Shown here one piece after another: positions 1 through 64,000 of a stretch of 64,000 nucleotides of DNA; the first letter of the stretch is position 1; the number at the start of each line of letters is the position of its first letter. The notes under the pieces are model-generated. The model saw only the letters and a program-made list of their open reading frames with translations. It had not been told where the DNA came from and ran no database searches. A program made the translations under genes and the position numbers. Source of the DNA: an uncultured Ectothiorhodospiraceae bacterium (GTDB lineage: Bacteria > Pseudomonadota > Gammaproteobacteria > Nevskiales > Oceanococcaceae); contig CAKZQS010000042.1 in the NCBI GenBank assembly GCA_937141935.1, forward strand, positions 62,001 to 126,000, given 5' to 3'.

Positions 1-1
1 G

Positions 2-772
2 CTGGTGCGTGCGGGGCAGGAGCTCGGTGCGACCGTAACCTGTGTCAGCAACGCCTCGTGGGCGAGTAGCGACGAGAAAGGCCTACGACTCCTGGGCCGG
101 CTGCAGCGGGCCGGGCTGAGCGCGCTCGCGGTCAGCAGCAGTGGCTTTCACCAGCAGTTCGTGCCCCGCAGCCGGGTGGAGCGTGCGCTGCGCATTGCCC
201 ACGAGTTCGGCATCCAGGCCCACCTGAAGCTGGTGTATCGCCGTTCCGAAGAGGACTCGGAGCTGGTGGACTGGGCGCGTTCGCTGCCGAACTGTCGTTT
301 GCAGCGGATTCCGCTGATGCCCCACGTGCGCAAAGGACTGCATCTGCCGGACAGTGAGTTTCCCGCCCGCAATCAGGGGTCGGAAGGACGGTGCCCAGGA
401 GCCTCGCTCAGCATTCGCGAAACTGGGGAGGCTTATATGTGCTGCACCCCAGGGGCATTTACCGATTTCCATTCCTTAGGCGATGCCACCGCAGTGCCTC
501 TGGCGGAAATTCAGCGCGGCTTCGACTACGGCAGCGTGCAGCAGATACTGCGCCAACACGGGCCCAGCTATTTTCTCGATGCGATACGTGCGACCGGGCA
601 TGCCGATCGCCTGCGCGAGGATTACGCCGGGCCCTGCGACCTCTGCACCCATATCGCTGGCGACCCCTGTCTGGCCGGCATCGCGAGAGATGTGGCTCGG
701 CAAGAGGCACGCGGGCAGCTGGCGAAAGTGTTCGATGCGTTGGCCAGTCCAGCGCCTGTTCCGACGGCTTGA
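2..772 (+). CDS. Radical SAM/SPASM-type peptide maturase, C-terminal part (5' end outside window)
   Basis: The reading frame is open from the first bases, so the true start and the CxxxCxxC radical SAM cluster motif lie upstream. The visible 250 or so residues look like the second half of a radical SAM barrel (a TCVSNASW stretch at the left edge) followed by a cysteine-rich tail. Cysteine codons fall at 392 (CPG), 440 and 443 (MCC), 635 and 644 (CDLC) and 668. This spacing resembles the auxiliary-cluster (SPASM/twitch) region of enzymes that modify ribosomal peptides. The next gene, 31 bases downstream, encodes a small leader-containing peptide, which is the expected substrate. Because the catalytic motif is not visible, the radical SAM call is an inference from the tail and context. 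Confidence 0.6.
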   Translation: MVRAGQELGATVTCVSNASWASSDEKGLRLLGRLQRAGLSALAVSSSGFHQQFVPRSRVERALRIAHEFGIQAHLKLVYRRSEEDSELVDWARSLPNCRLQRIPLMPHVRKGLHLPDSEFPARNQGSEGRCPGASLSIRETGEAYMCCTPGAFTDFHSLGDATAVPLAEIQRGFDYGSVQQILRQHGPSYFLDAIRATGHADRLREDYAGPCDLCTHIAGDPCLAGIARDVARQEARGQLAKVFDALASPAPVPTA

Positions 773-803
773 GCCGCCGTCCGAGGCTAGAGAGGAGTAC
801 ACC

Positions 804-1055
804 GTGAACGAGATTGATATCCAAAAACTGCGCAAGGCGGCCGAAGACGAAGACTTCATGCGCCACCTTCTTGCCGACCCAGAGCAGGCGGCCGCGGGCC
901 TTGGCATTCAGCTGCCACAGGAGGCGGTCGAGAGCCTGCGACAAGCGGCGAAGGATGTGATTTATCAGAGCAAGCTGCCAGACGAGTTCGAACTCTTCGT
1001 CATTAAACCCGTGTGGCTGAGCCATCCTTCGTCCATGCCTGGCGGCGATGACTGA
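804..1055 (+). CDS. Candidate RiPP precursor peptide with NHLP-like leader (83 aa)
   Basis: The start is GTG at 804, chosen because an AGAGGAG ribosome site sits at 791-797 and the protein then begins cleanly with MNEIDIQKLR. Residues 19-42 (FMRHLLADPEQ, then GIQLPQE) follow the pattern of NHLP/nitrile-hydratase-like leader peptides: a helix, LLADP, and a GI-LP turn. The tail from about residue 60 (FVIKPVWLSHPSSMPGGDD) is unlike the leader. It is rich in Pro, Ser, Gly and Asp, has one Trp, and has no Cys or double-Gly cleavage site. The gene lies between a probable radical SAM maturase and a serine hydrolase whose start overlaps its last 8 bases, implying translational coupling. What is seen is leader-like sequence and gene order; that it is a modified natural-product precursor is inference. 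Confidence 0.6.
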   Translation: MNEIDIQKLRKAAEDEDFMRHLLADPEQAAAGLGIQLPQEAVESLRQAAKDVIYQSKLPDEFELFVIKPVWLSHPSSMPGGDD

Positions 1056-3108
1056 AGCCACGGTTCGCTCACTTCCTGCGGGGGTGTGCGAACTGCGCCG
1101 TGGGGCCCGACGTGGGTTGGGCGGCGCGCTGGTGGCGCTAAGCGTTGTGGCTGCATCCAACGTAGCTGCGGCGCCGCCCGTCTCCGCAAGCCCGATGGCG
1201 CACTTGACGATTCCCGGCGTGTCGCCGATACCGCTGACACCCTTGGCGCCGGCGGTCGGGACGCTCGAAGAATTCGTCACCAAGGTGATGCAAGCGCAGA
1301 TCACGAAGCACGGGGTGGTCGGCGCGGTGGTGGCGGTCGTCCATGATGGGGAGCTGTTGTTTGCAACCCCCTATGGCATGGCGGACTCGGCAAAGAAGGA
1401 GCTGGTCGATGCGGAGTCCACGCTGTTTCGACTGGGTTCGGTATCCAAGCTGTTCACCGCCACCGCGGTCATGCAACTGGTGGACCAGGACCTGTTGGAC
1501 CTGGATGCCGATGTGCGCCAATATCTGCCCACCGGCACGGTGCCGGTGCCGATGGAATTTGAGCCGCCGGTAACGCTCAAGAATCTGCTGACCCACACCA
1601 CCGGCTTCGAAGCCAATACGCTGGGTTATCTGCAAAAAAACCCTGCTCGAACGGGTGAGCCCTTCGGCGTGGTTCTGGCTGAGAACGCGCCCGCTCAGGT
1701 GCTGCCGCCGGTCACGGATTACGACGCTGCCCTGGGCGCGGCCTATAACAACTGGGCCATCGCGCTGGCCGGCTATGTGGTGCAGCAGGTCTCCGGCGTG
1801 CCCTTCGCGCAGTACATCGACGCGAACATTTTTGCACCCTTGGGTATGCAGCACAGCAGCTTTCGCGGCCCGCTGCCCGAGCGGTTGGCGACCAACCTGG
1901 CCACCGGCTATACGATGGATGAGCCACCCCAGCCGCGACCCTTCCAAAATTTTCAGGACATGATGCCGGCCGCCAGCCTGAGCTCCACCGGAGCCGATAT
2001 GGCGCGCTTCATGATCGCCCAGTTGCAGCTTGGCCGGTTCAAGGATCAACGCATCCTGAGCGAGGATGCGGCGAGGCTGATGCAAAGCCGTGTAATGAAT
2101 CCCAATCCCTATGTGAACGGGGGCGGGCTGGGCTGGTTCGAGGACTACTGGAACGGCCGGCTGGTACTCAAGCACCTTGGCAAAACCCTCTTCTTCAACA
2201 GCGAACTCTATTTGCTGCCTGAAGAACACTTCGGTGTATTCCTGGCCTACAACCGGCAGGCACCGGTAACCGGCGCGCTGATGGACGCCATCATGGACGA
2301 GTACTTCCCGGCGGAACTGCCGCGGCTCGTCCCCCATGGCGGCCAGCCAGATGTGGGCCGCCACGCCGGGAGCTACACCTCGACGGTGCGCTCGCTGACG
2401 ACGTGGGAGAAAGTTCTGGGCTTGCTGGACACCATCATCGTTCGCGACGTGGGGGCGGGCGAGTTGCAGATGCACAGCGTGCTCGGTGGCATGGTGGACA
2501 GTGAGACGGTGCAGAATTCCCGCGGGCTCATGGGGGTCTCGGATCAGACCTTCGCCGCGGTCATGCCGCAGGGTGACGTGTTCCGCAGCTTTGACAGCGA
2601 AACCATGACGGCCTTCGCAACGGCGGCGGACGGGCGGCACTACATGCTCGGCAGCACCGCGTTCAACCCCTACGTGCGCGTTCCCTGGTACGAGTCGCCG
2701 AAAGTCAATGTGATCTGGCTGGGATACTGCGTGCTCAGCTTCGCCGGCTGCGTGCTGTTGCTCGTCGCCGCCCGGGCTCGCGGCCGGTGGCCCGATGCGG
2801 GATCGCCGGGCCTGATGCTGGCAATCTCTTTGGCCAACATCGCGGTTTTGCTCTGTCTGCTGCGCCTGGTGACTTCGCGCATGGAGCAGCTGCTCTATTC
2901 GCTGCCCTGGAGCGCGTACCTGATGATGGGCCTGGGCATCGCGAGCCTCGCAAGTACTGCGCTGTGGTTCGCGCTGCTTTCGCGCCCATCAGCGGCGCCG
3001 TCGGTCAGCAACGTGACGCGCTTATTGCGCGCGTGCTGGGGGCTGGCCGCGATTGCGTTCCTGCTGTGGTTATACAACTGGCGTTTGCTCGGCTTTCACG
3101 TGGCCTAG
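1048..3108 (+). CDS. Exported serine hydrolase of the beta-lactamase/PBP-like (S12) family with C-terminal membrane segments
   Basis: A 686-aa protein with a basic N-terminus and hydrophobic stretch (about residues 25-42) as signal sequence. It has the class C beta-lactamase/DD-peptidase motifs in order: SVSK at 131-134 (nucleophile Ser131), YNN at 233-235 and HLG at 376-378. About residues 72-425 form the hydrolase domain. Four hydrophobic segments follow near 554-576, 588-608, 622-645 and 662-680, so the enzyme is probably membrane-anchored facing the periplasm. Such architectures occur in S12-family esterases and peptidases of unknown substrate. Its ATG lies within the last codons of the peptide gene, suggesting co-translation. 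In this setting it may cleave, mature or degrade the modified peptide, as isopeptidases do in lasso peptide loci. The fold assignment is firm; the substrate is unknown. Confidence 0.85.
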   Translation: MTEATVRSLPAGVCELRRGARRGLGGALVALSVVAASNVAAAPPVSASPMAHLTIPGVSPIPLTPLAPAVGTLEEFVTKVMQAQITKHGVVGAVVAVVHDGELLFATPYGMADSAKKELVDAESTLFRLGSVSKLFTATAVMQLVDQDLLDLDADVRQYLPTGTVPVPMEFEPPVTLKNLLTHTTGFEANTLGYLQKNPARTGEPFGVVLAENAPAQVLPPVTDYDAALGAAYNNWAIALAGYVVQQVSGVPFAQYIDANIFAPLGMQHSSFRGPLPERLATNLATGYTMDEPPQPRPFQNFQDMMPAASLSSTGADMARFMIAQLQLGRFKDQRILSEDAARLMQSRVMNPNPYVNGGGLGWFEDYWNGRLVLKHLGKTLFFNSELYLLPEEHFGVFLAYNRQAPVTGALMDAIMDEYFPAELPRLVPHGGQPDVGRHAGSYTSTVRSLTTWEKVLGLLDTIIVRDVGAGELQMHSVLGGMVDSETVQNSRGLMGVSDQTFAAVMPQGDVFRSFDSETMTAFATAADGRHYMLGSTAFNPYVRVPWYESPKVNVIWLGYCVLSFAGCVLLLVAARARGRWPDAGSPGLMLAISLANIAVLLCLLRLVTSRMEQLLYSLPWSAYLMMGLGIASLASTALWFALLSRPSAAPSVSNVTRLLRACWGLAAIAFLLWLYNWRLLGFHVA

Positions 3109-3130
3109 TGCGGCCCCTTCCAGGGTTCGC

Positions 3131-5404
3131 TTACCAGCGCCAGTCCAACCGCAAGTCCGCCGTACGCGTGGGGTTGTAGGTACTGGTGATGTTCTCGGCG
3201 TCGACAACCGTGGCGCCGGTGAGCGCACGCTTGTCTGCGATGTTGGCCACGCCAATGCTTGCCCGCGGCCAAGCACCGCCACCGCGGGGCGCAAAAAACA
3301 GCCGAACGTCGGTGCTGTCGTAGTCGAGTATCGGCAGCGTGCCCAGCAGGTCGTTCCGGCCCGGGCCAAAACGGGTGTGGGAAAGGCTTAGCCCCATGTC
3401 CTGCCCGCCCCGCCGCAGCGTGTAATCGAGCGTCGCGGCAAGAGTGTGGCGAGCGGAACCGGGGAGGCGGGAGCCCGCGGCAGCAAGGCTGTCATTGGGC
3501 CCGACATAGTCCTCCGTCAGCCGCGCATCAACATAGCTAGCGGCCATACGGGCACCCAAGCCCTGCGTCTCGGGGCGCCAGGCGATTGTCAGTTCGGCGC
3601 CCTGGCTGACGGCATGAGAGACATTATCGATGGTATTCAGGGGCACCACACCGCCCGTTGTGGACTGGAGCTGCGGGTCGGTCCAGTCGTTGTAGTAGAG
3701 CGCGCCGTCCGCGGTCAGGCGGCCGTTGAACCACTCACTTCTCCAGCCCAACTCATAGGCCCAGACCTCGTCGGCCCGGTAGCTGGGCGACACGTCTGGC
3801 GTCAATGGGGAAGATCCGACGATCTGCACGCCGCCAAAGCGAAATCCGCGTGCGACCTGGGCGTGAATCTCAAGCTGCGGGATGGGGGCAAATGCGAGCG
3901 CCAGCTTGGGGTTGATGCCGGACTCCCGCAGGTCCGCCACATTGCGATTCTCCGGGCTGCCCGTCGCCAGGATGATGGGGCCGGTCGATACCGTCTCCCC
4001 GGCGGTGCGGGCCCGATAGCCCCTTAGTCCCAGGGTGACGCGCCAGCGCTGGCCAAGCGACCGGCTGATCTCCACGAACAGGGCGCGTTCCTGTGCAACG
4101 AGGTCCGAGTCGAAGTCGAGCAGGCTCAGCGGGGTGCTTAGCAGGGGGTCGTAGGCAATGATGGACTGGGCCGCGACGTCGTCGTAGTCGTAGGCGTATA
4201 GACCCATAAGCCATTGCCACGTCGCGCCGACGTCATCCGCCGAGACGAGCCTGAGCTCGTAGATCCGGCCCTGGATATCCTCGCGGAAGGGCACATCGAC
4301 GGGTTGGCCCAGGTCCTCAATCGCCAGGACGCGCTCACCGAAACGCCCCGTATGATCGGCGGACTTGCGCACCTGGCTCATCACGGCGACCACCTCGCCC
4401 CAGGCGAAGCGTCGGGTGGCATCGGCCGTCGTGAATGCCGTGCGTGTGAGGTAAGGCGCGGCCCGCAATGCACGCTCCCGGGTGAGTTCGCCATTGGTGG
4501 TTTCGGCCAGCGATAAATCGGCCGCGGCCAGCTCCTGACGGAAAGACTTGAGACCCAGCGACCAATCGCCACCGGCATCGAAGCGCAACAGGGCGCGGCC
4601 CATCAGGCTGCGCCTGTCGTCGGTGTCGGCGATGCCGTTGCGCAGGTCGTCGATGCGCCCGCCCAATTGCCGCTGAACACCCGCGAAGCGCAGCGCGGCG
4701 CTGTCGCCCAGCGGGATGTTCATTGCGGCGCCGTGAATTTCGTGCGGCGCACCGTCGACAGGAATCGCCCGTTGGGTGAAAGCTGCGCCTTCGCTGAGGC
4801 CGGGCTGGGCGTCCCGAAGCCGGAACCGCAGCGCCCCCGCGAGCGCGGACCCGCCGAACAGGGTGCCCTGCGGGCCTTTGAGGATTTCGACGCTCTCCAG
4901 GTCGAAGGGAGGTAAATCCGGCCGCGCGTGCAGCGTAAAGGGGTCTGTCAGGGGGACGTCGTCGATGAAAAAGCCCGTTGCCGCGGGGGTGACTGCCGTG
5001 TTGTCGGTTTGCATGCCACGAATCGAGATCCGACTGTAGTCGCCAAAGACCTCACTGAGGTCCACACCCGGGATGGTGTCGACCACGCTGCGCAGATCAA
5101 TCGCGCCCAGGTGATCCAACTGTGTGCCGCTCCGAACATCGACGCTGGGAGGCAGTTCGCGCAGATCGCGGATTCGCTTGGTGGCCGTGACCACGATGGG
5201 GTCGAGCTCGACGGCGCCGCCAGGGTGGGGCAGCGGGGCCGGGTCGGCCTGCGGCAGCGAGATCACTCCGGGCGCTTGGCTTTGCGCGGGCTCAGCGCCT
5301 CCTGCGTCGTCACCCGCGACACCGCCAGAGGCCGCAAGCATTAACAGGCCGCATAGCCACGCCCGGCTGCGGACTGGTCCTTCGCGCCGTGCGCGGTTCT
5401 GCAT
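3131..5404 (-). CDS. TonB-dependent outer-membrane receptor
   Basis: The start at 5404 was chosen because it gives a signal peptide (residues 1-30, WLCGLLMLAASGGVAG) and has GAGGGG just upstream; the frame stays open further upstream without one. The 757-aa protein has a TonB box at about 68-75 (DPIVVTAT), a plug domain over roughly 80-200 (SVDV, GVDLSEV, SIRGMQTDNTAV, LKGPQGTLFGGSALAGALRF) and a long beta-barrel ending in aromatic Trp (LRLDWRW), as expected for outer-membrane insertion. It lies tail to tail with the serine hydrolase, 22 bases apart. TonB receptors import siderophores, peptides, sugars or cofactors. Next to a putative modified-peptide locus it may recover or sense that product, but the ligand cannot be read from sequence. 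Confidence 0.92.
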   Translation of the reverse strand: MQNRARREGPVRSRAWLCGLLMLAASGGVAGDDAGGAEPAQSQAPGVISLPQADPAPLPHPGGAVELDPIVVTATKRIRDLRELPPSVDVRSGTQLDHLGAIDLRSVVDTIPGVDLSEVFGDYSRISIRGMQTDNTAVTPAATGFFIDDVPLTDPFTLHARPDLPPFDLESVEILKGPQGTLFGGSALAGALRFRLRDAQPGLSEGAAFTQRAIPVDGAPHEIHGAAMNIPLGDSAALRFAGVQRQLGGRIDDLRNGIADTDDRRSLMGRALLRFDAGGDWSLGLKSFRQELAAADLSLAETTNGELTRERALRAAPYLTRTAFTTADATRRFAWGEVVAVMSQVRKSADHTGRFGERVLAIEDLGQPVDVPFREDIQGRIYELRLVSADDVGATWQWLMGLYAYDYDDVAAQSIIAYDPLLSTPLSLLDFDSDLVAQERALFVEISRSLGQRWRVTLGLRGYRARTAGETVSTGPIILATGSPENRNVADLRESGINPKLALAFAPIPQLEIHAQVARGFRFGGVQIVGSSPLTPDVSPSYRADEVWAYELGWRSEWFNGRLTADGALYYNDWTDPQLQSTTGGVVPLNTIDNVSHAVSQGAELTIAWRPETQGLGARMAASYVDARLTEDYVGPNDSLAAAGSRLPGSARHTLAATLDYTLRRGGQDMGLSLSHTRFGPGRNDLLGTLPILDYDSTDVRLFFAPRGGGAWPRASIGVANIADKRALTGATVVDAENITSTYNPTRTADLRLDWRW

Positions 5405-5508
5405 GTCGCCCCTCACGCCTGACGCGCATCGTTCCCCAGCGGCGATGCTAGCGGAGCCCTGCCCGCACGGCCAGCCGCGGGGAGTGTCCCCAGGGCCGAC
5501 TCGGGCGC

Positions 5509-6216
5509 CTATTGATCGAGAGCGGATTCGAGAGTCGCGACCTCGACGCCCAGCACGCCGCTGCCCGCCTTGCGGATGATGCCCGCGCGCTGGAGGCGCG
5601 AAAACTCGCGGGACACGGTTTCCCTCTGTGCGCCTACGCGCTGCGCGATCTCGCTTTGGCTCGGCAGACCGCGAAGTACCGCCTCGCCAGAAGCCGATAC
5701 TCCGGCCTCTCTCGCGGTACGCAGCAGCCATGCGCGAATTCGCATATTCGCGTTGAGCGTACTGGCGTCGTACAAGCGATCCGTCAGACCGCGAATAACG
5801 GCCGTCAGGCTGCGCAACTGCGCCCGCATCATGACTGGGTGCTCCTCCAGTAACTGCAGGAAGTGCTGGCGATCGAGGGAAGCCAGGCGGACATCGTCCA
5901 GCGCGACAACGTCTGCCGACCGTGGCAGCCCATCAAGGGCTGCGAAATCGCCGACCGCCTGGCCCGCGGGAATGTCGCGATAGGTGACCGCGCGCCCGTC
6001 CGGTGAATACGCCGTCGCCCGAACCCGGCCACTTTGGACGAAATAGACGTCGCTGCCGCCATCGTCGCGGTTCAGGATCTGGCTGCCCGCGGGATAGTTG
6101 CGCCAAACGCAAAGGCGGGCAATCGCCGCGCATTGATCGTTGCTGAGTTCATCAAACAGGGCCCCATGTATCGGGCGCAAGGCCAAGCTCTGTTCCCCCG
6201 AATCGGCCTGCCGCAT
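5509..6216 (-). CDS. Crp/Fnr-family transcription regulator
   Basis: The ATG at 6216 is preceded by TGAGGA at good spacing, giving 235 aa. Residues about 20-130 form a cyclic-nucleotide-binding beta-roll; its cassette reads VGDFAALDGLPRSADV, keeping the RSA phosphate contact (99-101) but with Asp in place of the usual Glu. A long dimer helix (about 130-155) leads to a winged helix-turn-helix at about 183-215. The recognition helix contains RETVSR (198-203), the same Arg-Glu...Arg set with which E. coli Crp reads TGTGA. Only two cysteines, neither in an FNR arrangement, argue against an oxygen-sensing FNR. It is divergent from the curli operon, and a Crp-type palindrome lies between them at 6415-6430. 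The ligand (cAMP, c-di-GMP or none) is not determined by sequence. Confidence 0.9.
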   Translation of the reverse strand: MRQADSGEQSLALRPIHGALFDELSNDQCAAIARLCVWRNYPAGSQILNRDDGGSDVYFVQSGRVRATAYSPDGRAVTYRDIPAGQAVGDFAALDGLPRSADVVALDDVRLASLDRQHFLQLLEEHPVMMRAQLRSLTAVIRGLTDRLYDASTLNANMRIRAWLLRTAREAGVSASGEAVLRGLPSQSEIAQRVGAQRETVSREFSRLQRAGIIRKAGSGVLGVEVATLESALDQ

Positions 6217-6414
6217 TGGCTGTGTCCTCAATGCGTCATCGTTCGGGCTGGTACCTGGCCGTGACGCGGGTGTCCTCGGCGGCAAGCCTAGCGCTGGCGC
6301 TTGCAAATTGACAATCCTGGCGTGCAGGGGAGCTCAGGGCTGCGATGCGAGCGCAGAGCGCCCCGCCGGAGGCTCAGGCGCGGCTTGGCCCAAGCAGAAA
6401 AATATTCGCCCGAC

Positions 6415-6430
6415 CGTGACCAAGGTCACA
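6415..6430. promoter_or_regulatory. Crp-like operator (CGTGA-N6-TCACA)
   Basis: GTGACC and GGTCAC are perfect inverted arms around AA (6416-6429). With the flanking bases the site reads CGTGA-N6-TCACA, one base from the Crp consensus core TGTGA-N6-TCACA. The adjacent regulator has the matching recognition helix (RETVSR). If it acts as a class II site (centred near -41.5), transcription of the curli operon would start near 6464, with TAGCGT at 6452-6457 as a weak -10. Confidence 0.65.
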
Positions 6431-6466
6431 GCCTCGCGCCACGTGCAGGCCTAGCGTAGTTCGCGA

Positions 6467-6483
6467 AGCGGGGATTCCCCGCT
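6467..6483. promoter_or_regulatory. Perfect 17-base palindrome in the curli leader
   Basis: AGCGGGGA and TCCCCGCT form exact 8-bp arms around a single T. The one-base centre favours a protein-binding operator over a hairpin. It lies at the predicted transcription start of the curli operon, so a bound protein could block initiation. No regulator for it can be named. Confidence 0.45.
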
Positions 6484-6488
6484 GCGTT

Positions 6489-6509
6489 CCGAGCCCTTGG
6501 GGGGCTCGG
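6489..6509 (+). other. Stem-loop in the 5' leader of the curli operon
   Basis: CCGAGCCC pairs with GGGCTCGG (8 bp) around a TTGGG loop and ends 25 bases before the first start codon. There is no following T-run, so it is not a standard terminator. It could influence translation or stability of the leader. Confidence 0.45.
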
Positions 6510-6534
6510 CGGCAACGACCTGGGGTAGGGCGAT

Positions 6535-7770
6535 GTGGAGAGGCAAGTGAAGCTTTCGACGGCGGCCGCCGCTGGCGCTCGCGCCGCGCCGTATCGCCCG
6601 CGGAGGCATGCCCGGCTGCCGGCCGGCACGGCGGCGAGTGGGCCGGCCGCTGAGCTGCTAACGCATCGTCTGGGGGGCGCGCTGGTGCTGGCCCTGGCAG
6701 CTGCTGCGATGGCGCCCACGACCACGGTGGTCCAGGCGCAGCAGCCCGAGGCTGGCGCCGCGCCCGTCGCGCAGGTGGCCACTGGCGACCTGCCGGGCGT
6801 CGACCCTTCCCTGCAGAACGCCGGGCACGACCCGCTGGTGGCCGGTTTTATCGTGCTGGAAGGGCCGATTCCGCTCGTGAGCGACCTCACCGGTCGGCAG
6901 ATCACCCAGTCGCAGCTGATGCAGGACAGCCTGAGCTGGCAGTGCACGGTGTGCTCGGAGTCGATCCAGGACGGCGGGCCGGGCAGCAGCGGGGTGGCCG
7001 GCGTGCTCGACGGCGGGCCCTATGCCGGCGCCGACAACGAGATCCGCATCACGCAAATTCAGGACGCGCCGAACCCGCCGCCACTGCCCTTCGTGATCGA
7101 CGCGGTCGAGGGGCTGCTGCCGGGCGATGCCAACCAGGACCTGGTGGTGACCGCCGAGCAGTACGGCGACGAGAACCTGATCGACCTGACCCAGCAGGGC
7201 TCGAACCTGCGCGCGCACATCATCCAGGACGGCGTGGGCAACCGCGCGGTGTGGACGCAGCGGCTGTACGGCTCAACGCTCTATATCCGCCAGAACGGCT
7301 TGCGCAATGACATCGAAGGCGAACTGGCCTCGGTTGGCGAGGGCAATGTGGTCGAGATCGCGCAAAGCGGTGAGGCGGGCTTGATTGACCTGGGCCAGCT
7401 GCGGCTCGACGGAAGCGACAACCGGGTGCGGCTGGCGCAGTCCGGCAATGAGGACCACGCCGGCCTGAACAACCAGATTCTGCTGGGCACCGTGGTCTTG
7501 TTGGGCGATGCCAATCAGCTGCATCTCTCGCAGGCGGGGCAGGACAACATCATCCGCCTCGACGACCTGACGCTGACCGGGCACCTGACGGTGCTGCAGG
7601 ACGGCCTGGGCAACGTCGTCGACGGCGCCGGCGCGGTCGGTCAGCTGCTCATCGCTCAGGTGGGCGACTTGAACCGCGTCCTGCTGCCCGAGGGGGATAC
7701 CCCCTTCATCGGCAGCATCACCCAGATCGGCGACGGGCTGAACGTGTCCGTCACCCGACTGGTGCACTGA
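6535..7770 (+). CDS. Curlin-repeat protein, first gene of the operon (CsgB-like candidate)
   Basis: A 411-aa protein starting at GTG 6535 (GTG 6547, with GGAGAGG upstream, is an alternative). It has a long basic N-region and a hydrophobic signal segment at about 46-66 ending in VQA. A non-repetitive segment to about residue 190 contains a CTVC pair. Curlin-type units follow (EIAQSGEAGLIDLGQ, RLAQSGNEDHAGLNNQ, SQAGQDNIIRL, ITQIGDGLNVSV), with the Q-x-G-x-x-N pattern that stacks into amyloid beta-helix turns. As the first gene, with degenerate repeats and an extra N-terminal domain, it may act as the nucleator or anchor (CsgB role) for the larger subunits downstream. The curlin-family call is strong; the nucleator role is inferred. 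Confidence 0.8.
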   Translation: MERQVKLSTAAAAGARAAPYRPRRHARLPAGTAASGPAAELLTHRLGGALVLALAAAAMAPTTTVVQAQQPEAGAAPVAQVATGDLPGVDPSLQNAGHDPLVAGFIVLEGPIPLVSDLTGRQITQSQLMQDSLSWQCTVCSESIQDGGPGSSGVAGVLDGGPYAGADNEIRITQIQDAPNPPPLPFVIDAVEGLLPGDANQDLVVTAEQYGDENLIDLTQQGSNLRAHIIQDGVGNRAVWTQRLYGSTLYIRQNGLRNDIEGELASVGEGNVVEIAQSGEAGLIDLGQLRLDGSDNRVRLAQSGNEDHAGLNNQILLGTVVLLGDANQLHLSQAGQDNIIRLDDLTLTGHLTVLQDGLGNVVDGAGAVGQLLIAQVGDLNRVLLPEGDTPFIGSITQIGDGLNVSVTRLVH

Positions 7771-7827
7771 CATGGCGCGGCAAAACCCCTTTAGCGGAGT
7801 GGGCAAACAGGCCTGCACCAGAACACA

Positions 7828-7844
7828 GGGCGCGTGCAGCGCCC
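7828..7844 (+). other. Intercistronic stem-loop before the second curlin gene
   Basis: GGGCGC pairs with GCGCCC around GTGCA, within the 132-base gap before the curlin at 7903. No T-run follows. It is one of several hairpins between the curlin genes. Confidence 0.35.
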
Positions 7845-7902
7845 GCAGCAACGGGCACACGCCCAAATCCTTGATGGGACACAACGACTCGGGAGAGAGG
7901 AC

Positions 7903-9648
7903 ATGAACATGATGAAGAAACCACTGGTGGTGGCCATGGGCCTGCTGTGCACCGGCGCGGCCTTCGCCAACACGGCGCAGACCACGCAGGACGGCAGCAA
8001 TAACGTTTCCGATACCGATCAAACCGGCTCGGGCAACACCGCCTACGTGTACCAGCTGGGCAACGGCAACCGGGCCGATGTCGACCAGACCGGCCAAGGC
8101 ATCACGGCCCGGATCAACACCTCCGCCACGCTGGATGGCAATGGCGACATCCAGGTCGAAGGCGCGGCGAACACCAACGGCTCCGTGCAGATCACGCAGA
8201 CCAACGGCGGCGCGGCGGTGTCGGCGGCCAAGTCGGCCATCGTGGTGCAGGACGGCGTGACGGGCACCGGCTCGACGGCGCCCTATGACGTGGTGGTCGA
8301 CCAGTCCGGCGCCACGGCGAAGACGGCCCTCGTGAACCAGCTCGCGGGCTCGAACCTGGCCACGGCCTCGGTCACGCAGTCCGGTGCCGGTGAACACGAT
8401 GCCCGGGTGGATCAGCGCAGCACGCAGGGCGCGGGCGCCACGGGCTACGACGTGATCGTGACCCAGTCCGGCGATGGCGCGGCGAACAGCGCGGAGGTCA
8501 TCCAGGACAACACGAACCTGTCGGAGGCCAACGTGAACCAGGCCGGTGGCGGCAACCGGGCGGACACGCGCCAGTTTGGCGGCGGCACCTCCTCCATTGA
8601 CGTCGATTCGGTGGGCACCAATGCCCTGGCGTTCGCGCACCAGGACGGCACCACCAACAGCGAGATCGTGATCGATCAGCGCGTCGGCGATGGCAACGAT
8701 GCCAACGTCTTCCAGCAGGGGGACACGAACTTCGCGGAAGTCATCCAGATCCTCGATACGCATGACGCGGACATCGACCAGAGCGGCATGACCAACTTTG
8801 CCCGCGTCAGCCAGTACGGCGGCGTGAGCAACACGGCCGACGTGACGCAGTCGGGCATGGACAACTGGACGGGCATTGGCCAGGCCGGGGATACCACCAT
8901 CGGCAACAACACGGTCACCGTGACCCAGTCGGGCAACGCCAACAACATCCTGTTCGAGCAGCGGGGCAATGCCGGCGCCGGTTCCAACGCCACGGCCACG
9001 ATCACGCAGGCCGGCTCGAACAGCCAGTTCACGCTGTATCAGAACGCCAACGGTGGCACCGGCCAGACCCTGACCGTGACCGGCACCAACCTGGACACCG
9101 TAGCCACCTATGCCTACCAGGATGGCGGCACCCACACGGCGACGATTACGCAGACCAATGTCACCGGCGGCGCCGGCCTGATCGCGCCGGTCTTCGTCGA
9201 GGAGTACGGCTTTACCGGTCGCGGCGGCACCGGCGCCTTCGACGTCTCCGTTGTGCAGCGTGGTAACAGCGACCATGGCGCCACGGTGGACCAGGTGGAC
9301 ACCATCGACGCCGTGGCCTCGGTGGTGCAGGACGGCGACTTCGGCGCGGTGGCCACCGTCGACCAAAGCAACGCCGGCAACAACCTGGAGGCTTTCATCA
9401 CCCAGGGCGGCAACAGCAACACCGGCGTGCTGACGGCCGAGATCACCCAGGAGGGCGAATACAACCGCGGCACGATCGATCAGAACGGTGGCGACCACCT
9501 GGCGACGATCACCCAGAGCGGCTTGGGCACGAGCGGGGCCTGGAACGAGGCGTTGATCACGCAGATCAACGGCACCGGCTTCAGCGCCACGATCACCCAG
9601 CAGGGCGGCGCCGGCAACAGCGCCACCATCACGCAGAGCGCGCTCTAA
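7903..9648 (+). CDS. Major curlin (functional amyloid subunit), 581 aa with about 40 repeat turns
   Basis: The ATG at 7903 follows GGAGAGAGG and begins a clear Sec signal (MNMMKKPLVVAMGLLCTGAA, cleavage before NTAQ). The rest is almost entirely curlin-type repeats: I count about 39 glutamine turns such as TQSGAGEHDARVDQ, TQSGNANNILFEQ and TQQGGAGNSATITQ. E. coli CsgA has five units in 151 aa, so this is several times longer. Composition is Gln/Asn/Gly/Thr/Ser-rich with hardly any aromatic or charged core. It would be secreted through CsgG and polymerise on the cell surface. It is the second of several curlins and probably the main fibre subunit together with the next gene. No gene symbol is given because orthology to csgA cannot be separated from its paralogues here. 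Confidence 0.92.
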   Translation: MNMMKKPLVVAMGLLCTGAAFANTAQTTQDGSNNVSDTDQTGSGNTAYVYQLGNGNRADVDQTGQGITARINTSATLDGNGDIQVEGAANTNGSVQITQTNGGAAVSAAKSAIVVQDGVTGTGSTAPYDVVVDQSGATAKTALVNQLAGSNLATASVTQSGAGEHDARVDQRSTQGAGATGYDVIVTQSGDGAANSAEVIQDNTNLSEANVNQAGGGNRADTRQFGGGTSSIDVDSVGTNALAFAHQDGTTNSEIVIDQRVGDGNDANVFQQGDTNFAEVIQILDTHDADIDQSGMTNFARVSQYGGVSNTADVTQSGMDNWTGIGQAGDTTIGNNTVTVTQSGNANNILFEQRGNAGAGSNATATITQAGSNSQFTLYQNANGGTGQTLTVTGTNLDTVATYAYQDGGTHTATITQTNVTGGAGLIAPVFVEEYGFTGRGGTGAFDVSVVQRGNSDHGATVDQVDTIDAVASVVQDGDFGAVATVDQSNAGNNLEAFITQGGNSNTGVLTAEITQEGEYNRGTIDQNGGDHLATITQSGLGTSGAWNEALITQINGTGFSATITQQGGAGNSATITQSAL

Positions 9649-9661
9649 GACGCGCGGCGTC

Positions 9662-9701
9662 GGGGTGCGGGCCCAAAGCGCCATGCGGCGGGCTGCACCC
9701 C
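9662..9701 (+). other. Intercistronic stem-loop between two curlin genes
   Basis: GGGGTGC (9662-9668) pairs with GCACCCC (9695-9701), and inner GGGCCC/GGGC bases extend the stem. It begins just after the upstream stop codon and lies before the GGAGG at 9711. It could be an mRNA-processing or stability element. Confidence 0.4.
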
Positions 9702-9724
9702 GGCACCTCTCGGAGGAAAAGATC

Positions 9725-11179
9725 ATGAACAACATGCTCAAAGCCGCAATGGCGGCACTCATCCCGGCGCTGTGCAGCGGCGCCGCCTACGCGAACTCGG
9801 CGGCCACCTTCCAGCTCGGCGCCGACAACGATGCCGACACCACGCAGGCCGGCAGCGGTAACGATGCGACCGTCAACCAATACGGCGATCGCAACAACAC
9901 CCGTGTCCAGCAAAGCGGCACGGGCAACACCGCCGCCGTCAACAACGGCTTCGCCGGCGACGAGTCGAACGACACCAGTGTCTCGGTCGACCAGTCGGGC
10001 GCCGATCACCTCGCCGAGGTGGATCAGAGCGCGGTGGCCGGCAGCGGCAGCGCGCCCTATGACGTCGACGTGACCCAGTCGGGGCAGGCGGGCCACTACG
10101 CCGATGTCGACCAGTTCGACAGCACCGGCGCGCTGGCCACGGTCAACCAGTCCGGCAGCGTGGACTTCAACGAGGCCGTCGTGCTGCAGGATCTGGTCGA
10201 CGGTGACTCGGTCAGCATCACCCAAAGCGGCACGCTGGGCTACGCCGACGTGTATCAGTTCGATAACGCCGGGCTGGGGGCCTCCAACACCGCGACGGTG
10301 ACGCAGAGCGGCGAGAACAACGACGCGATCATCACGCAGGTGGCCTCATCCGATGCGCAGGCCAGCGTGCAGCAAAGCGGCGTGGATGCCCTGGTTACGG
10401 ATGCCAGCGAGATCTACCAGGAGGGCGTCGACGACGCCGAGGCCACGTCCATCCAGACGGGCGACGGCAACAACAGCCTGATCGACCAGGTCGGTGCGCA
10501 GATCGTGCGGACCAGCGTCACACAGAGCGGGGCCGGCAACAGCAGCACCGTCTACAACTGGGACGGCAGCACGCTGACGGTCACGGTGGTGCAGGCCGGT
10601 GACGACAACGATGTCTTCGTCGATCAGAACGGCGGCGGCGGCGACAAGACCGCAACCGTCACGCAGGACGGCAACGACAACGCTGCCGATGTCGACCAGG
10701 ATGCCGGCGGCAGCTTCAAGACCGCCACCATCAGCCAGAGCGGAGCGGACAACGACGCCGACGTCGACCAGTTCAGCATGGGCGACAACCAGAGCGTGGA
10801 CCTGACCCAGAGCGGCGACAACAACGACGCCGACATCGAGCAGCTGGCCGGCGCCGATCACAGCGTGCTGGCCACGCAAAGCGGCAACGGCGACCGCCTG
10901 GCCGTGTTGCAGGACAACGGCGACGACCTCAGCGCCACGGTCACGCAGGCCGGCCTGAACAGCGACGTCGACATCGACCAATCCGGCAGCTGGAACCAGG
11001 CCACCGTGGATCAGAGCGGCGAGCGTAACGACGCCTTCATCACCCAGGACGGCCTGGGGCTGATGGCCACGCCCAACGAGGCCTTCATCACGCAAGTCGG
11101 TGGCGAGACCTTCAGCGCCACCATCACCCAGACCGGCGGCGACGCGAATTATTCGTGGATTCGCCAAGCCGGCATGTGA
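9725..11179 (+). CDS. Second major curlin, 484 aa with about 36 repeat turns
   Basis: The ATG at 9725 has GGAGG at 9711-9715 and a signal peptide (MNNMLKAAMAALIPALCSGA, cleavage near AYA-NSAATF). The mature protein is a run of curlin turns (NQYGDRNNTRVQQSG, TQSGENNDAIITQ, DQSGERNDAFITQ). It differs from the preceding curlin in being very rich in Asp (DNDAD, DDNDVFVDQ), giving an acidic fibre that could bind cations. The C-terminus, SWIRQAGM, breaks the repeat. It overlaps no neighbour and is followed 10 bases later by the Calx-beta gene. Paralogous, non-identical curlins in one operon suggest mixed or sequentially built fibres. Confidence 0.9.
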   Translation: MNNMLKAAMAALIPALCSGAAYANSAATFQLGADNDADTTQAGSGNDATVNQYGDRNNTRVQQSGTGNTAAVNNGFAGDESNDTSVSVDQSGADHLAEVDQSAVAGSGSAPYDVDVTQSGQAGHYADVDQFDSTGALATVNQSGSVDFNEAVVLQDLVDGDSVSITQSGTLGYADVYQFDNAGLGASNTATVTQSGENNDAIITQVASSDAQASVQQSGVDALVTDASEIYQEGVDDAEATSIQTGDGNNSLIDQVGAQIVRTSVTQSGAGNSSTVYNWDGSTLTVTVVQAGDDNDVFVDQNGGGGDKTATVTQDGNDNAADVDQDAGGSFKTATISQSGADNDADVDQFSMGDNQSVDLTQSGDNNDADIEQLAGADHSVLATQSGNGDRLAVLQDNGDDLSATVTQAGLNSDVDIDQSGSWNQATVDQSGERNDAFITQDGLGLMATPNEAFITQVGGETFSATITQTGGDANYSWIRQAGM

Positions 11180-11189
11180 GGGGACGACC

Positions 11190-12554
11190 ATGAAAAAGTC
11201 ATCACGCTATAGCGTAGCGAAGCCACTCGTCGTCTTTGCGACCCTTGTGGTGGGGGCCTCCCCGACCTTCGCTGCCGATGCCCCGCGCATCCTGTTGCAT
11301 AACTCACCGTGTGTCGGCAGCCAAGAACACTTTCCCGGGGCTCTCAATAACCTCGGTCACGCGTTCACCGAGACGGACACGCAATCCGCGCTTGCCCAAG
11401 CACTTGCGAACGACGGGCCGTGGGATCTTGTAATCGTGGATGAGTACAGCGACTTCATTGACTCGGCAGCTGGGGCGCTGGCGGCTCATGTGGACAGTGG
11501 CGGCAAGGCCTACATGAACTATTGGAACTGGACTCCCACTCTTGCCAGCATCTTCGATGCCACCGTGAGTGCGAGCTATTCCGCTCCCGTCGCGATTAAC
11601 GATTGGGACTCGGCTCACACGCTATTCAACTCCCCAGGCGCCGTCTCAACACCGCTGACGCCGGACCGAGACACCTGCTTCACCGATGGCGCGCGCTTCG
11701 GGCTTGAGTCCGGGGGAGTTGCGGTTGGTGGCTACAGCGGCAGCCCGAGTGCGAACCAGGCGGGCATCATCGTGGGCAACGACGGTCGCACGGTGCTCTT
11801 CGGCGGAATTCTGGGCCTGTTTGACGAAGGCGCAGCATTCGCGGAGAACGTGGTTGCATTTCTGGTCGGCGGTGGCACGTCGCAACTCAGCGTAGAGGAC
11901 GCCCAGGCTGCGGAAACCGACACCACGGCCGCAGTCGACTTTGTCGTCCAGTTGTCCGCGTCGTCCGACTCTGGCGTCACGCTGTCCTACCACACCGAAG
12001 ACGGCACCGCCGTCGACGGTGAGGACTACCAGGGCACGCAAAGCGGCAGCCTGACCATCCCCGCCGGTCAGACCAGCGGCATGATCAGCGTGCCGGTCTT
12101 CGGCGACTCGCTGCACGAGGGCGACGAGACCTTCCTGGTCATCATCGACAGCGTCAGCGGCGCCGAGCTGGCGGATGACGACGACCAGGCCGAGGGCACC
12201 ATCGTCAATGACGACGCGGCGCCCACCGTCAGCATCGCGCTGTCGGCCACCCGGGTTTACGAGGATCCGGATCGCCGCCGCCCGAGCTCGACCATCACGG
12301 CCACGCTGTCGGAGGTCTCCGGCCTGGACACGGTGATCGACTTTGCGCTCTCGGGCACGGCCACGGTGGATGTCGACTACACGCTGCCAGCCCTGGTGGT
12401 GCCCGCTGGCCAGACCCAGGCCAGCGTGCACCTCACCGTAATCGAGGACGAGATCAACGAGCGGGTGGAGACGGCAACGCTGAGCTACGCGGGCAGCGAC
12501 TACGAGGTGGAGATTCACTCCAAGCGGGCGCGCTCCGGTCGCCGGGGCCGATAG
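11190..12554 (+). CDS. Secreted protein with glutamine-amidotransferase-like N-domain and two Calx-beta domains, inside the curli operon
   Basis: A 454-aa protein starting 10 bases after the curlin stop, with GAGGGGA upstream and a signal peptide (SVAKPLVVFATLVVG...TFA). Residues about 28-232 (PRILLHNSPC, WDLVIVDEYSDFID, VLFGGILGLFDEGAAF) resemble a Rossmann-like class I amidotransferase/ThuA-type fold, without an evident catalytic triad. About 236-350 is a Calx-beta domain (VDGEDYQ, SLTIPAGQTSG, HEGDETFLVIID), and a second one covers about 353-440. The C-terminus is basic (SKRARSGRRGR). Calx-beta domains bind Ca2+ and are common in adhesins. It has no curlin repeat, so it may be a fibre-associated adhesin or matrix protein co-secreted with the amyloid. 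Curli operons of E. coli lack such a gene. Confidence 0.75.
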   Translation: MKKSSRYSVAKPLVVFATLVVGASPTFAADAPRILLHNSPCVGSQEHFPGALNNLGHAFTETDTQSALAQALANDGPWDLVIVDEYSDFIDSAAGALAAHVDSGGKAYMNYWNWTPTLASIFDATVSASYSAPVAINDWDSAHTLFNSPGAVSTPLTPDRDTCFTDGARFGLESGGVAVGGYSGSPSANQAGIIVGNDGRTVLFGGILGLFDEGAAFAENVVAFLVGGGTSQLSVEDAQAAETDTTAAVDFVVQLSASSDSGVTLSYHTEDGTAVDGEDYQGTQSGSLTIPAGQTSGMISVPVFGDSLHEGDETFLVIIDSVSGAELADDDDQAEGTIVNDDAAPTVSIALSATRVYEDPDRRRPSSTITATLSEVSGLDTVIDFALSGTATVDVDYTLPALVVPAGQTQASVHLTVIEDEINERVETATLSYAGSDYEVEIHSKRARSGRRGR

Positions 12555-12570
12555 GGGGCAAGCAGGCGGT

Positions 12571-12610
12571 GAGAGAGGGTCTGCTCTGTGGGGGCAGCAG
12601 GCCCTCTCTC
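12571..12610 (+). other. Strong intercistronic stem-loop (15-bp stem)
   Basis: Bases 12571-12585 pair with 12596-12610: GAGAGAGGG with CCCTCTCTC, a T-G wobble, then CTGCT with AGCAG. The loop is the ten bases 12586-12595. It follows the Calx-beta stop by 16 bases and has no T-run, so it is better read as a 3' stabiliser, processing site or partial terminator separating the Calx-beta gene from the third curlin. Confidence 0.6.
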
Positions 12611-12684
12611 GGCGGCGGCTAAAGGCCTCGTGTGGACATCGAAGGGCTGCGCCTGGTGGGCGCTGAGTCCAGGAGATTCAGGTC

Positions 12685-13773
12685 ATGACCATGATGAAAA
12701 CAGCAGGGATCGGCGCGCTGGGCGTGCTGCTGGCGGGAGCCGCGGTGGCCAATACCGCGACCACCACGCAGAACGGCAGCCACAACGCGGCGACGGTGGA
12801 TCAGGTGGGCAGTGAGCACACCGCCCATGTGAACACGGGCGGCGATCGCATCAACTTCAACGGCGACGTGGTGCTCAACAACAACACGAACAGCCCGAAC
12901 TTCGGCAACCCGCGCGACCCGGCGGTGGCTATCGACCACAACACGGTCGAGATCACCCAGGGCGGGCACCGCCATCGGGCGCTGGTGAACCAGATCCGCA
13001 CGGCGAACACGCCGGGGGCCGGTGCGCTCAACGTCGAGATCACGCAGCTCGGCGTGGCCAACGGCAATAACCGGCACACCGCGAACGTGCTGCAGGAGGA
13101 CTCGGCGGACGCTCAGGCGATCGTGACGCAGCGCGTGGACGGCGGCGCGCAGTCCAATACGGCGTCGATCACGCAGAACCGCGCCATCAGCAGCACGGTC
13201 GAGATCGCGCAGGTCTCCGGGGCTTTCGACAACAACGCCTCCGGGCGGCAATCCCGCCGTTCGGGGGTGGACACGGCGAACTCCACCATCGTGATTTCGC
13301 AAGACTCCAGCAACGGCAGCGATAACGCCGCCGTGCATCAGCAGGGGGCCACCAACACCAGCGCCGACCTGAGCCAGAGCGACGGCGGCGACCACATCAG
13401 CCGCGTGGTTCAGCGCGGCGACAGCAACAGCTTGCAGCTGACGCAGAACGGCGCCCGCAACACGGCGGGCTTCAACCAGAGCGGGGCCGGCATCAGCACC
13501 TGGCTGCAGCAGGAGGGCGATTTGCTGACGGCCGAGCTGCTGCAGTTCGGCAACGACGGCGAGATCGCTTTGCGCCAGAGCGGCATCGGCAATGACGCCG
13601 AGGTCGACCAGGGCGGCGACCTGCACCTGGCGACCATCGCGCAGAGCGGTGACGGTTCCGCTGCGATCAACCGGGCGACCATCACGCAGGGCGTGGGCAG
13701 CGGCTTCACCGCCAGCATCGCGCAGCTTGGGGGTGGCGGGAACGCCGCCGCCATCGTGCAGAACGGGCTGTGA
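12685..13773 (+). CDS. Third curlin, 362 aa
   Basis: The ATG at 12685 has AGGAGA at 12671-12676 and a signal peptide (MMKTAGIGALGVLLAGAAVA, cleavage before NTATT). About 24 curlin turns follow (TQNGSHNAATVDQ, TQNGARNTAGFNQ, RQSGIGNDAEVDQ), with irregular stretches near residues 55-90 and around the basic RQSRRSG segment. It is preceded by the strong hairpin at 12571-12610 and followed 37 bases later by the CsgH-like gene. The shorter length and broken repeats suggest a minor subunit or an alternative nucleator. Confidence 0.88.
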   Translation: MTMMKTAGIGALGVLLAGAAVANTATTTQNGSHNAATVDQVGSEHTAHVNTGGDRINFNGDVVLNNNTNSPNFGNPRDPAVAIDHNTVEITQGGHRHRALVNQIRTANTPGAGALNVEITQLGVANGNNRHTANVLQEDSADAQAIVTQRVDGGAQSNTASITQNRAISSTVEIAQVSGAFDNNASGRQSRRSGVDTANSTIVISQDSSNGSDNAAVHQQGATNTSADLSQSDGGDHISRVVQRGDSNSLQLTQNGARNTAGFNQSGAGISTWLQQEGDLLTAELLQFGNDGEIALRQSGIGNDAEVDQGGDLHLATIAQSGDGSAAINRATITQGVGSGFTASIAQLGGGGNAAAIVQNGL

Positions 13774-13810
13774 GCCGCGGCTGCGGACCCCGTTCGTGAG
13801 GATGCCCAGG

Positions 13811-14221
13811 ATGTCTGCGCGCTGGATCCAGTCCTTGCTGCTTTGCTCCGCCGCGCTGGCCGGCCCGGGCCTGAGCGCCGCGGCCGAGCCCGCGGCCCCG
13901 GTCGGCGGGCTGGAGCTGCTGGTGGCGCGCGACGGGGATGCCTGGTCGCTGCGCCCCTACTGGCAGCCCGAGGCCACGCCGACGCCGGGCGTGTCCACGC
14001 AACCCTTGCGCTACGAGCTGCTGGTCGAGTCGGTGTCGGGGCCCAATCGCCTGCGCAGCCGGCAAAGCGGCACGATCGCGCCGGCGACGGCCGCCCCGGG
14101 CGGTGTGAAAACGCCCTTGACCACCCTGCGCATCCAGGCCCACGCCCAGACTCGCTACCGCGCCATGCTGACGCTGCGCGAGGGCGAGCGGGTCGTGGGC
14201 AGCCAGGCCGCGGATTTCTAG
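13811..14221 (+). CDS. CsgC/CsgH-like curli chaperone or inhibitor
   Basis: The start ATG 13811 has GAGG nine bases upstream; ATG 13802 is in frame but too close to that site. The 136-aa protein has a signal peptide (QSLLLCSAALAGPGLSAA) and a single small beta-sandwich: GGLELLVARDGDAWSLRPYW, LRYELLVESVSGPN, SRQSGTI, YRAMLTLREGERVVGSQA. This order of strands, with the conserved S-x-Q-S-G and YRA-LT segments, matches CsgH, the periplasmic inhibitor of premature curlin fibrillation. It lies between the curlin genes and csgE/F/G, the expected place. Assignment to CsgH rather than CsgC is by overall look only. Confidence 0.7.
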   Translation: MSARWIQSLLLCSAALAGPGLSAAAEPAAPVGGLELLVARDGDAWSLRPYWQPEATPTPGVSTQPLRYELLVESVSGPNRLRSRQSGTIAPATAAPGGVKTPLTTLRIQAHAQTRYRAMLTLREGERVVGSQAADF

Positions 14222-14244
14222 CCGGCGGCCCAGCAGTGCACACC

Positions 14245-14577
14245 ATGTCAAAACACGCGCACAGCGCCGCCTCGCTCCGTCGGGCCGCGATCTCATGCGG
14301 CGCGCTCGCCGCGCTGCTGCTTGGCGCCGGGGCCGCCGTGGCGCAGGACCTGGCCGAGGACGAGGGCTCTGAGCTGGGGGTGGACGAGATCATCCTGGCC
14401 CCCGACCCCCTGCAGAGGGCGCAGATGTCGGATGCGGTGGTGCAGTCGATGCAGGCCGACGGCGCACGGCTGGCCGAGACGCTCGGCCAGCAATCGCAAA
14501 CGGCCGCGGGGACGGCGGTCATCGAGCAGCGCGGCTCGTCCAGCAACCGCGCGCAGATCGATCAGTTCCGGCGATGA
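14245..14577 (+). CDS. Small exported protein ending in a single curlin repeat
   Basis: A 110-aa protein with a basic start and signal segment (residues about 11-33, ending AVAQ). The middle is acidic and helical (DEIILAPDPLQRAQMSD). The last 20 residues contain one full curlin unit, AVIEQRGSSSNRAQIDQ, with the A-x3-Q-x-G-x3-N-x-A-x3-Q spacing, and end in FRR. The gene overlaps csgE by ATGA (14574-14577). One repeat is too little for a fibre, so it may be a cap, adaptor or surface nucleator. No clear ribosome site precedes the start, and it may be translated by coupling. Function is unproven. Confidence 0.65.
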   Translation: MSKHAHSAASLRRAAISCGALAALLLGAGAAVAQDLAEDEGSELGVDEIILAPDPLQRAQMSDAVVQSMQADGARLAETLGQQSQTAAGTAVIEQRGSSSNRAQIDQFRR

Positions 14578-15035
14578 AAACCCTGATCGCCCTCGCCATC
14601 GTGCTGTCAGCCACCAGCCAGGCCTGGGCCGCGTACCCGTGGTCGCCACAAGAGCGGCCGGCGGACGACGCGGCCGAGCAGGACGCGCCGCTGGAATCCG
14701 CCACGGAGGCGGACATCAGCGGCTTCATCATCGACAACACGATTACCCGCGCGGGGCACGACTTCGCCCGTTACCTCGCCGACGCCCGGCGGCTCAACTT
14801 TCCCGACGCCGCCTACAACCTCACGGTGCGGGAACGGCCCTCGGCCCGCTGGGGGAATCTTGTTTGGGTGGAGAACGAGGGCAAGACGGTCTACCGGCAG
14901 TTCCTGCAGCTGCGCGCCGGCAACGTCCAGGAGGTTGCCGAGCAGGCGGCCGCATTCATTCATGAAGAAGTGCAGCGCGTGAAGCTGCGGGCCTTGCTGG
15001 CCGACGACTTCGATTTGGCCAAAGACGAGTTTTAA
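14574..15035 (+). CDS. csgE: Curli secretion specificity factor CsgE
   Basis: A 153-aa protein starting in the ATGA overlap with the mini-curlin. It has a short signal peptide (MKTLIALAIVLSATSQAWA) and a CsgE domain over about 40-140: DISGFIIDNTITRAGHDFAR, LTVRERPSARWGNLVWVENE, VYRQFL. CsgE caps the periplasmic side of the CsgG pore and delivers curlins to it. The conserved D-x-TIT-x-G-x-DF segment and the W-G-x-x-VWV segment are both present. It is followed 10 bases later by csgF, as in most curli operons. Confidence 0.92.
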   Translation: MKTLIALAIVLSATSQAWAAYPWSPQERPADDAAEQDAPLESATEADISGFIIDNTITRAGHDFARYLADARRLNFPDAAYNLTVRERPSARWGNLVWVENEGKTVYRQFLQLRAGNVQEVAEQAAAFIHEEVQRVKLRALLADDFDLAKDEF

Positions 15036-15045
15036 GGGGATAACA

Positions 15046-15462
15046 ATGAAAACTTTGCCTGCACGTGCAGCGGGATTCGCGCTGGCCCTGGCCGGGTTCA
15101 CGGCCTCCGCCTCGGAGCTGGTGTACACCCCCGTGAACCCCAGCTTTGGCGGCAATCCGCTCAACGGCTCCACGCTGCTCGGGTCGGCCCAGGCGCAAAA
15201 CGACACCTCCGACCGCTCGCGCTCGTCGGGGTCCTCGCGCTTTGGCACCAGCGCCATCGACCGCTTCACCAGCTCGCTGCAGTCGCGCCTGTTGAGCCAG
15301 CTGCTATCCGACATTGGCGATGGCAACACCGGGAGCCTGGTCACCGACGACTTCATCGTGGAAATCGTCGACGCCGACGGCACGCTTTCGGTTGTCGTGA
15401 CGGACCGGCTGACCGACGAGACCACCGTGATTGAGGTCAACGGCCTCAATCCCAACAACTAA
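15046..15462 (+). CDS. csgF: Curli assembly protein CsgF
   Basis: A 138-aa protein with AAGGGGATAAC just before the ATG and a signal peptide (residues 1-22). The mature N-terminus, SELVYTPVNPSFGGNPLNGS, is the signature region that inserts into the CsgG pore and forms its second constriction. The Ser/Arg-rich neck (SDRSRSSGSSRFG) and a C-terminal beta domain (DDFIVEIVDADGTLSVVVTD) complete the family pattern. CsgF couples secretion to nucleation at the outer surface. It lies directly upstream of csgG. Confidence 0.95.
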   Translation: MKTLPARAAGFALALAGFTASASELVYTPVNPSFGGNPLNGSTLLGSAQAQNDTSDRSRSSGSSRFGTSAIDRFTSSLQSRLLSQLLSDIGDGNTGSLVTDDFIVEIVDADGTLSVVVTDRLTDETTVIEVNGLNPNN

Positions 15463-15479
15463 GCGCGGCGGTGAATACG

Positions 15480-16361
15480 ATGTCCATCAAGATTGCGCGC
15501 GGCGGCCTGGCCCTGGGCCTTGCGCTGGGCCTGAGCGGTTGCGCGGCGACCTTTGACCACCGCGCGGACCCCTCGATCGAGACCCTGGCCGCCTCGCTGA
15601 CCCCGCGCATGTCCTCCTACCAGGACCTGTTGGCGCTGCCGGAGCCGCGCGGGCGCATCGTCGCTTCGGTGTATTCCTTCCGCGACCAGACCGGGCAGTA
15701 CAAGCCCGCGCCCGCCAGCTCCTTCTCGACGGCGGTCACGCAGGGCGCGGCCTCGATGCTGGTCAGCGCCATGAACGATTCGGGCTGGTTTATCCCGCTG
15801 GAGCGAGAGGGGCTGCAGAACCTGCTGACCGAACGCAAGATCATCCGCGCGGCGCTGAACAAGCCCAATGTGCCCGACAACAACAGCGAAGACCTGCCCT
15901 CGCTGCTGGCCGCCAACATCCTGCTGGAGGGCGGGGTGGTGGCCTATGAGTCGAACGTGCGCACCGGCGGCGCCGGCGCGCGCTACCTGGGCATCGGCGG
16001 CTCCGAGCAGTACCGCGTGGACCAGGTTACGGTGAACCTGCGGGCCATCGACATTCGCTCCGGCCGCATCCTGCACGACGTGATGACGACCAAGACCATC
16101 CTGTCGAAGGAGATCACGGCCGGCGTCTACACCTTTGTCGATTTCCGCCGCCTGCTCGAACTGGAGGCGGGCACCACCGTCAATGAGCCGGCCCAACTGT
16201 GCGTGCTGTCGGCCATCGAGACGGCCCTGATCCACCTGATCGTGGACGGCCTGGACGCCCGCTCCTGGGGGCTTGCGAATCCCGCGGATGACGGCGCGCC
16301 GGTGCTGCGGCGCTACCGCGAAGCGCGCAACGGCGTGGATGGCGGCGCGACCGCCGGCTAA
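15480..16361 (+). CDS. csgG: Curli secretion pore CsgG (outer-membrane lipoprotein)
   Basis: A 293-aa protein from ATG 15480, with GGCGGTG upstream; GTG 15471 is an in-frame alternative. The lipobox LSGC near residue 21-24 marks a lipoprotein. The CsgG domain shows YSFRDQTGQYK, FSTAVTQGAASMLVSAM, GWFIPLEREGLQNLLTERKI, GGVVAYESNVRTGGAGARYL, YRVDQVTVNLRAID and the KTILSKEITAGVY strand region. CsgG forms the nonameric channel through which unfolded curlins leave the cell. It completes a csgEFG set, so this operon should make and export its own amyloid. Confidence 0.95.
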   Translation: MSIKIARGGLALGLALGLSGCAATFDHRADPSIETLAASLTPRMSSYQDLLALPEPRGRIVASVYSFRDQTGQYKPAPASSFSTAVTQGAASMLVSAMNDSGWFIPLEREGLQNLLTERKIIRAALNKPNVPDNNSEDLPSLLAANILLEGGVVAYESNVRTGGAGARYLGIGGSEQYRVDQVTVNLRAIDIRSGRILHDVMTTKTILSKEITAGVYTFVDFRRLLELEAGTTVNEPAQLCVLSAIETALIHLIVDGLDARSWGLANPADDGAPVLRRYREARNGVDGGATAG

Positions 16362-16387
16362 GACCCCCAAGCGAGAGGCAGAATCCA

Positions 16388-17773
16388 ATGTACACATCCA
16401 TGATGCGGGGACCGGTTGCCGCGCTGTGCGCCGGCGTCCTGGTCGCGACACCCGCCCTGGCCCAGAAGGTGCTGTACGCGCCGATCGAGGTGCGCAGCGG
16501 CGCCGGTACCGAGTACCCCGTCAAGGCGGTCCTGCCGGCCGGCCGCGCCGTGGACGTGGAATGGTCGATCCAGGGCTACGATCACGTGGTGTACGACGGC
16601 CAGCGCGCCGCCTTCCTGCCACGCCGCTTTGTGCGCGAGGCGGCGCCGGCGCGGTGCGCGGCGGCCGGCATCGTCGATGGCCGCTGCGTGGTGGCCACCA
16701 CCGCCGTCAACATCCGCGCGGGCACCAGCACGGCCGACGAGAAGCTGGGCATGCTGGAGCGCGGGCGTGTGGCGGCCCTGGACGGTTTCGAAGGCGACTA
16801 TGCGCGCCTGCGCCTGGCCGTTCGCGAAACCGGCTATGTGCGCAGCCCTCTGCTGCGGCAGGCCACTGCAGTCGAGGCCGCTAAGGTCGCCGGGGCCGAC
16901 GGGGTGCGCGCGGCTACAGCGGGTTCCGAGCCGGAGTCTGCCCCGCGTTCCACCGCCAAAGCTGCGCCCGGCGATGCCGCCGCGTCAGTCTCGGCCGCGT
17001 CCGTCCCGGCCAGCCCAAATGCGCCTCCCGCAAGCGCGGAGGATGCGCTGCCGGCCACGGCGGCCCGCGCACCTAGCGCCGACGCACCGACGCAGCGCGA
17101 GCCCAACCGCAAGGCCGCGCCACCGGCCGCCACCAAGCCCGCGCCCCCGCCACGGTCGCCCGCACGGCCGATTGCCACGCGGGCGCGCCCCGCCTTGGCG
17201 CCCCCCCGGCTGACCTGGACGGCGGGCATCGGCGTGGGCCACTCCTTCAGCATGGAGGAGGAAGAGGACGTCGAACGCGCCTTCGCCGAGCGCGGGGTCG
17301 AGGCGCGCTTCGACAATTACCGCCGCGACGACCCCGCCTACGAGGTCTTCGCCAAGTGGCATCTGCTGCCCATGCTGGGGCTGCGCGTGTCCTACCTCGC
17401 CATGACCGACGTCGACTCCGAGGTGCAACTCAATGAGGCCGATCTCGAGGCGGCGCAAGCGATCATCGAGGACGAATACCCCGCCGGTGGGCGCGGCGCG
17501 ACGGCCACCCTCGAATTCGACATCCGTGCCGGCGGCTGGCTGCTCTCCCTGGGCGGCGGCGCGTTCTTTCCCACCGAGCGCGAGCTGCGCATCCGTGCCG
17601 GCGAGACCCTCATCAAGGCCGATGGGCCGTCCTCAACCCCCTTGTATCGCCTTGCCATCGAAAAAGAACTGCGCAGCCAGTGGCATGTGGGACTCGATTT
17701 GAATGTCACCGACCGCAACGGCCTCTTCGTGGCGCCCATCGCGCTGAAGATCCAGCGCCGCTGGTATCGCTAG
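16388..17773 (+). CDS. Exported protein with two SH3-like domains and a C-terminal outer-membrane-barrel-like domain
   Basis: A 461-aa protein 26 bases after csgG, with GAGAGG upstream and a signal peptide ending TPALAQ. Two bacterial SH3 domains follow: about 21-82 (APIEVRSGAGTEYPVKAVLP) and about 97-157 (TTAVNIRAGTSTADEKLGML). Residues about 165-275 are an Ala/Pro-rich linker. From about 278 (WTAGIGVGHSF) to the end there are alternating strands ending in LKIQRRWYR, typical of a small outer-membrane barrel. SH3 domains often bind peptidoglycan, so the protein could tether the wall to the outer membrane near the CsgG pore. The operon position supports a curli link, but it is not a known csg gene. 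Confidence 0.65.
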   Translation: MYTSMMRGPVAALCAGVLVATPALAQKVLYAPIEVRSGAGTEYPVKAVLPAGRAVDVEWSIQGYDHVVYDGQRAAFLPRRFVREAAPARCAAAGIVDGRCVVATTAVNIRAGTSTADEKLGMLERGRVAALDGFEGDYARLRLAVRETGYVRSPLLRQATAVEAAKVAGADGVRAATAGSEPESAPRSTAKAAPGDAAASVSAASVPASPNAPPASAEDALPATAARAPSADAPTQREPNRKAAPPAATKPAPPPRSPARPIATRARPALAPPRLTWTAGIGVGHSFSMEEEEDVERAFAERGVEARFDNYRRDDPAYEVFAKWHLLPMLGLRVSYLAMTDVDSEVQLNEADLEAAQAIIEDEYPAGGRGATATLEFDIRAGGWLLSLGGGAFFPTERELRIRAGETLIKADGPSSTPLYRLAIEKELRSQWHVGLDLNVTDRNGLFVAPIALKIQRRWYR

Positions 17774-17813
17774 CGCCGCCTTGCCCGGGGGCCACGGGCT
17801 GCAACGCCCGCCG

Positions 17814-18899
17814 CTAGAACAATGAGTGCTGCTGCCCCGGCGCGCGGAAGGCGCCGGTGTTCAGGCCGAAGTGGCTGTGGCGCTTTTGCGCCAGTCCCAG
17901 GCGCCGGCAGGCCTTGTCGAAGCGTTGCTGGTAGAGCTGGGCGAAGACGCCGGTGCCGCGCTGGCGCTGGTGGAAGCTTGCGTCGTAATCGCGGCCGCCG
18001 CGCATTTGCTGGACCAGGCTCATCACATGCGCGGCGCGCTGCGGGTAGTGGGCCTGCAGCCAGTCGCGAAACAGCGGCGCGACCTCGTGCGGCAGGCGCA
18101 GCAGCACCCAGCTGGCGCGCTCGGCGCCGGCCTCGGCCGCGGCCTCCAGCAGGGCCTCGATCTCGTGGTCGGTAATCGCCGGGATCACCGGCGCCAGCAG
18201 CACACCGACGGGCACGCCGGCGGCGCGCAGCGCGCGGATCAGGGCCAGGCGTGACTGCGGCCCGGCGGCGCGCGGCTCCAGCGTGCGCTTGATCTGCGGG
18301 TCCAGGCTGGTCAGCGAGATCATCACGCCCACCAGCCCGTCGCGGGCCAGGTCGGCCAGCAGGTCGATATCGCGCTCCAGCAGGCGGCTCTTGGTCACGA
18401 TCAGCACCGGGTGCCGGTATTCCACCATCACCTCCAGCAGCGCGCGGCTGATGCGCAGCCGCGCCTCGATGGGCTGCCAGCCATCGGTGTTGATGCCCAG
18501 CGCGATGGGCTTGGGCTCGTAACCCGGTGCGTTGAAGGCCGCCCGCAACAGCTCGGGCGCCTGGGCCTTGGCATAGAGCTGTGTTTCGAAGTCCAGGCCG
18601 GGGTTGTGATCCCAGTAGGCGTGGCTGGGGCGGGCGAAGCAATAGATGCAGCCGTGCTCGCAGCCCAGGTAGGGGTTCACCGACTGCTCGAAGCCGATGT
18701 CCGGCGAGGTGTTGCGGCTGATGATGCTGCGCGCGCTGATTTCGCGCACCACGGTCTGCAGCGGCTGCGCGTCCTCGTACAGCGCCTCCAGCGTGCCCCA
18801 GCCGTCGTCCAGCGCCTCGCTGTGGCGCTGCGCAAAGCGATGCCGGGGGGCGCTGGTGGCGCCGCGGGTCTTGTCGGCGGTGCGGGGGGTGTCGGCCAT
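17814..18899 (-). CDS. PA0069-family radical SAM protein
   Basis: A 361-aa protein starting at ATG 18899; the frame is open upstream but lacks family sequence. The radical SAM motif is CEHGCIYC (CxxxCxxC) in the context FEQSVNPYLGCEHG. It is preceded by SIISRNTSPDIGF and followed by FARPSHAYW, the hallmarks of the PA0069/Rv2578c family. Other family landmarks are ALGINTDGWQPIE and PVLIVTKSRLLERDIDLL. These proteins resemble spore photoproduct lyase-like enzymes, but their reaction is unknown. It is convergent with the SH3-barrel gene (40 bases apart) and divergent from the copper locus. Confidence 0.9.
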   Translation of the reverse strand: MADTPRTADKTRGATSAPRHRFAQRHSEALDDGWGTLEALYEDAQPLQTVVREISARSIISRNTSPDIGFEQSVNPYLGCEHGCIYCFARPSHAYWDHNPGLDFETQLYAKAQAPELLRAAFNAPGYEPKPIALGINTDGWQPIEARLRISRALLEVMVEYRHPVLIVTKSRLLERDIDLLADLARDGLVGVMISLTSLDPQIKRTLEPRAAGPQSRLALIRALRAAGVPVGVLLAPVIPAITDHEIEALLEAAAEAGAERASWVLLRLPHEVAPLFRDWLQAHYPQRAAHVMSLVQQMRGGRDYDASFHQRQRGTGVFAQLYQQRFDKACRRLGLAQKRHSHFGLNTGAFRAPGQQHSLF

Positions 18900-18955
18900 G
18901 GCCCTATTGTCCGCCGCGCGGCGCCGGGCTGCAGACCGGGCCCGATGCCGCAGGC

Positions 18956-18986
18956 TTGACCCTGATGGCCAGTTGAGGGTTATGGT
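18956..18986 (+). promoter_or_regulatory. MerR-type metal-responsive promoter with 19-base spacer
   Basis: TTGACC (18956-18961) and TATGGT (18981-18986) are separated by exactly 19 bases, the overlong spacing typical of promoters activated by MerR-family proteins. Inside, ACCCT (18959-18963) and AGGGT (18976-18980) form a dyad like the ACC...GGT arms of CueR operators. A MerR gene lies 0.6 kb downstream. Predicted transcription would start at about 18993, on the first base of the next gene. Confidence 0.65.
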
Positions 18987-18992
18987 TTCGCG

Positions 18993-19463
18993 ATGCCGAC
19001 CGCAACACGCACCGTGGCCCATGCCCTGATCGCACTTCTGCTGTGGTTGCCGGCTGCGCAGGCCTGGGCCTCGTGCTGCGCCCTCGCGCTGCCGGCATCG
19101 GTTCAGGCGCGGACCGCCCAGGCCACGCCGCACTCCGCGCCGCAAGCCCGGAAGCATTCGGCGCCCTGTCACGGCGACGCGAGCGGCACCGCGGCTCAGG
19201 GCTCGGTCGGGCCGGCGCAGCCCGCCCTCGCTGAAACGTCGGTCCCGCAGGGCGAAAATCCGCCCCCGGCGGACGGCATGCCGCACGCCGACGGGAGTGT
19301 TTGCGCCCACGGCGCCGGCTGCACACCGGCCACGGCGGTGGTCTCGCTGCGGGCGACGCCCTTCGCGACCCAGCGGCCGGCAGGCCGGCCCGCGGCGGCG
19401 CCCGCGCGCGCACTGCCCGACGCCCCCATTTTTGGCATCGACCATCCCCCAAGTCTGATCTGA
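18993..19463 (+). CDS. Small exported Cys/His-rich protein, CopL-like, probable copper binder
   Basis: A 156-aa protein with a signal peptide (ALIALLLWLPAAQAWA) and clustered metal ligands: CC at 28-29, HSAPCHGD, MPHADGSVCAHGAGC. The tail is Pro/Ala-rich and ends with DHPPSLI. This composition resembles CopL/DUF2946-type proteins found at the head of copper-resistance loci. It sits directly behind the MerR-type promoter and upstream of a Cus-like efflux set. No ribosome site precedes the ATG, and the predicted transcript starts at or beside it, so a leaderless message is possible. Metal binding is inferred from residues only. Confidence 0.55.
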   Translation: MPTATRTVAHALIALLLWLPAAQAWASCCALALPASVQARTAQATPHSAPQARKHSAPCHGDASGTAAQGSVGPAQPALAETSVPQGENPPPADGMPHADGSVCAHGAGCTPATAVVSLRATPFATQRPAGRPAAAPARALPDAPIFGIDHPPSLI

Positions 19464-19468
19464 CTGGG

Positions 19469-19491
19469 CCGCACGCTCCCGCAGCGTGCGG
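19469..19491 (+). terminator. Stem-loop after the CopL-like gene
   Basis: CCGCACGCT pairs with AGCGTGCGG (9 bp) around CCCGC, starting 5 bases after the stop codon; outer TGAC/GTCA bases can extend it. There is no T-run, so termination would be partial or factor-assisted. It could reduce read-through into the MerR gene. Confidence 0.4.
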
Positions 19492-19622
19492 TCAGCGCTT
19501 GGCTGGCATCCGTCCCGCACGGGCCCCTTTTCTTGCTGCGACGCCCGCACGCGTCGCCAGGTCAGAACAATGTCTCTCTTATTCGCTATCCCGCGTGTTC
19601 CCCGTCATCGGGGGGTACAACC

Positions 19623-20123
19623 GTGAGCAGGCTGCTGCGTATCGGTGCGCTGTCCCGCGCCGCCGGCATTTCGGTATCGGCCCTGCGCTTTTATGAATCC
19701 CAGGGCCTGCTCGTACCGGCGCAGCGGTCCGCGGGTAATTACCGCCTTTACGACGAGGCGGCCGTCGACCAGGCCCGTTTCATCCGGCAGGCCCAGCAGC
19801 TGGGCTTTGCCTTGCAGGACATCGGGGACCTGCTACGCCTGCTGGACCGGGACGGCGGCCGGGACTCCGGTAGCGGCCGCGGTCGCGACCGCGGCGGCGA
19901 CTCAGGCCGTGATTCCCGCCCGAACTCCCGCGGGGATGTGCGCAGCCTCGCGGCCCGGCAGGTCGCCGCCATGGAGGCCCAGATTCGCAGCCTCAGCCGC
20001 ATGCGCGATGTGCTGGCCGCGGCCGTCGCGGATTGCGATGGCCAGGGCCCGGCGCGGGGCTGCCCGGTCATCGCTTCGATATGGCAGCTGCCGGAGCAGG
20101 GCGAGGGGGTGCGGGATGTCTAG
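19623..20123 (+). CDS. MerR-family metal-responsive regulator (CueR/CadR-like)
   Basis: A 166-aa protein from GTG 19623, where MerR homology begins (SRLLRIGALSRAAGISVSALRFYE). The N-terminal winged helix reads RFYESQGLLVPAQRSAGNYRLYDEAAVDQARFI. The C-terminal metal loop is CDGQGPARGC followed by PVI, close to the C-x7-C-P-I-I loop of CueR, so a soft metal such as Cu(I) is likely. Between them is an unusual insert of about 30 residues rich in Arg, Asp, Gly and Ser (RDSGSGRGRDRGG...), absent from typical MerR proteins. Its stop overlaps the CusC-like start by 8 bases, so regulator and pump are translated together. The promoter at 18956-18986 is a probable target. Confidence 0.88.
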   Translation: MSRLLRIGALSRAAGISVSALRFYESQGLLVPAQRSAGNYRLYDEAAVDQARFIRQAQQLGFALQDIGDLLRLLDRDGGRDSGSGRGRDRGGDSGRDSRPNSRGDVRSLAARQVAAMEAQIRSLSRMRDVLAAAVADCDGQGPARGCPVIASIWQLPEQGEGVRDV

Positions 20124-21411
20124 CCCCTTGAGCACGCTGCGCACTGGCATTCTCGGGCTGGGCGCTGCACTCGCCGTGGGCGCCCTGCAGGCCGCGCCAC
20201 CGACTGCCGAGCTGACGGCCGACCAGCTCGTAACCCAGGTGCTGCAGGCCAACCCGGGCGTGCAGGCCCTGGAGCATGCCGTGAACGCCGCCCGCGCCCG
20301 CGCGCTGCCGGCGGGGGCGCTGGACGACCCCATGCTCAGTTACGCGGTGGCCCCGCGCTCGATTGGCGCGCCCGGCCTGGACACCGGGCACATCGTGCGG
20401 CTTGAACAGCCGCTGCCGTGGTTCGGCAAGCGCGCCACCCGGCGGGCCGCCGCACAGGCCCATACCAACGGTGTTGCCGCCGCGCTGCAGCAGCGGCAGC
20501 AGGAGGCCGCCCGCGATGCCCGGCTGTTGTACGCCGACTGGTTCGAGGTGCACGGCGCCTTGCGGATCAACACCGCCCGTCAGCGCACCCTGGCCGACCT
20601 TAGGGAGACGGCCGAGGGGCTGTACCGCGCCGGGCTGGGCAATCAGACCGGGGTGGTTGCCGCGACATTGCGGGGCGAGCAGCGTGCGCAGGAGGCGCTG
20701 GAACTGAAGGCGCGGCGCAAAGCGCTGGCGGCGCGGATCAATGCCCTGCGCAACCGGCCGGTGGCGACACCCCTCGCTGCGCCCGGCGGCTTGCCGCTGC
20801 CCGAGGCCTTGCCCGATGTGGCGACGCTGGCGGGCCCGTGGGAGCGTGGCCATCCGGCGCTGGCGCGGCTGCGGGCCCTGGAGGCGCGTGCGCAGCAGCA
20901 GGTCGCGCTGGCCCAACTTGATTACCGCCCGGATGTGCGCCTGATGGCGCAGTACCTGGGCACCCTGCCGCGGGAAGAAAATCGTGCGCAGGTAGGCATA
21001 ACGCTGAACCTTCCCTTCGGCCACGGCCGCCGCGACGCGGCGCTGGATGCCGCCCGTGCCGATGCCGAAGGCCTGGCGGCCGAGTGGCGCGAGCGGCGCA
21101 ACGCGCTGCGTGCCGAACTGGCGGCGGTGTACGCCGACGCCCAGTCCGCCATCGACACGCTGGCGCTGTACCGCAGTCGCATGCTGCCGCTGGCCGAGCA
21201 GGCGCAGCGGGCGGCGCAGGCCGACTTTGCCGCCGGCCGCGGGGCCGCGCGCGCGGCGATCGATGCCGAAGAGGACCTGCTGGCCACGCAGCTGGGATCG
21301 CTGCGTGCACACGCGCGGCTGTATCGACTGTCGGTACGACTGCACTGGCTGCTGGGCGCGGACCCCATGCGCCCCCTCGCGGACCCACTTGACCAGGCCC
21401 ACAGCCCATGA
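20116..21411 (+). CDS. Outer-membrane efflux protein, TolC/CusC family
   Basis: A 431-aa protein from ATG 20116, inside the end of the MerR gene. A signal segment (ILGLGAALAVGALQA) precedes two OEP repeats of long coiled helices: VNAARARALPAGALDDP, PLPWFGKRATRRAAAQ, REEAQ-like turns (RGEQRAQEALELKARRK) and the second repeat from about residue 225 (PDVRLMAQYLG, LNLPFGHGRRDAALDAARADAE). It forms the outer-membrane exit duct of the tripartite efflux system with the next two genes. It overlaps the CusB-like gene by ATGA. It has no lipobox cysteine, unlike E. coli CusC. Confidence 0.88.
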   Translation: MSSPLSTLRTGILGLGAALAVGALQAAPPTAELTADQLVTQVLQANPGVQALEHAVNAARARALPAGALDDPMLSYAVAPRSIGAPGLDTGHIVRLEQPLPWFGKRATRRAAAQAHTNGVAAALQQRQQEAARDARLLYADWFEVHGALRINTARQRTLADLRETAEGLYRAGLGNQTGVVAATLRGEQRAQEALELKARRKALAARINALRNRPVATPLAAPGGLPLPEALPDVATLAGPWERGHPALARLRALEARAQQQVALAQLDYRPDVRLMAQYLGTLPREENRAQVGITLNLPFGHGRRDAALDAARADAEGLAAEWRERRNALRAELAAVYADAQSAIDTLALYRSRMLPLAEQAQRAAQADFAAGRGAARAAIDAEEDLLATQLGSLRAHARLYRLSVRLHWLLGADPMRPLADPLDQAHSP

Positions 21412-23216
21412 ACAAACGCACTCTCGGGCTCGCCGCCCTCCTGCTGACCATAGGGGCCGGCGTGGGCTATGGGCTCGCGACCTACGGCCCCGCCACGCAT
21501 GAGCACAAGGGCGCGGCCGGCATGGCTTCGGCCGACCGCGACGCGGGCCCCTGCGTGGGCGGCCGTGCGCCCGAGTACTGGGTGGCGCCGATGGATGCCA
21601 GCTATCGCCGGGATGCGCCGGGCAAGTCGCCCATGGGCATGGACCTGGTGCCCCATTGCGGGCCGGCCGGCCCGGGGGGCGACGCGCGCGCCGACGTCCA
21701 CATTGCGCCGCAGGTGGTGCAAAACCTCGGCATACGCAGCATGCCGGTCCGGCGCATGCGGTTGAGCAGCCCCGTGCGCGCCACCGGCACGGTGGGCTGG
21801 GACGAGGACAGCCTGCAGATGATCCACACCCGCGCCGAAGGCTGGCTGGAGCAATTCTCGGTTGCCGCCGCGGGCGACGACGTGGCGGCAGGGCAGCCGA
21901 TGTATGCGCTGTTTTCTCCCAAGCTGAGCGCGGCCGAGGCCGAGTTCCTCGCGGCGCGCGGCAATGCCCGTCTGCGTGATGCGGCGGCCGCGCGCCTGCG
22001 GGCATTGGGGTACAGCGACGCGCAGGTCGAGGCGGTTGCGCGGCGGGGAAGCGCCGCAGAGCGCCAGGCACGGCTCGCGCCGGCGGATTTGACCGTGGTC
22101 GCGCTGGGCGCCCGGCAGGGGCAGTTCGTGCAGCCCGGCACGCATGTGCTGACCCTGGGCGACCTGTCCCGCGTGTGGCTGCGGCTGCAGCTGCCGCAGT
22201 CGCAGGCCGCCGGCATGGCGCCCGGTTTGCCCGCCGAGGTCACCGTGGCCGCCTACCCGGGCCAGACCTGGTCGGGCGAGGTGGAGCACGTTTACCCGAC
22301 GCTGGATGCTGCCACCCGCACGCTGGGCCTGCGGCTGGTCTTCGACAACGCCGACCGGCGGCTGCGACCCGGCATGTTCGCCACGGCGGTCATCCACCGC
22401 CCCGTGGCCGAGGAGGCGCTGGTGGTGCCGGCCCAGGCGGTCATTCGGACGGGCGCGGGCGCGCGCGTGGTCAAGGCCGTGGGCGAGGGGGCCTTTGCCG
22501 TGGTGCCGGTACAAATCGGCCACGCCGGCGGCGAGCAGGTGCAGATCCTCGAAGGCCTGCAGCCGGGGGAGATGGTGGTGACCTCGGGGCAGTTCCTGAT
22601 CGATTCGGAGGCCAACGTCGATGCCGAGACGCTGCGGCTGCGGGCGGCCCAGGTGCCGGCGGGGGAAGCCGAGGCCACGATCCGGGGCATCGACCGCGCC
22701 GCCCGCACCATCCGGCTGGAGCACGGGCCCTTCCGCCCCGCGGGCGCGGAGGGCATGTCGATGCCGGCGATGACGATGGGCTTTGGCCTGGCGGCCGACC
22801 TGGATGTCCGCAATGTCCGCGTGGGGGAGCACGTCCGGGTACGGGTCGAAAATCCCGAGCCCGGCGTGTACACCGTTACCCGCATTGCGCCGGCGCCGGA
22901 GCGGTCGGCCGCGCAGCCGCCGGTACCGACGTCCCCGACGCCGAAGCCCTCGGTGCCGAAGTCGCCGGCGGGGCCGGCGGCGATGACCCGCGCGACCGTC
23001 GTGGCCGTGGATGGGGAGCACGGCGTTCTTCGGCTGCGCCACGCGCGGATCGAATCGCTGCAGATGCCGCCCATGACCATGGGCTTTGCGGTGGCCGAGG
23101 GCATCGATTTGCAAGGCTTCGCGCCGGGCGACGCGGTGCGCTTCCACGTGGAGCGGCAGGACGACGGCACGCTGCGGATCACGCGGATCATGGCGACCCA
23201 GGCCCGCGATGATTGA
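21408..23216 (+). CDS. Membrane fusion protein, CusB-like, with heavy-metal-binding domain and two fused CusF domains
   Basis: A 602-aa protein with an N-terminal membrane/signal segment (LAALLLTIGAGVGYGLA). Residues about 56-84 are the heavy-metal-binding motif of CusB relatives (YWVAPMDASYRRDAPGKSP then MGMDLVPHC). The adaptor core (lipoyl and hairpin, beta-barrel, membrane-proximal) spans about 95-410. The C-terminus carries two CusF-like domains, about 420-490 with MSMPAMTMGF and about 526-600 with MPPMTMGF, joined by a Pro-rich linker. CusF is normally a separate periplasmic Cu(I)/Ag(I) chaperone; here two copies are fused to the pump adaptor. The gene overlaps cusA-like by 8 bases. The metal is very probably Cu(I)/Ag(I). 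Confidence 0.9.
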   Translation: MNKRTLGLAALLLTIGAGVGYGLATYGPATHEHKGAAGMASADRDAGPCVGGRAPEYWVAPMDASYRRDAPGKSPMGMDLVPHCGPAGPGGDARADVHIAPQVVQNLGIRSMPVRRMRLSSPVRATGTVGWDEDSLQMIHTRAEGWLEQFSVAAAGDDVAAGQPMYALFSPKLSAAEAEFLAARGNARLRDAAAARLRALGYSDAQVEAVARRGSAAERQARLAPADLTVVALGARQGQFVQPGTHVLTLGDLSRVWLRLQLPQSQAAGMAPGLPAEVTVAAYPGQTWSGEVEHVYPTLDAATRTLGLRLVFDNADRRLRPGMFATAVIHRPVAEEALVVPAQAVIRTGAGARVVKAVGEGAFAVVPVQIGHAGGEQVQILEGLQPGEMVVTSGQFLIDSEANVDAETLRLRAAQVPAGEAEATIRGIDRAARTIRLEHGPFRPAGAEGMSMPAMTMGFGLAADLDVRNVRVGEHVRVRVENPEPGVYTVTRIAPAPERSAAQPPVPTSPTPKPSVPKSPAGPAAMTRATVVAVDGEHGVLRLRHARIESLQMPPMTMGFAVAEGIDLQGFAPGDAVRFHVERQDDGTLRITRIMATQARDD

Positions 23217-26200
23217 GCGCTGGATCAACTGGTCGCTGGCCCACCGGCCGCTGGTGTTGCTGCTGACGGGCGTCGTGGCGGTCGCGGGCGTGCTGGCGGC
23301 GCGCTCCACGCCGGTCGATGCGATCCCGGATCTGTCCGACGTGCAGGTGATCGTGCACACGGCCTACGCGGGGCAGGCCCCCGAAGTCGTCGAGCAGCAG
23401 GTGACCTACCCGCTCTCCAGCGCCCTGCTCGCCGTCCCGCAGGCCAAGACGGTGCGCGGCTTTTCCTTCTTTGGCGATTCCTACGTCAATGTCCTCTTCG
23501 AGGACGGCACCGACCCCTATTGGGCGCGCTCCCGGGTGCTGGAGTACCTGTCGCAGGTGGCGCCCACGCTGCCCGAGTCGGCGCGCCCCGCCCTCGGGCC
23601 GGATGCCACGGGCGTGGGCTGGGTCTACCAATACGCGCTGGTCGATCGCAGCGGGCAGCACGATCTCGCCCAACTCACCAGCTTGCAGAACTGGTTCCTG
23701 AAGTATGAGCTGCAGGCGGTGGAGGGGGTGGCCGAGGTCGCCACCGTGGGCGGCATGGTGGCGCAATATCAGGTTATCGCCGACCCCGACCGCCTGCGCG
23801 GCTATGGGCTGCCGCTGCAGGCCGTGCACAGCGCCATCCAGCACGCCAACCAGGAATCCGGCGGCGCCGTCATCGAGATGGCGGAGGCCGAGTACATGGT
23901 GCGCGCCACCGGCTACCTGGACGGCCTCGAGGACCTGCGCCAGATCCCGCTGCGCCGCGGCGGCGATGGCGTCGTCGTGCGCCTCGATGATGTGGCCACG
24001 GTGCAACGCGGCCCGCAACTGCGCCGGGGCATCGCCGAACTGAACGGCGCGGGCGAGGTGGTCGGCGGCATTGTGGTCATGCGCCACGGCGGCAACGCCC
24101 AGGCCACGATCGATGCCGTGCGCGCCCGGCTTGCCGAGCTGCGCAGCGGGCTGCCCGATGGGGTTGAGATCGTGACCGTTTACGATCGCTCCAAGCTCAT
24201 CGGCCGGGCGGTTGCGACGCTCAAGCGCACGCTGGTCGAAGAGCTGCTGATCGTGGCCCTGGTCTGCGCGGCCTTTCTATTCCACCTGCGCTCGGCGCTG
24301 GTGGCCGTCATCAGCCTGCCGATCGGCATCCTGGTGGCGCTGCTGGTGATGCGCGCGCAGGGGCTCAACGCCAACATCATGTCGCTCGGGGGAATTGCCA
24401 TCGCGATCGGCGCCATGGTCGATGGGGCGATCGTGATGATCGAGAACCTGCACCACCACATGAGCCGCAGGGATGCGCGTGGGCACTGGCAGCGGGTGGG
24501 GGACGCGGCGCGGGAGGTGGGGCCGGCGCTGTTCTTTTCGCTCGCCATCATCACGCTCTCCTTCCTGCCGGTGTTTGCGCTGGAGGCGCAGGAGGGGCGC
24601 CTTTTCGCGCCGCTGGCCTACACCAAGACCTATGCCATGGCCGCGGCGGCGGGCCTCGCCGTGACGCTGATTCCGGTGCTGATGGGTTATTTCGTGCGTG
24701 GCCGGCTGCGCCCGGCCGCGGACAACCCCATCAACCGGGCCCTGGCAGCCGTGTATGGCCCCGTCATTCGGGCCGTGACGCGGCGGCCCTGGGGGGCGTT
24801 GCTGGCCGGCCTGTTGCTCAGCGCCACGGCGCTGTGGCCAGCCAGCCGGCTCGGCAGTGAGTTCATGCCGCCGCTGGACGAGGGCGACTGGATGTACATG
24901 CCCACCACCCAGCCGGGGCTGTCCATCGGCAAGGCGCGGCAGCTGTTGCAGCAGACCGACAAGCTGATCAAGAGCGTGCCGGAAGTCGATACCGTCTTCG
25001 GCAAGATCGGTCGCGCCGAAACGGCCACCGACCCGGCGCCGCTGACCATGATCGAGACCACGATCACCTTCAAGCCGCGCAGCGCCTGGCGCCCCGGGCT
25101 GACGCTGCAGGACATCCGCGACGAGATTCGTCAGCGCGTAGACCTGCCCGGTGTGACCAACGCCTGGGTCATGCCGATCAAAACGCGTATCGACATGCTG
25201 GCGACCGGCATCAAGACGCCGGTCGGCATCAAGGTCAACGGCCCGGATCTGGCGACGCTGCAGCGCATCGGCCGCGACATCGAAGCGCTGCTGCCGCAGT
25301 TGCCGGGTACCGCCAGCGTCTACGCGGAACGCACGGCGGGCGGGCGCTACATCACCGTCGACATCGACCGGGTGGCCGCCGGGCGCTATGGCCTGAACAT
25401 CGCCGACCTGCAGGCGGTCGTGCGCACGGCCATCGGCGGCGCGACGGTTACCGAAACGGTAGAGGGTCTGGAGCGCTATCCGGTGAACCTGCGCTACCCG
25501 CAGGCCTGGCGGAACTCGCCGGAGGCCTTGCGCGCGCTGCCCATCGTGACGCAGGCCGGGCCGCAGATCCTGCTGGGCGATGTCGCTGACATCCGCATCG
25601 AGGACGGCCCGCCCATGATCAAGAGCGAGAACGCGCGCCGCAGCAGCTGGGTGTTCGTGGACGTTCAAGGCCGCGACCTGGGCTCCTATGTCGCGCAGGC
25701 ACAGGCCCTGCTGGGCACGGGCCTGTCGCTGCCCGCGGGGTATTCGATCCGCTGGTCCGGCCAGTTCGAATCGATGCAGCGGGCCCGGCAGCGCCTGCAG
25801 CTGGTGGTGCCGGCGACGCTCGCGGTCATTGCCTTGCTGCTGTACCTGGCCTTCCGCTCCACCGCCCAGGTCCTCATCATTCTCGCCACCGTGCCGATGG
25901 CGCTCTCGGGCGGGGTCTGGTTGCTGTACCTGCTGGGCTTCAATCTGTCGGTGGCCGTGGCCGTCGGATTCATCGCGCTGGCCGGCGTGGCGGTGGAAAT
26001 CGGCGTGGTGATGTTGACCTACCTGAACCAGGCCCTGGCCGCGCAGCATCGCTCTGGCGAGGGGGGTGTTGAGGCCCTGGTGAGCGCGGTGCGCGAAGGC
26101 GCCTTGCGGCGCTTGCGCCCCGTGGTCATGACCGCGGTGGCGACGATCGCCGGGCTGATCCCCATCATGCTCGGCAGCGGCACGGGCAGCGAGGTCATGC

Positions 26201-26328
26201 GGCGCATTGCCGCGCCGATGGTCGGCGGTCTGGTTACGACCCTGCTGTTGGCGCTGGTCGTGCTGCCGGCCTGCTATGTGCTGGTCTACCGCCGCGCGGC
26301 GCGCCTGGGGAGCGAGCGGCAGCCCTAG
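23209..26328 (+). CDS. cusA: RND heavy-metal efflux pump, CusA-like (Cu+/Ag+)
   Basis: A 1039-aa inner-membrane pump, the usual length of the family. HME-class signatures are VDAIPDLSDVQVIVHT, QVTYPLSSALLAVP, FGDSYVNVLFEDGTDPYWAR and GRAETATDPAPL. The three methionines that bind Cu(I)/Ag(I) in E. coli CusA (573, 623, 672) are all present with identical spacing at 564 (YMPTTQPG), 614 (LTMIETT) and 663 (TRIDMLATG). The twelve membrane helices fall in two groups around residues 340-540 and 865-1030. It is the third component with the CusC- and CusB-like proteins and starts 8 bases before the end of the latter. Specificity for monovalent copper/silver is well supported. Confidence 0.95.
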   Translation: MIERWINWSLAHRPLVLLLTGVVAVAGVLAARSTPVDAIPDLSDVQVIVHTAYAGQAPEVVEQQVTYPLSSALLAVPQAKTVRGFSFFGDSYVNVLFEDGTDPYWARSRVLEYLSQVAPTLPESARPALGPDATGVGWVYQYALVDRSGQHDLAQLTSLQNWFLKYELQAVEGVAEVATVGGMVAQYQVIADPDRLRGYGLPLQAVHSAIQHANQESGGAVIEMAEAEYMVRATGYLDGLEDLRQIPLRRGGDGVVVRLDDVATVQRGPQLRRGIAELNGAGEVVGGIVVMRHGGNAQATIDAVRARLAELRSGLPDGVEIVTVYDRSKLIGRAVATLKRTLVEELLIVALVCAAFLFHLRSALVAVISLPIGILVALLVMRAQGLNANIMSLGGIAIAIGAMVDGAIVMIENLHHHMSRRDARGHWQRVGDAAREVGPALFFSLAIITLSFLPVFALEAQEGRLFAPLAYTKTYAMAAAAGLAVTLIPVLMGYFVRGRLRPAADNPINRALAAVYGPVIRAVTRRPWGALLAGLLLSATALWPASRLGSEFMPPLDEGDWMYMPTTQPGLSIGKARQLLQQTDKLIKSVPEVDTVFGKIGRAETATDPAPLTMIETTITFKPRSAWRPGLTLQDIRDEIRQRVDLPGVTNAWVMPIKTRIDMLATGIKTPVGIKVNGPDLATLQRIGRDIEALLPQLPGTASVYAERTAGGRYITVDIDRVAAGRYGLNIADLQAVVRTAIGGATVTETVEGLERYPVNLRYPQAWRNSPEALRALPIVTQAGPQILLGDVADIRIEDGPPMIKSENARRSSWVFVDVQGRDLGSYVAQAQALLGTGLSLPAGYSIRWSGQFESMQRARQRLQLVVPATLAVIALLLYLAFRSTAQVLIILATVPMALSGGVWLLYLLGFNLSVAVAVGFIALAGVAVEIGVVMLTYLNQALAAQHRSGEGGVEALVSAVREGALRRLRPVVMTAVATIAGLIPIMLGSGTGSEVMRRIAAPMVGGLVTTLLLALVVLPACYVLVYRRAARLGSERQP

Positions 26329-26490
26329 GGCGGCCGGGCCTGCGATCGGGTGGCGCCGCGGTTCTGCGCCATGGCCGGCGCCACACGCCGAGCCGCCCCT
26401 GCGCCACACCTTGCGCCGCTGCAGGGAGGGCGCGCTTCGGTACTCTAGCGCCGGGGGCGCGGCTTGCGCGTCGCGGATGGGGGCAGGGCC

Positions 26491-29400
26491 ATGGGCCGGC
26501 GCAAGGGGTCTGAGCAGCACAGCGCGGTGGGCGTGCCCGCGGCGCCTGGCGGACCGCGCGTGCGGCTGGGGCGTTTGCTGGGGCGGTTGCTGGGGCGGCT
26601 GCTGGGACCGTTGCTGGCGCTGCTGCTGGGGCTGTTGCTGTGGGCCGGCCCGGCCGCGGCCTGGCCGGGCAGCGTGGCGCAGGATGGTTCGCTATGGCCG
26701 GAGTTGGAGGTCATCGAAGACCCGCAGGCGCTCTGGGGCCCGGAGGAGGCCGCGGCGCAAGCCGATGCGGCCTGGCAGCGCATGCCGCACCCGCATACGC
26801 ACTTCGGCACCGGCTATTCGGCCTGGTGGGCGCGGGCACGGATCACCGCGCCGGCCGAGCAGGGCGGCGAGTGGTTTCTGGTGCACGCACAAAGCTTCGT
26901 GGACGAGGTCGACCTCTGGCAGCGGCGCGCCGGCGGCGAATGGCAGGCGGTGGCCGGCCTGCGCGATGGCGCGCGGCGCACCTTTTCCGGCGCGCGCAAC
27001 CCGGCCTTCAAGCTGTCGCTGCAGGCCGGCGAGAGCGTGGACCTGCTGCTGCGCACGCAAACGCTGTCGCTGCGGCGCTTCCCGCTGCAGCTGCTGGAGG
27101 AGGGCAGCTATTACCACCAGGAGCGGCAGGGCTATCTGCTGATCGGCCTGATCATCGCGATCCCGCTGGTGGTCAGCGTGTTCATGCTGCTGCTGTGGCA
27201 GATCCAGCGCGACCGCGGCCTGCTGATCATCGTGGCGCTGATCCTGAGCGAGCTGGTCGGCGCCCTGTTCGTGGGCGGCATCCTGGCGGTGCTGCTGCCG
27301 CAGCTCACGCCGCGCACCCAGGGCCTGATCGGCATGGTGGGCTGGGTCATCGCCATCTCGATGGCCCATGTGCATGCGCGCTACTTCCTGAAGCTGGACG
27401 GCGACGCGCCGCGGCTGGCGCGCGTGTTCCGCGCGGCGCCCTGGGTCATTTGCGCCTGCCTGGGCATGGAGATGGCGGGCTGGCCGGCAGGTCGCAACGT
27501 GGTGATCCTGATCGCCTTCTGCTCGGCCGCCGCCTTCTTCGCCGCCTCGCTGTGGCAGGCCCAGCGGCGGCTGCCCTATGCGCTGGTCTATGCCGTGGCC
27601 TGGGGCACCTACCTGCTGTCGGCGGGGCTGATCCTGATCAACCTCGTCGGCACGATTCCGCCAAACCTGTCCAACCTGGCGATGTTCGCGCAGGGCTCGG
27701 TGGTGTCGCTGATCTTCGCCGTCGCCGTGGTCGGGCAGATGCGCGACCGCGAGCGGCGCACGCAGGGCGAGCTGGCGCTGAGCAACCAGCGCTTCGAGCT
27801 GGCCGCCGCCGGCGCCGCCGTCGGCCTGTTCGACTGGAACCGCCGCGAGGGGCGGCTGTTCCTGTCCGCGGTGGCGGCACGCCTGCTGGGCAGCAAGCCG
27901 GGGCAGACGCGGGTGCGGCGCTTCCTGCGCGGCCTGCCGCCCAGTTCGCGCGGGGCGCTGCTGCGCTGGTACCGGCGGCTGATCGCGGTGCCCGGCGAGA
28001 GCCGGCTGCTGGAGCTGAGCATCGCCGGCCGGCCGCTGCTGCTCTCCGGCGGGGCGATGACCGACGAGGCCGGCCTGGCGCGGGTGACCGGCTCGGTCTC
28101 CGACGCCTCGCGGCTGCGCGAGCTGGAGGCCTCGCGTGCGCAGAACCGCATGCTGGAGGAATTCCGCCTGCTCTTCGACAACGCCTCGGTGGGCCTGTAC
28201 CGCGCCGATTCCACCGGCCAGCTGCTGCGCGCCAATGCGGCCATCGGGCGCTGGACCGCCGCCGAACAGGTGAGCTGGCATGCCGAGCCCGAGAGCCTGG
28301 CCGAACTGCACCAGCGCCTGCGCGCCGACGGCGAGGTTGTGGCCTTCGAATACGACGCGCGCGTCCATGGCGAAACCCGGCCGCGGCGCTTCTCCGAGAA
28401 CGCGCGTCTGGCCTTCATCGCCGACGATGGCCGCCTGGTCTACGAGGGCGCGGTGCAGGACATCAGCGAGCGCTACGGCATGGAGCGCGCGCTGCGCGAT
28501 GCCAATGCGCGGGCCCAGTCGGCGATGGAGGACCGCTCGCGCTTCTTCGCCGCCACCAACCACGACCTGCGCCAGCCGCTGCAGTCGCTGGGGCTGCTGA
28601 TCGAGTTGTTGCGCGGCCAGCCGCTGAACGTGCAGCTGCGCCAGTGGGTCGACCGCATGAGCCTGTCCTATGCCAGCCTGGCCGACACGCTCGACGGGCT
28701 GATGGAGCTGTCGCGCATGGAGGCGGGCGCGCTGGATGTGCACCTGGAGGAGTTCGCGCTGCAGCCCCTGCTGGACCAGCTGGCCAACGAATACCGCCTG
28801 CTGGCCGAGCGCAAGTCGCTGGCCCTGTCGGCCGTGCCGACCAGCCTGCGCGTGCGCAGCGACCGCCGCCTGCTTGAGCGCATGTTGCGCAACCTGCTGG
28901 CCAATGCCGTGCGCTATACCCGCAGCGGGCGGCTGCTGATCGGCTGCCGCCGCCGCGGCGCCGAGGTGGGTATCCAGGTGCTGGACACCGGGCCGGGCAT
29001 CGACGCGCAAACGCGGGCGCGCATGTTCGCCGCCTACGCCCGCGGCGAGAACGGCACCGACCCCACCGGCCGCAGTGACGTGGGCGAGGGCCTGGGGCTG
29101 GGCCTGGCCATCGTGCGCTCGCTTGGTGACGCGCTGGCGCACCGCATCCGGGTGCACTCCGAACCGGGCCGCGGCAGCCTGTTCGAGTTGCGCCTGCCGC
29201 GGGTCGCCGGCGGCGCCGTGCCGATCAGCGCGCCCGCCGACGCCGAGGCGGCCCTGGCCGGCCTGGCGGGGCTGGACATCGCCGTGGTCGATGATCAGGA
29301 GGAGGTGGGCGCCGCGCTGGCGGCCGTGCTGCAGGCCAGCGGTGCCCAGGTGCAGGTGGCGCAGCAGGCGCAGGCCGTCTGTGGGCCGCGCGGCCGCCCG

Positions 29401-29631
29401 CCGGATCTGCTGCTGCTGGACTACGACCTGGGCGGCGGCGATACCGGGTACGCGGCCTGGCAGCGCATCCAGGCGCATTACGCCCGGCCGCTGCCCGTGG
29501 TCCTCATCAGCGGCGATCCGCAGGCCATCCCCGCAGCCCATGCGCGGGCGGGGCGCGTGCTGCGCAAGCCGGTCAGCGGCAGCCGCCTGCGTGCTGCGGT
29601 GCATGCGGCGCTGCGGCAGGATGCGGACTGA
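26491..29631 (+). CDS. Hybrid sensor histidine kinase with 7TMR-DISM sensor and receiver domain
   Basis: A 1046-aa protein from ATG 26491 (GGGGCAGGG upstream; TTG 26464 is an alternative). After a repetitive leucine-rich signal anchor, residues about 80-200 match the extracellular 7TMR-DISM sensory domain. Seven membrane helices follow at about 214-417, then two PAS-like segments (about 430-670). The dimerisation helix has HDLRQPLQSLG with His691, then an N-box (RNLLANAVRY), a G-box (LDTGPGID) and a C-terminal receiver with Asp977 (LLLLDYDL). The HDLRQPLQ type usually pairs with LuxR-type regulators, and such a gene follows 4 bases later. The signal is unknown; DISM domains are thought to bind carbohydrates or small ligands. 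Confidence 0.92.
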   Translation: MGRRKGSEQHSAVGVPAAPGGPRVRLGRLLGRLLGRLLGPLLALLLGLLLWAGPAAAWPGSVAQDGSLWPELEVIEDPQALWGPEEAAAQADAAWQRMPHPHTHFGTGYSAWWARARITAPAEQGGEWFLVHAQSFVDEVDLWQRRAGGEWQAVAGLRDGARRTFSGARNPAFKLSLQAGESVDLLLRTQTLSLRRFPLQLLEEGSYYHQERQGYLLIGLIIAIPLVVSVFMLLLWQIQRDRGLLIIVALILSELVGALFVGGILAVLLPQLTPRTQGLIGMVGWVIAISMAHVHARYFLKLDGDAPRLARVFRAAPWVICACLGMEMAGWPAGRNVVILIAFCSAAAFFAASLWQAQRRLPYALVYAVAWGTYLLSAGLILINLVGTIPPNLSNLAMFAQGSVVSLIFAVAVVGQMRDRERRTQGELALSNQRFELAAAGAAVGLFDWNRREGRLFLSAVAARLLGSKPGQTRVRRFLRGLPPSSRGALLRWYRRLIAVPGESRLLELSIAGRPLLLSGGAMTDEAGLARVTGSVSDASRLRELEASRAQNRMLEEFRLLFDNASVGLYRADSTGQLLRANAAIGRWTAAEQVSWHAEPESLAELHQRLRADGEVVAFEYDARVHGETRPRRFSENARLAFIADDGRLVYEGAVQDISERYGMERALRDANARAQSAMEDRSRFFAATNHDLRQPLQSLGLLIELLRGQPLNVQLRQWVDRMSLSYASLADTLDGLMELSRMEAGALDVHLEEFALQPLLDQLANEYRLLAERKSLALSAVPTSLRVRSDRRLLERMLRNLLANAVRYTRSGRLLIGCRRRGAEVGIQVLDTGPGIDAQTRARMFAAYARGENGTDPTGRSDVGEGLGLGLAIVRSLGDALAHRIRVHSEPGRGSLFELRLPRVAGGAVPISAPADAEAALAGLAGLDIAVVDDQEEVGAALAAVLQASGAQVQVAQQAQAVCGPRGRPPDLLLLDYDLGGGDTGYAAWQRIQAHYARPLPVVLISGDPQAIPAAHARAGRVLRKPVSGSRLRAAVHAALRQDAD
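26566..26637 (+). repeat. Six tandem 12-base units in the signal-anchor coding region
   Basis: Six consecutive in-frame 12-base units of the form CTGGGGCGGTTG encode LGRL-LGRL-LGRL-LGPL-LALL-LGLL. Copy changes would lengthen or shorten the sensor kinase signal anchor in steps of four residues without a frameshift. Confidence 0.75.
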
Positions 29632-29635
29632 GACA

Positions 29636-30286
29636 ATGGCAGAGCCACCGGCCATGGAGCCCGCGCCGCCCGCGATGACCGCCCCGACCATCCTGCTCGT
29701 CGACGACCACCCGCTGTTCGCCTCCGCGGTTGCCGACATCGTGGCCAGCCTGTACCCGCAGCACCGCGTCGTGGTTTGCGACAGCTTTGGCACCGCCTGC
29801 GCGCAGGTGCAGCGCGAGGGGCCGCCGCAGATCGTGTTTTTGGACCTGACGCTGCCCGACAGCCCGGCCAGCCACAGCCTGCGTCGGGCCCGCGAGGCCT
29901 TTGCGCCGGCGCCGGTTGTCATCCTCAGCGCCCACGACGACCCGGCCCGGGTGCGCCAGGCCCTCGCCAGCGGCGCGGCGGGCTTTATCTCCAAATCGCT
30001 GCGCCCGGCCGAGATGACGGCGGCCATCGCCGCCGCGCTCGGCGGGCAGCCGCAGGCCTCCACCGGGGGGCTGGCGGGCGGCCCCGCGCCCGCCGGCCTG
30101 TCGCCGCGCCAGGCCGAGGTCATGGAGCTGATGGCCGCGGGCCAGACCAACAAGGAGATCGCCCGCTCGCTGGGCATGGCGCCCGGCACCGTCAAGGTGC
30201 ATGTGCGCGATATTTTCAGCCGCCTCGGCGCCACCACGCGCACCGAGGCCGTGGCCTTGTACCAGGCCCGCCTGAACGGGGATTAA
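29636..30286 (+). CDS. Response regulator, NarL/LuxR type
   Basis: A 216-aa protein, the natural partner of the preceding kinase. The start is uncertain: ATG 29636 is used, while ATG 29621 overlaps the kinase stop and has GGCAGG close upstream. The receiver domain shows DD (23-24), phospho-acceptor Asp70 (IVFLDLTLPD), the Ser/Ala switch (VILSAHDD) and Lys (FISKSLRP). The LuxR helix-turn-helix is LSPRQAEVMELMAAGQTNKE, then GTVKVHVRDIFSRL. The giant-protein operon begins 81 bases downstream in the same direction, so it is a plausible target, though no binding site could be identified. Confidence 0.93.
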   Translation: MAEPPAMEPAPPAMTAPTILLVDDHPLFASAVADIVASLYPQHRVVVCDSFGTACAQVQREGPPQIVFLDLTLPDSPASHSLRRAREAFAPAPVVILSAHDDPARVRQALASGAAGFISKSLRPAEMTAAIAAALGGQPQASTGGLAGGPAPAGLSPRQAEVMELMAAGQTNKEIARSLGMAPGTVKVHVRDIFSRLGATTRTEAVALYQARLNGD

Positions 30287-30367
30287 GCCGCCTACCCCTT
30301 TTGCCGTATTCCCGCCGCCGCCCCCGCCGCCTAGGCTTTGTGCCAAGGATCCGGAGCGGTTGACGGG

Positions 30368-33300
30368 GTGAACGGAACGCGAACAGCGGTTGCTGCAGGG
30401 TGCAGCAAGTGGGGAGGGGTGGGGGCGCTTTGCGCCCTCGCTCTATTGGCCGCATGTTCCGGCGATCGCGAGCCCGACACGCCGCGTGGCACGACCCCGA
30501 CGCCCAGCGTCATTCCCACGGCCACCCCCGGCGCCAGCCCCGGTCCCAGCGCGAGCGCCAGCCCCATTCCCAGTCCCGGCCCCAGCATCGTGCCCAGCAC
30601 CTTGCCAAGCCCGGCGCCGACGCCCGGCCCGAGCGGCACGCCTCCGGCGCCTACGCCGACGGCAACCGCGAGCACGACGCCGACAGCGCCGCCGGTGAGC
30701 TCCGCCCCGCCCAGTGCCACGCCCACGGCGACGCCCACGCCCGCCAGCGGGCCGGCGCCGGACCCGCTGCGCACGATCCGCGGCCGCGTGCAAAAGGGGC
30801 CCTTCAGCACGCTGCAGGTGCGTGCGCAGATGCTCAACCCCCGTGGCCAGGTCACGCGCAGCATCCCGGCCAGCATCCAGGGCGACCGCTACACCGTAAG
30901 CGTGCCCAACGGCGCGCTGGTGCTGCTGGAGGCCTTTGGCCGCTTTGTCGACGAGCTCAGCGGCGAGCCCATCGATCTGCAGCTGCCGCTGGCCGCCTGG
31001 AACAACGGCACGGCCACGCAAAACATCAACGTGCTGACGCAGCTGATTGCCAGCACAGCGCAGGGTCTGGTGGCGCAGGGTCTGACGGCGGCGCAGGCCT
31101 ATGCCCAGGCCCGCGCGCAGGTGCTCGGGCAACTGGGCTATGCCAACCCGGACACGCTGGACCTGACGCAAATCAACGCCGGCGATGGGCTGGAGTCGCC
31201 GCAACTGCGGCTGGCCCTGCTGTCCGCCGCGGTGATGAGCCTGCCCCGCGGCGAGAACCGCATGCCCGCCAGCTGGACGGATCTGCAGCTGCGTCTGGCA
31301 CAGGGCGGCGAATCCGGCGAGGCCATCGTCGGGCTCTTCGAAGGCATTTCGGCCGCCGCGCTGGAGCAGCGCCTGCGCAATGCCGGCGTCAGCGAGTTGC
31401 CGCCGCTGCAGATCAACGACGAGGTCTGGCGCTGTGACGCGCAGTGCAGCTTCGCCGCCGCGCTGCCGGGCCTGCGCCTGGTCGATGCCGACGTGCACGA
31501 GGGCCGCGGCCGTATTCCCGTCACCGTGCGCCGCAGCGGCGACCTGAGCCAGGCCGTCGAGGTCCTGGTGTTGCTGGAGGACATCGAGACCACCTTCGGC
31601 GCTGATTACGCGACGCGCTCGGTCACGCTGCGCCTGCCGGCGCAGGTGCGCGAGGCCACCGCCTACGTCGACGCCGTGATCGACCAGCAGGTCGAGGGGC
31701 CAGAACGGTTGCGTGCCCGCATCGCCTCCAGCTCGGGCGGTGCCAGCGTCGTCCGCGGCGAGGCGATTCTGACCCTGCTCGATGGTGCGCCCACCGGCGC
31801 GGCCGGTGGCAGCAGCACGGCGCTGTCGATCGCCCGGGCCTGTCTGGTGGCCCTGGGCTCTGCGGCCGCGGCGGCCGATGCGAACTGCCTGGACCCGCTG
31901 CCGGCCGACCTGATCTACCTGGATGGGCAAGCGCAGTCCGCCCGCGTCGCGCTGGTCCTGCAAAGCACGTGCAAGAGCCGCCTGGGCTGCGCCGAGCGCC
32001 GCCGTGACTGGCAGATCCAGCTGACGCTGCAGCGCGGGGCCGGCGGTGCCGGCCGCCAGGTGACGCTGGGCGAGTTCCGTTACCCCGGCGGTGCGGTGCG
32101 CATCGACGGCCAGGCCCTCGGCGACGACAGCCCGCAAGTGGAGCTGGGCCTGGATGGGGCCGCCAGCCGGGCGCTGATCGACGCCGCCCGCGCGGCGGGT
32201 GAGGAGCTGCGCATTGTCGCCACGCTGCTCGCGCAGCCCCAGCGCAGCGTCGTGATCGCCTTGCCGGGTCTGCAGCCGCTGGCGCCGGAGCTGCGCTTTG
32301 GCGACCGCATCACCGACCTGGTGTCCCGCAACGGCGCGCTGGAAGCCGGCGGCGGCAGCTGCGGCCCCAACGAGTTCCGGTTGCGCGCCGCGATCTCCGC
32401 CATCGACCCCGCGCTGATCGGCCCGGATTCGCCGCTGAACAGTGTGCAGGGGCTGACGTTGGAGGAGCTGCCGGAGGCCCTGCGCCGCGAGGTCGACGTC
32501 TGCGTGACGCTGAGCGCGGATACGCCGCCACAGGCCACCGTCAGCGCCGGCAGTGTCGATGCCGGCTTCACCTTCTGGCGCCTGCCGCCCGGGCACGGCG
32601 TGCGCGCCGCCGAGGGCGGGGTGGGCTTCCCCTTGCTGCTGGTGCCGGGCGGGGCGGCGGCCGGCACGCTGGAGCTGTTCGCGGAAGGGCTGCCACTGGG
32701 CTTCGTGCTCGCCGGCGGCACGCTGGGCCCGCAGGGGCTCACGCTGCAATACACGCAGGCCCGGCACCTCAACGGCGCCTTTGTCAGCGATGCCGACCCG
32801 CGTCGGGGCCGTGCCGACAGCAACGACGTGCTCTTTGCCGCCGGCTCCAGCGCCGGGGGCACGCTGCGGCTGCGCGAAACCGGCCTGGACGGCAATGTGT
32901 CGGTAGCCGCGGGCTTTGGCCGCAGCGCCTACCCGCGCAGCGACGTGGTCTGGGGCCGCTTTGACCTGCCCTTGCAGAACAGCGCGCTGCCCGCCGCTAT
33001 CAGCCACGACGGCAGCGGCGTGCAGATCCGCCAGGCGCGCGCCTGCCGTGCCGGAATCTGCCCGGAGGGCGGGCGGGAGACCCACGTCGGCAGCGGCAGC
33101 CTGCTGCAGGACGCGGCCGGCCGCCTGCATGGCACGCTGGCCGCCGTCGGCGCGCAGCAGCCCGGTTTTGGCGCGCGCGGTGACGGCGGCCGCGCGGTCA
33201 CGCGGCCGGTGGACTTGCCCGACGGGGCGCCGCTGACCTTCGCGTTGGCCGGCTACCGCTTCGATGCCGCGCTGCCGGTGGCGGCGCAGTTGCCCGGGCA

Positions 33301-36300
33301 TGTGCAGCGGCAGGGCGCGAGCCTGCAGTTGCATGCGGCCGGCAGCGCCGCCTTCCGTGATGGCAACCATGCCCCCGCCGGCCTGAGCCTGGGGCCGGAG
33401 ATCTACCTCGGCGCCAACCGCCAGCCCGAGGTCGGCGCGGGCCAGGACCTCGCCGGCGCGGGGGTGCTGCAACTGGCCACGCTGTCGGCGCCGCTGGATG
33501 GGCTCACGGCGTCCAAGTACGTCATCCGCCCCTCGGGCCTGACGGGTGTGTTCAATGTGGACCCGCGCGGCCTGGACACGCCGCGCCTGGTCTACGACTA
33601 CCCGGTGCACTTCACCCGCTTCGCCTTCCGTTTTGTCGATAACGCCGTGGACCCGCTGACCTGGATCGATGGCCAGTTGCCGCTGCAGGGTGATTACGCC
33701 GATTTCAACGCCGGCGGCACGCCGCTGAGCTTCGCCGGCATGGCGATGGACTGCGCCAGCGAGTTCGGTACGGCGCGCGCCGTCTACGAGGCCTGCGATA
33801 CCCGCGACAACAACGGCGACGGCATCGTGGACGAGAACTGCCCGGCGCCGCTGGCCGCCTTCGCCATGAACAGCGAGCTGCAGGGGCTGCGCTTTGGCGG
33901 CGCCGATGGCGAGCCGCTGGCCGCCTGCAGCGTGGCCGAACGCGGCCTGCTGCTGAACCAGCTCATTGCCCCGCTGGCCATCGACAAGCCGCTGACCGCC
34001 GAGCTGGCCTGGACGCCGGCCGGCGAACTCGCAGGGCACCAGAAATTCCGCGGCCTGGATCGCTACCGCTTCGAGGCCGATGCCGATCAGCCCGGCTTCG
34101 GGCTGCAGCTGCAGAGCGTCAGCCTGCAGGTCGACGACATCACCCGGCCCGAGCCGCTGCGCTATGGCCGGCTCCGCGGGCGCGGGCAGGTGGGCTTGCC
34201 CTTCTGGCAGCCGCTGGAGGTGGACCTGCGGCTGGAGAACCGGCTGGCCTCCGCGCTGGACGGGTCGCTGGAGGCCGCGCCCTCGGTGCTGACCCCGCGC
34301 GGCGTGATCCTGCCCCGGGACCGGACATTGCCGGCCCCCGTCGACCTGCAGCAACTCAACGTGCTGCTGGAGGCCGAGCTGACGCAAAGCGCGCAGCAGG
34401 CCAGCGGGCTGAATGACTTCCGGGTCGATCCGGCACGCGGTCATGCCCCGAGCCTGGTGCATTTCGCGCGCTACGAATGGGGCAACACGGGCCTGGGCTT
34501 CCAGCTCCCGGTGTATTACCGCTCGGCGGTGCAGGGCGAACGGGCACTGCCGAGCTTCTTGGGCGTGCCGCGCGGCTTCGAGAGCCTAGTGCTGAACGTC
34601 TCGGCGGGCATCAATTTCATCGAGCCCGAACGCACCAAGTTCAGCTTTGGCGCCAGCGCCGACCTCACCGCGATCGACGGCCTGGAATTCCAGATCGACC
34701 TGCAAAGCGGCATGGGCCTGGAGAAGATCGACCAGCTGCTGATCAGCGCCCGGCTCATCGATGCGCCGGTGGTCGAGCCCACATTCGGCGGCGTGCGTGA
34801 CCGCCTGCGTGACTTCAACCAGTTCGCCAACCGCGGCGTCGACAGCCTGACCCAGCAGGCTCTGCTGCGCGGCATCGAGGTGCTGGGCGCCCGCGCCGCC
34901 GAAGTGAGCCCGGCCGGCGAGGACCCGGTTGTGACGCTGGCCGGCGCCATGGGCGCCATCCGCAGCCTGCCCGAGCAATTGGTGGGCGTGCTCGAGAGCG
35001 AGGTCGAAGCCCCGATCGATCGCACGCTCGACAGCGGCGCCGAGTCGTTGCGCGGCCAGCTGCGCAGCTTCAAGGCGGCGCTGGTCAATGCCGGCCAGCA
35101 GGGCGAAAACCGCGTGCCCGCCGCCGAGCTGCAGACGTCCATCGACGAGCTGGCCCGGGTCCTCGACGCGGTCGAACAACGCCGCGCCGGCGTGCGCCAG
35201 CGCCTGGACGGCGCGCAGGCCCTGCTGGGCCAGGTTGAGGGGCGTCGGCGGCAGGTGGCCGCCGCCGTGGCGCGCATTCGCGGCATCCTGGAGCAGACCG
35301 TGGGCGTCGTTGACGGGCTGTGCCGCAGCGGCGCCGCCACCGGCGTGGAGTTGACGGGCTATCTGGACGCGCTGTTCACCGCGCTGGAAGGCGCCCGGCT
35401 CACGCTGACCATCCTGGAGGGCAGCGAGTTGCTGCTGCCGGTGATCGAGCTGGCGGCGCAGAACCCCGAGCTGAGCCAGGCGATTCGCGATGGCCAGCAG
35501 GCCATCCAGCGCACCGCGGCGCTGGTGGAAGAAAAGCTCAGCGCCGCCGACGAGGCCTTGCGCGACCGCTTGTGCACCGCCGACGTGGGCAGCCTGCTGG
35601 CCACGGTGGAGCTGCGGCTGGCGCAGATCACGGCGCAGGTGGATGATGCCGGGCTGCTGGCCCAGCGCCTGGGCGATGTGCAGGCCGCGCTGACGACGGC
35701 GCAGGACATCGATGCGCAGATCCAGACCCAGCTGCTCGACCCCGCGCGGGGCGCCATCGCCGCGCTGGAGGCCAGCCTGGCGCAGGTCGCCAACGGCCAG
35801 GCCAGTGCGCAGCTCTATGCCGACATCGAGGCGGAGCTGGTGCAGGCCATCAACGACGCGCTCAGCGACCGCACGCCGCTGCCGAACCTGCCGCCGTTGC
35901 CCACCCTCCAGCAGCTCGTGGACGAGGCCGGCACGCAGGCCAGCACCGACCTGGCGGACCTGCTGTTCCAGCCGCTGCAGGGGTTGGTCGAGGCGCGCAT
36001 CGCCAACGTGCAGGCGGCCGCGGAAACGATGCTTGGCAATGCCTTGCCCGGCGCGTTGTACGAGCCCGAGGAGCTGCGCCTGTTCCTGGTGACGCAGATC
36101 ATGGCGGCGCCGCCCTTCGCCCAGCTGCGTACCGAGGTCAACGACCAGCTCGCCGAGCTGCGCTACCGCCTGAACGAGCTGGTGAATCAGGTCACCGACC
36201 ACGCCAACACCGCCATTCGCGGCGCGCTGGCCCAGGTCAACGACAGGATTGGCGGCGCGTTGGAGAAGGCCCAGGCCGAGGTCAAGGCCATCCCGCTCGC

Positions 36301-37267
36301 GGCCGGCGGCATTGATGGTTACGCCACGATCGCCGGCACCGAACTCGAACGCCTGCACATCGGCGCCGAATGGGCGATGCGGCCGGCGACGGACGGCCAG
36401 CCCGGCAACACCTTCGGCGCGGCGCTGGATGCGGTGTCCTGGAGCGCCAACGACAAGACCTCCGGCTGCAATGTCGACCCCAACGACAGCCCGCTGGACG
36501 TGACGATTTCGGCCTTCAACCTGCCGGCCGCCTTCGGCACCAGCCAGATCACGATGAAGAAGGTGTATCTGGGCTTCACGCTGGACCAGAACAGCTTCCA
36601 GGGCGAGGGCGGGCTGCGGCCGCTGGGCGTGTTTGGCGGCCTGTCGACCCAGGGTGAGATCGCCTTTACCGAATTCAAGATTTACGACCCGGCCTTTGCC
36701 GCCGGCCTGGGCAAGTACGAGGTCTACGTCGGCGCGGCGGCCGGCGCGGTGTTCAGCACCGTGTCGGCCGAGGTGGCCTTCCTGGCCGGCAAGACCTGCA
36801 ACCAGGAGGTGCTGCTCGAACTCGACCCGGCGGTGGCGCAGTTCATCGAGCTGCCGCCCAGTGGCTTTGCCGGCGCCTATGTGCGCGGCGCGGCCGGGAT
36901 TCCGGTGTGGACCATGGGTTGCCCGCTGACCATCGGGGTGGCCGCCGATTTCGGCGCCTGGGTGCTGGCCGGCCCGCCGGTCACGCTCGGCGGCCTGGTC
37001 GGCGGCGGGGCCTTTGGCAAGGTCGGCTGCGTGGGCGCCCTGCGCGGGCAGATCCGCGCGCTGGGCCAGGTCAACACCGACGGCGACATGGTCTTCGTCG
37101 GCGAGGGCTTCGGCGTGGCCGGCGTGGGCCTGTGCGAGCCGGCAGGTTGGACCTCGGTGCCGCGTTCGCGCGCCGACGGTTTGTGCGTGACGGCGGATGC
37201 GCTGTTCCAGGCGGGCTATGTCGGTAGCTGGCAGATCCTGGACCTGGGCATCAGCGCACCGCATTGA
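30368..37267 (+). CDS. Giant lipoprotein, 2299 aa, unknown function
   Basis: The frame is open from TTG 30338, but GTG 30368 gives a proper lipoprotein signal (MNGTRTAVAAGCSKWGGVGA, lipobox LLAAC). A Pro/Thr/Ser-rich linker of about 100 residues (repeated PSP, PTP) follows, then a domain with IRGRVQKGPFST, INVLTQLIASTAQGL and a Calx-beta-like stretch (VDADVHEGRGRIPVTVRRSG). Long beta-rich regions fill 500-1500, with a Ca-binding-type loop at about 1143-1158 (DNNGDGIVDENC). Residues about 1540-1975 are alpha-helical and coiled-coil-like (RRAGVRQRLDGAQALLGQVE). The C-terminal 300 residues are beta-rich and glycine-rich. I recognise no enzyme. It is the first gene of a four-gene operon of exported proteins. 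Confidence 0.75.
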   Translation: MNGTRTAVAAGCSKWGGVGALCALALLAACSGDREPDTPRGTTPTPSVIPTATPGASPGPSASASPIPSPGPSIVPSTLPSPAPTPGPSGTPPAPTPTATASTTPTAPPVSSAPPSATPTATPTPASGPAPDPLRTIRGRVQKGPFSTLQVRAQMLNPRGQVTRSIPASIQGDRYTVSVPNGALVLLEAFGRFVDELSGEPIDLQLPLAAWNNGTATQNINVLTQLIASTAQGLVAQGLTAAQAYAQARAQVLGQLGYANPDTLDLTQINAGDGLESPQLRLALLSAAVMSLPRGENRMPASWTDLQLRLAQGGESGEAIVGLFEGISAAALEQRLRNAGVSELPPLQINDEVWRCDAQCSFAAALPGLRLVDADVHEGRGRIPVTVRRSGDLSQAVEVLVLLEDIETTFGADYATRSVTLRLPAQVREATAYVDAVIDQQVEGPERLRARIASSSGGASVVRGEAILTLLDGAPTGAAGGSSTALSIARACLVALGSAAAAADANCLDPLPADLIYLDGQAQSARVALVLQSTCKSRLGCAERRRDWQIQLTLQRGAGGAGRQVTLGEFRYPGGAVRIDGQALGDDSPQVELGLDGAASRALIDAARAAGEELRIVATLLAQPQRSVVIALPGLQPLAPELRFGDRITDLVSRNGALEAGGGSCGPNEFRLRAAISAIDPALIGPDSPLNSVQGLTLEELPEALRREVDVCVTLSADTPPQATVSAGSVDAGFTFWRLPPGHGVRAAEGGVGFPLLLVPGGAAAGTLELFAEGLPLGFVLAGGTLGPQGLTLQYTQARHLNGAFVSDADPRRGRADSNDVLFAAGSSAGGTLRLRETGLDGNVSVAAGFGRSAYPRSDVVWGRFDLPLQNSALPAAISHDGSGVQIRQARACRAGICPEGGRETHVGSGSLLQDAAGRLHGTLAAVGAQQPGFGARGDGGRAVTRPVDLPDGAPLTFALAGYRFDAALPVAAQLPGHVQRQGASLQLHAAGSAAFRDGNHAPAGLSLGPEIYLGANRQPEVGAGQDLAGAGVLQLATLSAPLDGLTASKYVIRPSGLTGVFNVDPRGLDTPRLVYDYPVHFTRFAFRFVDNAVDPLTWIDGQLPLQGDYADFNAGGTPLSFAGMAMDCASEFGTARAVYEACDTRDNNGDGIVDENCPAPLAAFAMNSELQGLRFGGADGEPLAACSVAERGLLLNQLIAPLAIDKPLTAELAWTPAGELAGHQKFRGLDRYRFEADADQPGFGLQLQSVSLQVDDITRPEPLRYGRLRGRGQVGLPFWQPLEVDLRLENRLASALDGSLEAAPSVLTPRGVILPRDRTLPAPVDLQQLNVLLEAELTQSAQQASGLNDFRVDPARGHAPSLVHFARYEWGNTGLGFQLPVYYRSAVQGERALPSFLGVPRGFESLVLNVSAGINFIEPERTKFSFGASADLTAIDGLEFQIDLQSGMGLEKIDQLLISARLIDAPVVEPTFGGVRDRLRDFNQFANRGVDSLTQQALLRGIEVLGARAAEVSPAGEDPVVTLAGAMGAIRSLPEQLVGVLESEVEAPIDRTLDSGAESLRGQLRSFKAALVNAGQQGENRVPAAELQTSIDELARVLDAVEQRRAGVRQRLDGAQALLGQVEGRRRQVAAAVARIRGILEQTVGVVDGLCRSGAATGVELTGYLDALFTALEGARLTLTILEGSELLLPVIELAAQNPELSQAIRDGQQAIQRTAALVEEKLSAADEALRDRLCTADVGSLLATVELRLAQITAQVDDAGLLAQRLGDVQAALTTAQDIDAQIQTQLLDPARGAIAALEASLAQVANGQASAQLYADIEAELVQAINDALSDRTPLPNLPPLPTLQQLVDEAGTQASTDLADLLFQPLQGLVEARIANVQAAAETMLGNALPGALYEPEELRLFLVTQIMAAPPFAQLRTEVNDQLAELRYRLNELVNQVTDHANTAIRGALAQVNDRIGGALEKAQAEVKAIPLAAGGIDGYATIAGTELERLHIGAEWAMRPATDGQPGNTFGAALDAVSWSANDKTSGCNVDPNDSPLDVTISAFNLPAAFGTSQITMKKVYLGFTLDQNSFQGEGGLRPLGVFGGLSTQGEIAFTEFKIYDPAFAAGLGKYEVYVGAAAGAVFSTVSAEVAFLAGKTCNQEVLLELDPAVAQFIELPPSGFAGAYVRGAAGIPVWTMGCPLTIGVAADFGAWVLAGPPVTLGGLVGGGAFGKVGCVGALRGQIRALGQVNTDGDMVFVGEGFGVAGVGLCEPAGWTSVPRSRADGLCVTADALFQAGYVGSWQILDLGISAPH

Positions 37268-37274
37268 GGACGCC

Positions 37275-40200
37275 ATGACACGTTTGCTCCCCGCACTGCT
37301 CCTGCTGCTCAGCCTGCCGGCCGTGGCACTGGACGCGCTGTATTTCGCCGCCAAGCCCGGCCCGGCCGGCTCGCTGACCCGGGCGGGGCAGGGCGAGACG
37401 GTGGTGTACCTGCGCTGGGACACGCTGGAATCCGAGCTGCCGCCCGACATCCTGCGCTTCGAGCTGGAGCGCGATGGCCTGCCGCTGCGCGATGGCGGTT
37501 TCCCGGCGCGCGACGTGATGTCCGCCGCGCAGATCCAGGCGCTGTATGTGGGGCCGGCGCAGCAGCGGCGCATGCTGGAGACCGTGGCCGCGCTGAAGCG
37601 CCAGGCCCTGGCCGACCCGGACTTTGGCGACTTCGCGCTGAACGACTTTGGCCGCAAGGTCCGCCAGCGCCTGCTGGACGACGACGACGCGCTGTGGCGC
37701 TACTTTGCCGCGCGCGCCGACTTCAACATCGCCCGCGCCCGCTACCGCGCCTTTCTGGATGCCCCGGGCGCGGGCGTGTTCGACTACGAGCTGCTGGCCG
37801 TCAGCGCCAGCGGCGAGCGCGCCCGGGTGGGCTTCGCGCAGGTCGACACCACGCGGCCCGTCGCGCCGCTGCCGCCGCGGGAGTTCCGCCAGGTGTTCCA
37901 GGGGGCCTGCGACTCGCCCGACGCCGGCAAGGACGACTACACCGTGGCGCTGAGCTGGCTGCCGCCGGCCGGGCAGGGCCTTGCCGATGCGCTGGCCTCG
38001 CAGCTCTTCGTCGCCGGCTATGACCTCTACCGCACACGCGACAACCTGGACCCCGCGACCCCACGCCCGGCCCCGCGCAACCTGGCCGCCGAGGCGCGCG
38101 GCCTGCAGCATGACGCGCAGGGCCGCGTGGCCTACCCCGGGCTGGAGAAGGTCAACGAGGTGCTGCTGACGGTGGATGGCGGCACCAGCGGCAACGGCGA
38201 AGAGCCGGTGTTCCTGGAAACCCATAACGAACTCGCCGCCGCGGGCCTGCTGCCGGGGGATGTGCGCGCCTATTACCTGGTGCCGCGCGACTTTGCGGGC
38301 CACTACGGGCAGACGCTGGCGGCCATCGTGCGGGTGCCCGACCGCAGCCGGCCGCCGCCGCCCTGGGACGTGCGCGTCTACAACGACTTGGCCGTGGATC
38401 CGCCGCTGACCGAGCTGATCTGGGAGGCCGTGGAGCGCGAGCATTACCTGGAGGCCTTTGGCAGCGGCATTCGCATCTGCAACGCCGGCGAGCGCAGCGC
38501 CGAGCGCTACCTGTCGGTGGTGGGCCAGGACGAGCAATGCGCGCAGGCCGTGCAGCGGCGCATCCGCATGCCGGCCGCCGACTATCTGCTCTACCGCTTC
38601 GACAACGCCAACGACGCCAATGCCTTCAAGGACTCCGACGGCGACGGCGTGCGCGACCGGGACGAGCGCCCCTTCAACATGCAGTGCGACCCCAGCGTCG
38701 CGCCGGCCAATGCGCCCAATTACCGGGTGCCGCTGGGCGGGCCGGTGCGGCTTGGCGAGCGCGTGTTGCGGCCGGATCACGGCCGCGTCGTGACCTTCCG
38801 CGACCTGGTGCCCGGTGGCGACCAGGGCACGGTCTATTGGTACCGCGTGGTCAGCCGCGCCGCCGACCAACGTCTCAGCGTTCCCTCGGCGCCGGTGCGC
38901 GTGGTCTTCCCCGAGCGCGAGCTGCCGCCGCCGCCGCAGACCAGCGCCGAGGTCGTGATCGATGGCAGCTGCACGGCCTGCCGCGCGGTGACCCGCAACC
39001 CCGACGGGCGTTGGGATCTGGTGGATGAGACCGGCCGCGCCGACAACCTCGCGGTGTCCTGCCCCTCCGGCGCGACGCTAGCGCTGCCCTTCGCAGCCTT
39101 GGAGTCGCGCGACGGCCTAGTGTGCCAGCAGCTGCGCGAGAACTGCGGCGCCGGGGAACTGCGCCTGGGCATCCTGGATGCCTCGGTGCGCCCGGCCGCG
39201 CTGCTCTGCGAGACCGTCGTGCCCGCCGACATCGGCTTTTGCGACACGGGCACGCTGGCGCTGGAGCCGGCCCAGTGCCAGACGCGGCCGATTGCCGCGG
39301 GGGAGCGCAGCGACGGCGATATTCTGGTCACGCTGGACAGCGAAGACCCGGCGCGCTGCGTCACCCTGACCCGCGCCGACGCCACCACCGGCAGCGAGCA
39401 GGTGGTGGAAAGCACCTGCGGCGGCGAGCTGAACGTGGATCGGCTGACCGTCACGCTGGCCGAGGCGGAGCAACCGGCCTGCTTGCGTGGCTACAGCCAG
39501 GACAGCGACGGCAATGTCTCGCCGGCGGCGGTGATCGGCTGCCTGGGCACGCCGCGGGGCGAGTCGGATTCGCGGCCGGCGGCGCCGCAGGCCGTGGCGC
39601 TGGAGATCGACACCAAGCGCGCCACGCTGCAGTGGCGCCTGCCGGTGGAGCCGGTGGCCGTGACGCTGATTGAGCTGCGTCGGCAAGCCGATGGCAAGAC
39701 GCGCCTGGCCTCCGTGCCGCGCACGCAGCCCGCGGCGCAGGCCGCCGTGGAAACCCATGCGCTGAATGTCAGCGACGTGATGCTGGCCGCCCCGGGTGAG
39801 CTGTGGTGCGCGCGCTTCCGCACGTTGCCGCCGGGCGACGACGCGCCGCAGTCCGACTGGAGCCCGCCGCTGTGCGCCAACCGCGCGGCCGAGCTGCCGC
39901 CGCCCGATTACCTGCCCTGGCCGGAGCTGGCCACGGCGCCGCAGCTCGCGGACGTCAGCTTCCAGCTCGGCAGCGACTTTGTCGGTCGCGCCAGCCCCAA
40001 CAGCGGCCTGCCGATGTGGCCGATCACGCAGTTTGTGCTGCCGGCCAAGGATGTCTGCGGCCCCTTGAACCCGCAGGCCGTCAGCGCCGACACGCCCGGG
40101 CTGTACCTCAAGCCCTTCTGCACGCCCACCGCGCCCAAGCTGATGGGTTTGGCATTGGGCGCGAGCGGCGATTTCGCCGTGTTCCGCCGCAGCCGGGACC

Positions 40201-40514
40201 CGGCCGGCGTGGAGAGCGATTACATCCAGGTCAGCCCGCTGCTGCGCGGGCCCTACTGGGCGCCGCGCGAGGCCTTCGACCAGCCCGACGGCGGCGGCGA
40301 CCCGGTGGCCTCGCCCTACACGCGGGCGCTGGATGACCCCTGGCTGCAGCTGTACCAGGCCGGCGGTGCCGATGACTTTGGCATCGCCTTCGTCGACCGC
40401 TACCCGGTCCTGCAGGGCCATGAGTACCGTTACCAGATCGTGCATTTCTCGCGCGACAACCGCATCACCGGCTGGCGCCACAGCAACTGGCTGCGCGTAG
40501 GGGGTGGCTCATGA
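37275..40514 (+). CDS. Large exported protein with fibronectin-III-like segments, 1079 aa
   Basis: The ATG at 37275 follows GAGGA and starts a signal peptide (LLPALLLLLSLPAVA). The protein contains several fibronectin-III-like stretches (YTVALSWLPPAG, PPWDVRVYNDLAVDPPLTEL, KRATLQWRLPVEPVAV). It also has a calcium-loop motif (DSDGDGVRDRDERPF) and many cysteines in the second half (CTACRAVT, CQQLRENCG), suggesting disulfides and an extracytoplasmic location. It begins 7 bases after the giant lipoprotein and its stop overlaps the next gene (ATGA, 40511-40514). No enzymatic motif was recognised. It is probably a structural or binding component of a surface complex. Confidence 0.75.
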   Translation: MTRLLPALLLLLSLPAVALDALYFAAKPGPAGSLTRAGQGETVVYLRWDTLESELPPDILRFELERDGLPLRDGGFPARDVMSAAQIQALYVGPAQQRRMLETVAALKRQALADPDFGDFALNDFGRKVRQRLLDDDDALWRYFAARADFNIARARYRAFLDAPGAGVFDYELLAVSASGERARVGFAQVDTTRPVAPLPPREFRQVFQGACDSPDAGKDDYTVALSWLPPAGQGLADALASQLFVAGYDLYRTRDNLDPATPRPAPRNLAAEARGLQHDAQGRVAYPGLEKVNEVLLTVDGGTSGNGEEPVFLETHNELAAAGLLPGDVRAYYLVPRDFAGHYGQTLAAIVRVPDRSRPPPPWDVRVYNDLAVDPPLTELIWEAVEREHYLEAFGSGIRICNAGERSAERYLSVVGQDEQCAQAVQRRIRMPAADYLLYRFDNANDANAFKDSDGDGVRDRDERPFNMQCDPSVAPANAPNYRVPLGGPVRLGERVLRPDHGRVVTFRDLVPGGDQGTVYWYRVVSRAADQRLSVPSAPVRVVFPERELPPPPQTSAEVVIDGSCTACRAVTRNPDGRWDLVDETGRADNLAVSCPSGATLALPFAALESRDGLVCQQLRENCGAGELRLGILDASVRPAALLCETVVPADIGFCDTGTLALEPAQCQTRPIAAGERSDGDILVTLDSEDPARCVTLTRADATTGSEQVVESTCGGELNVDRLTVTLAEAEQPACLRGYSQDSDGNVSPAAVIGCLGTPRGESDSRPAAPQAVALEIDTKRATLQWRLPVEPVAVTLIELRRQADGKTRLASVPRTQPAAQAAVETHALNVSDVMLAAPGELWCARFRTLPPGDDAPQSDWSPPLCANRAAELPPPDYLPWPELATAPQLADVSFQLGSDFVGRASPNSGLPMWPITQFVLPAKDVCGPLNPQAVSADTPGLYLKPFCTPTAPKLMGLALGASGDFAVFRRSRDPAGVESDYIQVSPLLRGPYWAPREAFDQPDGGGDPVASPYTRALDDPWLQLYQAGGADDFGIAFVDRYPVLQGHEYRYQIVHFSRDNRITGWRHSNWLRVGGGS

Positions 40515-43500
40515 AGCGGCGTCTGACCAGAGGCCTTGGGCTGTTGCTGGCGCTGGCCGGCGGCGCCGCGGCCGGGCAGGACAGCGGTGTGTTCGATGGC
40601 CGCAACCCCGACGCCTGGATCATCCACCCGCTGACCGGCGAAACCACCGAGGTCGACCGCGGCGGCTGGATCGACGGCTTTGGGCAGGGTCTGGGCGACG
40701 TGCCGCGCGAGGCGCCGCGCGAGGCCTTGGTGAACACGCTGCCGCGCAGCTCCGTGCCGATGACCGCCGGGCAGCCCACGATCTCGCTGGCCGGCCTGGG
40801 TGTGGCGGGGGCGAACCCGGCCCCGGTGGACGCGCGGCTGTTCCCGCCGCCGGGCGCCTATATGCGCACCATCGAGGTGCTGATCGGTGTGCGCGAAGAC
40901 CTGCTGCAGGCCGCGGGCGCCCGCCTGCAATGGCAGGTGGACGGCCAGCCGCCGCAAACGCTGAACCTGCCCGCGCGCACAAGCGGCCCAGGCTGCGCGG
41001 AGCTGCCGCGGGCCCGCGGTGGCCGCTTCGAGCCCGCCTGCGCCGCCCGCGAGGGCTATATCGGCGCAAGGCTGCACCTGGTACGCGACGGCGTGTACAC
41101 GATCACGGCCACGATCACCCGTCCGGGCGGCGGGGCGCTGGCCAGCCTCACGGGCGAATACACCATCGCCGCCAGTGGGCCAGCCGAGCGCGACAGCGAC
41201 GGCGATGGCATCCCCGACGCCATTGAGGCCGCCATTGGCCTGGACCCGCTGCGTGATGACCTGGGCCTGGACAGCGACAACGACGGCTGGAGCGATCTGG
41301 ACGAATGGCTGCGCTGCCCCACGCCGCTCAGCGCCGAAGGGCGCTGCGCCGCCAGCGAGGACCCGGATGCCGAGCCGCTGGACACGGACCAGGACGGCTG
41401 GTCGGATGTCGATGAGGCGCTGCGCGGGACCCGCCCGGACGACCCCGACCCGGTGCTGCAACCGCGGCCGGGCGAGAGCGCCGACGACGACAATCTGGCC
41501 GCGCGCCGGCTGCGCTACAAGGAGCGCCCGGCGGCCGATCGGCTCTACGAGGTGGAGCACCTCGTCGATGCGGCCCTGCAGGCCCGCCAGGGCTTCACCG
41601 GCACCTGGGAGACCGCGCGCGCCTTCGCGCTGGATGGGCGCGAGGTCTGGTCGGTGGACAGCCGCCTGACCGATGATGCTCTGGCCGACGCCGGCCTGAC
41701 GCCTGCCGACACGCCCGACTCGCTGCGGCGCAGCCTGGCCGAGGCGGCCCTGGGCAATGGGCGCCTGCCGCTGATGCGGCTGCCGGCCAGCCGTGGCAAT
41801 GCGCTGGCCGCCATCTACAAGCTGCCGCCGGCCAGTTTCCCGGCGCCGCTGGATGCCCCGGTGCCGCGGCTGCTGCACAAGCGCATTCTCGCCGAGCGTG
41901 CCGACGCCGGGCCGCAGCGCTTCGTGCGCGCCGTCGCGCCCACGATGGACCCGCTGGCCTGGCGGCAGGCCGTGCTCGACTGGCTGGAGACCCACCTGGT
42001 CGCACGCGTGACTGATCCGCTGACCTGGCCGGAGACGCGCGTCGCCGCCGCCTTCGAGCGGGTGCTCGCGCTGGAGGCGCAGGCCGTCGACGCGGCGTCG
42101 CCCGTGCTCTACCGCCGCCAGGAGCCGGGCCTCGTCCTGCCCTTCCTGGGCCGGATGCAGGCGGACGTGTTGCGGCTGCAGGACCCGGCCGGCGTGCTGG
42201 AGTTGCCGCAGTCCGGCCTGGCCGGCCTGCTGCTGCCACGGCTGCGGACTGCGCTGGCCAGCAATGGCGTGCTGGCGACTATTGCCGACTTCATCGACGC
42301 GCGCACGGCCGCCACGCCCGCGGGCCGGCGCAGCGACCAATGGCTGGCGCAGGGCTTTGAGCGCACCGTCGATCCGGCGGAGCAGGGCTGCTTCGTGCTG
42401 TCCGCCTTCGAGGCCGAGGTCACGCAGCAGCCGGATTTCGCGAGCCGCTGCCCGTCCTATTACACCGAGCAGGACGTGCTCGCCTGGCAGGCCGAGGACG
42501 CCCAGCGACGCTACCTGCTGCGGCTGCTGACCGTGCTGCGGCCCGAGGATATCGCCGCGGCGCCGCCCAGCCTGCTGCAACGCGCGACCGATACCGATGG
42601 CGACCGCCTGAACAACGGCAGCGAGATCAACCTACTGCCGCTCGCGCAGCTGACCCGGCCCGACCGTGCCGACAGCGACTGGGATGCCGCGGATGACCTG
42701 GCCGACCGCTGCCCGCTCGACCCGCTGGATGCCTGCCTGGGCTTTGCCCGCGCGCCGCAACTGGTCATCGGCCCGCAGGTCACGATTGTCGAGGGCGAAT
42801 CGGACACGCTGGCATTGATCAGTTTGCAGCTCGATCGATTGGCGCCGCGTGATGTCACCTTGACGGTGACCGTTGCTGCGGAAGAGGGCGATTCGGCAAC
42901 ACCCGGTGTGGACTTCGCGGCCTCCGAGTTTCGCGTGACCATTCCCGAGGGGGAGCAGTTTGCTGTCGTCGCGGTTCCGGTCTTCCCCGACCAGGATGAC
43001 GAGGATGACGAGCGCTTCACGGTGACGCTCAGCGACATCGCGAATGCGAGCGCGCCGGTCACGACGCAGCGCGTGACGATTGGTGACGCGCCGCCGACCG
43101 CTGAGGCGCCAACGGCGGTCGCCAGTGCACCGGCGGCAGCGGATGAAAGAGCCAGCTTCGCACTTGACGGTCGCTCCAGCGCGGACCCGCAGGGCGGCGG
43201 ACTGACCTACCAGTGGTCCCAGCTCTCCGGGCCTCCCGGCACACTGCAGGATGCGGATCAGCCCCAGGCCCTGTTTAGGGCGCCCGAGGTGTTGTCCGCC
43301 ATGGAGGTCCGTTTCCGCCTGCAGGTGACGGCTGACGATGGGCAAAGCAGCATCGCGACGGCGACGACGACTTTGCAACCGGTGGAAGATCCGCCCGAAG
43401 TGCAGTCGACGCTGGAACTGGCTGTGACGCAGGGCCAAAGCGTGAGCGCCACGACGAGCGAGATACTCGCCAAGCTGCGCGAGCCCGATGGTCAACCGAT

Positions 43501-44917
43501 GACGGTGGATGACCTCGTCGATCCGCCCCTAAGCGGCGGCCAAACCACACTGGATGCCAGCGGGCTCACATTCGCGGCCTTCGCCGGAGAGACGCCGATT
43601 TCTTCGCTGGCATCGCGTTTCTTGCGCCCCGCCGGGCCGGATGCCGTGGTGTTCATCGAAGCACCGCAGGGCCAGCCGCAGAAGGTGCTGCGGCACGACG
43701 CGGCGAGCAATACGACCGCGACCGTCTTTGATGAGGCCGCCAGCGGGACCCAGGTGCAGGTGTTGCTCGGAAGCGAGACCGCGGACGTGGCCTACATCCT
43801 CGGCCAGGATCAAACGCTGCGCGTGGTGCTGCCGGGGGGGACGACGCAGGTCCGCAGCGCGGCGGACCCCGCGCAGATTCTGGCCGTCGAGGGCCGGCTG
43901 GGCACGGCGGCCATCGAGCCGCAGACCGGCGATCTGTATTACTGCGCGGGCGAGTTTTCGATGGGTGAGTGGCATGTCGTCGATGCCGAGGACGCACTCG
44001 ATAGCGCAACCGGCATCGAATGCGAGCCCACCTTTACATCTCGCTCCGTCAGTCGCGACGGTCGTGTCTGTCTGACCGATCAGCAGAACCGGCTGTTTTG
44101 TTCCAACGGCGCTGGCGGTATCGAGGAGTCCGCCGTGTTTACGAGTCAGGTGCAGCAGATGCTTGCGCGCGGCGACGAGTTACTGCTCTTCGTCAGCGAT
44201 TTCTTTGGCGGACTGCGCGTGTACGCGGTGGCCAGCGATGACAGCGTGGTGGAGTACCCGGCCTTCGAGTCCACGACGATGGAGACGTCCAGCACCGTGA
44301 CCGCGGACGGCTCGCTGGTCTTCGTGCGCCTGTCCGGCATCGGCAGTGGCAACGAGACGCTGCAGCTGATGGACTGGGATGGCGTGGCCGCGGGCCCGCC
44401 GGCCGTGCTGTCGCAGGATGTGCCGGCCGACGGGGCCCGCTTCGAGATTTCGCGCGGCGGCGGCCTGCTGGCCGAGGGCAACACCGTGTACTGGTATGCC
44501 TCCGGCAGCAGCGGCGCCTACGTGTTGCGTCAGGTCGATGCTGCGGCCGCCAAGCCGGTCGCCGCGCAGGTCATCACGCCGGTCACGACCGACAGCAACA
44601 ACACGCCCAACACGCTGCACTCTCAGCGCGGCCGCCTGCTGCTGGCCCGCAGCGGCAGCGAGGAGGGCAGCTGCGACTGGCTGCTCGTCGATGTGGCCGG
44701 CAGCAGCGTCAGCCCGCTGCTGCAGGACATCAACTGCTTCCGCCGGCTGCTGCGCGCCGACACGCTGATCACGACGCGCTTCGACGGCAGCCAGACCACG
44801 GTCCGCCGCTTTGACGGTGCGCCCTTCACCGGACTGCTGCGCTTTGGCCTGGATGTCTCGGACACGCAGGGCAACAGCGTGGAGCTGCCGGTGGAAATCA
44901 CGGTGACGAGCCCATGA
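40511..44917 (+). CDS. Large exported protein with thrombospondin-3-like, Calx-beta and PKD-like domains, 1468 aa
   Basis: A signal peptide (GLGLLLALAGGAAAG) precedes an N-terminal domain. Tandem calcium-binding thrombospondin-type-3 repeats follow at about 237-320 (DSDGDGIPDAIE, DSDNDGWSDLDE, DTDQDGWSDVDE). A Calx-beta domain lies at about 755-855 (VTIVEGESDTLAL, GVDFAASEF, DDEDDERFTVTLSD), then a PKD/REJ-like domain at about 860-955 (SFALDGRSSADPQGGGLTYQ). A C-terminal region from about 1010 to 1440 alternates short beta strands, possibly a propeller. ATGA overlaps on both sides (40511 and 44914) tie it to its neighbours. All recognisable modules are extracellular and calcium-dependent, which fits an adhesion or matrix role. 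Confidence 0.8.
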   Translation: MKRRLTRGLGLLLALAGGAAAGQDSGVFDGRNPDAWIIHPLTGETTEVDRGGWIDGFGQGLGDVPREAPREALVNTLPRSSVPMTAGQPTISLAGLGVAGANPAPVDARLFPPPGAYMRTIEVLIGVREDLLQAAGARLQWQVDGQPPQTLNLPARTSGPGCAELPRARGGRFEPACAAREGYIGARLHLVRDGVYTITATITRPGGGALASLTGEYTIAASGPAERDSDGDGIPDAIEAAIGLDPLRDDLGLDSDNDGWSDLDEWLRCPTPLSAEGRCAASEDPDAEPLDTDQDGWSDVDEALRGTRPDDPDPVLQPRPGESADDDNLAARRLRYKERPAADRLYEVEHLVDAALQARQGFTGTWETARAFALDGREVWSVDSRLTDDALADAGLTPADTPDSLRRSLAEAALGNGRLPLMRLPASRGNALAAIYKLPPASFPAPLDAPVPRLLHKRILAERADAGPQRFVRAVAPTMDPLAWRQAVLDWLETHLVARVTDPLTWPETRVAAAFERVLALEAQAVDAASPVLYRRQEPGLVLPFLGRMQADVLRLQDPAGVLELPQSGLAGLLLPRLRTALASNGVLATIADFIDARTAATPAGRRSDQWLAQGFERTVDPAEQGCFVLSAFEAEVTQQPDFASRCPSYYTEQDVLAWQAEDAQRRYLLRLLTVLRPEDIAAAPPSLLQRATDTDGDRLNNGSEINLLPLAQLTRPDRADSDWDAADDLADRCPLDPLDACLGFARAPQLVIGPQVTIVEGESDTLALISLQLDRLAPRDVTLTVTVAAEEGDSATPGVDFAASEFRVTIPEGEQFAVVAVPVFPDQDDEDDERFTVTLSDIANASAPVTTQRVTIGDAPPTAEAPTAVASAPAAADERASFALDGRSSADPQGGGLTYQWSQLSGPPGTLQDADQPQALFRAPEVLSAMEVRFRLQVTADDGQSSIATATTTLQPVEDPPEVQSTLELAVTQGQSVSATTSEILAKLREPDGQPMTVDDLVDPPLSGGQTTLDASGLTFAAFAGETPISSLASRFLRPAGPDAVVFIEAPQGQPQKVLRHDAASNTTATVFDEAASGTQVQVLLGSETADVAYILGQDQTLRVVLPGGTTQVRSAADPAQILAVEGRLGTAAIEPQTGDLYYCAGEFSMGEWHVVDAEDALDSATGIECEPTFTSRSVSRDGRVCLTDQQNRLFCSNGAGGIEESAVFTSQVQQMLARGDELLLFVSDFFGGLRVYAVASDDSVVEYPAFESTTMETSSTVTADGSLVFVRLSGIGSGNETLQLMDWDGVAAGPPAVLSQDVPADGARFEISRGGGLLAEGNTVYWYASGSSGAYVLRQVDAAAAKPVAAQVITPVTTDSNNTPNTLHSQRGRLLLARSGSEEGSCDWLLVDVAGSSVSPLLQDINCFRRLLRADTLITTRFDGSQTTVRRFDGAPFTGLLRFGLDVSDTQGNSVELPVEITVTSP

Positions 44918-47900
44918 CGATGCCACGCGCCGCGCGCGCCGCACTGCCGACCCTGCTGTTCACGCTGCTCGCGGCTTGCGGCGGCGGAGGCAGTGGGGGC
45001 GGCGGGCAGGGCGATCCGAACGGCCTACCCGGGCCCGAGCCCATCGCCACTCCGGCGGGCGAGCCCGGCTTCGGCATCTTCAAGGTGGCCCTGCGCGAAC
45101 CCCCGGACCGGGATGCCGACGGGATTCCCGATGTCGAGGACCCCTTCCCGGATGCCGCGCCGCAACGGCAAACCGGCGCGCCGGATTTCGTGCTGGAGGC
45201 GGCCGAGGCGGTCGATGGGGAGCAGCGCTGGCCGGATTTGCGCCATGCCGAGCTGGACATGCGCTTTCGCGTACGCGACCTCGACGCCAGCAGCGGCCCC
45301 TGGTATGCCGTGTTCGAGGGCCCCGATGTGATCGAGGCCTTGCCGCTGCAGCGCGCCCAGGACGAGCTCGGCCTGCCGGCCGCAAGCTTCGACAGCCTGC
45401 TCAATCGCGTGTACGTCATGACGCCGCAGTGGCGGACCAACGCCCTGACCATCCAGGCGCTGCGCGCCGGCGCGCCGATCTACCGCCCGCAGAGCCGCGC
45501 GGCGCAGGGCGAGAGCCTGACGCTGCTGGGCCGCAACCTGGATGGCGCGGTGGCCGAGCTGGGGCCGCGGCTGCTCGACAGCACACCCGCGGCCAATGGC
45601 CGGCAACTCAGCGTCACGCTTGCCGCGGACAGCGCCGATGGTCTGCTGCGGGTGGAGAACGCGGTCGACAGCTACGCCGCGCCCCTGCAGGTCTTGTCCA
45701 CGGTGCGCATGAGCCGGGCCAATGAGCCCTATGTCGCCGGCCCGCTGGTTTGGGCCTCGCCGCTGGGGCTGAGCGAGTGGCCCAGCGCGCAGGCCGAGCT
45801 GTCGATCCTGAGCGCCAGCCGCTTCCCGCGGCTGGAGACCTTTGCCCACGCCAACAAGCTGGGCGAAACGGTGCTGCGCCGGGTGGTGATCTGGCCGGAC
45901 GAAACCGACAAGGTGCTGGGCCAGGCCAGCATTCTCGAAGGCGTGGTCTACGCGCAGTACGAGCGGCTGTTCGGCAAGCGCCCGGCGCCGGATGCCTGGG
46001 CGGAGGCGCGCGCGGCGATCAGCGCGCTGCTGCTGGAGCCGGAGGCCGCGGACGCCCGCGCCCACCTCGCCGCGGGCATGGCCAGCCCGGAGGATTACTC
46101 GGTGGCCACGCTGCTGAACCTGCTCAAGCCGGCCGCCGTCCGGCTGGCCACCACCCGCAAGCGCTTTACGACACGGGGGCGCGAGATCTACGACATCAAC
46201 GTCACCGCCGAGGCCAACGGGCAGATCTACGCGCAGCGGGATTTTCAGAATTACTCGCTGGATGTGGTGGAGTCGGCGACCTGCAATATCGCCATTGACC
46301 TGCTCGGCCGGCCCGCCGAGGTCACGGCCTCGGACCTATGCCTGGAGAACGATTCCAAGACCTTCGCCAGCGCCGCCGTGGATATCGCTGTGCGCGACCT
46401 GGACACGGGCGACTTGAGTTACCGGCGCGTGCGCAGCCATTTGCCGGCTGGCAGTCGCAATCTGGCTTTTCACAAGGATGTGGTGGGCGGCAACTTTGGC
46501 GGCGTGCTGCAGTTCGCCTCGGTGGCCTACCTGACCGATGACGACGGCGCTCCCGTGTGCCAGGGCGGGCCCTGCCGCGTGGAGCTGCTGACCGGCGGCT
46601 GGGGCCTGGGCCTGCCCAAGCTGCCTGCGGGCACGCCTGAAGCCGAAATCGCCGAGGCGATGTTCCAGCGCACGCTGATCGAGAGCACCTTGTTCCCCGT
46701 GGGCGAGTTGCTGACGGCCGGCTTCCTGAGCGCGCTGGACGTGGGCTGCGTCAAAAAGCGGCTGGCCCTCGAGCTCTTCGGCCAGGTGGGCAGCCAAGTG
46801 GGCAATGTCATCACGCTGAACGACTTCATCAACAAGCTCGGCGGCGACACCAGCCCCGGGAACATCGTTGCGGTGCTGTCGGATACCTATTTCAAGGCGC
46901 TGGCCGACCTGCTGGTGGACGCCGCATCGCCCGAGCGCTTCCTGGCCTGTGCCGCGGATTTCGCCAGCGCCGACGCGATGCAGAAAAAGGCGGCGGAGCA
47001 GGGCGCGCAGGCGCTGGCGCGGGGCCTGTTCGCGCTGCAGATCGTGCAGCTGATCGTCGACCAGGCCGAGATCCTGTTCACGCCGCGCAAGTTCACGCTG
47101 CACGCGCAGCCGCTGGCCGAGGTGCAGCGGGCCGACCCCGCCACGATGGATCTGACGCTGCCCTCCAGTAATAACAATCTGAATGCGCTGACGGTGGAAG
47201 GGCAGTACATCGCCGCCGACACGCCCGCGAACGAGACCTTCTACCCCAACCTTGTGATCACCGACCGGGAGGGCAACCGCTCACGCTTTTTCGCCTTCGC
47301 CGAAAACTTCACGGCGGGCGCGGAGCAGTCCAGCGACAACCCCGCCAAGACCAAGGACGGCAAGATCATCGCGCCGCTGGCCGAATTCACGCCGGCGCTG
47401 GAGACGCTGCAGCCGGGGCCGGTCACGCTGTCGCTGGAAATCGATGGCTACGACGAGTTTGCGAATTCCGTGCTGCCGCTGCCCGGCGGGGCGTTGAAGC
47501 TGCAGCGCTTTCCCTTCGCCGAGCGGGTGGACGTCGGTGCGGTGTTCGCGCAGGAGAAGAATGCGGTGCTCGGCTATCGCCTGGAAAAGGTGCAGGACCA
47601 GACGGGGCGGACGGCGCAGCAGTCGCTGGCCCTGGGCGTGAGCCTGCAAAAGGGGCAGGAGGCGCCAATTGCCGCGGAGGGCGTGGACTTCGAGTTTGGC
47701 GCCGGGGCGGATGTGATCGAGGAGTTCGCGGCGGCGGTGAATTTTGCGGCGCCCGCGGATACCCCGCCGGGCGACTACACGGTGCGTTATCTCGTTGGGG
47801 CGCCCAACGAGCAGACGGGACTCGAAGTGCCGGGAACGCTGCGGGTCCTGTCCGACAACGGCGTCAAGGTGGTGTTGCAGGACAGCGGTGCCAAGGCGGA

Positions 47901-48201
47901 CGACGTGATGGATATGGCGCTGCGCGACGCCCAGGGTGAGGTGCTTGCGGTCCAGGGCCAGCCGGTGGTGGCGGCCGTGCCGGTCGAGGGCGTGTTCGCC
48001 ACGGCGATCTGGTACGAGCCGGAAGCCATAACGCCGGCGGACATCCTGATTCGTTGCTTCAACGGTGGCGCGGATGCGACCTGCACATTCGCCCTGGAAG
48101 TCAGCTCGCGCGACAGCGGGCTGACGTTTTCGCACCGCGGCAAGCTGCCGCCGACGGGTCTGGCCTGCTTCGCCCTGCCGAGCTTCGCGCCCTGTAACTA
48201 G
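44914..48201 (+). CDS. Large lipoprotein with calcium-loop and IPT-like segments, 1095 aa
   Basis: The ATG lies in the ATGA overlap with the preceding gene. The signal ends in a lipobox (LLFTLLAAC) followed by a Gly/Ser linker. A calcium loop (DRDADGIPDVEDPFPD) comes next, then an IPT/TIG-like stretch (GESLTLLGRNLDGAVAELG) near residue 205. Later sections are mixed alpha/beta without a family I recognise; CNIAIDLLG, CVKKRLALELFG and CAADFASADAM hold conserved-looking cysteines. It closes the four-gene operon. Having lipoproteins as the first and last genes suggests both are anchored to the outer membrane with the two signal-peptide proteins between them. Confidence 0.75.
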   Translation: MTMPRAARAALPTLLFTLLAACGGGGSGGGGQGDPNGLPGPEPIATPAGEPGFGIFKVALREPPDRDADGIPDVEDPFPDAAPQRQTGAPDFVLEAAEAVDGEQRWPDLRHAELDMRFRVRDLDASSGPWYAVFEGPDVIEALPLQRAQDELGLPAASFDSLLNRVYVMTPQWRTNALTIQALRAGAPIYRPQSRAAQGESLTLLGRNLDGAVAELGPRLLDSTPAANGRQLSVTLAADSADGLLRVENAVDSYAAPLQVLSTVRMSRANEPYVAGPLVWASPLGLSEWPSAQAELSILSASRFPRLETFAHANKLGETVLRRVVIWPDETDKVLGQASILEGVVYAQYERLFGKRPAPDAWAEARAAISALLLEPEAADARAHLAAGMASPEDYSVATLLNLLKPAAVRLATTRKRFTTRGREIYDINVTAEANGQIYAQRDFQNYSLDVVESATCNIAIDLLGRPAEVTASDLCLENDSKTFASAAVDIAVRDLDTGDLSYRRVRSHLPAGSRNLAFHKDVVGGNFGGVLQFASVAYLTDDDGAPVCQGGPCRVELLTGGWGLGLPKLPAGTPEAEIAEAMFQRTLIESTLFPVGELLTAGFLSALDVGCVKKRLALELFGQVGSQVGNVITLNDFINKLGGDTSPGNIVAVLSDTYFKALADLLVDAASPERFLACAADFASADAMQKKAAEQGAQALARGLFALQIVQLIVDQAEILFTPRKFTLHAQPLAEVQRADPATMDLTLPSSNNNLNALTVEGQYIAADTPANETFYPNLVITDREGNRSRFFAFAENFTAGAEQSSDNPAKTKDGKIIAPLAEFTPALETLQPGPVTLSLEIDGYDEFANSVLPLPGGALKLQRFPFAERVDVGAVFAQEKNAVLGYRLEKVQDQTGRTAQQSLALGVSLQKGQEAPIAAEGVDFEFGAGADVIEEFAAAVNFAAPADTPPGDYTVRYLVGAPNEQTGLEVPGTLRVLSDNGVKVVLQDSGAKADDVMDMALRDAQGEVLAVQGQPVVAAVPVEGVFATAIWYEPEAITPADILIRCFNGGADATCTFALEVSSRDSGLTFSHRGKLPPTGLACFALPSFAPCN

Positions 48202-48219
48202 GCACGGCGCGGGTGGGGC

Positions 48220-48504
48220 TCAGGCGCGGCTGGACCCCTGCAACAGGGAATCGAGCCCACCCGCCTTGTCCAGCGCGAACAGCTCGTCGGCGCCGCCGAC
48301 ATGCGTCTCGCCAATGAAAATCTGCGGCACCGTGTGGCGGCCCGCGCGGCGGCGCATTTCCTGGGCGCGTTCGGCGTCGAGGTTGATCTCGTGCACGGTG
48401 AAGTCGGCGCCCTTGCGTCGCAGCAGCGTCTTCGCGGCGATGCAATAGGGGCACCAGGGCTTGCTGTACATCACGACCGGCGGGCGGCTGCTGGCGTCGC
48501 TCAC
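48220..48504 (-). CDS. grxC: Glutaredoxin 3
   Basis: A 94-aa protein starting at GTG 48504, preceded by AGGAG at five bases' distance. The dithiol active site is CPYC (residues 18-21) in YSKPWCPYCIAAKTLL. The glutathione-binding TVPQIFIG and GGADELFALD segments are present, as in GrxC. It reduces protein disulfides with glutathione in the cytoplasm. It is convergent with the giant-protein operon, 18 bases apart. Confidence 0.95.
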   Translation of the reverse strand: MSDASSRPPVVMYSKPWCPYCIAAKTLLRRKGADFTVHEINLDAERAQEMRRRAGRHTVPQIFIGETHVGGADELFALDKAGGLDSLLQGSSRA

Positions 48505-48702
48505 AAAAACTCCTGGACTGTCGAGGGGCTCAGGCTGCCAAAGTCAGGCTGGGGCCGGCCACGGGGCATGACCGAGGCAATGCGCGGCGGCCATGGCACC
48601 GTCCCCGCCGGCGGTCATACCCGACTGCAGGGCCGGCGCGGCAGCCGGGCCGGAGTGCTATCGTGGCCCTGCGGCGCGTCAGCGCTGGCTGGAGCTGGAG
48701 AC

Positions 48703-49863
48703 ATGACCATACAAATATTACCGGGTCGCCCGCAGCGGCAGGCCCTTCGCAGCCCTGCGCATGCGCCGGGTACCGCCCTTATTGCCGCTTTGCTCGGCGC
48801 GGCCCTGCTGCTGGGCTGTGGCGGCGGGGGCCGACCGCCATCGGCCGAAGCCGGCGAGGTTCTGCGCGCCGAGAACCACCCGCTGGGCGAGGTTTTGCCG
48901 GGCGTGGTCACCGAAACGCTGCTGATCGATTCGCGCGCCGTGCAGGCGCAGCTGGACCCCGTGCCGCCGCCGCAGGACCCGACGGTGCCGGTGGCCGTGC
49001 TGAGCTACCTGCCGGGCACCGCGCCGACCAGGCTGGTGGTCTATTGCCACGGGCTGAACCAGGACGTGCGCCGTGTGTGGGTGCAGCACACCGAGGCCAC
49101 CGTGCGGCCGGACACGGTGGCCATCGCCAGCAACTACCGCGACAACGAGCGCTTCCCCGTGGCGCGCGGCGCGCATGACACCATCGCCGCCACGCTGCGG
49201 GCGCTGGAGCGCTTCCCGACGGTGGAGACGGTCTACCTCTTCGGCGTATCGATGGGCGGCGCGGTGTCGGCCACGGCCATCACCGAGTCGATGGCGCTGT
49301 CGCCGGACGGTGCCTCGCTGTACCAGCACTGGATCGCGCCCGAGCCGCTGAGCAACCTGGCCGAGGCCTGGGCCGAGGCCAGCGTGGCGCTGCCGCAGGT
49401 GGCCGAGGACATCGCCGACGACGCCGGCGGCACGCCGCTGACCGCGCCGGGCGCCTACCAGCGCCGCAGCGGCGCGCTGAACACCGGCCTGATGGCCCTG
49501 GGTGGCCTGCGCACGCTGACGCTGACGCATGCCGTGAATGATGGGCTGGTGGTCTACAACCAGGGGCGGGAGCTGGCCACCGCGGCGGCCGCTGCGGGCA
49601 TCCCCACGCAGCTGTGGACGCTGTTGCGGGTGGCGCCGGAGCAGGAGCCGGGCACGCAGCTCAGCGGGGCCATCACCGGTTTCTTCGGCGCGCCGGATCC
49701 GACCGGCCCGGCCGGCCTGTCCGGGCATGCCTGGGAGGGCGACCCGCATCACCCGATCATGCGCATCGCCTTCGAGCAACTCGCGGCGCTGCTGGACGGC
49801 GAATACGACGAGACGCTGCCTTACTTCGAGTACGTCGTCGACGAGGGCGAGCCGGGCTTTTAG
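48703..49863 (+). CDS. Lipoprotein alpha/beta hydrolase
   Basis: A 386-aa protein from ATG 48703 with GGAG nearby and a lipobox (ALLLGCGGGG). An alpha/beta-hydrolase core follows: YCHGLNQDVRRVW (oxyanion region), the nucleophile elbow FGVSMGG (GxSxG) and later HAVNDGLV and HAWEGDPHHP, which may supply the acid and catalytic His. The family contains esterases, lipases and peptidases. Being a lipoprotein it acts in the periplasm or on the surface. The substrate is unknown, and its neighbours (glutaredoxin, ATP sulfurylase) do not indicate one. Confidence 0.8.
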   Translation: MTIQILPGRPQRQALRSPAHAPGTALIAALLGAALLLGCGGGGRPPSAEAGEVLRAENHPLGEVLPGVVTETLLIDSRAVQAQLDPVPPPQDPTVPVAVLSYLPGTAPTRLVVYCHGLNQDVRRVWVQHTEATVRPDTVAIASNYRDNERFPVARGAHDTIAATLRALERFPTVETVYLFGVSMGGAVSATAITESMALSPDGASLYQHWIAPEPLSNLAEAWAEASVALPQVAEDIADDAGGTPLTAPGAYQRRSGALNTGLMALGGLRTLTLTHAVNDGLVVYNQGRELATAAAAAGIPTQLWTLLRVAPEQEPGTQLSGAITGFFGAPDPTGPAGLSGHAWEGDPHHPIMRIAFEQLAALLDGEYDETLPYFEYVVDEGEPGF

Positions 49864-49894
49864 CCGGGTTTGCCCGCGATGCGGCGAGGGCGCC

Positions 49895-49952
49895 AGTCGC
49901 GCCCGCCAATCGCGCTAGTCAGTCGCTCCCGCCAGTCGCCCCGCTTAGTCGC
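49895..49952. repeat. 13-base tandem repeat between two convergent genes
   Basis: AGTCGC (once AATCGC) recurs at 49895, 49908, 49921, 49934 and 49947, exactly 13 bases apart, with spacers mostly of the form GCCCGCC. The last copy overlaps the final codons and stop of the ATP sulfurylase gene. It is a short minisatellite that could vary in copy number between strains. Confidence 0.75.
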
Positions 49953-51126
49953 GGTAGTGGCCGATCAGGATTTCGGCCACTTCCGGGCGCGAGAACTCCG
50001 GCGGCGGGGCCTTGCCCTCGCTGAGCATCTCGCGAACCTTGGTCCCCGACAGCAGGATGAAGTCCTCTTTGCTGTGGTCCGGGGCGTCGCGCATCATCAC
50101 CACGCGGTTGAGCTTTTTCGACCAGGCGGTGTGGTCGGCGCGGTAGATCTCGATGGCCAGCGCGCCGGCCGGAACCTGCTCATCGAAGATCGTCTGCGCG
50201 TCGAAGGCACCGTAGTAGTCGCCCACGCCGGCATGGTCACGGCCCACGATCAGATGCGTGCAGCCGGCGTTCTGCCGGAACACCGCATGCAGCACCGCCT
50301 CGCGCGGGCCGGCGTAGAGCATGTCGAAGCCGTAGCCCGAGATCATCACCGTGTTCTCGGGGAAATAGACCTCGACCATCTTGCGGATGCAGGCATCGCG
50401 CACGTCGGCCGGGATGTCGCCGGCCTTCAGCTTGCCCAGCAGCATGTGCACCAGGATGCCGTCGGTGCCCAGGTCCTCGTGGGCCATGCGGCACAGCTCC
50501 TCGTGGGCGCGGTGCATGGGGTTGCGGGTCTGGAAGGCCACCACCCGCTGCCAGCCGCGGCGGGCGAATTCCTCGCGGATTTCGTAGGCGGTCTGGAAGG
50601 TCTCCGGGAAGTCCTGCGGGAAGTAGCTGAAGTTCAGCACCTGGATCGGGCCGCTGAGCAGCACCTGGCCCTGGCCGCGGAAGGTGGCCACGCCGGGGTG
50701 CTCGGGGTCGTCGGTGCCAAAGACGTTGCGCACGATCAGCTCGCGCTCGTCGTCGCTGAGCTCTTCGATGGCCTCGACCGTCTGCACCGCCAGCACCGGC
50801 TGGCCCGGGACGTTGGGGTCGCACAGCGCCACTTGGCTGCCCGGCGCGATGTCCGGCGCGCTCTCGCACAGGTTCAGCACCGGCACCGGCCAGAACAGCC
50901 CGCCGGTGGTGTACATCGACTCGGCGACGCTGAGCGCATCGGCCTTGTTCATGTAGCCGGGCAGGGGGTTGAAATAGCCCGCGCCCAGCATCACGGCATT
51001 GGCCGCGGCGGCCGAATTCAGCGTGATCTTGGGCAGGTCCGCGGCGGCGGCCTGCAGCGCCTCGCGCTCGGCGGCGTCCTGAACATAACGGGCTTGCAGC
51101 GTGGCGGAACCGTGGGGGGCGATCAT
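49945..51126 (-). CDS. sat: Sulfate adenylyltransferase (ATP sulfurylase), homo-oligomeric Sat type
   Basis: A 393-aa protein from ATG 51126, where the family-typical IAPHGS start appears; GTG 51159 is in frame upstream and has a better ribosome site. It makes adenosine phosphosulfate from ATP and sulfate. Signatures are QTRNPMHRAHE (the HxxH ATP-binding motif), GRDHAGVGDYYG, MLYAGPREA and the C-terminal LSGTKVREML. This is the single-subunit Sat, unlike the CysDN enzyme of many Gammaproteobacteria. No APS reductase or kinase gene is adjacent. It is divergent from ileS, 107 bases apart. Confidence 0.95.
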   Translation of the reverse strand: MIAPHGSATLQARYVQDAAEREALQAAAADLPKITLNSAAAANAVMLGAGYFNPLPGYMNKADALSVAESMYTTGGLFWPVPVLNLCESAPDIAPGSQVALCDPNVPGQPVLAVQTVEAIEELSDDERELIVRNVFGTDDPEHPGVATFRGQGQVLLSGPIQVLNFSYFPQDFPETFQTAYEIREEFARRGWQRVVAFQTRNPMHRAHEELCRMAHEDLGTDGILVHMLLGKLKAGDIPADVRDACIRKMVEVYFPENTVMISGYGFDMLYAGPREAVLHAVFRQNAGCTHLIVGRDHAGVGDYYGAFDAQTIFDEQVPAGALAIEIYRADHTAWSKKLNRVVMMRDAPDHSKEDFILLSGTKVREMLSEGKAPPPEFSRPEVAEILIGHYRD

Positions 51127-51208
51127 GGGCGTGGGTGCGCGGGCGAGTCTGGCGCGCACTCTACCCGGTTGAATGACGCGGTGCAGCGTAAAGCGGGCGC
51201 CGATGCCG

Positions 51209-51214
51209 TAGAAT
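51209..51214 (+). promoter_or_regulatory. Probable -10 element upstream of ileS
   Basis: TAGAAT (5 of 6 to TATAAT), in context CCGTAGAATCGGG, lies 20 bases before the ileS ATG. No good -35 is visible. A very similar CGTAGAATGG lies before the wax ester synthase gene (63208-63213). Confidence 0.35.
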
Positions 51215-51233
51215 CGGGCCTTTTGCCGCGACC

Positions 51234-54200
51234 ATGCGCCGATTTCCCGAGTTTCGACCCGCCGACTTCTCCCCCGCGAAGCTCGAGCGCGGCATCCTCG
51301 ATTACTGGCAGCGTGAGCAGATCTTCGCGGCCCAGCTCGCCGACCGGGCCGAGGCGCCCCGCTTCACCTTTTATGAAGGCCCGCCTACGGCCAATGGCCG
51401 CCCCGGCGTGCACCATGTGCTGGCGCGCACCATTAAAGACAGCTTCTGCCGCTACAAGGCGATGTGCGGCTACCGGGTGGAGCGCAAGGCCGGCTGGGAC
51501 ACCCACGGCCTGCCGGTGGAGATCGAGGTCGAAAAAGCGCTGGGTCTGAAAAACCGCGCCGACATCGAGGCCTTCGGCATCGCCGAATACAACGCCGCCT
51601 GCCGCGAATCGGTCAACAAGTACACGGCGCTGTGGAATGAGCTGACCACCCGCATCGGCTACTGGGTGGACCTGGAGCAGCCCTACGTCACCTACGACAA
51701 GCACTACATCGAGTCGGTGTGGTGGCTGCTGAAAAAGCTCGCCGACCAGGACCTGCTCTACCGCGGGCACAAGATCCATTGGTACAGCCCGGGCACCGGC
51801 ACGGTGCTGTCCTCACATGAGGTCTCGCTGGGCTACAAGGAGGTCGACGACCCCTCGGTGACTGTGCGCTTCCCGGTAGAAGGGCAGGCCGACACCTACT
51901 TCCTGGCCTGGACCACCACGCCCTGGACGCTGCCCTCGAACCTGCTGCTGGCCGTGGGCGCGGAACTCGACTACGTCACCGTCGAATGCGCCCGCGAAAA
52001 CGGTGAGGACGGCGAGGCGGCCGAGGGCCGCGAAAAGCTGATTCTGGCCAAGGCGCTGCTGGGCAGCGTGCTCGGCGAGCGCGAGCACCGCATCGTGGCC
52101 GAGCACAAGGGCGCGGAGCTGGTGGGCATGCGCTACACGCCGGTCTACGACTGGTTTGCCGGCCACGAGGGGGCCTTCCGCGTGGTCGCCGCCGACTATG
52201 TCACCACCGAGGACGGCACCGGCATCGTGCATACCGCGCCGGCCTTTGGCGCCGATGACTTCGCCACCGGCCAGCGCGAGGGCGTGGAGATGGTCTGCCC
52301 GGTGCAGCGCGACGGCCACTTCGAAGCCGAGCGCCCCGTCGTCGGCGGCATGTGGTTCAAGGAGGCCGACAAGGAGCTCTGCCGCGACCTGAAGGCGCGC
52401 GGGCTGCTGTTTGCACGCACCCAGTACCGCCACAACTACCCGCACGACTGGCGCAAGGGCACGCCGCTGATGTCCTACCCGGTCGAGAGCTGGTTCGTGC
52501 GCACCACCGCCTTCAAGCAGCGCCTGGTGGAGCTGAACGCCACCATCAACTGGCAGCCCGAGCATGTGGGCCGCGGCCGCTTTGGCGAGTGGCTGGCCAA
52601 CAACGTCGACTGGGCGCTGTCCAGGCACCGCTTCTGGGGCACGCCGCTGCCGATCTGGGTCAACGACGCCGACCCCGAGGACTATGTCGTCATCGGCTCG
52701 ATTGCCGATCTCAAAGCCCAGGTGCCGGCCGCGCAGTGGCCCGGCGACGAGGCGCTGGACTTGCACCGGCCCTATGTCGACAACTTCAGCTGGCCGGCGC
52801 CCAATGGCGGCACCTACCGCCGCGTGCCGGAGATCATCGACGTCTGGTTCGATTCCGGCGCCATGCCCTTCGCGCAGTGGCATTACCCCTTCGAGAATAA
52901 GGACGAGTTCGAGGCCAGCTTCCCGGCCGACTTCATCGCCGAAGGCCTGGACCAGACCCGCGGCTGGTTCTACACGCTGCACGCCATCGCCACGCTGGTG
53001 ATGGACTCGGTGGCCTACAAGAACGTGGTCGTCAACGGCCTGCTGCTGGATGCGCAGGGCGAGAAGATGTCCAAGTCCAAGGGCAACACGGTGGACCCCT
53101 TCGCCGCGCTCGAGGAGCACGGCGCCGACGGGCTGCGCTGGTACCTGATGGCCGCCTCGCCGCCCTGGGACAACGTCAAGTACAACGATGCCGGCGTGCT
53201 CGAGACACGGCGCAAGCTGTTCATGACGCTGGTCAACGTCTACGCCTTCTTCGCCACCTACGCCAACATCGATTCGGTGGAGCCGACTCAGGGCGCGCCG
53301 GCCGCCGCCGAGCGCCCGGAGCTGGACCGCTGGCTGCTGTCGCGCCTGCAGACCACCATCGCCACCTGCCGCGAGTCGCTGGACGGCTACAACCCCACAC
53401 GCGCGGCCCGCGCCGTCGAGACCTTGGTGGACGACCTGTCCAACTGGTATGTGCGCCGCTCGCGCCCGGTCTTCTGGGCGGGCAAGAAGGACACCGGCAT
53501 CGCCGAGGCGGACAAGCGCGCCGTCTACGCCACCACCTATGAGGTGCTGCTGGCCGTGTCGAAGCTGATGGCGCCCATCGCGCCCTTCTTCGCCGAATGG
53601 CTGCACCGCGCGCTGCTGCGCGACGAATCGGCCGCCGCCAGCGTGCACCGCGCGGCCTACCCCCAGGCCGACACGGCGCTGCAGGACACCGCGCTGGAGC
53701 AGCGCATCGACCTGGCTCGCCGCGTGGTGTCCACCGCCCTGCAGCTGCGCAATGCGCACCGGCTCAACGTGCGCCAGCCGCTGGCGCGCGTCATCGTCGT
53801 CACCGAGCCCGGCGTGTCGGCGCAGGACCTGGCCCGCGTGCAGGCGCAGATCTGCGACGAGGTCAATGTCGACGCGCTGGAGACGGTGGAGGCCGGCGCC
53901 GGCGTCGTGACCCGCAGCGCCAAGCCCAACTTCCGCGTGCTCGGCAAGAAGGCCGGGCCGCGAATGAAGGCCGTGGCCGCCGCCGTGGGCGGCATCGACG
54001 ACGAGGCGCTGCAGCGCTACGCCGAGCAGGGCCAGCTGACCCTGACCCTGACCCTGGCCGACGGCAGCGAATACACGCTGGAAGAGGGCGACCTGCTGAT
54101 CGAGTCGCATGGCCTGGAGGGCTGGGCGGTGGCCCGCGAGGCCGGCGTGACCGTTGCGCTGGACACCCAGCTCGACGACGCGCTGCGCGCCCGCGGCCTG

Positions 54201-54440
54201 GCCCGCGAGGTCATCAACCGCATCCAGAACGAGCGCAAGCGGCTGGACCTGGACGTGGTCGCCCGCATCGCGGTGCGTTACGCCGCAGACGGCGCGCTGG
54301 CGCAGGCCATCGCGACCCATGCCGACAGCATCCGCGCCGAGACGCTGTGCACCCGGCTGGAGGCCGCGGCGCCGGGTGCGCAGGCCCAGCAATTCGACAT
54401 CAACGGCGAGCCGCTGACGCTGGAAATCCAGCTCGCCTGA
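51234..54440 (+). CDS. ileS: Isoleucyl-tRNA synthetase, type 2 (eukaryote-like), with GVHH in place of HIGH
   Basis: A 1068-aa class I synthetase. The start is preceded by no clear ribosome site but matches the family N-terminus. The KMSKS loop is intact (GEKMSKSKGN), as are the editing-domain TTPWTLPSN and HTAPAFGADD segments. The HIGH position reads GVHH at residues 58-61 (PPTANGRPGVHHVLARTIKD); canonical IleRS has HxGH. The overall sequence (FYEGPPTANG, DSFCRYKAMCGY) is the IleRS2 type, which is naturally resistant to mupirocin. The swapped GxHH form is reported to be even more resistant. No ileS1 copy is visible in this window, so whether this is the only isoleucyl enzyme is unknown. Confidence 0.93.
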   Translation: MRRFPEFRPADFSPAKLERGILDYWQREQIFAAQLADRAEAPRFTFYEGPPTANGRPGVHHVLARTIKDSFCRYKAMCGYRVERKAGWDTHGLPVEIEVEKALGLKNRADIEAFGIAEYNAACRESVNKYTALWNELTTRIGYWVDLEQPYVTYDKHYIESVWWLLKKLADQDLLYRGHKIHWYSPGTGTVLSSHEVSLGYKEVDDPSVTVRFPVEGQADTYFLAWTTTPWTLPSNLLLAVGAELDYVTVECARENGEDGEAAEGREKLILAKALLGSVLGEREHRIVAEHKGAELVGMRYTPVYDWFAGHEGAFRVVAADYVTTEDGTGIVHTAPAFGADDFATGQREGVEMVCPVQRDGHFEAERPVVGGMWFKEADKELCRDLKARGLLFARTQYRHNYPHDWRKGTPLMSYPVESWFVRTTAFKQRLVELNATINWQPEHVGRGRFGEWLANNVDWALSRHRFWGTPLPIWVNDADPEDYVVIGSIADLKAQVPAAQWPGDEALDLHRPYVDNFSWPAPNGGTYRRVPEIIDVWFDSGAMPFAQWHYPFENKDEFEASFPADFIAEGLDQTRGWFYTLHAIATLVMDSVAYKNVVVNGLLLDAQGEKMSKSKGNTVDPFAALEEHGADGLRWYLMAASPPWDNVKYNDAGVLETRRKLFMTLVNVYAFFATYANIDSVEPTQGAPAAAERPELDRWLLSRLQTTIATCRESLDGYNPTRAARAVETLVDDLSNWYVRRSRPVFWAGKKDTGIAEADKRAVYATTYEVLLAVSKLMAPIAPFFAEWLHRALLRDESAAASVHRAAYPQADTALQDTALEQRIDLARRVVSTALQLRNAHRLNVRQPLARVIVVTEPGVSAQDLARVQAQICDEVNVDALETVEAGAGVVTRSAKPNFRVLGKKAGPRMKAVAAAVGGIDDEALQRYAEQGQLTLTLTLADGSEYTLEEGDLLIESHGLEGWAVAREAGVTVALDTQLDDALRARGLAREVINRIQNERKRLDLDVVARIAVRYAADGALAQAIATHADSIRAETLCTRLEAAAPGAQAQQFDINGEPLTLEIQLA

Positions 54441-54450
54441 GGCCCACAGA

Positions 54451-54469
54451 GCCGCGCATTCGACGCGGC
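54451..54469 (+). terminator. Short stem-loop after ileS
   Basis: GCCGCG pairs with CGCGGC around CATTCGA, 10 bases after the ileS stop. There is no T-run, so the evidence for termination is weak. Confidence 0.25.
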
Positions 54470-54627
54470 CCGCAGCCTTGTTGACCCCCGCAAGGCGGTC
54501 GCGCCGGCAGGCCCGTCGTGGCGCGGCTGGCTGCGTTTCTGCGGCCCGCGCCAGAGGCGTCGCGGTTTGATTGCGGGCCGCCGGATCGGCAAGGATGGGG
54601 AGTTCATGTCGAGATAAGGAAGCCCCC

Positions 54628-55854
54628 ATGAGTGAAGACAAGCAAGGCGGCTACGTCGCGCTGCTGGGCTGGAGCCTGAATGCCATTGACGCCGTCGACC
54701 GCATGGAAGGTCGACGCTACGTCGTCGTGGCCCCCGACTGGGCGCAGGACTATTGCGAACAGCACAACATCCCCTACATCCCCTGGAAGTTCGAGCGGAT
54801 CAACGACCGCTCCTTCGAGATCGCCAACGTGCTCAAGGAGCGCGGCGTGGATGTGGCGATCCCGCTGTTTGAGGAGACGGTGGAATGGGCCGGCGCCATC
54901 AACGCGGTGCTGATGGGCAACCCGCGGCTGATGGGCCAGGCCATGCTGTTCCGCGACAAGGCGCTGATGAAGCGCCGCGCGCAGCTCGGTGGCATCCGGG
55001 TGGGCATCTTTGAAGAAGCCCATGACCGCGGCGACGTGGTGCGCTTTCTCAAGCGCGTCAACCAGGCGCTGCTCAAGCTTGATGGCGACCCGGACGACCC
55101 GATTCACCTGAAGGCCTTCGACAAGGCCGGCTGCCTGGGTCACCGCGTGATTCGCACGCCGGACGAGGTCGACACGATCCCGGACGAGGAATTTCCGGTC
55201 TTGATGGAGTCGCACCTGGACGGCTGGGAGTTCGCCGTGGAGGCCTGGGTGCACGACGGGAAGATCCGCTTTCTGAACATCTCCGAATATGTGCGTCTGG
55301 GCTATTCGGTCTTCGTGCCGGCCTCGCCGGAGCTGGAAAAGTGGCGGCCGCGCATCCGCGAGGAGATCGAAAAGCTGATCGAGACCTTTGACATCGAGTT
55401 CGGCTTTATCCACCCCGAATACTTCGTGACCTCCGACGGCAAGATGTACTTCGGCGAGGTGGCCTACCGCCCGCCCGGCTTCAAGGTGTTCGAGCTGCTC
55501 GAGCGCGCCTATGGCTTCAATGCCTACCAGGGCATGGTGCTGGCCTTCGACCCGCACACCACCGAGAAGGAGATCACCGATTTCTTCCCGCGCGAGGTGG
55601 TCGACGCCAAGGGCCACGCCGGCTGCTTTGGCGTGTACCCGCGCCGCCGCGTGGTCAGCGATCTGGCGATTCCGCCGGAAACCGAGAACGACGAGTATTT
55701 TGAGTTCCACGAGCTGCAGGCGCCGATGGAGAACAAGGTCACCAAGCGCAACGCCTTTGGCACGCACTGGGGCCTGGTCTATTTCTTTGGCGAGGACCCC
55801 TATCGCATGCGCGAGCTGCTGACCAAACAGGAAGACCTGGACTTCTATGTCTGA
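54628..55854 (+). CDS. ATP-grasp family ligase-like protein
   Basis: A 408-aa protein with AAGGA before the ATG. The ATP-grasp pattern is visible: a central lid region (FPVLMESHLDGWEFAVEAW), a basic strand, and metal-ligand segments HPEYFVTSDGKMYFGEVAYRP, with Glu and Arg in the usual E-x3-R arrangement. The N-terminal PreATP-like domain holds GWSLNAIDAVDRM. These enzymes join an activated carboxylate to an amine or thiol using ATP. The stop overlaps the next gene by 8 bases (55847-55854), so the two proteins are probably made together and work on the same substrate, which is unknown. Confidence 0.8.
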   Translation: MSEDKQGGYVALLGWSLNAIDAVDRMEGRRYVVVAPDWAQDYCEQHNIPYIPWKFERINDRSFEIANVLKERGVDVAIPLFEETVEWAGAINAVLMGNPRLMGQAMLFRDKALMKRRAQLGGIRVGIFEEAHDRGDVVRFLKRVNQALLKLDGDPDDPIHLKAFDKAGCLGHRVIRTPDEVDTIPDEEFPVLMESHLDGWEFAVEAWVHDGKIRFLNISEYVRLGYSVFVPASPELEKWRPRIREEIEKLIETFDIEFGFIHPEYFVTSDGKMYFGEVAYRPPGFKVFELLERAYGFNAYQGMVLAFDPHTTEKEITDFFPREVVDAKGHAGCFGVYPRRRVVSDLAIPPETENDEYFEFHELQAPMENKVTKRNAFGTHWGLVYFFGEDPYRMRELLTKQEDLDFYV

Positions 55855-57868
55855 AGCCGGCAGGCCCCAGCCTGTGGAGGCCGCCGCGCCGGCGCAGCCG
55901 GAGGCGGCCACCACGGCGCTCGATACCAAGCTCGACCACGCGATCGAGCGGCTGGCCCAGGCCCGACCCTTTGCCAAGCCGGCGGCCATCGGGCCGGTGC
56001 TGTCGCTGGCGCGGCGCCGGTTGTTGCAGCCCGACGGGGTGGATGCGCTGTACGCGCGCGCCGCCAGTTTGGACCAGGCCGGCATCTTCGCCGGCACCGA
56101 CTGGGATAACCCGCAGGCGCTCAGCGCCAGCTTCGTGGGGGCCGCGCTGGCCCAGGGCAGCGCGCAGCAGCTGACGCTGGAATGCATCAGCGCGCTGCGC
56201 ATGCTGGCCATCGCCAATGGCGCCATGCCGCACCCGGTGGTGTCGGCCGAACACGCCCGCCACTTTCTGACCCAGGTGCTGGCCCATAACGTGCGCCGGG
56301 TCTTCGCCCAGGCCCCGGACGAGGCCGAGCGCCAGGGCGATGCCGCCCGCGCCGAACTGATCCACCGCCTGTTCGGCTTTCTGGTCGCCCACGTGGGCCA
56401 TGCCGACATCCTGGCCTCGGTCTGCGAGGAGATCTGGCGCGTGCTCGGCCAGCGGCCGATCCAGGTGCAGCATGCGCGGGCAATGATTGCGCAGATCGCC
56501 GTGACCCTCACGCGCGAGGATGTGGCGGCCGGCGGCGTGCGCTTGGGCGCCGACCGGCTGATCAATGCGCTGTTCGGCCCCACCGAGCTGAGCCGCGACG
56601 ACCCCGGCCTGCCGAGCTATCGCGAGCGCCTGGCCGCGCTGGACCGGCCGGGTCTGCAACGCGAGGCGGCCGGCTTTGCCCGCGCGATGCATGACGTGGG
56701 GCTGGTCTCGGACTACCACGCCGACTTTCTGCGCTGGCTGCTGGAACAGCAGCTCACCGACCTGCTGCCCGACGCCCTGGGGCTCTCCAGCACCGGCATC
56801 GACAGCCTGCGTTGTTACAGCGATCTGGTGCACGCGCTGATCGCCGAGGCGGTGACCGTCGCCACCGCGCAGGCCGTGTACGCGCTGGCCATGCTGCTGG
56901 AGCGCGGCACGCTGTACACGCCGGCCATCGCGCCGGGCTTGTGGCGGCAGATCGGCCTGGAGCTGTCGGCGCAGGCCGAGGCCACGCTGGCCGCCACCTT
57001 CGGCACGGCGGTGCCGGCGCGGGTGCACCTGCTGGCCGGCGTCATCAGCGTGCTGGGGCAGCCGCTGGGTGTGGCGCAGGGCAACAACCCCACCTGCCAG
57101 TCGGCCCGCGCGATCTCGCTGTGGGCAATCAACGACCCGGACTACCTGCTGTACCTGATCGCCCAGGCGGCCAAGTTCGATCGTTTGCGCATGGAGTTCG
57201 AGGGCCAGCCGCTCGAGTCCGACCAGCTGCCGCAGGGCCTGGCGCAGAGCGTGCCGGCCGATAACGACCCGGTGTCCACGCTGCTGGTGCCGCACCTGGA
57301 CCGCATCTACAACGAGATGGGCCGGCTCTGCGCCGAGCGGCCGCAGGACCCGCATGCCTGGGTCAACCCCGAGTTCCATGGCTGGTGGGTGGGCCGTCAG
57401 TTCGCCATCGCCGTCGATGTCGAAACCGGCCAGCTCGCCGATTACGAGACCTTCCTGCGGCACTTCTTCGCCAGCTACCACCCGCTGTTCAATGGCAACC
57501 AGCCGGTGATCCACCCGCAGCCGGCCGGCCTGGCCGTGACCGACTCCAACGGCCGCTTCGTGGGCTGGCACGCCATCAGCCTGCTGCGCGTGGCCCTGGA
57601 CCATGAGGGCACGATGCGCGGCTATTTCTACAACCCCAATAACGACTCCGGCCAGGACTGGGGGCAGGGGGTGATCGTCTCGACCCAGGGCCATGGCGAA
57701 TGGCCGGGCGAGGCCTCGCTGCCCTTCTGGCAGCTGGCCTCGCGGGTTTACATCTTCCACGACGAGCCCTACGCCCAGCCCGACCTCGCCGGCGTGCCGC
57801 AAAAAAAGGTCGACGACGCCCGTCGCATGGCGCTGGAGAGCTGGGCGGCCGACCGCGGCGGCGACTGA
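55847..57868 (+). CDS. Unknown 673-aa protein, possible papain-like cysteine hydrolase
   Basis: The first 380 residues are helical and match no family I know. The C-terminal part has a Cys-His-Asn/Asp order like papain-like or transglutaminase-like enzymes: Cys417 in NPTCQSARAISLWAIND, His575 in GWHAISLLRV, and NPNNDSGQDWG at 596-606 after a beta strand (GYFYNPNND). The Cys-Gln-Ser-Ala helix start and the strand His followed by N-D resemble peptidase C39/transglutaminase cores. No signal peptide is present, so it is cytoplasmic. It is translationally coupled to the ATP-grasp protein, which recalls synthetase/amidase pairs. The enzymatic call is an inference from motif order only. Confidence 0.5.
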   Translation: MSEAGRPQPVEAAAPAQPEAATTALDTKLDHAIERLAQARPFAKPAAIGPVLSLARRRLLQPDGVDALYARAASLDQAGIFAGTDWDNPQALSASFVGAALAQGSAQQLTLECISALRMLAIANGAMPHPVVSAEHARHFLTQVLAHNVRRVFAQAPDEAERQGDAARAELIHRLFGFLVAHVGHADILASVCEEIWRVLGQRPIQVQHARAMIAQIAVTLTREDVAAGGVRLGADRLINALFGPTELSRDDPGLPSYRERLAALDRPGLQREAAGFARAMHDVGLVSDYHADFLRWLLEQQLTDLLPDALGLSSTGIDSLRCYSDLVHALIAEAVTVATAQAVYALAMLLERGTLYTPAIAPGLWRQIGLELSAQAEATLAATFGTAVPARVHLLAGVISVLGQPLGVAQGNNPTCQSARAISLWAINDPDYLLYLIAQAAKFDRLRMEFEGQPLESDQLPQGLAQSVPADNDPVSTLLVPHLDRIYNEMGRLCAERPQDPHAWVNPEFHGWWVGRQFAIAVDVETGQLADYETFLRHFFASYHPLFNGNQPVIHPQPAGLAVTDSNGRFVGWHAISLLRVALDHEGTMRGYFYNPNNDSGQDWGQGVIVSTQGHGEWPGEASLPFWQLASRVYIFHDEPYAQPDLAGVPQKKVDDARRMALESWAADRGGD

Positions 57869-57886
57869 CGCGGCGGCCGTCGCGGC

Positions 57887-59005
57887 CTAGGTGTCCGCGG
57901 CTTCCTTGCGGATTGCCGCCACGATGCGCGCGCGCGCCTGGGCCCGCGCAGCGATGTAGTGGGCCTCGCCGGTCTCCTCCACCCAGTCCAGCAGCCGCTG
58001 GACGTTGTGTCGCGTCGAGGCCTCGTCGCGGCAGTTGCGCAGCAGCGCGATCGGGATCTTTTGCACCTGGTCGGCGACGAACACGCCGAAGGGCGCCTCC
58101 ACAAAGGTGGCATCGGCAAAGCCCAGCTGGCGCATGGCCTGGGCCTCGGTGCAGCCCTTGTGCACGCCGATGATGTGCAGCGGGCCGGCCCACTTGGCAC
58201 CGGCCGGCAGCGCCTCGTGGTCCCTCAGGAAGGGCTGGCCGACCAGCTCGCGCGCCGCGGCCACCGCCATGCCGGCGGGGATGGCATTCACCACCACGCG
58301 GATGCGGCTCCCGGCAATGCGCAGGCCGTCGGGCGCGTCGCGCTCGGCCAGTTGGCCGGCAATGCTCGCCTCGATGGCCGCCTTGCGCTCCAGGTAGCTC
58401 ATCCGCGACCAGTCCAGCGCCACGCCGCTGTTGAACTGCCCCCGCTGGGCCTCGCGTTTGCCGAGGTCTACGAAGCGCAGCACGGCCTCGGCGGCCATCG
58501 CCTCGATGCGTTGCAGTGCCTGCTCGGCCGTGTCGGCGCGCTCGCGAAAGCGGTTGATCTGCGCGGCGTAGGCGGCAAAGCGCGTGTTGCGGGCCTTTTC
58601 CGCAGCGTCCGCCGCCGGCGGCACCTCCACCGCGCGGGTGAGGTCCAGCAGGAAAACCTTGCCCGGCTCGCCCGCCATTGCGGTTTGCAGTTCGGCGTGG
58701 CAGATGCCGATGTCGCCCGCCGCGCGGGCCCAGCCGGCCTCGCCGCTGAGCAACACGAACAGCAGGTGGCAGTCGCGCACCTGGCTCATGCAGACCTCCC
58801 AGGAGGACTCCAGCGCCGTCGGGGCCTCCGGGTCTTCGCTGATCCAGACTTCGAACAGCGCGCGCGGGCCAAGCTTGAGCGCCTCCAGGCGATCGCGCAT
58901 CTGCCGGCGCAGCGCGGTCAGCGTCAGCGTGCTGCCATCCGCGCACCGGACCGGCGTGTTGCAGCGGCTGCTGAGCATGATGCGGATGCGGCGCTGGCTG
59001 GCCAT
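57887..59005 (-). CDS. DUF4062-like protein, last gene of the caspase operon
   Basis: A 372-aa protein whose ATG (59005) overlaps the stop of the metallo-beta-lactamase gene by one base. The first 150 residues look like DUF4062: RIRIMLSSRC, then FEVWISEDPEAPT, SWEVCMSQVRDCHLLFVLLS and GWA. This domain is common in STAND-NTPase and other conflict proteins. It has no attached NTPase here. The rest is helical with a second alpha/beta section (GSRIRVVVNAIPAGMAVAAA, LHIIGVHKG). It stops 18 bases from the convergent 673-aa gene. A sensing or adaptor role is likely but not shown. Confidence 0.65.
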   Translation of the reverse strand: MASQRRIRIMLSSRCNTPVRCADGSTLTLTALRRQMRDRLEALKLGPRALFEVWISEDPEAPTALESSWEVCMSQVRDCHLLFVLLSGEAGWARAAGDIGICHAELQTAMAGEPGKVFLLDLTRAVEVPPAADAAEKARNTRFAAYAAQINRFRERADTAEQALQRIEAMAAEAVLRFVDLGKREAQRGQFNSGVALDWSRMSYLERKAAIEASIAGQLAERDAPDGLRIAGSRIRVVVNAIPAGMAVAAARELVGQPFLRDHEALPAGAKWAGPLHIIGVHKGCTEAQAMRQLGFADATFVEAPFGVFVADQVQKIPIALLRNCRDEASTRHNVQRLLDWVEETGEAHYIAARAQARARIVAAIRKEAADT

Positions 59006-60099
59006 CAGTCCAGCATCAGCGTGTAGCCCTGCGGGGCCTGGCCGTAGTGCGTGCTGTAGCCAAAGCGCGCCTGCCAGCCCCCGTCCTGCCAGTACTGGTT
59101 GTGCCGGCTTTGCATGTTGAACAGCAGCTCCGGCGGGCCCGGGCTGTGCAGCAGGATGCGGGCGATGGCGGCGTCATCGGGGTGGCCGAAGCGGTTGCCA
59201 TCGGTGGAAATCAGCCACCGCCGCGTGTCCAGGCCCGCGATCAATTCGCGGGAGACGTTCTTGGCGCTGCCGTGATGCGGCAGCTTGACGGCCGCCAGCC
59301 CGGCCGCCTCGCCGGCGGGCAGCGCGGCCACCCCGTCGAGCACGTCCGCCGCGAAGGCATCGCCACACAGCAGCAGCGCATGCTGCTGGTAGCGCAGCAG
59401 CAGGCAGATGCTGCTGCCGTTGGCCTCGCTGTGGCCGCTGCCGTCGTCGGAGTCCGCCAGCCGCTCCAGGTCGGCGCGGTCGCGCAGCACCGGTGGCGCC
59501 ACCGCGCCATAACTTTCCAGCCCCCCGCCGTCCGCACCCAGCGCGTCGTCCGGCAGGCGCGCGGCGGCGATGGCCTCTTCCACGGCCTCGCGCCAGTGTG
59601 GCTCGAAGTCCCGCAGTCGCTGCGGGGTGGGGCCCAGCACACAGATCTCCAGGCCGCCCGGCAGCTGCACGCGCGGCGGCGGCTGGCCGGGCGCGCGGGC
59701 CACCGCGCCGCCGTCGAAGGCGGCATTCCACGGCCGGCCCTGCAGCAGCGCCTGCAACTCGTGGCCCTGCACCGGGCCGTAGTCTTCCAGCCGGTTGGCG
59801 CGCGCCGCGCCCTGGATGTGCGGCCAGCCGTTGAACCAGATGTCGTCAAAGCGCAGGCCGTCCGGCGGCGCGTCCAGCGCGCTGAGCACGCCGGCGATGT
59901 GGTCGCGGTCGACATGGGTGATGACCAGCAGGGCGAAGCGCCGCTGCGCCTCGGGCAGTTGCGCGATATGCGCCTTGAGGGCGCGGCCCGTCGCGGCGAC
60001 GCCCATGTCGATCAGTGCCTGCTGTGGTGCCGCCGCGTCGCCCCAGCGCAGCCACAGCGCATCGCCCTCGCGGGCCGGCCACATCTGGATCGAGAACAC
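59005..60099 (-). CDS. ComEC-like metallo-beta-lactamase-fold hydrolase
   Basis: A 364-aa protein from GTG 60099, nine bases after the upstream stop; ATG 60084 is an alternative. The metal-binding motif is THVDRDH (HxDxDH, residues 62-67). Later ligands are LCGDAF, KLPHHGSAKN and FGHPDDAAI, the arrangement of the DNA-internalisation protein ComEC/Rec2 beta-lactamase domain, here without its membrane part. Such soluble domains often act as nucleases or phosphodiesterases. In this operon it is a candidate toxic effector. Catalytic residues appear intact. Confidence 0.85.
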   Translation of the reverse strand: MFSIQMWPAREGDALWLRWGDAAAPQQALIDMGVAATGRALKAHIAQLPEAQRRFALLVITHVDRDHIAGVLSALDAPPDGLRFDDIWFNGWPHIQGAARANRLEDYGPVQGHELQALLQGRPWNAAFDGGAVARAPGQPPPRVQLPGGLEICVLGPTPQRLRDFEPHWREAVEEAIAAARLPDDALGADGGGLESYGAVAPPVLRDRADLERLADSDDGSGHSEANGSSICLLLRYQQHALLLCGDAFAADVLDGVAALPAGEAAGLAAVKLPHHGSAKNVSRELIAGLDTRRWLISTDGNRFGHPDDAAIARILLHSPGPPELLFNMQSRHNQYWQDGGWQARFGYSTHYGQAPQGYTLMLD

Positions 60100-60107
60100 C
60101 GCGGCGC

Positions 60108-61340
60108 CTACAGGCCGCGCAGCAGCGGGCGAGCGGCGTCGGCCGCGGCCGGCGCCAGGGCCTGGGTGTCCAGACCGAGCAGGGCGCTGTCCCAAAGTAC
60201 GCCGGGCAGGCGCAGCGAGGCTTGCTGCCGGTATTCCCGGGCCTTGGGTTCGTCATCTTTGGCGATAGGCAGACGCCGCAGCAGGGACAGGCGCAACGCC
60301 ACGCAGTCGGTCAGCAGCAGCGGCCGGGAGGCGCTGTCCAGCAGGTACTCCGCCGCGCGCTCCAGATCGCCGCTGCCGCCGCTCTGGCTCAGCACGGCGG
60401 CCAGCAGCACGCCGGCATCGCCAAACCAGGGGAAGTCGCGGTGCAGGTTCTGGGCCCAGTCCCGGTGCCGTTCGAGCCGGCCGACCTTGAACAGCAGCAG
60501 CGTACCCAGCGCGGCGGCGGCGGGGTCGTTGTACTTGCCGCGCAGCATGTCACGGGCCTCGTCGGCGACGTGCGCCGCGTGCAAAATCTCGCCGCGTTCC
60601 AGCAGCCCCTGCATGGCGCGGGCGACCTGCCGTTCGCGGCCAAAGCGTACCCGCGGCGGCTGCCCCGGCGCGCCGGCCACCAGCTCGCAGTCCTCATAAC
60701 CCTGGGGGTTCAGTGGCAGCGCCAGTTCCAAGTCGGCGCCCGCATGGACCCAGCGCAGCCATGGCAGCCGGGCGCTGGCGTCGTCGTGACGGCCGCGGAC
60801 CCGCACCGTCCAGCGGCCGGGCGCCAGGACCTCGGCTTCCAGGCCGGCATCGCCGGGAAGCTCGAAGGGTGTGTCCGGGCGCCGTGTCGATATCTCGGGC
60901 AGCCGCGACCAGCTTGGTGCGCCCGGCGTCAGGGCGTAAGAGGTATCGCCGTCATCCGATGGGGCGACACTGGGTGCGGCTTCACTGGGGAAAAAGCCCT
61001 CCTGCATTAAGTTGAAGCCACCCCCGGGGTCGGGCTCGGCGGCGTCCGCGGCCTCGTCGGACTCCTCGCTAGAAAATCCCTCGACGGGCTGATCTTCCGC
61101 CGCGGGTTCGGCTCGAAAGCGCAGCTCCTCGCTGCCGCCCTCGGCCAGCGCGACCAGGCGGCGATCCCAGTCGCCCCCAGCGCCGAGCGCGCGGACTTCA
61201 TACAGCCCTGCGTTGAGGTCCAGCGTCGTCTGGCCCTGGAGCGTATGTAGCAGTTTCAACGAGGCATCGCGGATCTCGATGGGCAGCGTCTGCGCCAGCA
61301 CCCGGTGGCGGGAGTCGACCGCGATGGACAGCCGCGCCAC
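60108..61340 (-). CDS. Unknown protein with N-terminal beta domain shared with the caspase-like protein
   Basis: A 410-aa protein from GTG 61340, one base after the caspase stop. Residues about 1-75 form a small beta domain ending GLYEVRALGAGGDWDRRLVA, which resembles the end of the caspase protein (GLYLVRVRLGDGRDCDNLI). An acidic, Ser-rich linker (EGFSSEESDEAADAAEPDPG) follows. Then comes another beta segment (AEVLAPGRWTVRVRGRHDD) and a helical C-terminus (AMQGLLERGEILHAAHVADE) that may be repeat-like. There is no catalytic motif and no signal peptide. It could be the adaptor linking peptidase and effector. Confidence 0.5.
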   Translation of the reverse strand: MARLSIAVDSRHRVLAQTLPIEIRDASLKLLHTLQGQTTLDLNAGLYEVRALGAGGDWDRRLVALAEGGSEELRFRAEPAAEDQPVEGFSSEESDEAADAAEPDPGGGFNLMQEGFFPSEAAPSVAPSDDGDTSYALTPGAPSWSRLPEISTRRPDTPFELPGDAGLEAEVLAPGRWTVRVRGRHDDASARLPWLRWVHAGADLELALPLNPQGYEDCELVAGAPGQPPRVRFGRERQVARAMQGLLERGEILHAAHVADEARDMLRGKYNDPAAAALGTLLLFKVGRLERHRDWAQNLHRDFPWFGDAGVLLAAVLSQSGGSGDLERAAEYLLDSASRPLLLTDCVALRLSLLRRLPIAKDDEPKAREYRQQASLRLPGVLWDSALLGLDTQALAPAAADAARPLLRGL

Positions 61341-61341
61341 C

Positions 61342-62496
61342 TCAGGCCCCCACCCGGATCGTTTTTTCGGTGCGCCGCGGCGCCACCCGAATCAGGTTGT
61401 CGCAGTCGCGGCCATCGCCCAGGCGCACACGCACCAGGTACAGCCCGCTGGTCAGGTTCTGCTGCTCTATGGGCCAGGGCGCCAGGTTGTCGGCCACCAG
61501 CTGGCTGGCATTGAACAGCAGGCTGGCGCGGGCGGTGGCGCCCTCGCTTGCCGGGTCCAGGCTTAGGCACAGCTGGGCGCGGGGGGCGTCGTCAAACTCG
61601 TGCAGCGCGGCCTGGCCGTGGCGCCCGGCGGCGTAGACATCCTGCTTGACGCCGTGGGCGTCCGCCGCGGCCTTGACGATGGCCGGCAGCGCGGTGTTCA
61701 GGCCGTTCACGGTTACCTCCCAGCGCTGCTGCGCCGGGTCCAGGCTTTCGGCCGCGGCGCCCTGTTCCAGCGCCTCGCGCAGCGCCGCGTAAAACAGGCT
61801 GACCTGGCCGGGTTTGGCGTAGGCGCGCTGATCCGGCGCCGCCGCCAGGTACAGCGGCGAGACCTCGGCGCTGCCCGGCCGCGAATCCAGGCCGATGCCG
61901 CCGGCCAGGCTGGCGTAGTGCGATTCGGCCGCCGGCGGCTGGCGGCAGCAGTCCACGAACCAGAACTGCTGGCGCGCGCAGCGATCGTCGTTGAAGCCCT
62001 CGTGCACGCTGGCCATCGCCAGGCTGGCATCCAACTCGGTCAGGCTCGCCGGGTGGCCGAAGTCCTCCAGCAGCACCGTGGCGTCGTGTTTGCTGACGGC
62101 CACGCCGTGGCCGGCGACATAGACAAAGGCGATGTTGTCGCGGTGGCCCTCACAGGCCTGGCGGAAGGCGCCCAGCGCGCTGACCACGTTGGCCTTGGTG
62201 GCCGCGGGAATGCGATTGCGGTGGGTTTGAATGGCAGCGGGCAAGGCCTCGCCGGCGGTCGGCGACAGCAGCAGGCGCAGGCTGGCCAGGGGCCGGCCCC
62301 GCAGCTTGTGCGCGTGCAGCAGCCAGGCGGCGAACTCGGCGGCCGAAGCCGCAGCCGTGCTCAACTGGCCCATGCCCGCACGGCGCCCCGCATCGGTGGG
62401 GTCCTCCCCATCGAAGAGGTGCCGGTAGCGGCTGACGCCGATGACCAGGGCGTGCACCCCGGGCACATCGCCTCTTTCGGGCACGAATGACTGCAT
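61342..62496 (-). CDS. Caspase-like peptidase (C14 family), first gene of a conflict-type operon
   Basis: The start ATG 62496 has GGAGGGG just upstream. The 384-aa protein begins with the caspase fold (VHALVIGVSRY). The catalytic His is in FVYVAGHGVAV (His130) and the Cys in FWFVDCCRQ (Cys184, the D-x-C position). An insert with LYLAAAPDQRAYAKPG follows, and the last 75 residues are a beta domain (LYLVRVRLGDGRDCD) similar to that in the next gene. There is no signal peptide, so it acts in the cytoplasm. Bacterial caspase-like peptidases next to toxic effectors are known in conflict and cell-suicide systems. Fold and dyad are clear; the substrate is unknown. Confidence 0.85.
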   Translation of the reverse strand: MQSFVPERGDVPGVHALVIGVSRYRHLFDGEDPTDAGRRAGMGQLSTAAASAAEFAAWLLHAHKLRGRPLASLRLLLSPTAGEALPAAIQTHRNRIPAATKANVVSALGAFRQACEGHRDNIAFVYVAGHGVAVSKHDATVLLEDFGHPASLTELDASLAMASVHEGFNDDRCARQQFWFVDCCRQPPAAESHYASLAGGIGLDSRPGSAEVSPLYLAAAPDQRAYAKPGQVSLFYAALREALEQGAAAESLDPAQQRWEVTVNGLNTALPAIVKAAADAHGVKQDVYAAGRHGQAALHEFDDAPRAQLCLSLDPASEGATARASLLFNASQLVADNLAPWPIEQQNLTSGLYLVRVRLGDGRDCDNLIRVAPRRTEKTIRVGA

Positions 62497-62527
62497 GGCC
62501 CCTCCGCGCGATGCGTCATCTGTCGGC

Positions 62528-62556
62528 ACCATACGCCCCTTCCCAGCGCGCGCCAA
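62528..62556 (-). promoter_or_regulatory. Probable promoter of the caspase operon
   Basis: On the minus strand TTGGCG (62556-62551) and TATGGT (62533-62528) are 17 bases apart, four of six matches each to the -35 and -10 consensus. Predicted transcription starts near 62521, giving a leader of about 25 bases with GGAGGGG before the ATG at 62496. Confidence 0.45.
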
Positions 62557-62697
62557 GTTTTTGACGAAGGCGCTGAAAGCGTTGCTGTTGCCGTCCCGAA
62601 CATCCGGTTGTCGCCGGCGTCGAGACGGCTTTCGCCGCTGCATGCGGTGGCTTAAGCTGGCCGCCCCTGGGCTGCGGCCCGCTGCGCGCCGCTGGCC

Positions 62698-63210
62698 ATG
62701 AATGACGCACTGATTGCCTGGGCGCAGCAAAACGCGCATTACGCGCTGCTTCTGGTGCCGCTGTTTGCCTTCATGGAAACCTGCGTGGGCATCGGCATCT
62801 TTGTCAGCAGCCTGTTCCTGGTGATTGTCTGCTCGGTGTATTACGCCGGCGACGTGGCCAGCGTGCCGACGATGGCCGTGCTGGCCCTGCTGGGCTCCTC
62901 GGCGGGCGACCACGTGGGTTATTACGTGGGCCGCGCCATTGGGCACCGCGTGCACGAGCTGCCCATCGTGCGCCGCAACCAGAACAAGTGGGACCGCACC
63001 GAGGCGCTGGTGCGCCGCTTTGGCCCCGGGGCGATACTGATCGGCCGCTTCGTGCCGGCGATCCGCAGCCTGGTGCCGGCGATGATGGGCATCAGCGAGT
63101 TCCCGCGCGCCCGCTACACGGCCTACGACCTGCTGGCCTGCAGCCTGTGGGCGACGGCGCTGGCGGGCATTGTCTGGGGCGCGCACGAGGTCTTTGTGCG
63201 CGCGACGTAG
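62698..63210 (+). CDS. DedA-family membrane protein
   Basis: A 170-aa inner-membrane protein. Family motifs are FAFMETCVGIGIFVSS, GDHVGYYVGRAIG and GRFVPAIRSLVPAMMGIS (the arginine motif of DedA proteins). Four or five hydrophobic segments are present. DedA proteins are implicated in lipid carrier recycling and membrane homeostasis. No ribosome site is visible before the ATG. It is divergent from the caspase operon and is followed by the wax ester synthase gene. Confidence 0.88.
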   Translation: MNDALIAWAQQNAHYALLLVPLFAFMETCVGIGIFVSSLFLVIVCSVYYAGDVASVPTMAVLALLGSSAGDHVGYYVGRAIGHRVHELPIVRRNQNKWDRTEALVRRFGPGAILIGRFVPAIRSLVPAMMGISEFPRARYTAYDLLACSLWATALAGIVWGAHEVFVRAT

Positions 63211-63213
63211 AAT
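63208..63213 (+). promoter_or_regulatory. Probable -10 element before the wax ester synthase gene
   Basis: TAGAAT overlaps the DedA stop codon and lies 27 bases before the next ATG, in a context (CGTAGAATGG) like the one before ileS. No matching -35 was found. Confidence 0.3.
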
Positions 63214-63239
63214 GGTCCGGCCATCCGGGGAGACCGACC

Positions 63240-64000
63240 ATGAAAAAGCTGAACCCTCTCGACGCCTCCTGGCTCTATGTCGAGTCGCGCGCCACGCCGA
63301 TGCAGGTGGGCAACCTGTCCATCTTCTCGCTGCCGGAGGGCGCCGGCCCCGATTTCGTGCAGGACCTGGTGGAGCGCGCCCGCGCCTCGACCACGGTGGT
63401 CTCCCCGTGGAACCTGAAGCTGCGTGGCGGCAGCCTGGGCCGCGCGGCGCCGAAGTGGGTGGAAGACCATGACATCGACATGGAATACCACTTTCGCCAC
63501 TCGGCGCTGCCGCAGCCCGGCGGCGAGCGCGAGCTGGGGCGGCTGATCTCGCGGCTGCACAGCACGCAGCTCGATTTCAACCGGCCGCTGTGGGAAGCGC
63601 ACCTGATCGAGGGCCTGGAAGGCAACCGGGTGGCGCTGTACAGCAAGATGCACCACTCGCTGATTGACGGCATCAGCGGCGCGCGGCTGATGGAGCGCGT
63701 GTACAGCACCGACCCCCAGCGCCAGGACATGTCGGCGCCCTGGTCGATTGGCCAGCCGCGCGGTGGCGGCCGCCGCGGGGGCGGGGCGACGACCTCCGCC
63801 AACCCCTTCGAGGCGGTGCTGGCGGGGCTGCGCCAGCAGGGCAGCTCGACGGCGGCGCTGATGCGTGGCCTCGGCGGCCTGGTACGCAAGGGCCGCGACC
63901 GCAACGACCCCTTTACCGCGCCCTTCCAGGCGCCCAAGTCGGTGCTGAACGGCCGCATCAAGGGCGGGGCGCGACGCTTCGCCACGCAGCAGTACGACCT
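63240..64000 (+). CDS. Wax ester synthase/diacylglycerol acyltransferase (WS/DGAT), 3' end outside window
   Basis: The ATG at 63240 follows GGGGAGA and begins MKKLNPLDASWLYVESRATP, the WS/DGAT N-terminus. The acyltransferase motif HHxxxDG is present as MHHSLIDGIS at about residues 138-144. LDFNRPLWEAHLIEGLEG precedes it, as in the family. About 253 of roughly 450-500 residues are visible. The enzyme condenses fatty alcohols or diacylglycerol with acyl-CoA to make storage lipids. The frame is still open at 64000. Confidence 0.92.
   Translation, partial: MKKLNPLDASWLYVESRATPMQVGNLSIFSLPEGAGPDFVQDLVERARASTTVVSPWNLKLRGGSLGRAAPKWVEDHDIDMEYHFRHSALPQPGGERELGRLISRLHSTQLDFNRPLWEAHLIEGLEGNRVALYSKMHHSLIDGISGARLMERVYSTDPQRQDMSAPWSIGQPRGGGRRGGGATTSANPFEAVLAGLRQQGSSTAALMRGLGGLVRKGRDRNDPFTAPFQAPKSVLNGRIKGGARRFATQQYD

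Follow-up and report, generated by a model that had tools for sequence, protein, structure and literature searches.

Among the known systems closest to the locus reported here are the outer-membrane tethers SlpA and OmpM of Deinococcus and Veillonella, respectively (PMC9388160, PMC10628300). Tethers of this kind have an N-terminal SLH domain, a coiled-coil stalk and an outer-membrane barrel at the C terminus. Gene 1 of the four-gene operon described below resembles them in that a long predicted helical part precedes a C-terminal domain modelled with some likeness to outer-membrane barrels, and the metal sites of SlpA may be compared with the calcium-type loops found here. It differs from them in its N-terminal lipobox, its large beta-rich body, its place in a four-gene operon and its C-terminal domain, which is about one third the size. 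In addition, no SLH domain was matched by Pfam in gene 1 or in its orthologue in the Oceanococcus genome G002.

Type V autotransporters are characterised by a 12-stranded C-terminal barrel that is preceded by a helix, and by an aromatic C-terminal residue that serves as an assembly signal. With the lipidated members of this group, i.e. the NalP type (PMC7857515), gene 1 has in common that the protein starts with a lipoprotein signal and ends in a conserved beta domain. It differs by having no autotransporter family match, by conserved cysteines in the C-terminal domain and by the roughly 515 predicted helical residues that separate the two ends.

CglD and MtsD are myxobacterial surface proteins of the TSP3 kind. 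The exported gene 3 product carries TSP3-type calcium loops and gives partial NCBIfam matches to both, but the repeat region alone is matched and the scores stay far below the cut-offs (MtsD, 25.6 against 800 bits; CglD, 22.9 against 400 bits). Finally, the module types of genes 1 and 3 also occur in modular surface proteins of bacteria that carry Calx-beta, PKD and cadherin-like domains, whereas here most of the nearly 6000 residues fall outside the described families and the genes form a fixed set of four. As far as the searched libraries reach, the module is undescribed, and it is partly built of known modules.

Our main reading, to which we assign a probability of about 0.5, is that one operon encodes the parts of a large, calcium-stabilised outer-membrane assembly with a structural or attachment role rather than a catalytic one. 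The locus is of interest since nearly 6000 exported residues are co-inherited across distant lineages and almost none of them belong to described families. If there is indeed an outer-membrane complex, it would represent a new architecture among gammaproteobacterial envelope assemblies, and several uncharacterised domains would gain a shared context in which their function can be tested.

The gene set and its reading frames

The operon lies within the window, i.e. the whole stretch of 64,000 nucleotides that was analysed. It consists of the following genes:

30368..37267, plus strand: gene 1, lipoprotein of 2299 residues with a GTG start (open frame, lipobox with Cys30 followed by Ser)
37275..40514, plus strand: gene 2, Sec-exported protein of 1079 residues (orthologues in five genomes of this order, plus G277)
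40511..44917, plus strand: gene 3, Sec-exported protein of 1468 residues (Pfam matches, calcium-type loop pattern)
44914..48201, plus strand: gene 4, lipoprotein of 1095 residues, the least conserved of the four (lipobox; relatives in G002, G016, G277 and, as a partial copy at a contig end, G003)

All four frames are open at these coordinates, and in this respect the first-pass annotation, which had described four same-strand genes in the order lipoprotein, signal peptide, signal peptide, lipoprotein, was accurate. The same is true of the joints: seven bases separate the stop of gene 1 (37267) from the start of gene 2 (37275), and ATGA overlaps connect genes 2/3 and 3/4. The total, given earlier as nearly 6000 residues, is 5941 by count. 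All products are acidic (pI 4.4-4.8).

As read from the sequence, the lipobox is LLAAC followed by SGD in gene 1 and LLAAC followed by GGG in gene 4, whereas genes 2 and 3 have ordinary signal peptides. A lipobox is also present in gene 1 of G002, G003 and G040. According to the Lol rule, Asp at position +2 of a lipoprotein leads to retention in the inner membrane and other residues lead to the outer membrane. Since the +2 residue is Ser in gene 1 and Gly in gene 4, the rule predicts an outer-membrane destination for both.

Identity to the orthologues runs along the frames, at 31-45% for genes 1 and 2 and 25-39% for genes 3 and 4, and the dN/dS value of gene 1 is about 0.12 in a comparison of two close relatives. 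On these grounds of sequence conservation we regard the four frames as real genes. The long antisense ORFs, found in this GC-rich sequence, are supported neither by a family match nor by a conserved frame in this analysis.

Conservation and co-inheritance

The search covered 85 genomes of the order; the class and the phylum were sampled rather than exhausted. The profile of the gene 1 C-terminus and that of gene 2 identified the same five of the 85 genomes, and genes 1 and 2 were never found apart in this set. Four of the five carriers have gene 4 (the copy in G003 is cut by a contig end), and the fifth, G040, lacks it; the remaining matches to gene 4 are short N-terminal fragments.

The first-pass annotation had proposed the conservation of the neighbourhood as a check, and this was carried out. 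The genus Oceanococcus belongs to the Oceanococcaceae within the Nevskiales (PMC9872600), and G002, which is in the same family as the window but in another genus, has genes 1-4 in identical order. Its products are 2298, 1075, 1444 and 1121 residues long, with ATGA at joints 2/3 and 3/4. The second Oceanococcus genome, G003, has genes 1 and 2 up to a contig end and a partial gene 4 on a separate short contig. In G016 gene 1 lies at the edge of a contig; one contig has genes 2 and 3 and another has genes 3 and 4. The gene order in G003 and G016 is thus consistent with that of the window as far as the contigs reach. G277 belongs to another order and is 58% complete; as identified with the gene 2 profile, it contains the end of gene 2 followed by genes 3 and 4, with ATGA overlaps. 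We also looked for single genes or other gene orders among the relatives, which would have spoken against a common unit, and found none, apart from the lack of gene 4 in G040.

In G040, which represents another family, genes 1-3 are situated between pilB-pilC-pilD and coaE. This direct succession to pilus genes raises the question of whether the operon is an accessory set of the type IV pilus. We consider this highly improbable: the arrangement is seen at one locus only, no pilus genes adjoin the operon in the window or in Oceanococcus, and Pfam and NCBIfam give no match to pilins, PilY1 or pilus families for any of the four proteins.

The conserved order, the strict co-occurrence of genes 1 and 2, and the fact that the ATGA joints are kept in a distant order argue that the four genes are one real conserved module. 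Judged by the same comparisons the module is rare, patchy and co-inherited, with five carriers in 85 genomes of the order and only G277 beyond it in the samples. In the phylum sample the gene 2 profile found no carrier besides G277, and in the class and phylum samples the profile of the gene 1 C-terminus matched only the query's own genome. No relative was detected among the plasmids and viral contigs searched, and the PHROGs phage models gave nothing meaningful. The congener G001 is without genes 1 and 2 and has gene 4 as a short N-terminal fragment only. An empty site was sought in this genome; the side with ATP sulfurylase and ileS is syntenic, but synteny is lacking on the opposite side, which leaves no clean empty site.

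Modules of the four proteins

The whole gene 1 product is about 42% identical between the window and G002. The following features precede its helical region:

30458..30769, plus strand: gene 1 residues 31-134, linker rich in Pro, Ser and Thr (composition kept in orthologues)
31487..31783, plus strand: gene 1 residues 374-472, Calx-beta (Pfam, 26.4 bits against a cut-off of 27; 33 bits in the G002 orthologue)
33785..33841, plus strand: gene 1 residues 1140-1158, calcium-type loop CDTRDNNGDGIVDENC (shared by the five orthologues; MopE matched weakly)

The N-terminal part of gene 1 was considered as a candidate polymorphic exposed ectodomain that undergoes allele exchange, and this was dropped after a control. 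Between G002 and G003 the first ~945 codons are sharply divergent (64-86% identity, as against mostly 92-99% in the flanks). In the control, which consisted of six other syntenic pieces of the two genomes, 64 of 311 windows were also below 86% identity. In other words, divergent blocks are common between G002 and G003, and the block in gene 1 is not specific evidence of exposure. We note that the two Oceanococcus genomes, compared over six 12-20 kb pieces (L052-L063), are mosaic, with a median identity of 96% and multi-kilobase blocks of 65-85%, which suggests frequent recombination between them.

The features identified in genes 3 and 4 are as follows:

41192..41419, plus strand: gene 3 residues 228-303, stretch with three calcium loops of TSP3-like type (pattern search; kept in G016 and G040)
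42800..43564, plus strand: gene 3 residues 764-1018, Calx-beta followed by a PKD/cadherin-like region (Pfam)
46216..46713, plus strand: gene 4 residues ~435-600, conserved central region (alignment of four orthologues)

The Pfam matches of gene 3 are PF22352 (PKD) with 40.7 bits against a cut-off of 27, Calx-beta with 24.9 bits and Cadherin_4 with 21.8 bits; the modules above their curated cut-offs are this PKD domain and the Calx-beta of G002 gene 1 (33 against 27). TSP3 stays below the threshold in Pfam, while clear loops of the DxDxDGxxD type occur in genes 2, 3 and 4. Gene 2 has one conserved loop (residues 453-465, shared by the five orthologues within the order) and gene 4 has one near its start. 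Taken together, the pattern search finds calcium-type loops in all four proteins, and these are conserved in the orthologues. Of the modules named in the first-pass annotation, Calx-beta, PKD and the TSP3-like loops were thus recovered; the fibronectin-like modules were unconfirmed, as gene 2 of the window has no Pfam match. The gene 2 orthologues have only weak Pfam matches (TSP3, RGI_lyase and Ig), and the best match of gene 2 to a solved structure (E 0.08) was dismissed as chance level.

It was also claimed earlier that no enzyme, transporter or secretion component is recognisable, and this agrees with the library searches: genes 1-4 match no enzyme, transporter or secretion family in Pfam or NCBIfam and no PADLOC family. 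The centre of gene 4 contains an invariant His509, Cys549 and Cys554 and a TGG-like motif. Invariant His and Cys residues would fit an operon whose secreted products hydrolyse or bind an extracellular polymer as one machine, gene 2 or gene 4 providing a catalytic domain of undescribed fold. One orthologue of gene 2, which weakly matches the beta-sheet domain of RGI lyase, points in the same direction, as does the gene for a trypsin-like S1 protease that is found in G277 3' of gene 4 on the same strand (L051:1-1125). The protease is absent downstream at the other loci, however, and in view of the missing enzyme families we regard a polymer-directed machine as improbable.

The helical region of gene 1

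34709..36262, plus strand: gene 1 residues 1448-1965, predicted to be helical (from the secondary structure of the AlphaFold model, where pLDDT is mostly 50-78)

A long helical rod had been noted in the first-pass annotation, and a helical region of about 515 residues is indeed predicted in gene 1. Its length is 511-540 residues in four orthologues. As regards a coiled-coil stalk like that of the SlpA/OmpM tethers, a periodicity of 3.4-3.6 is seen in 6-13 of 23-24 sequence windows. The arms are mostly 12-26% identical, the centre (~residues 1675-1724) about 40%, and it is at this centre that the predicted helices break. The near-constant length, the conserved centre and the break suggest that the region probably folds into a long hairpin whose tip is conserved.

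The AlphaFold model of residues 1100-2299 has a mean pLDDT of 42 and was kept for secondary structure only; a fold search with it gave chance matches to coiled coils and transporters (rmsd mostly 20-70 A), which were discarded.

The C-terminal domain of gene 1

36290..37264, plus strand: gene 1 residues 1975-2299, C-terminal beta domain of 325 residues (model m6f2589e351a6; no Pfam family)

It is conspicuous that this domain is the most conserved part of gene 1: the window and G002 share 72% identity in it, and pairwise identity per 25-residue window is 49-79%, whereas elsewhere in the second half of the protein it is 12-55%. The domain is hydrophobic, low in charge and rich in Gly, and it contains six invariant cysteines. 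Model m6f2589e351a6 consists of a helix (2-22) that leads into 15 long antiparallel strands in a meander. Its mean pLDDT is 57, with values of 58-86 at model residues 31-190 and below 50 in the last third.

With this model (mean pLDDT 57) the best Foldseek match was FhaC at E 0.007. The matches found by VIA-align are nearly all outer-membrane barrels, with a best Z of 11.6 and rmsd values of 6-13 A. The nearest solved folds include FhaC, CdiB, MOMP, SlpA and other outer-membrane barrels, and ApoB is also among the matches. SlpA of Deinococcus is among those of lowest rmsd: for chains 7zgx_A and 8ae1_A, 268 residues were aligned at 6.1-6.6 A with Z values of 11.3 and 9.8, again for a model with a mean pLDDT of 57. 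Given this mean and the values below 50 in the last third, the apparent resemblance to outer-membrane barrels is a lead only. No sequence relative of the domain was found among solved structures. A match to FAD_binding_4 (E 0.04-0.06) was rejected, as it is below the cut-off and at odds with the all-beta prediction.

These features invite comparison with a lipidated autotransporter, in which a C-terminal barrel would carry its own N-terminal part, and possibly help the gene 2-4 products, to the surface. In gene 1 a conserved all-beta domain of ~320 residues follows a less conserved N-terminal part, the model has the helix leading into long antiparallel strands with barrels as nearest folds, the protein ends where the last predicted strand ends, with alternating hydrophobic residues, and NalP is a lipidated precedent (PMC7857515). 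Nevertheless, no autotransporter or outer-membrane barrel family was matched in Pfam up to E 10 in the five orthologues, the final residue is His in three of four distinct sequences (window, G002 and G040; F in G016) rather than the usual aromatic one, and six invariant cysteines, an rmsd of 6-13 A and a model that is weak in its C-terminal third also speak against it. We therefore hold an autotransporter-like gene 1 to be doubtful.

The hydrophobic, low-charge, Gly-rich character of the domain and the ApoB fold match would also fit a periplasmic or outer-membrane apparatus that moves lipids or hydrophobic compounds by means of a beta-strand groove and amphipathic helical arms. The helical part matches apolipoproteins A-IV and E by profile (best E 5e-5), but such matches are typical of the composition of amphipathic helices and were rejected as homology. 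The operon has no transporter partner or ATPase, and calcium modules would be unexpected, so that a lipid-moving apparatus appears distinctly improbable.

Proposed assembly

Returning to the calcium-stabilised outer-membrane assembly, gene 1 would be the scaffold. Its N terminus would be lipid-anchored and followed by the flexible Pro/Ser/Thr linker, a beta-rich body of ~1300 residues with the Calx-beta domain and the calcium loop, the long helical hairpin with the conserved tip, and the C-terminal beta domain, which may dock in or on the outer membrane. The gene 2 and gene 3 products would be exported subunits with calcium-type loops that assemble on this scaffold, and gene 4 would be a second lipoprotein anchor, dispensable in one lineage (G040). 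The role may be in attachment or in envelope architecture.

In this scheme we infer complex formation, outer-membrane docking, surface display, calcium binding and an adhesive role. For the gene 2 and gene 3 products a periplasmic location would be equally possible as the surface, since they carry Sec signals only. A membrane barrel would not usually contain six invariant cysteines, and the absence of gene 4 in G040 also counts against the outer-membrane assembly, while the regions of genes 2 and 4 that match no described fold could be catalytic, which counts against a structural role. A bolder version, that gene 1 combines a C-terminal barrel with a helical hairpin of ~500 residues, either spanning the envelope or projecting from the cell, and that it organises or exports the gene 2-4 partners, i.e. 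an undescribed outer-membrane machine, is tentative and in our opinion unlikely.

Genomic neighbourhood and regulation

Two regulatory genes precede the operon in the window:

26464..29631 (start uncertain), plus strand: 7TMR-DISM hybrid histidine kinase (Pfam; not conserved beside the operon)
29636..30286, plus strand: LuxR-type response regulator (Pfam; 81 bases before gene 1)

The first-pass annotation suggested that this pair possibly controls the operon. The pair does adjoin it in the window, yet the adjacency is not conserved, which weakens the suggestion. The good matches of the kinase in relatives are the generic catalytic and receiver domains of other kinases. In Oceanococcus (G002 and G003) an ECF sigma factor (PF07638) stands ~80 bases upstream of gene 1 in line with it, and beyond it lies a divergent Ser/Thr kinase with TPR repeats (in G003, L018:11033-11581 and L018:8313-10967; the same in G002), while no regulator adjoins the operon of G040 (L016, L017). 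Since the neighbouring regulator varies by lineage, the regulatory link is at most strain-specific. In Xanthomonas a pair of an ECF factor and a Ser/Thr kinase controls resistance to protist predation (PMC13147305), and this likeness gives only a hint. At the ends of the operon no sigma-70-like promoter was found and terminator patterns did not exceed chance, which is uninformative at this GC content.

Downstream of the operon, on the same strand, an ORF (48301-49863) contains LLLGC, which resembles a lipobox, and the motif GVSMGG, which resembles that of alpha/beta-hydrolases. It has no Pfam match, and in the relatives inspected it was not found next to the operon. Directly upstream of the kinase (19645-26328) there are Cus-type metal efflux genes, namely those of an outer-membrane factor, a CusB/CusF fusion and an RND pump.
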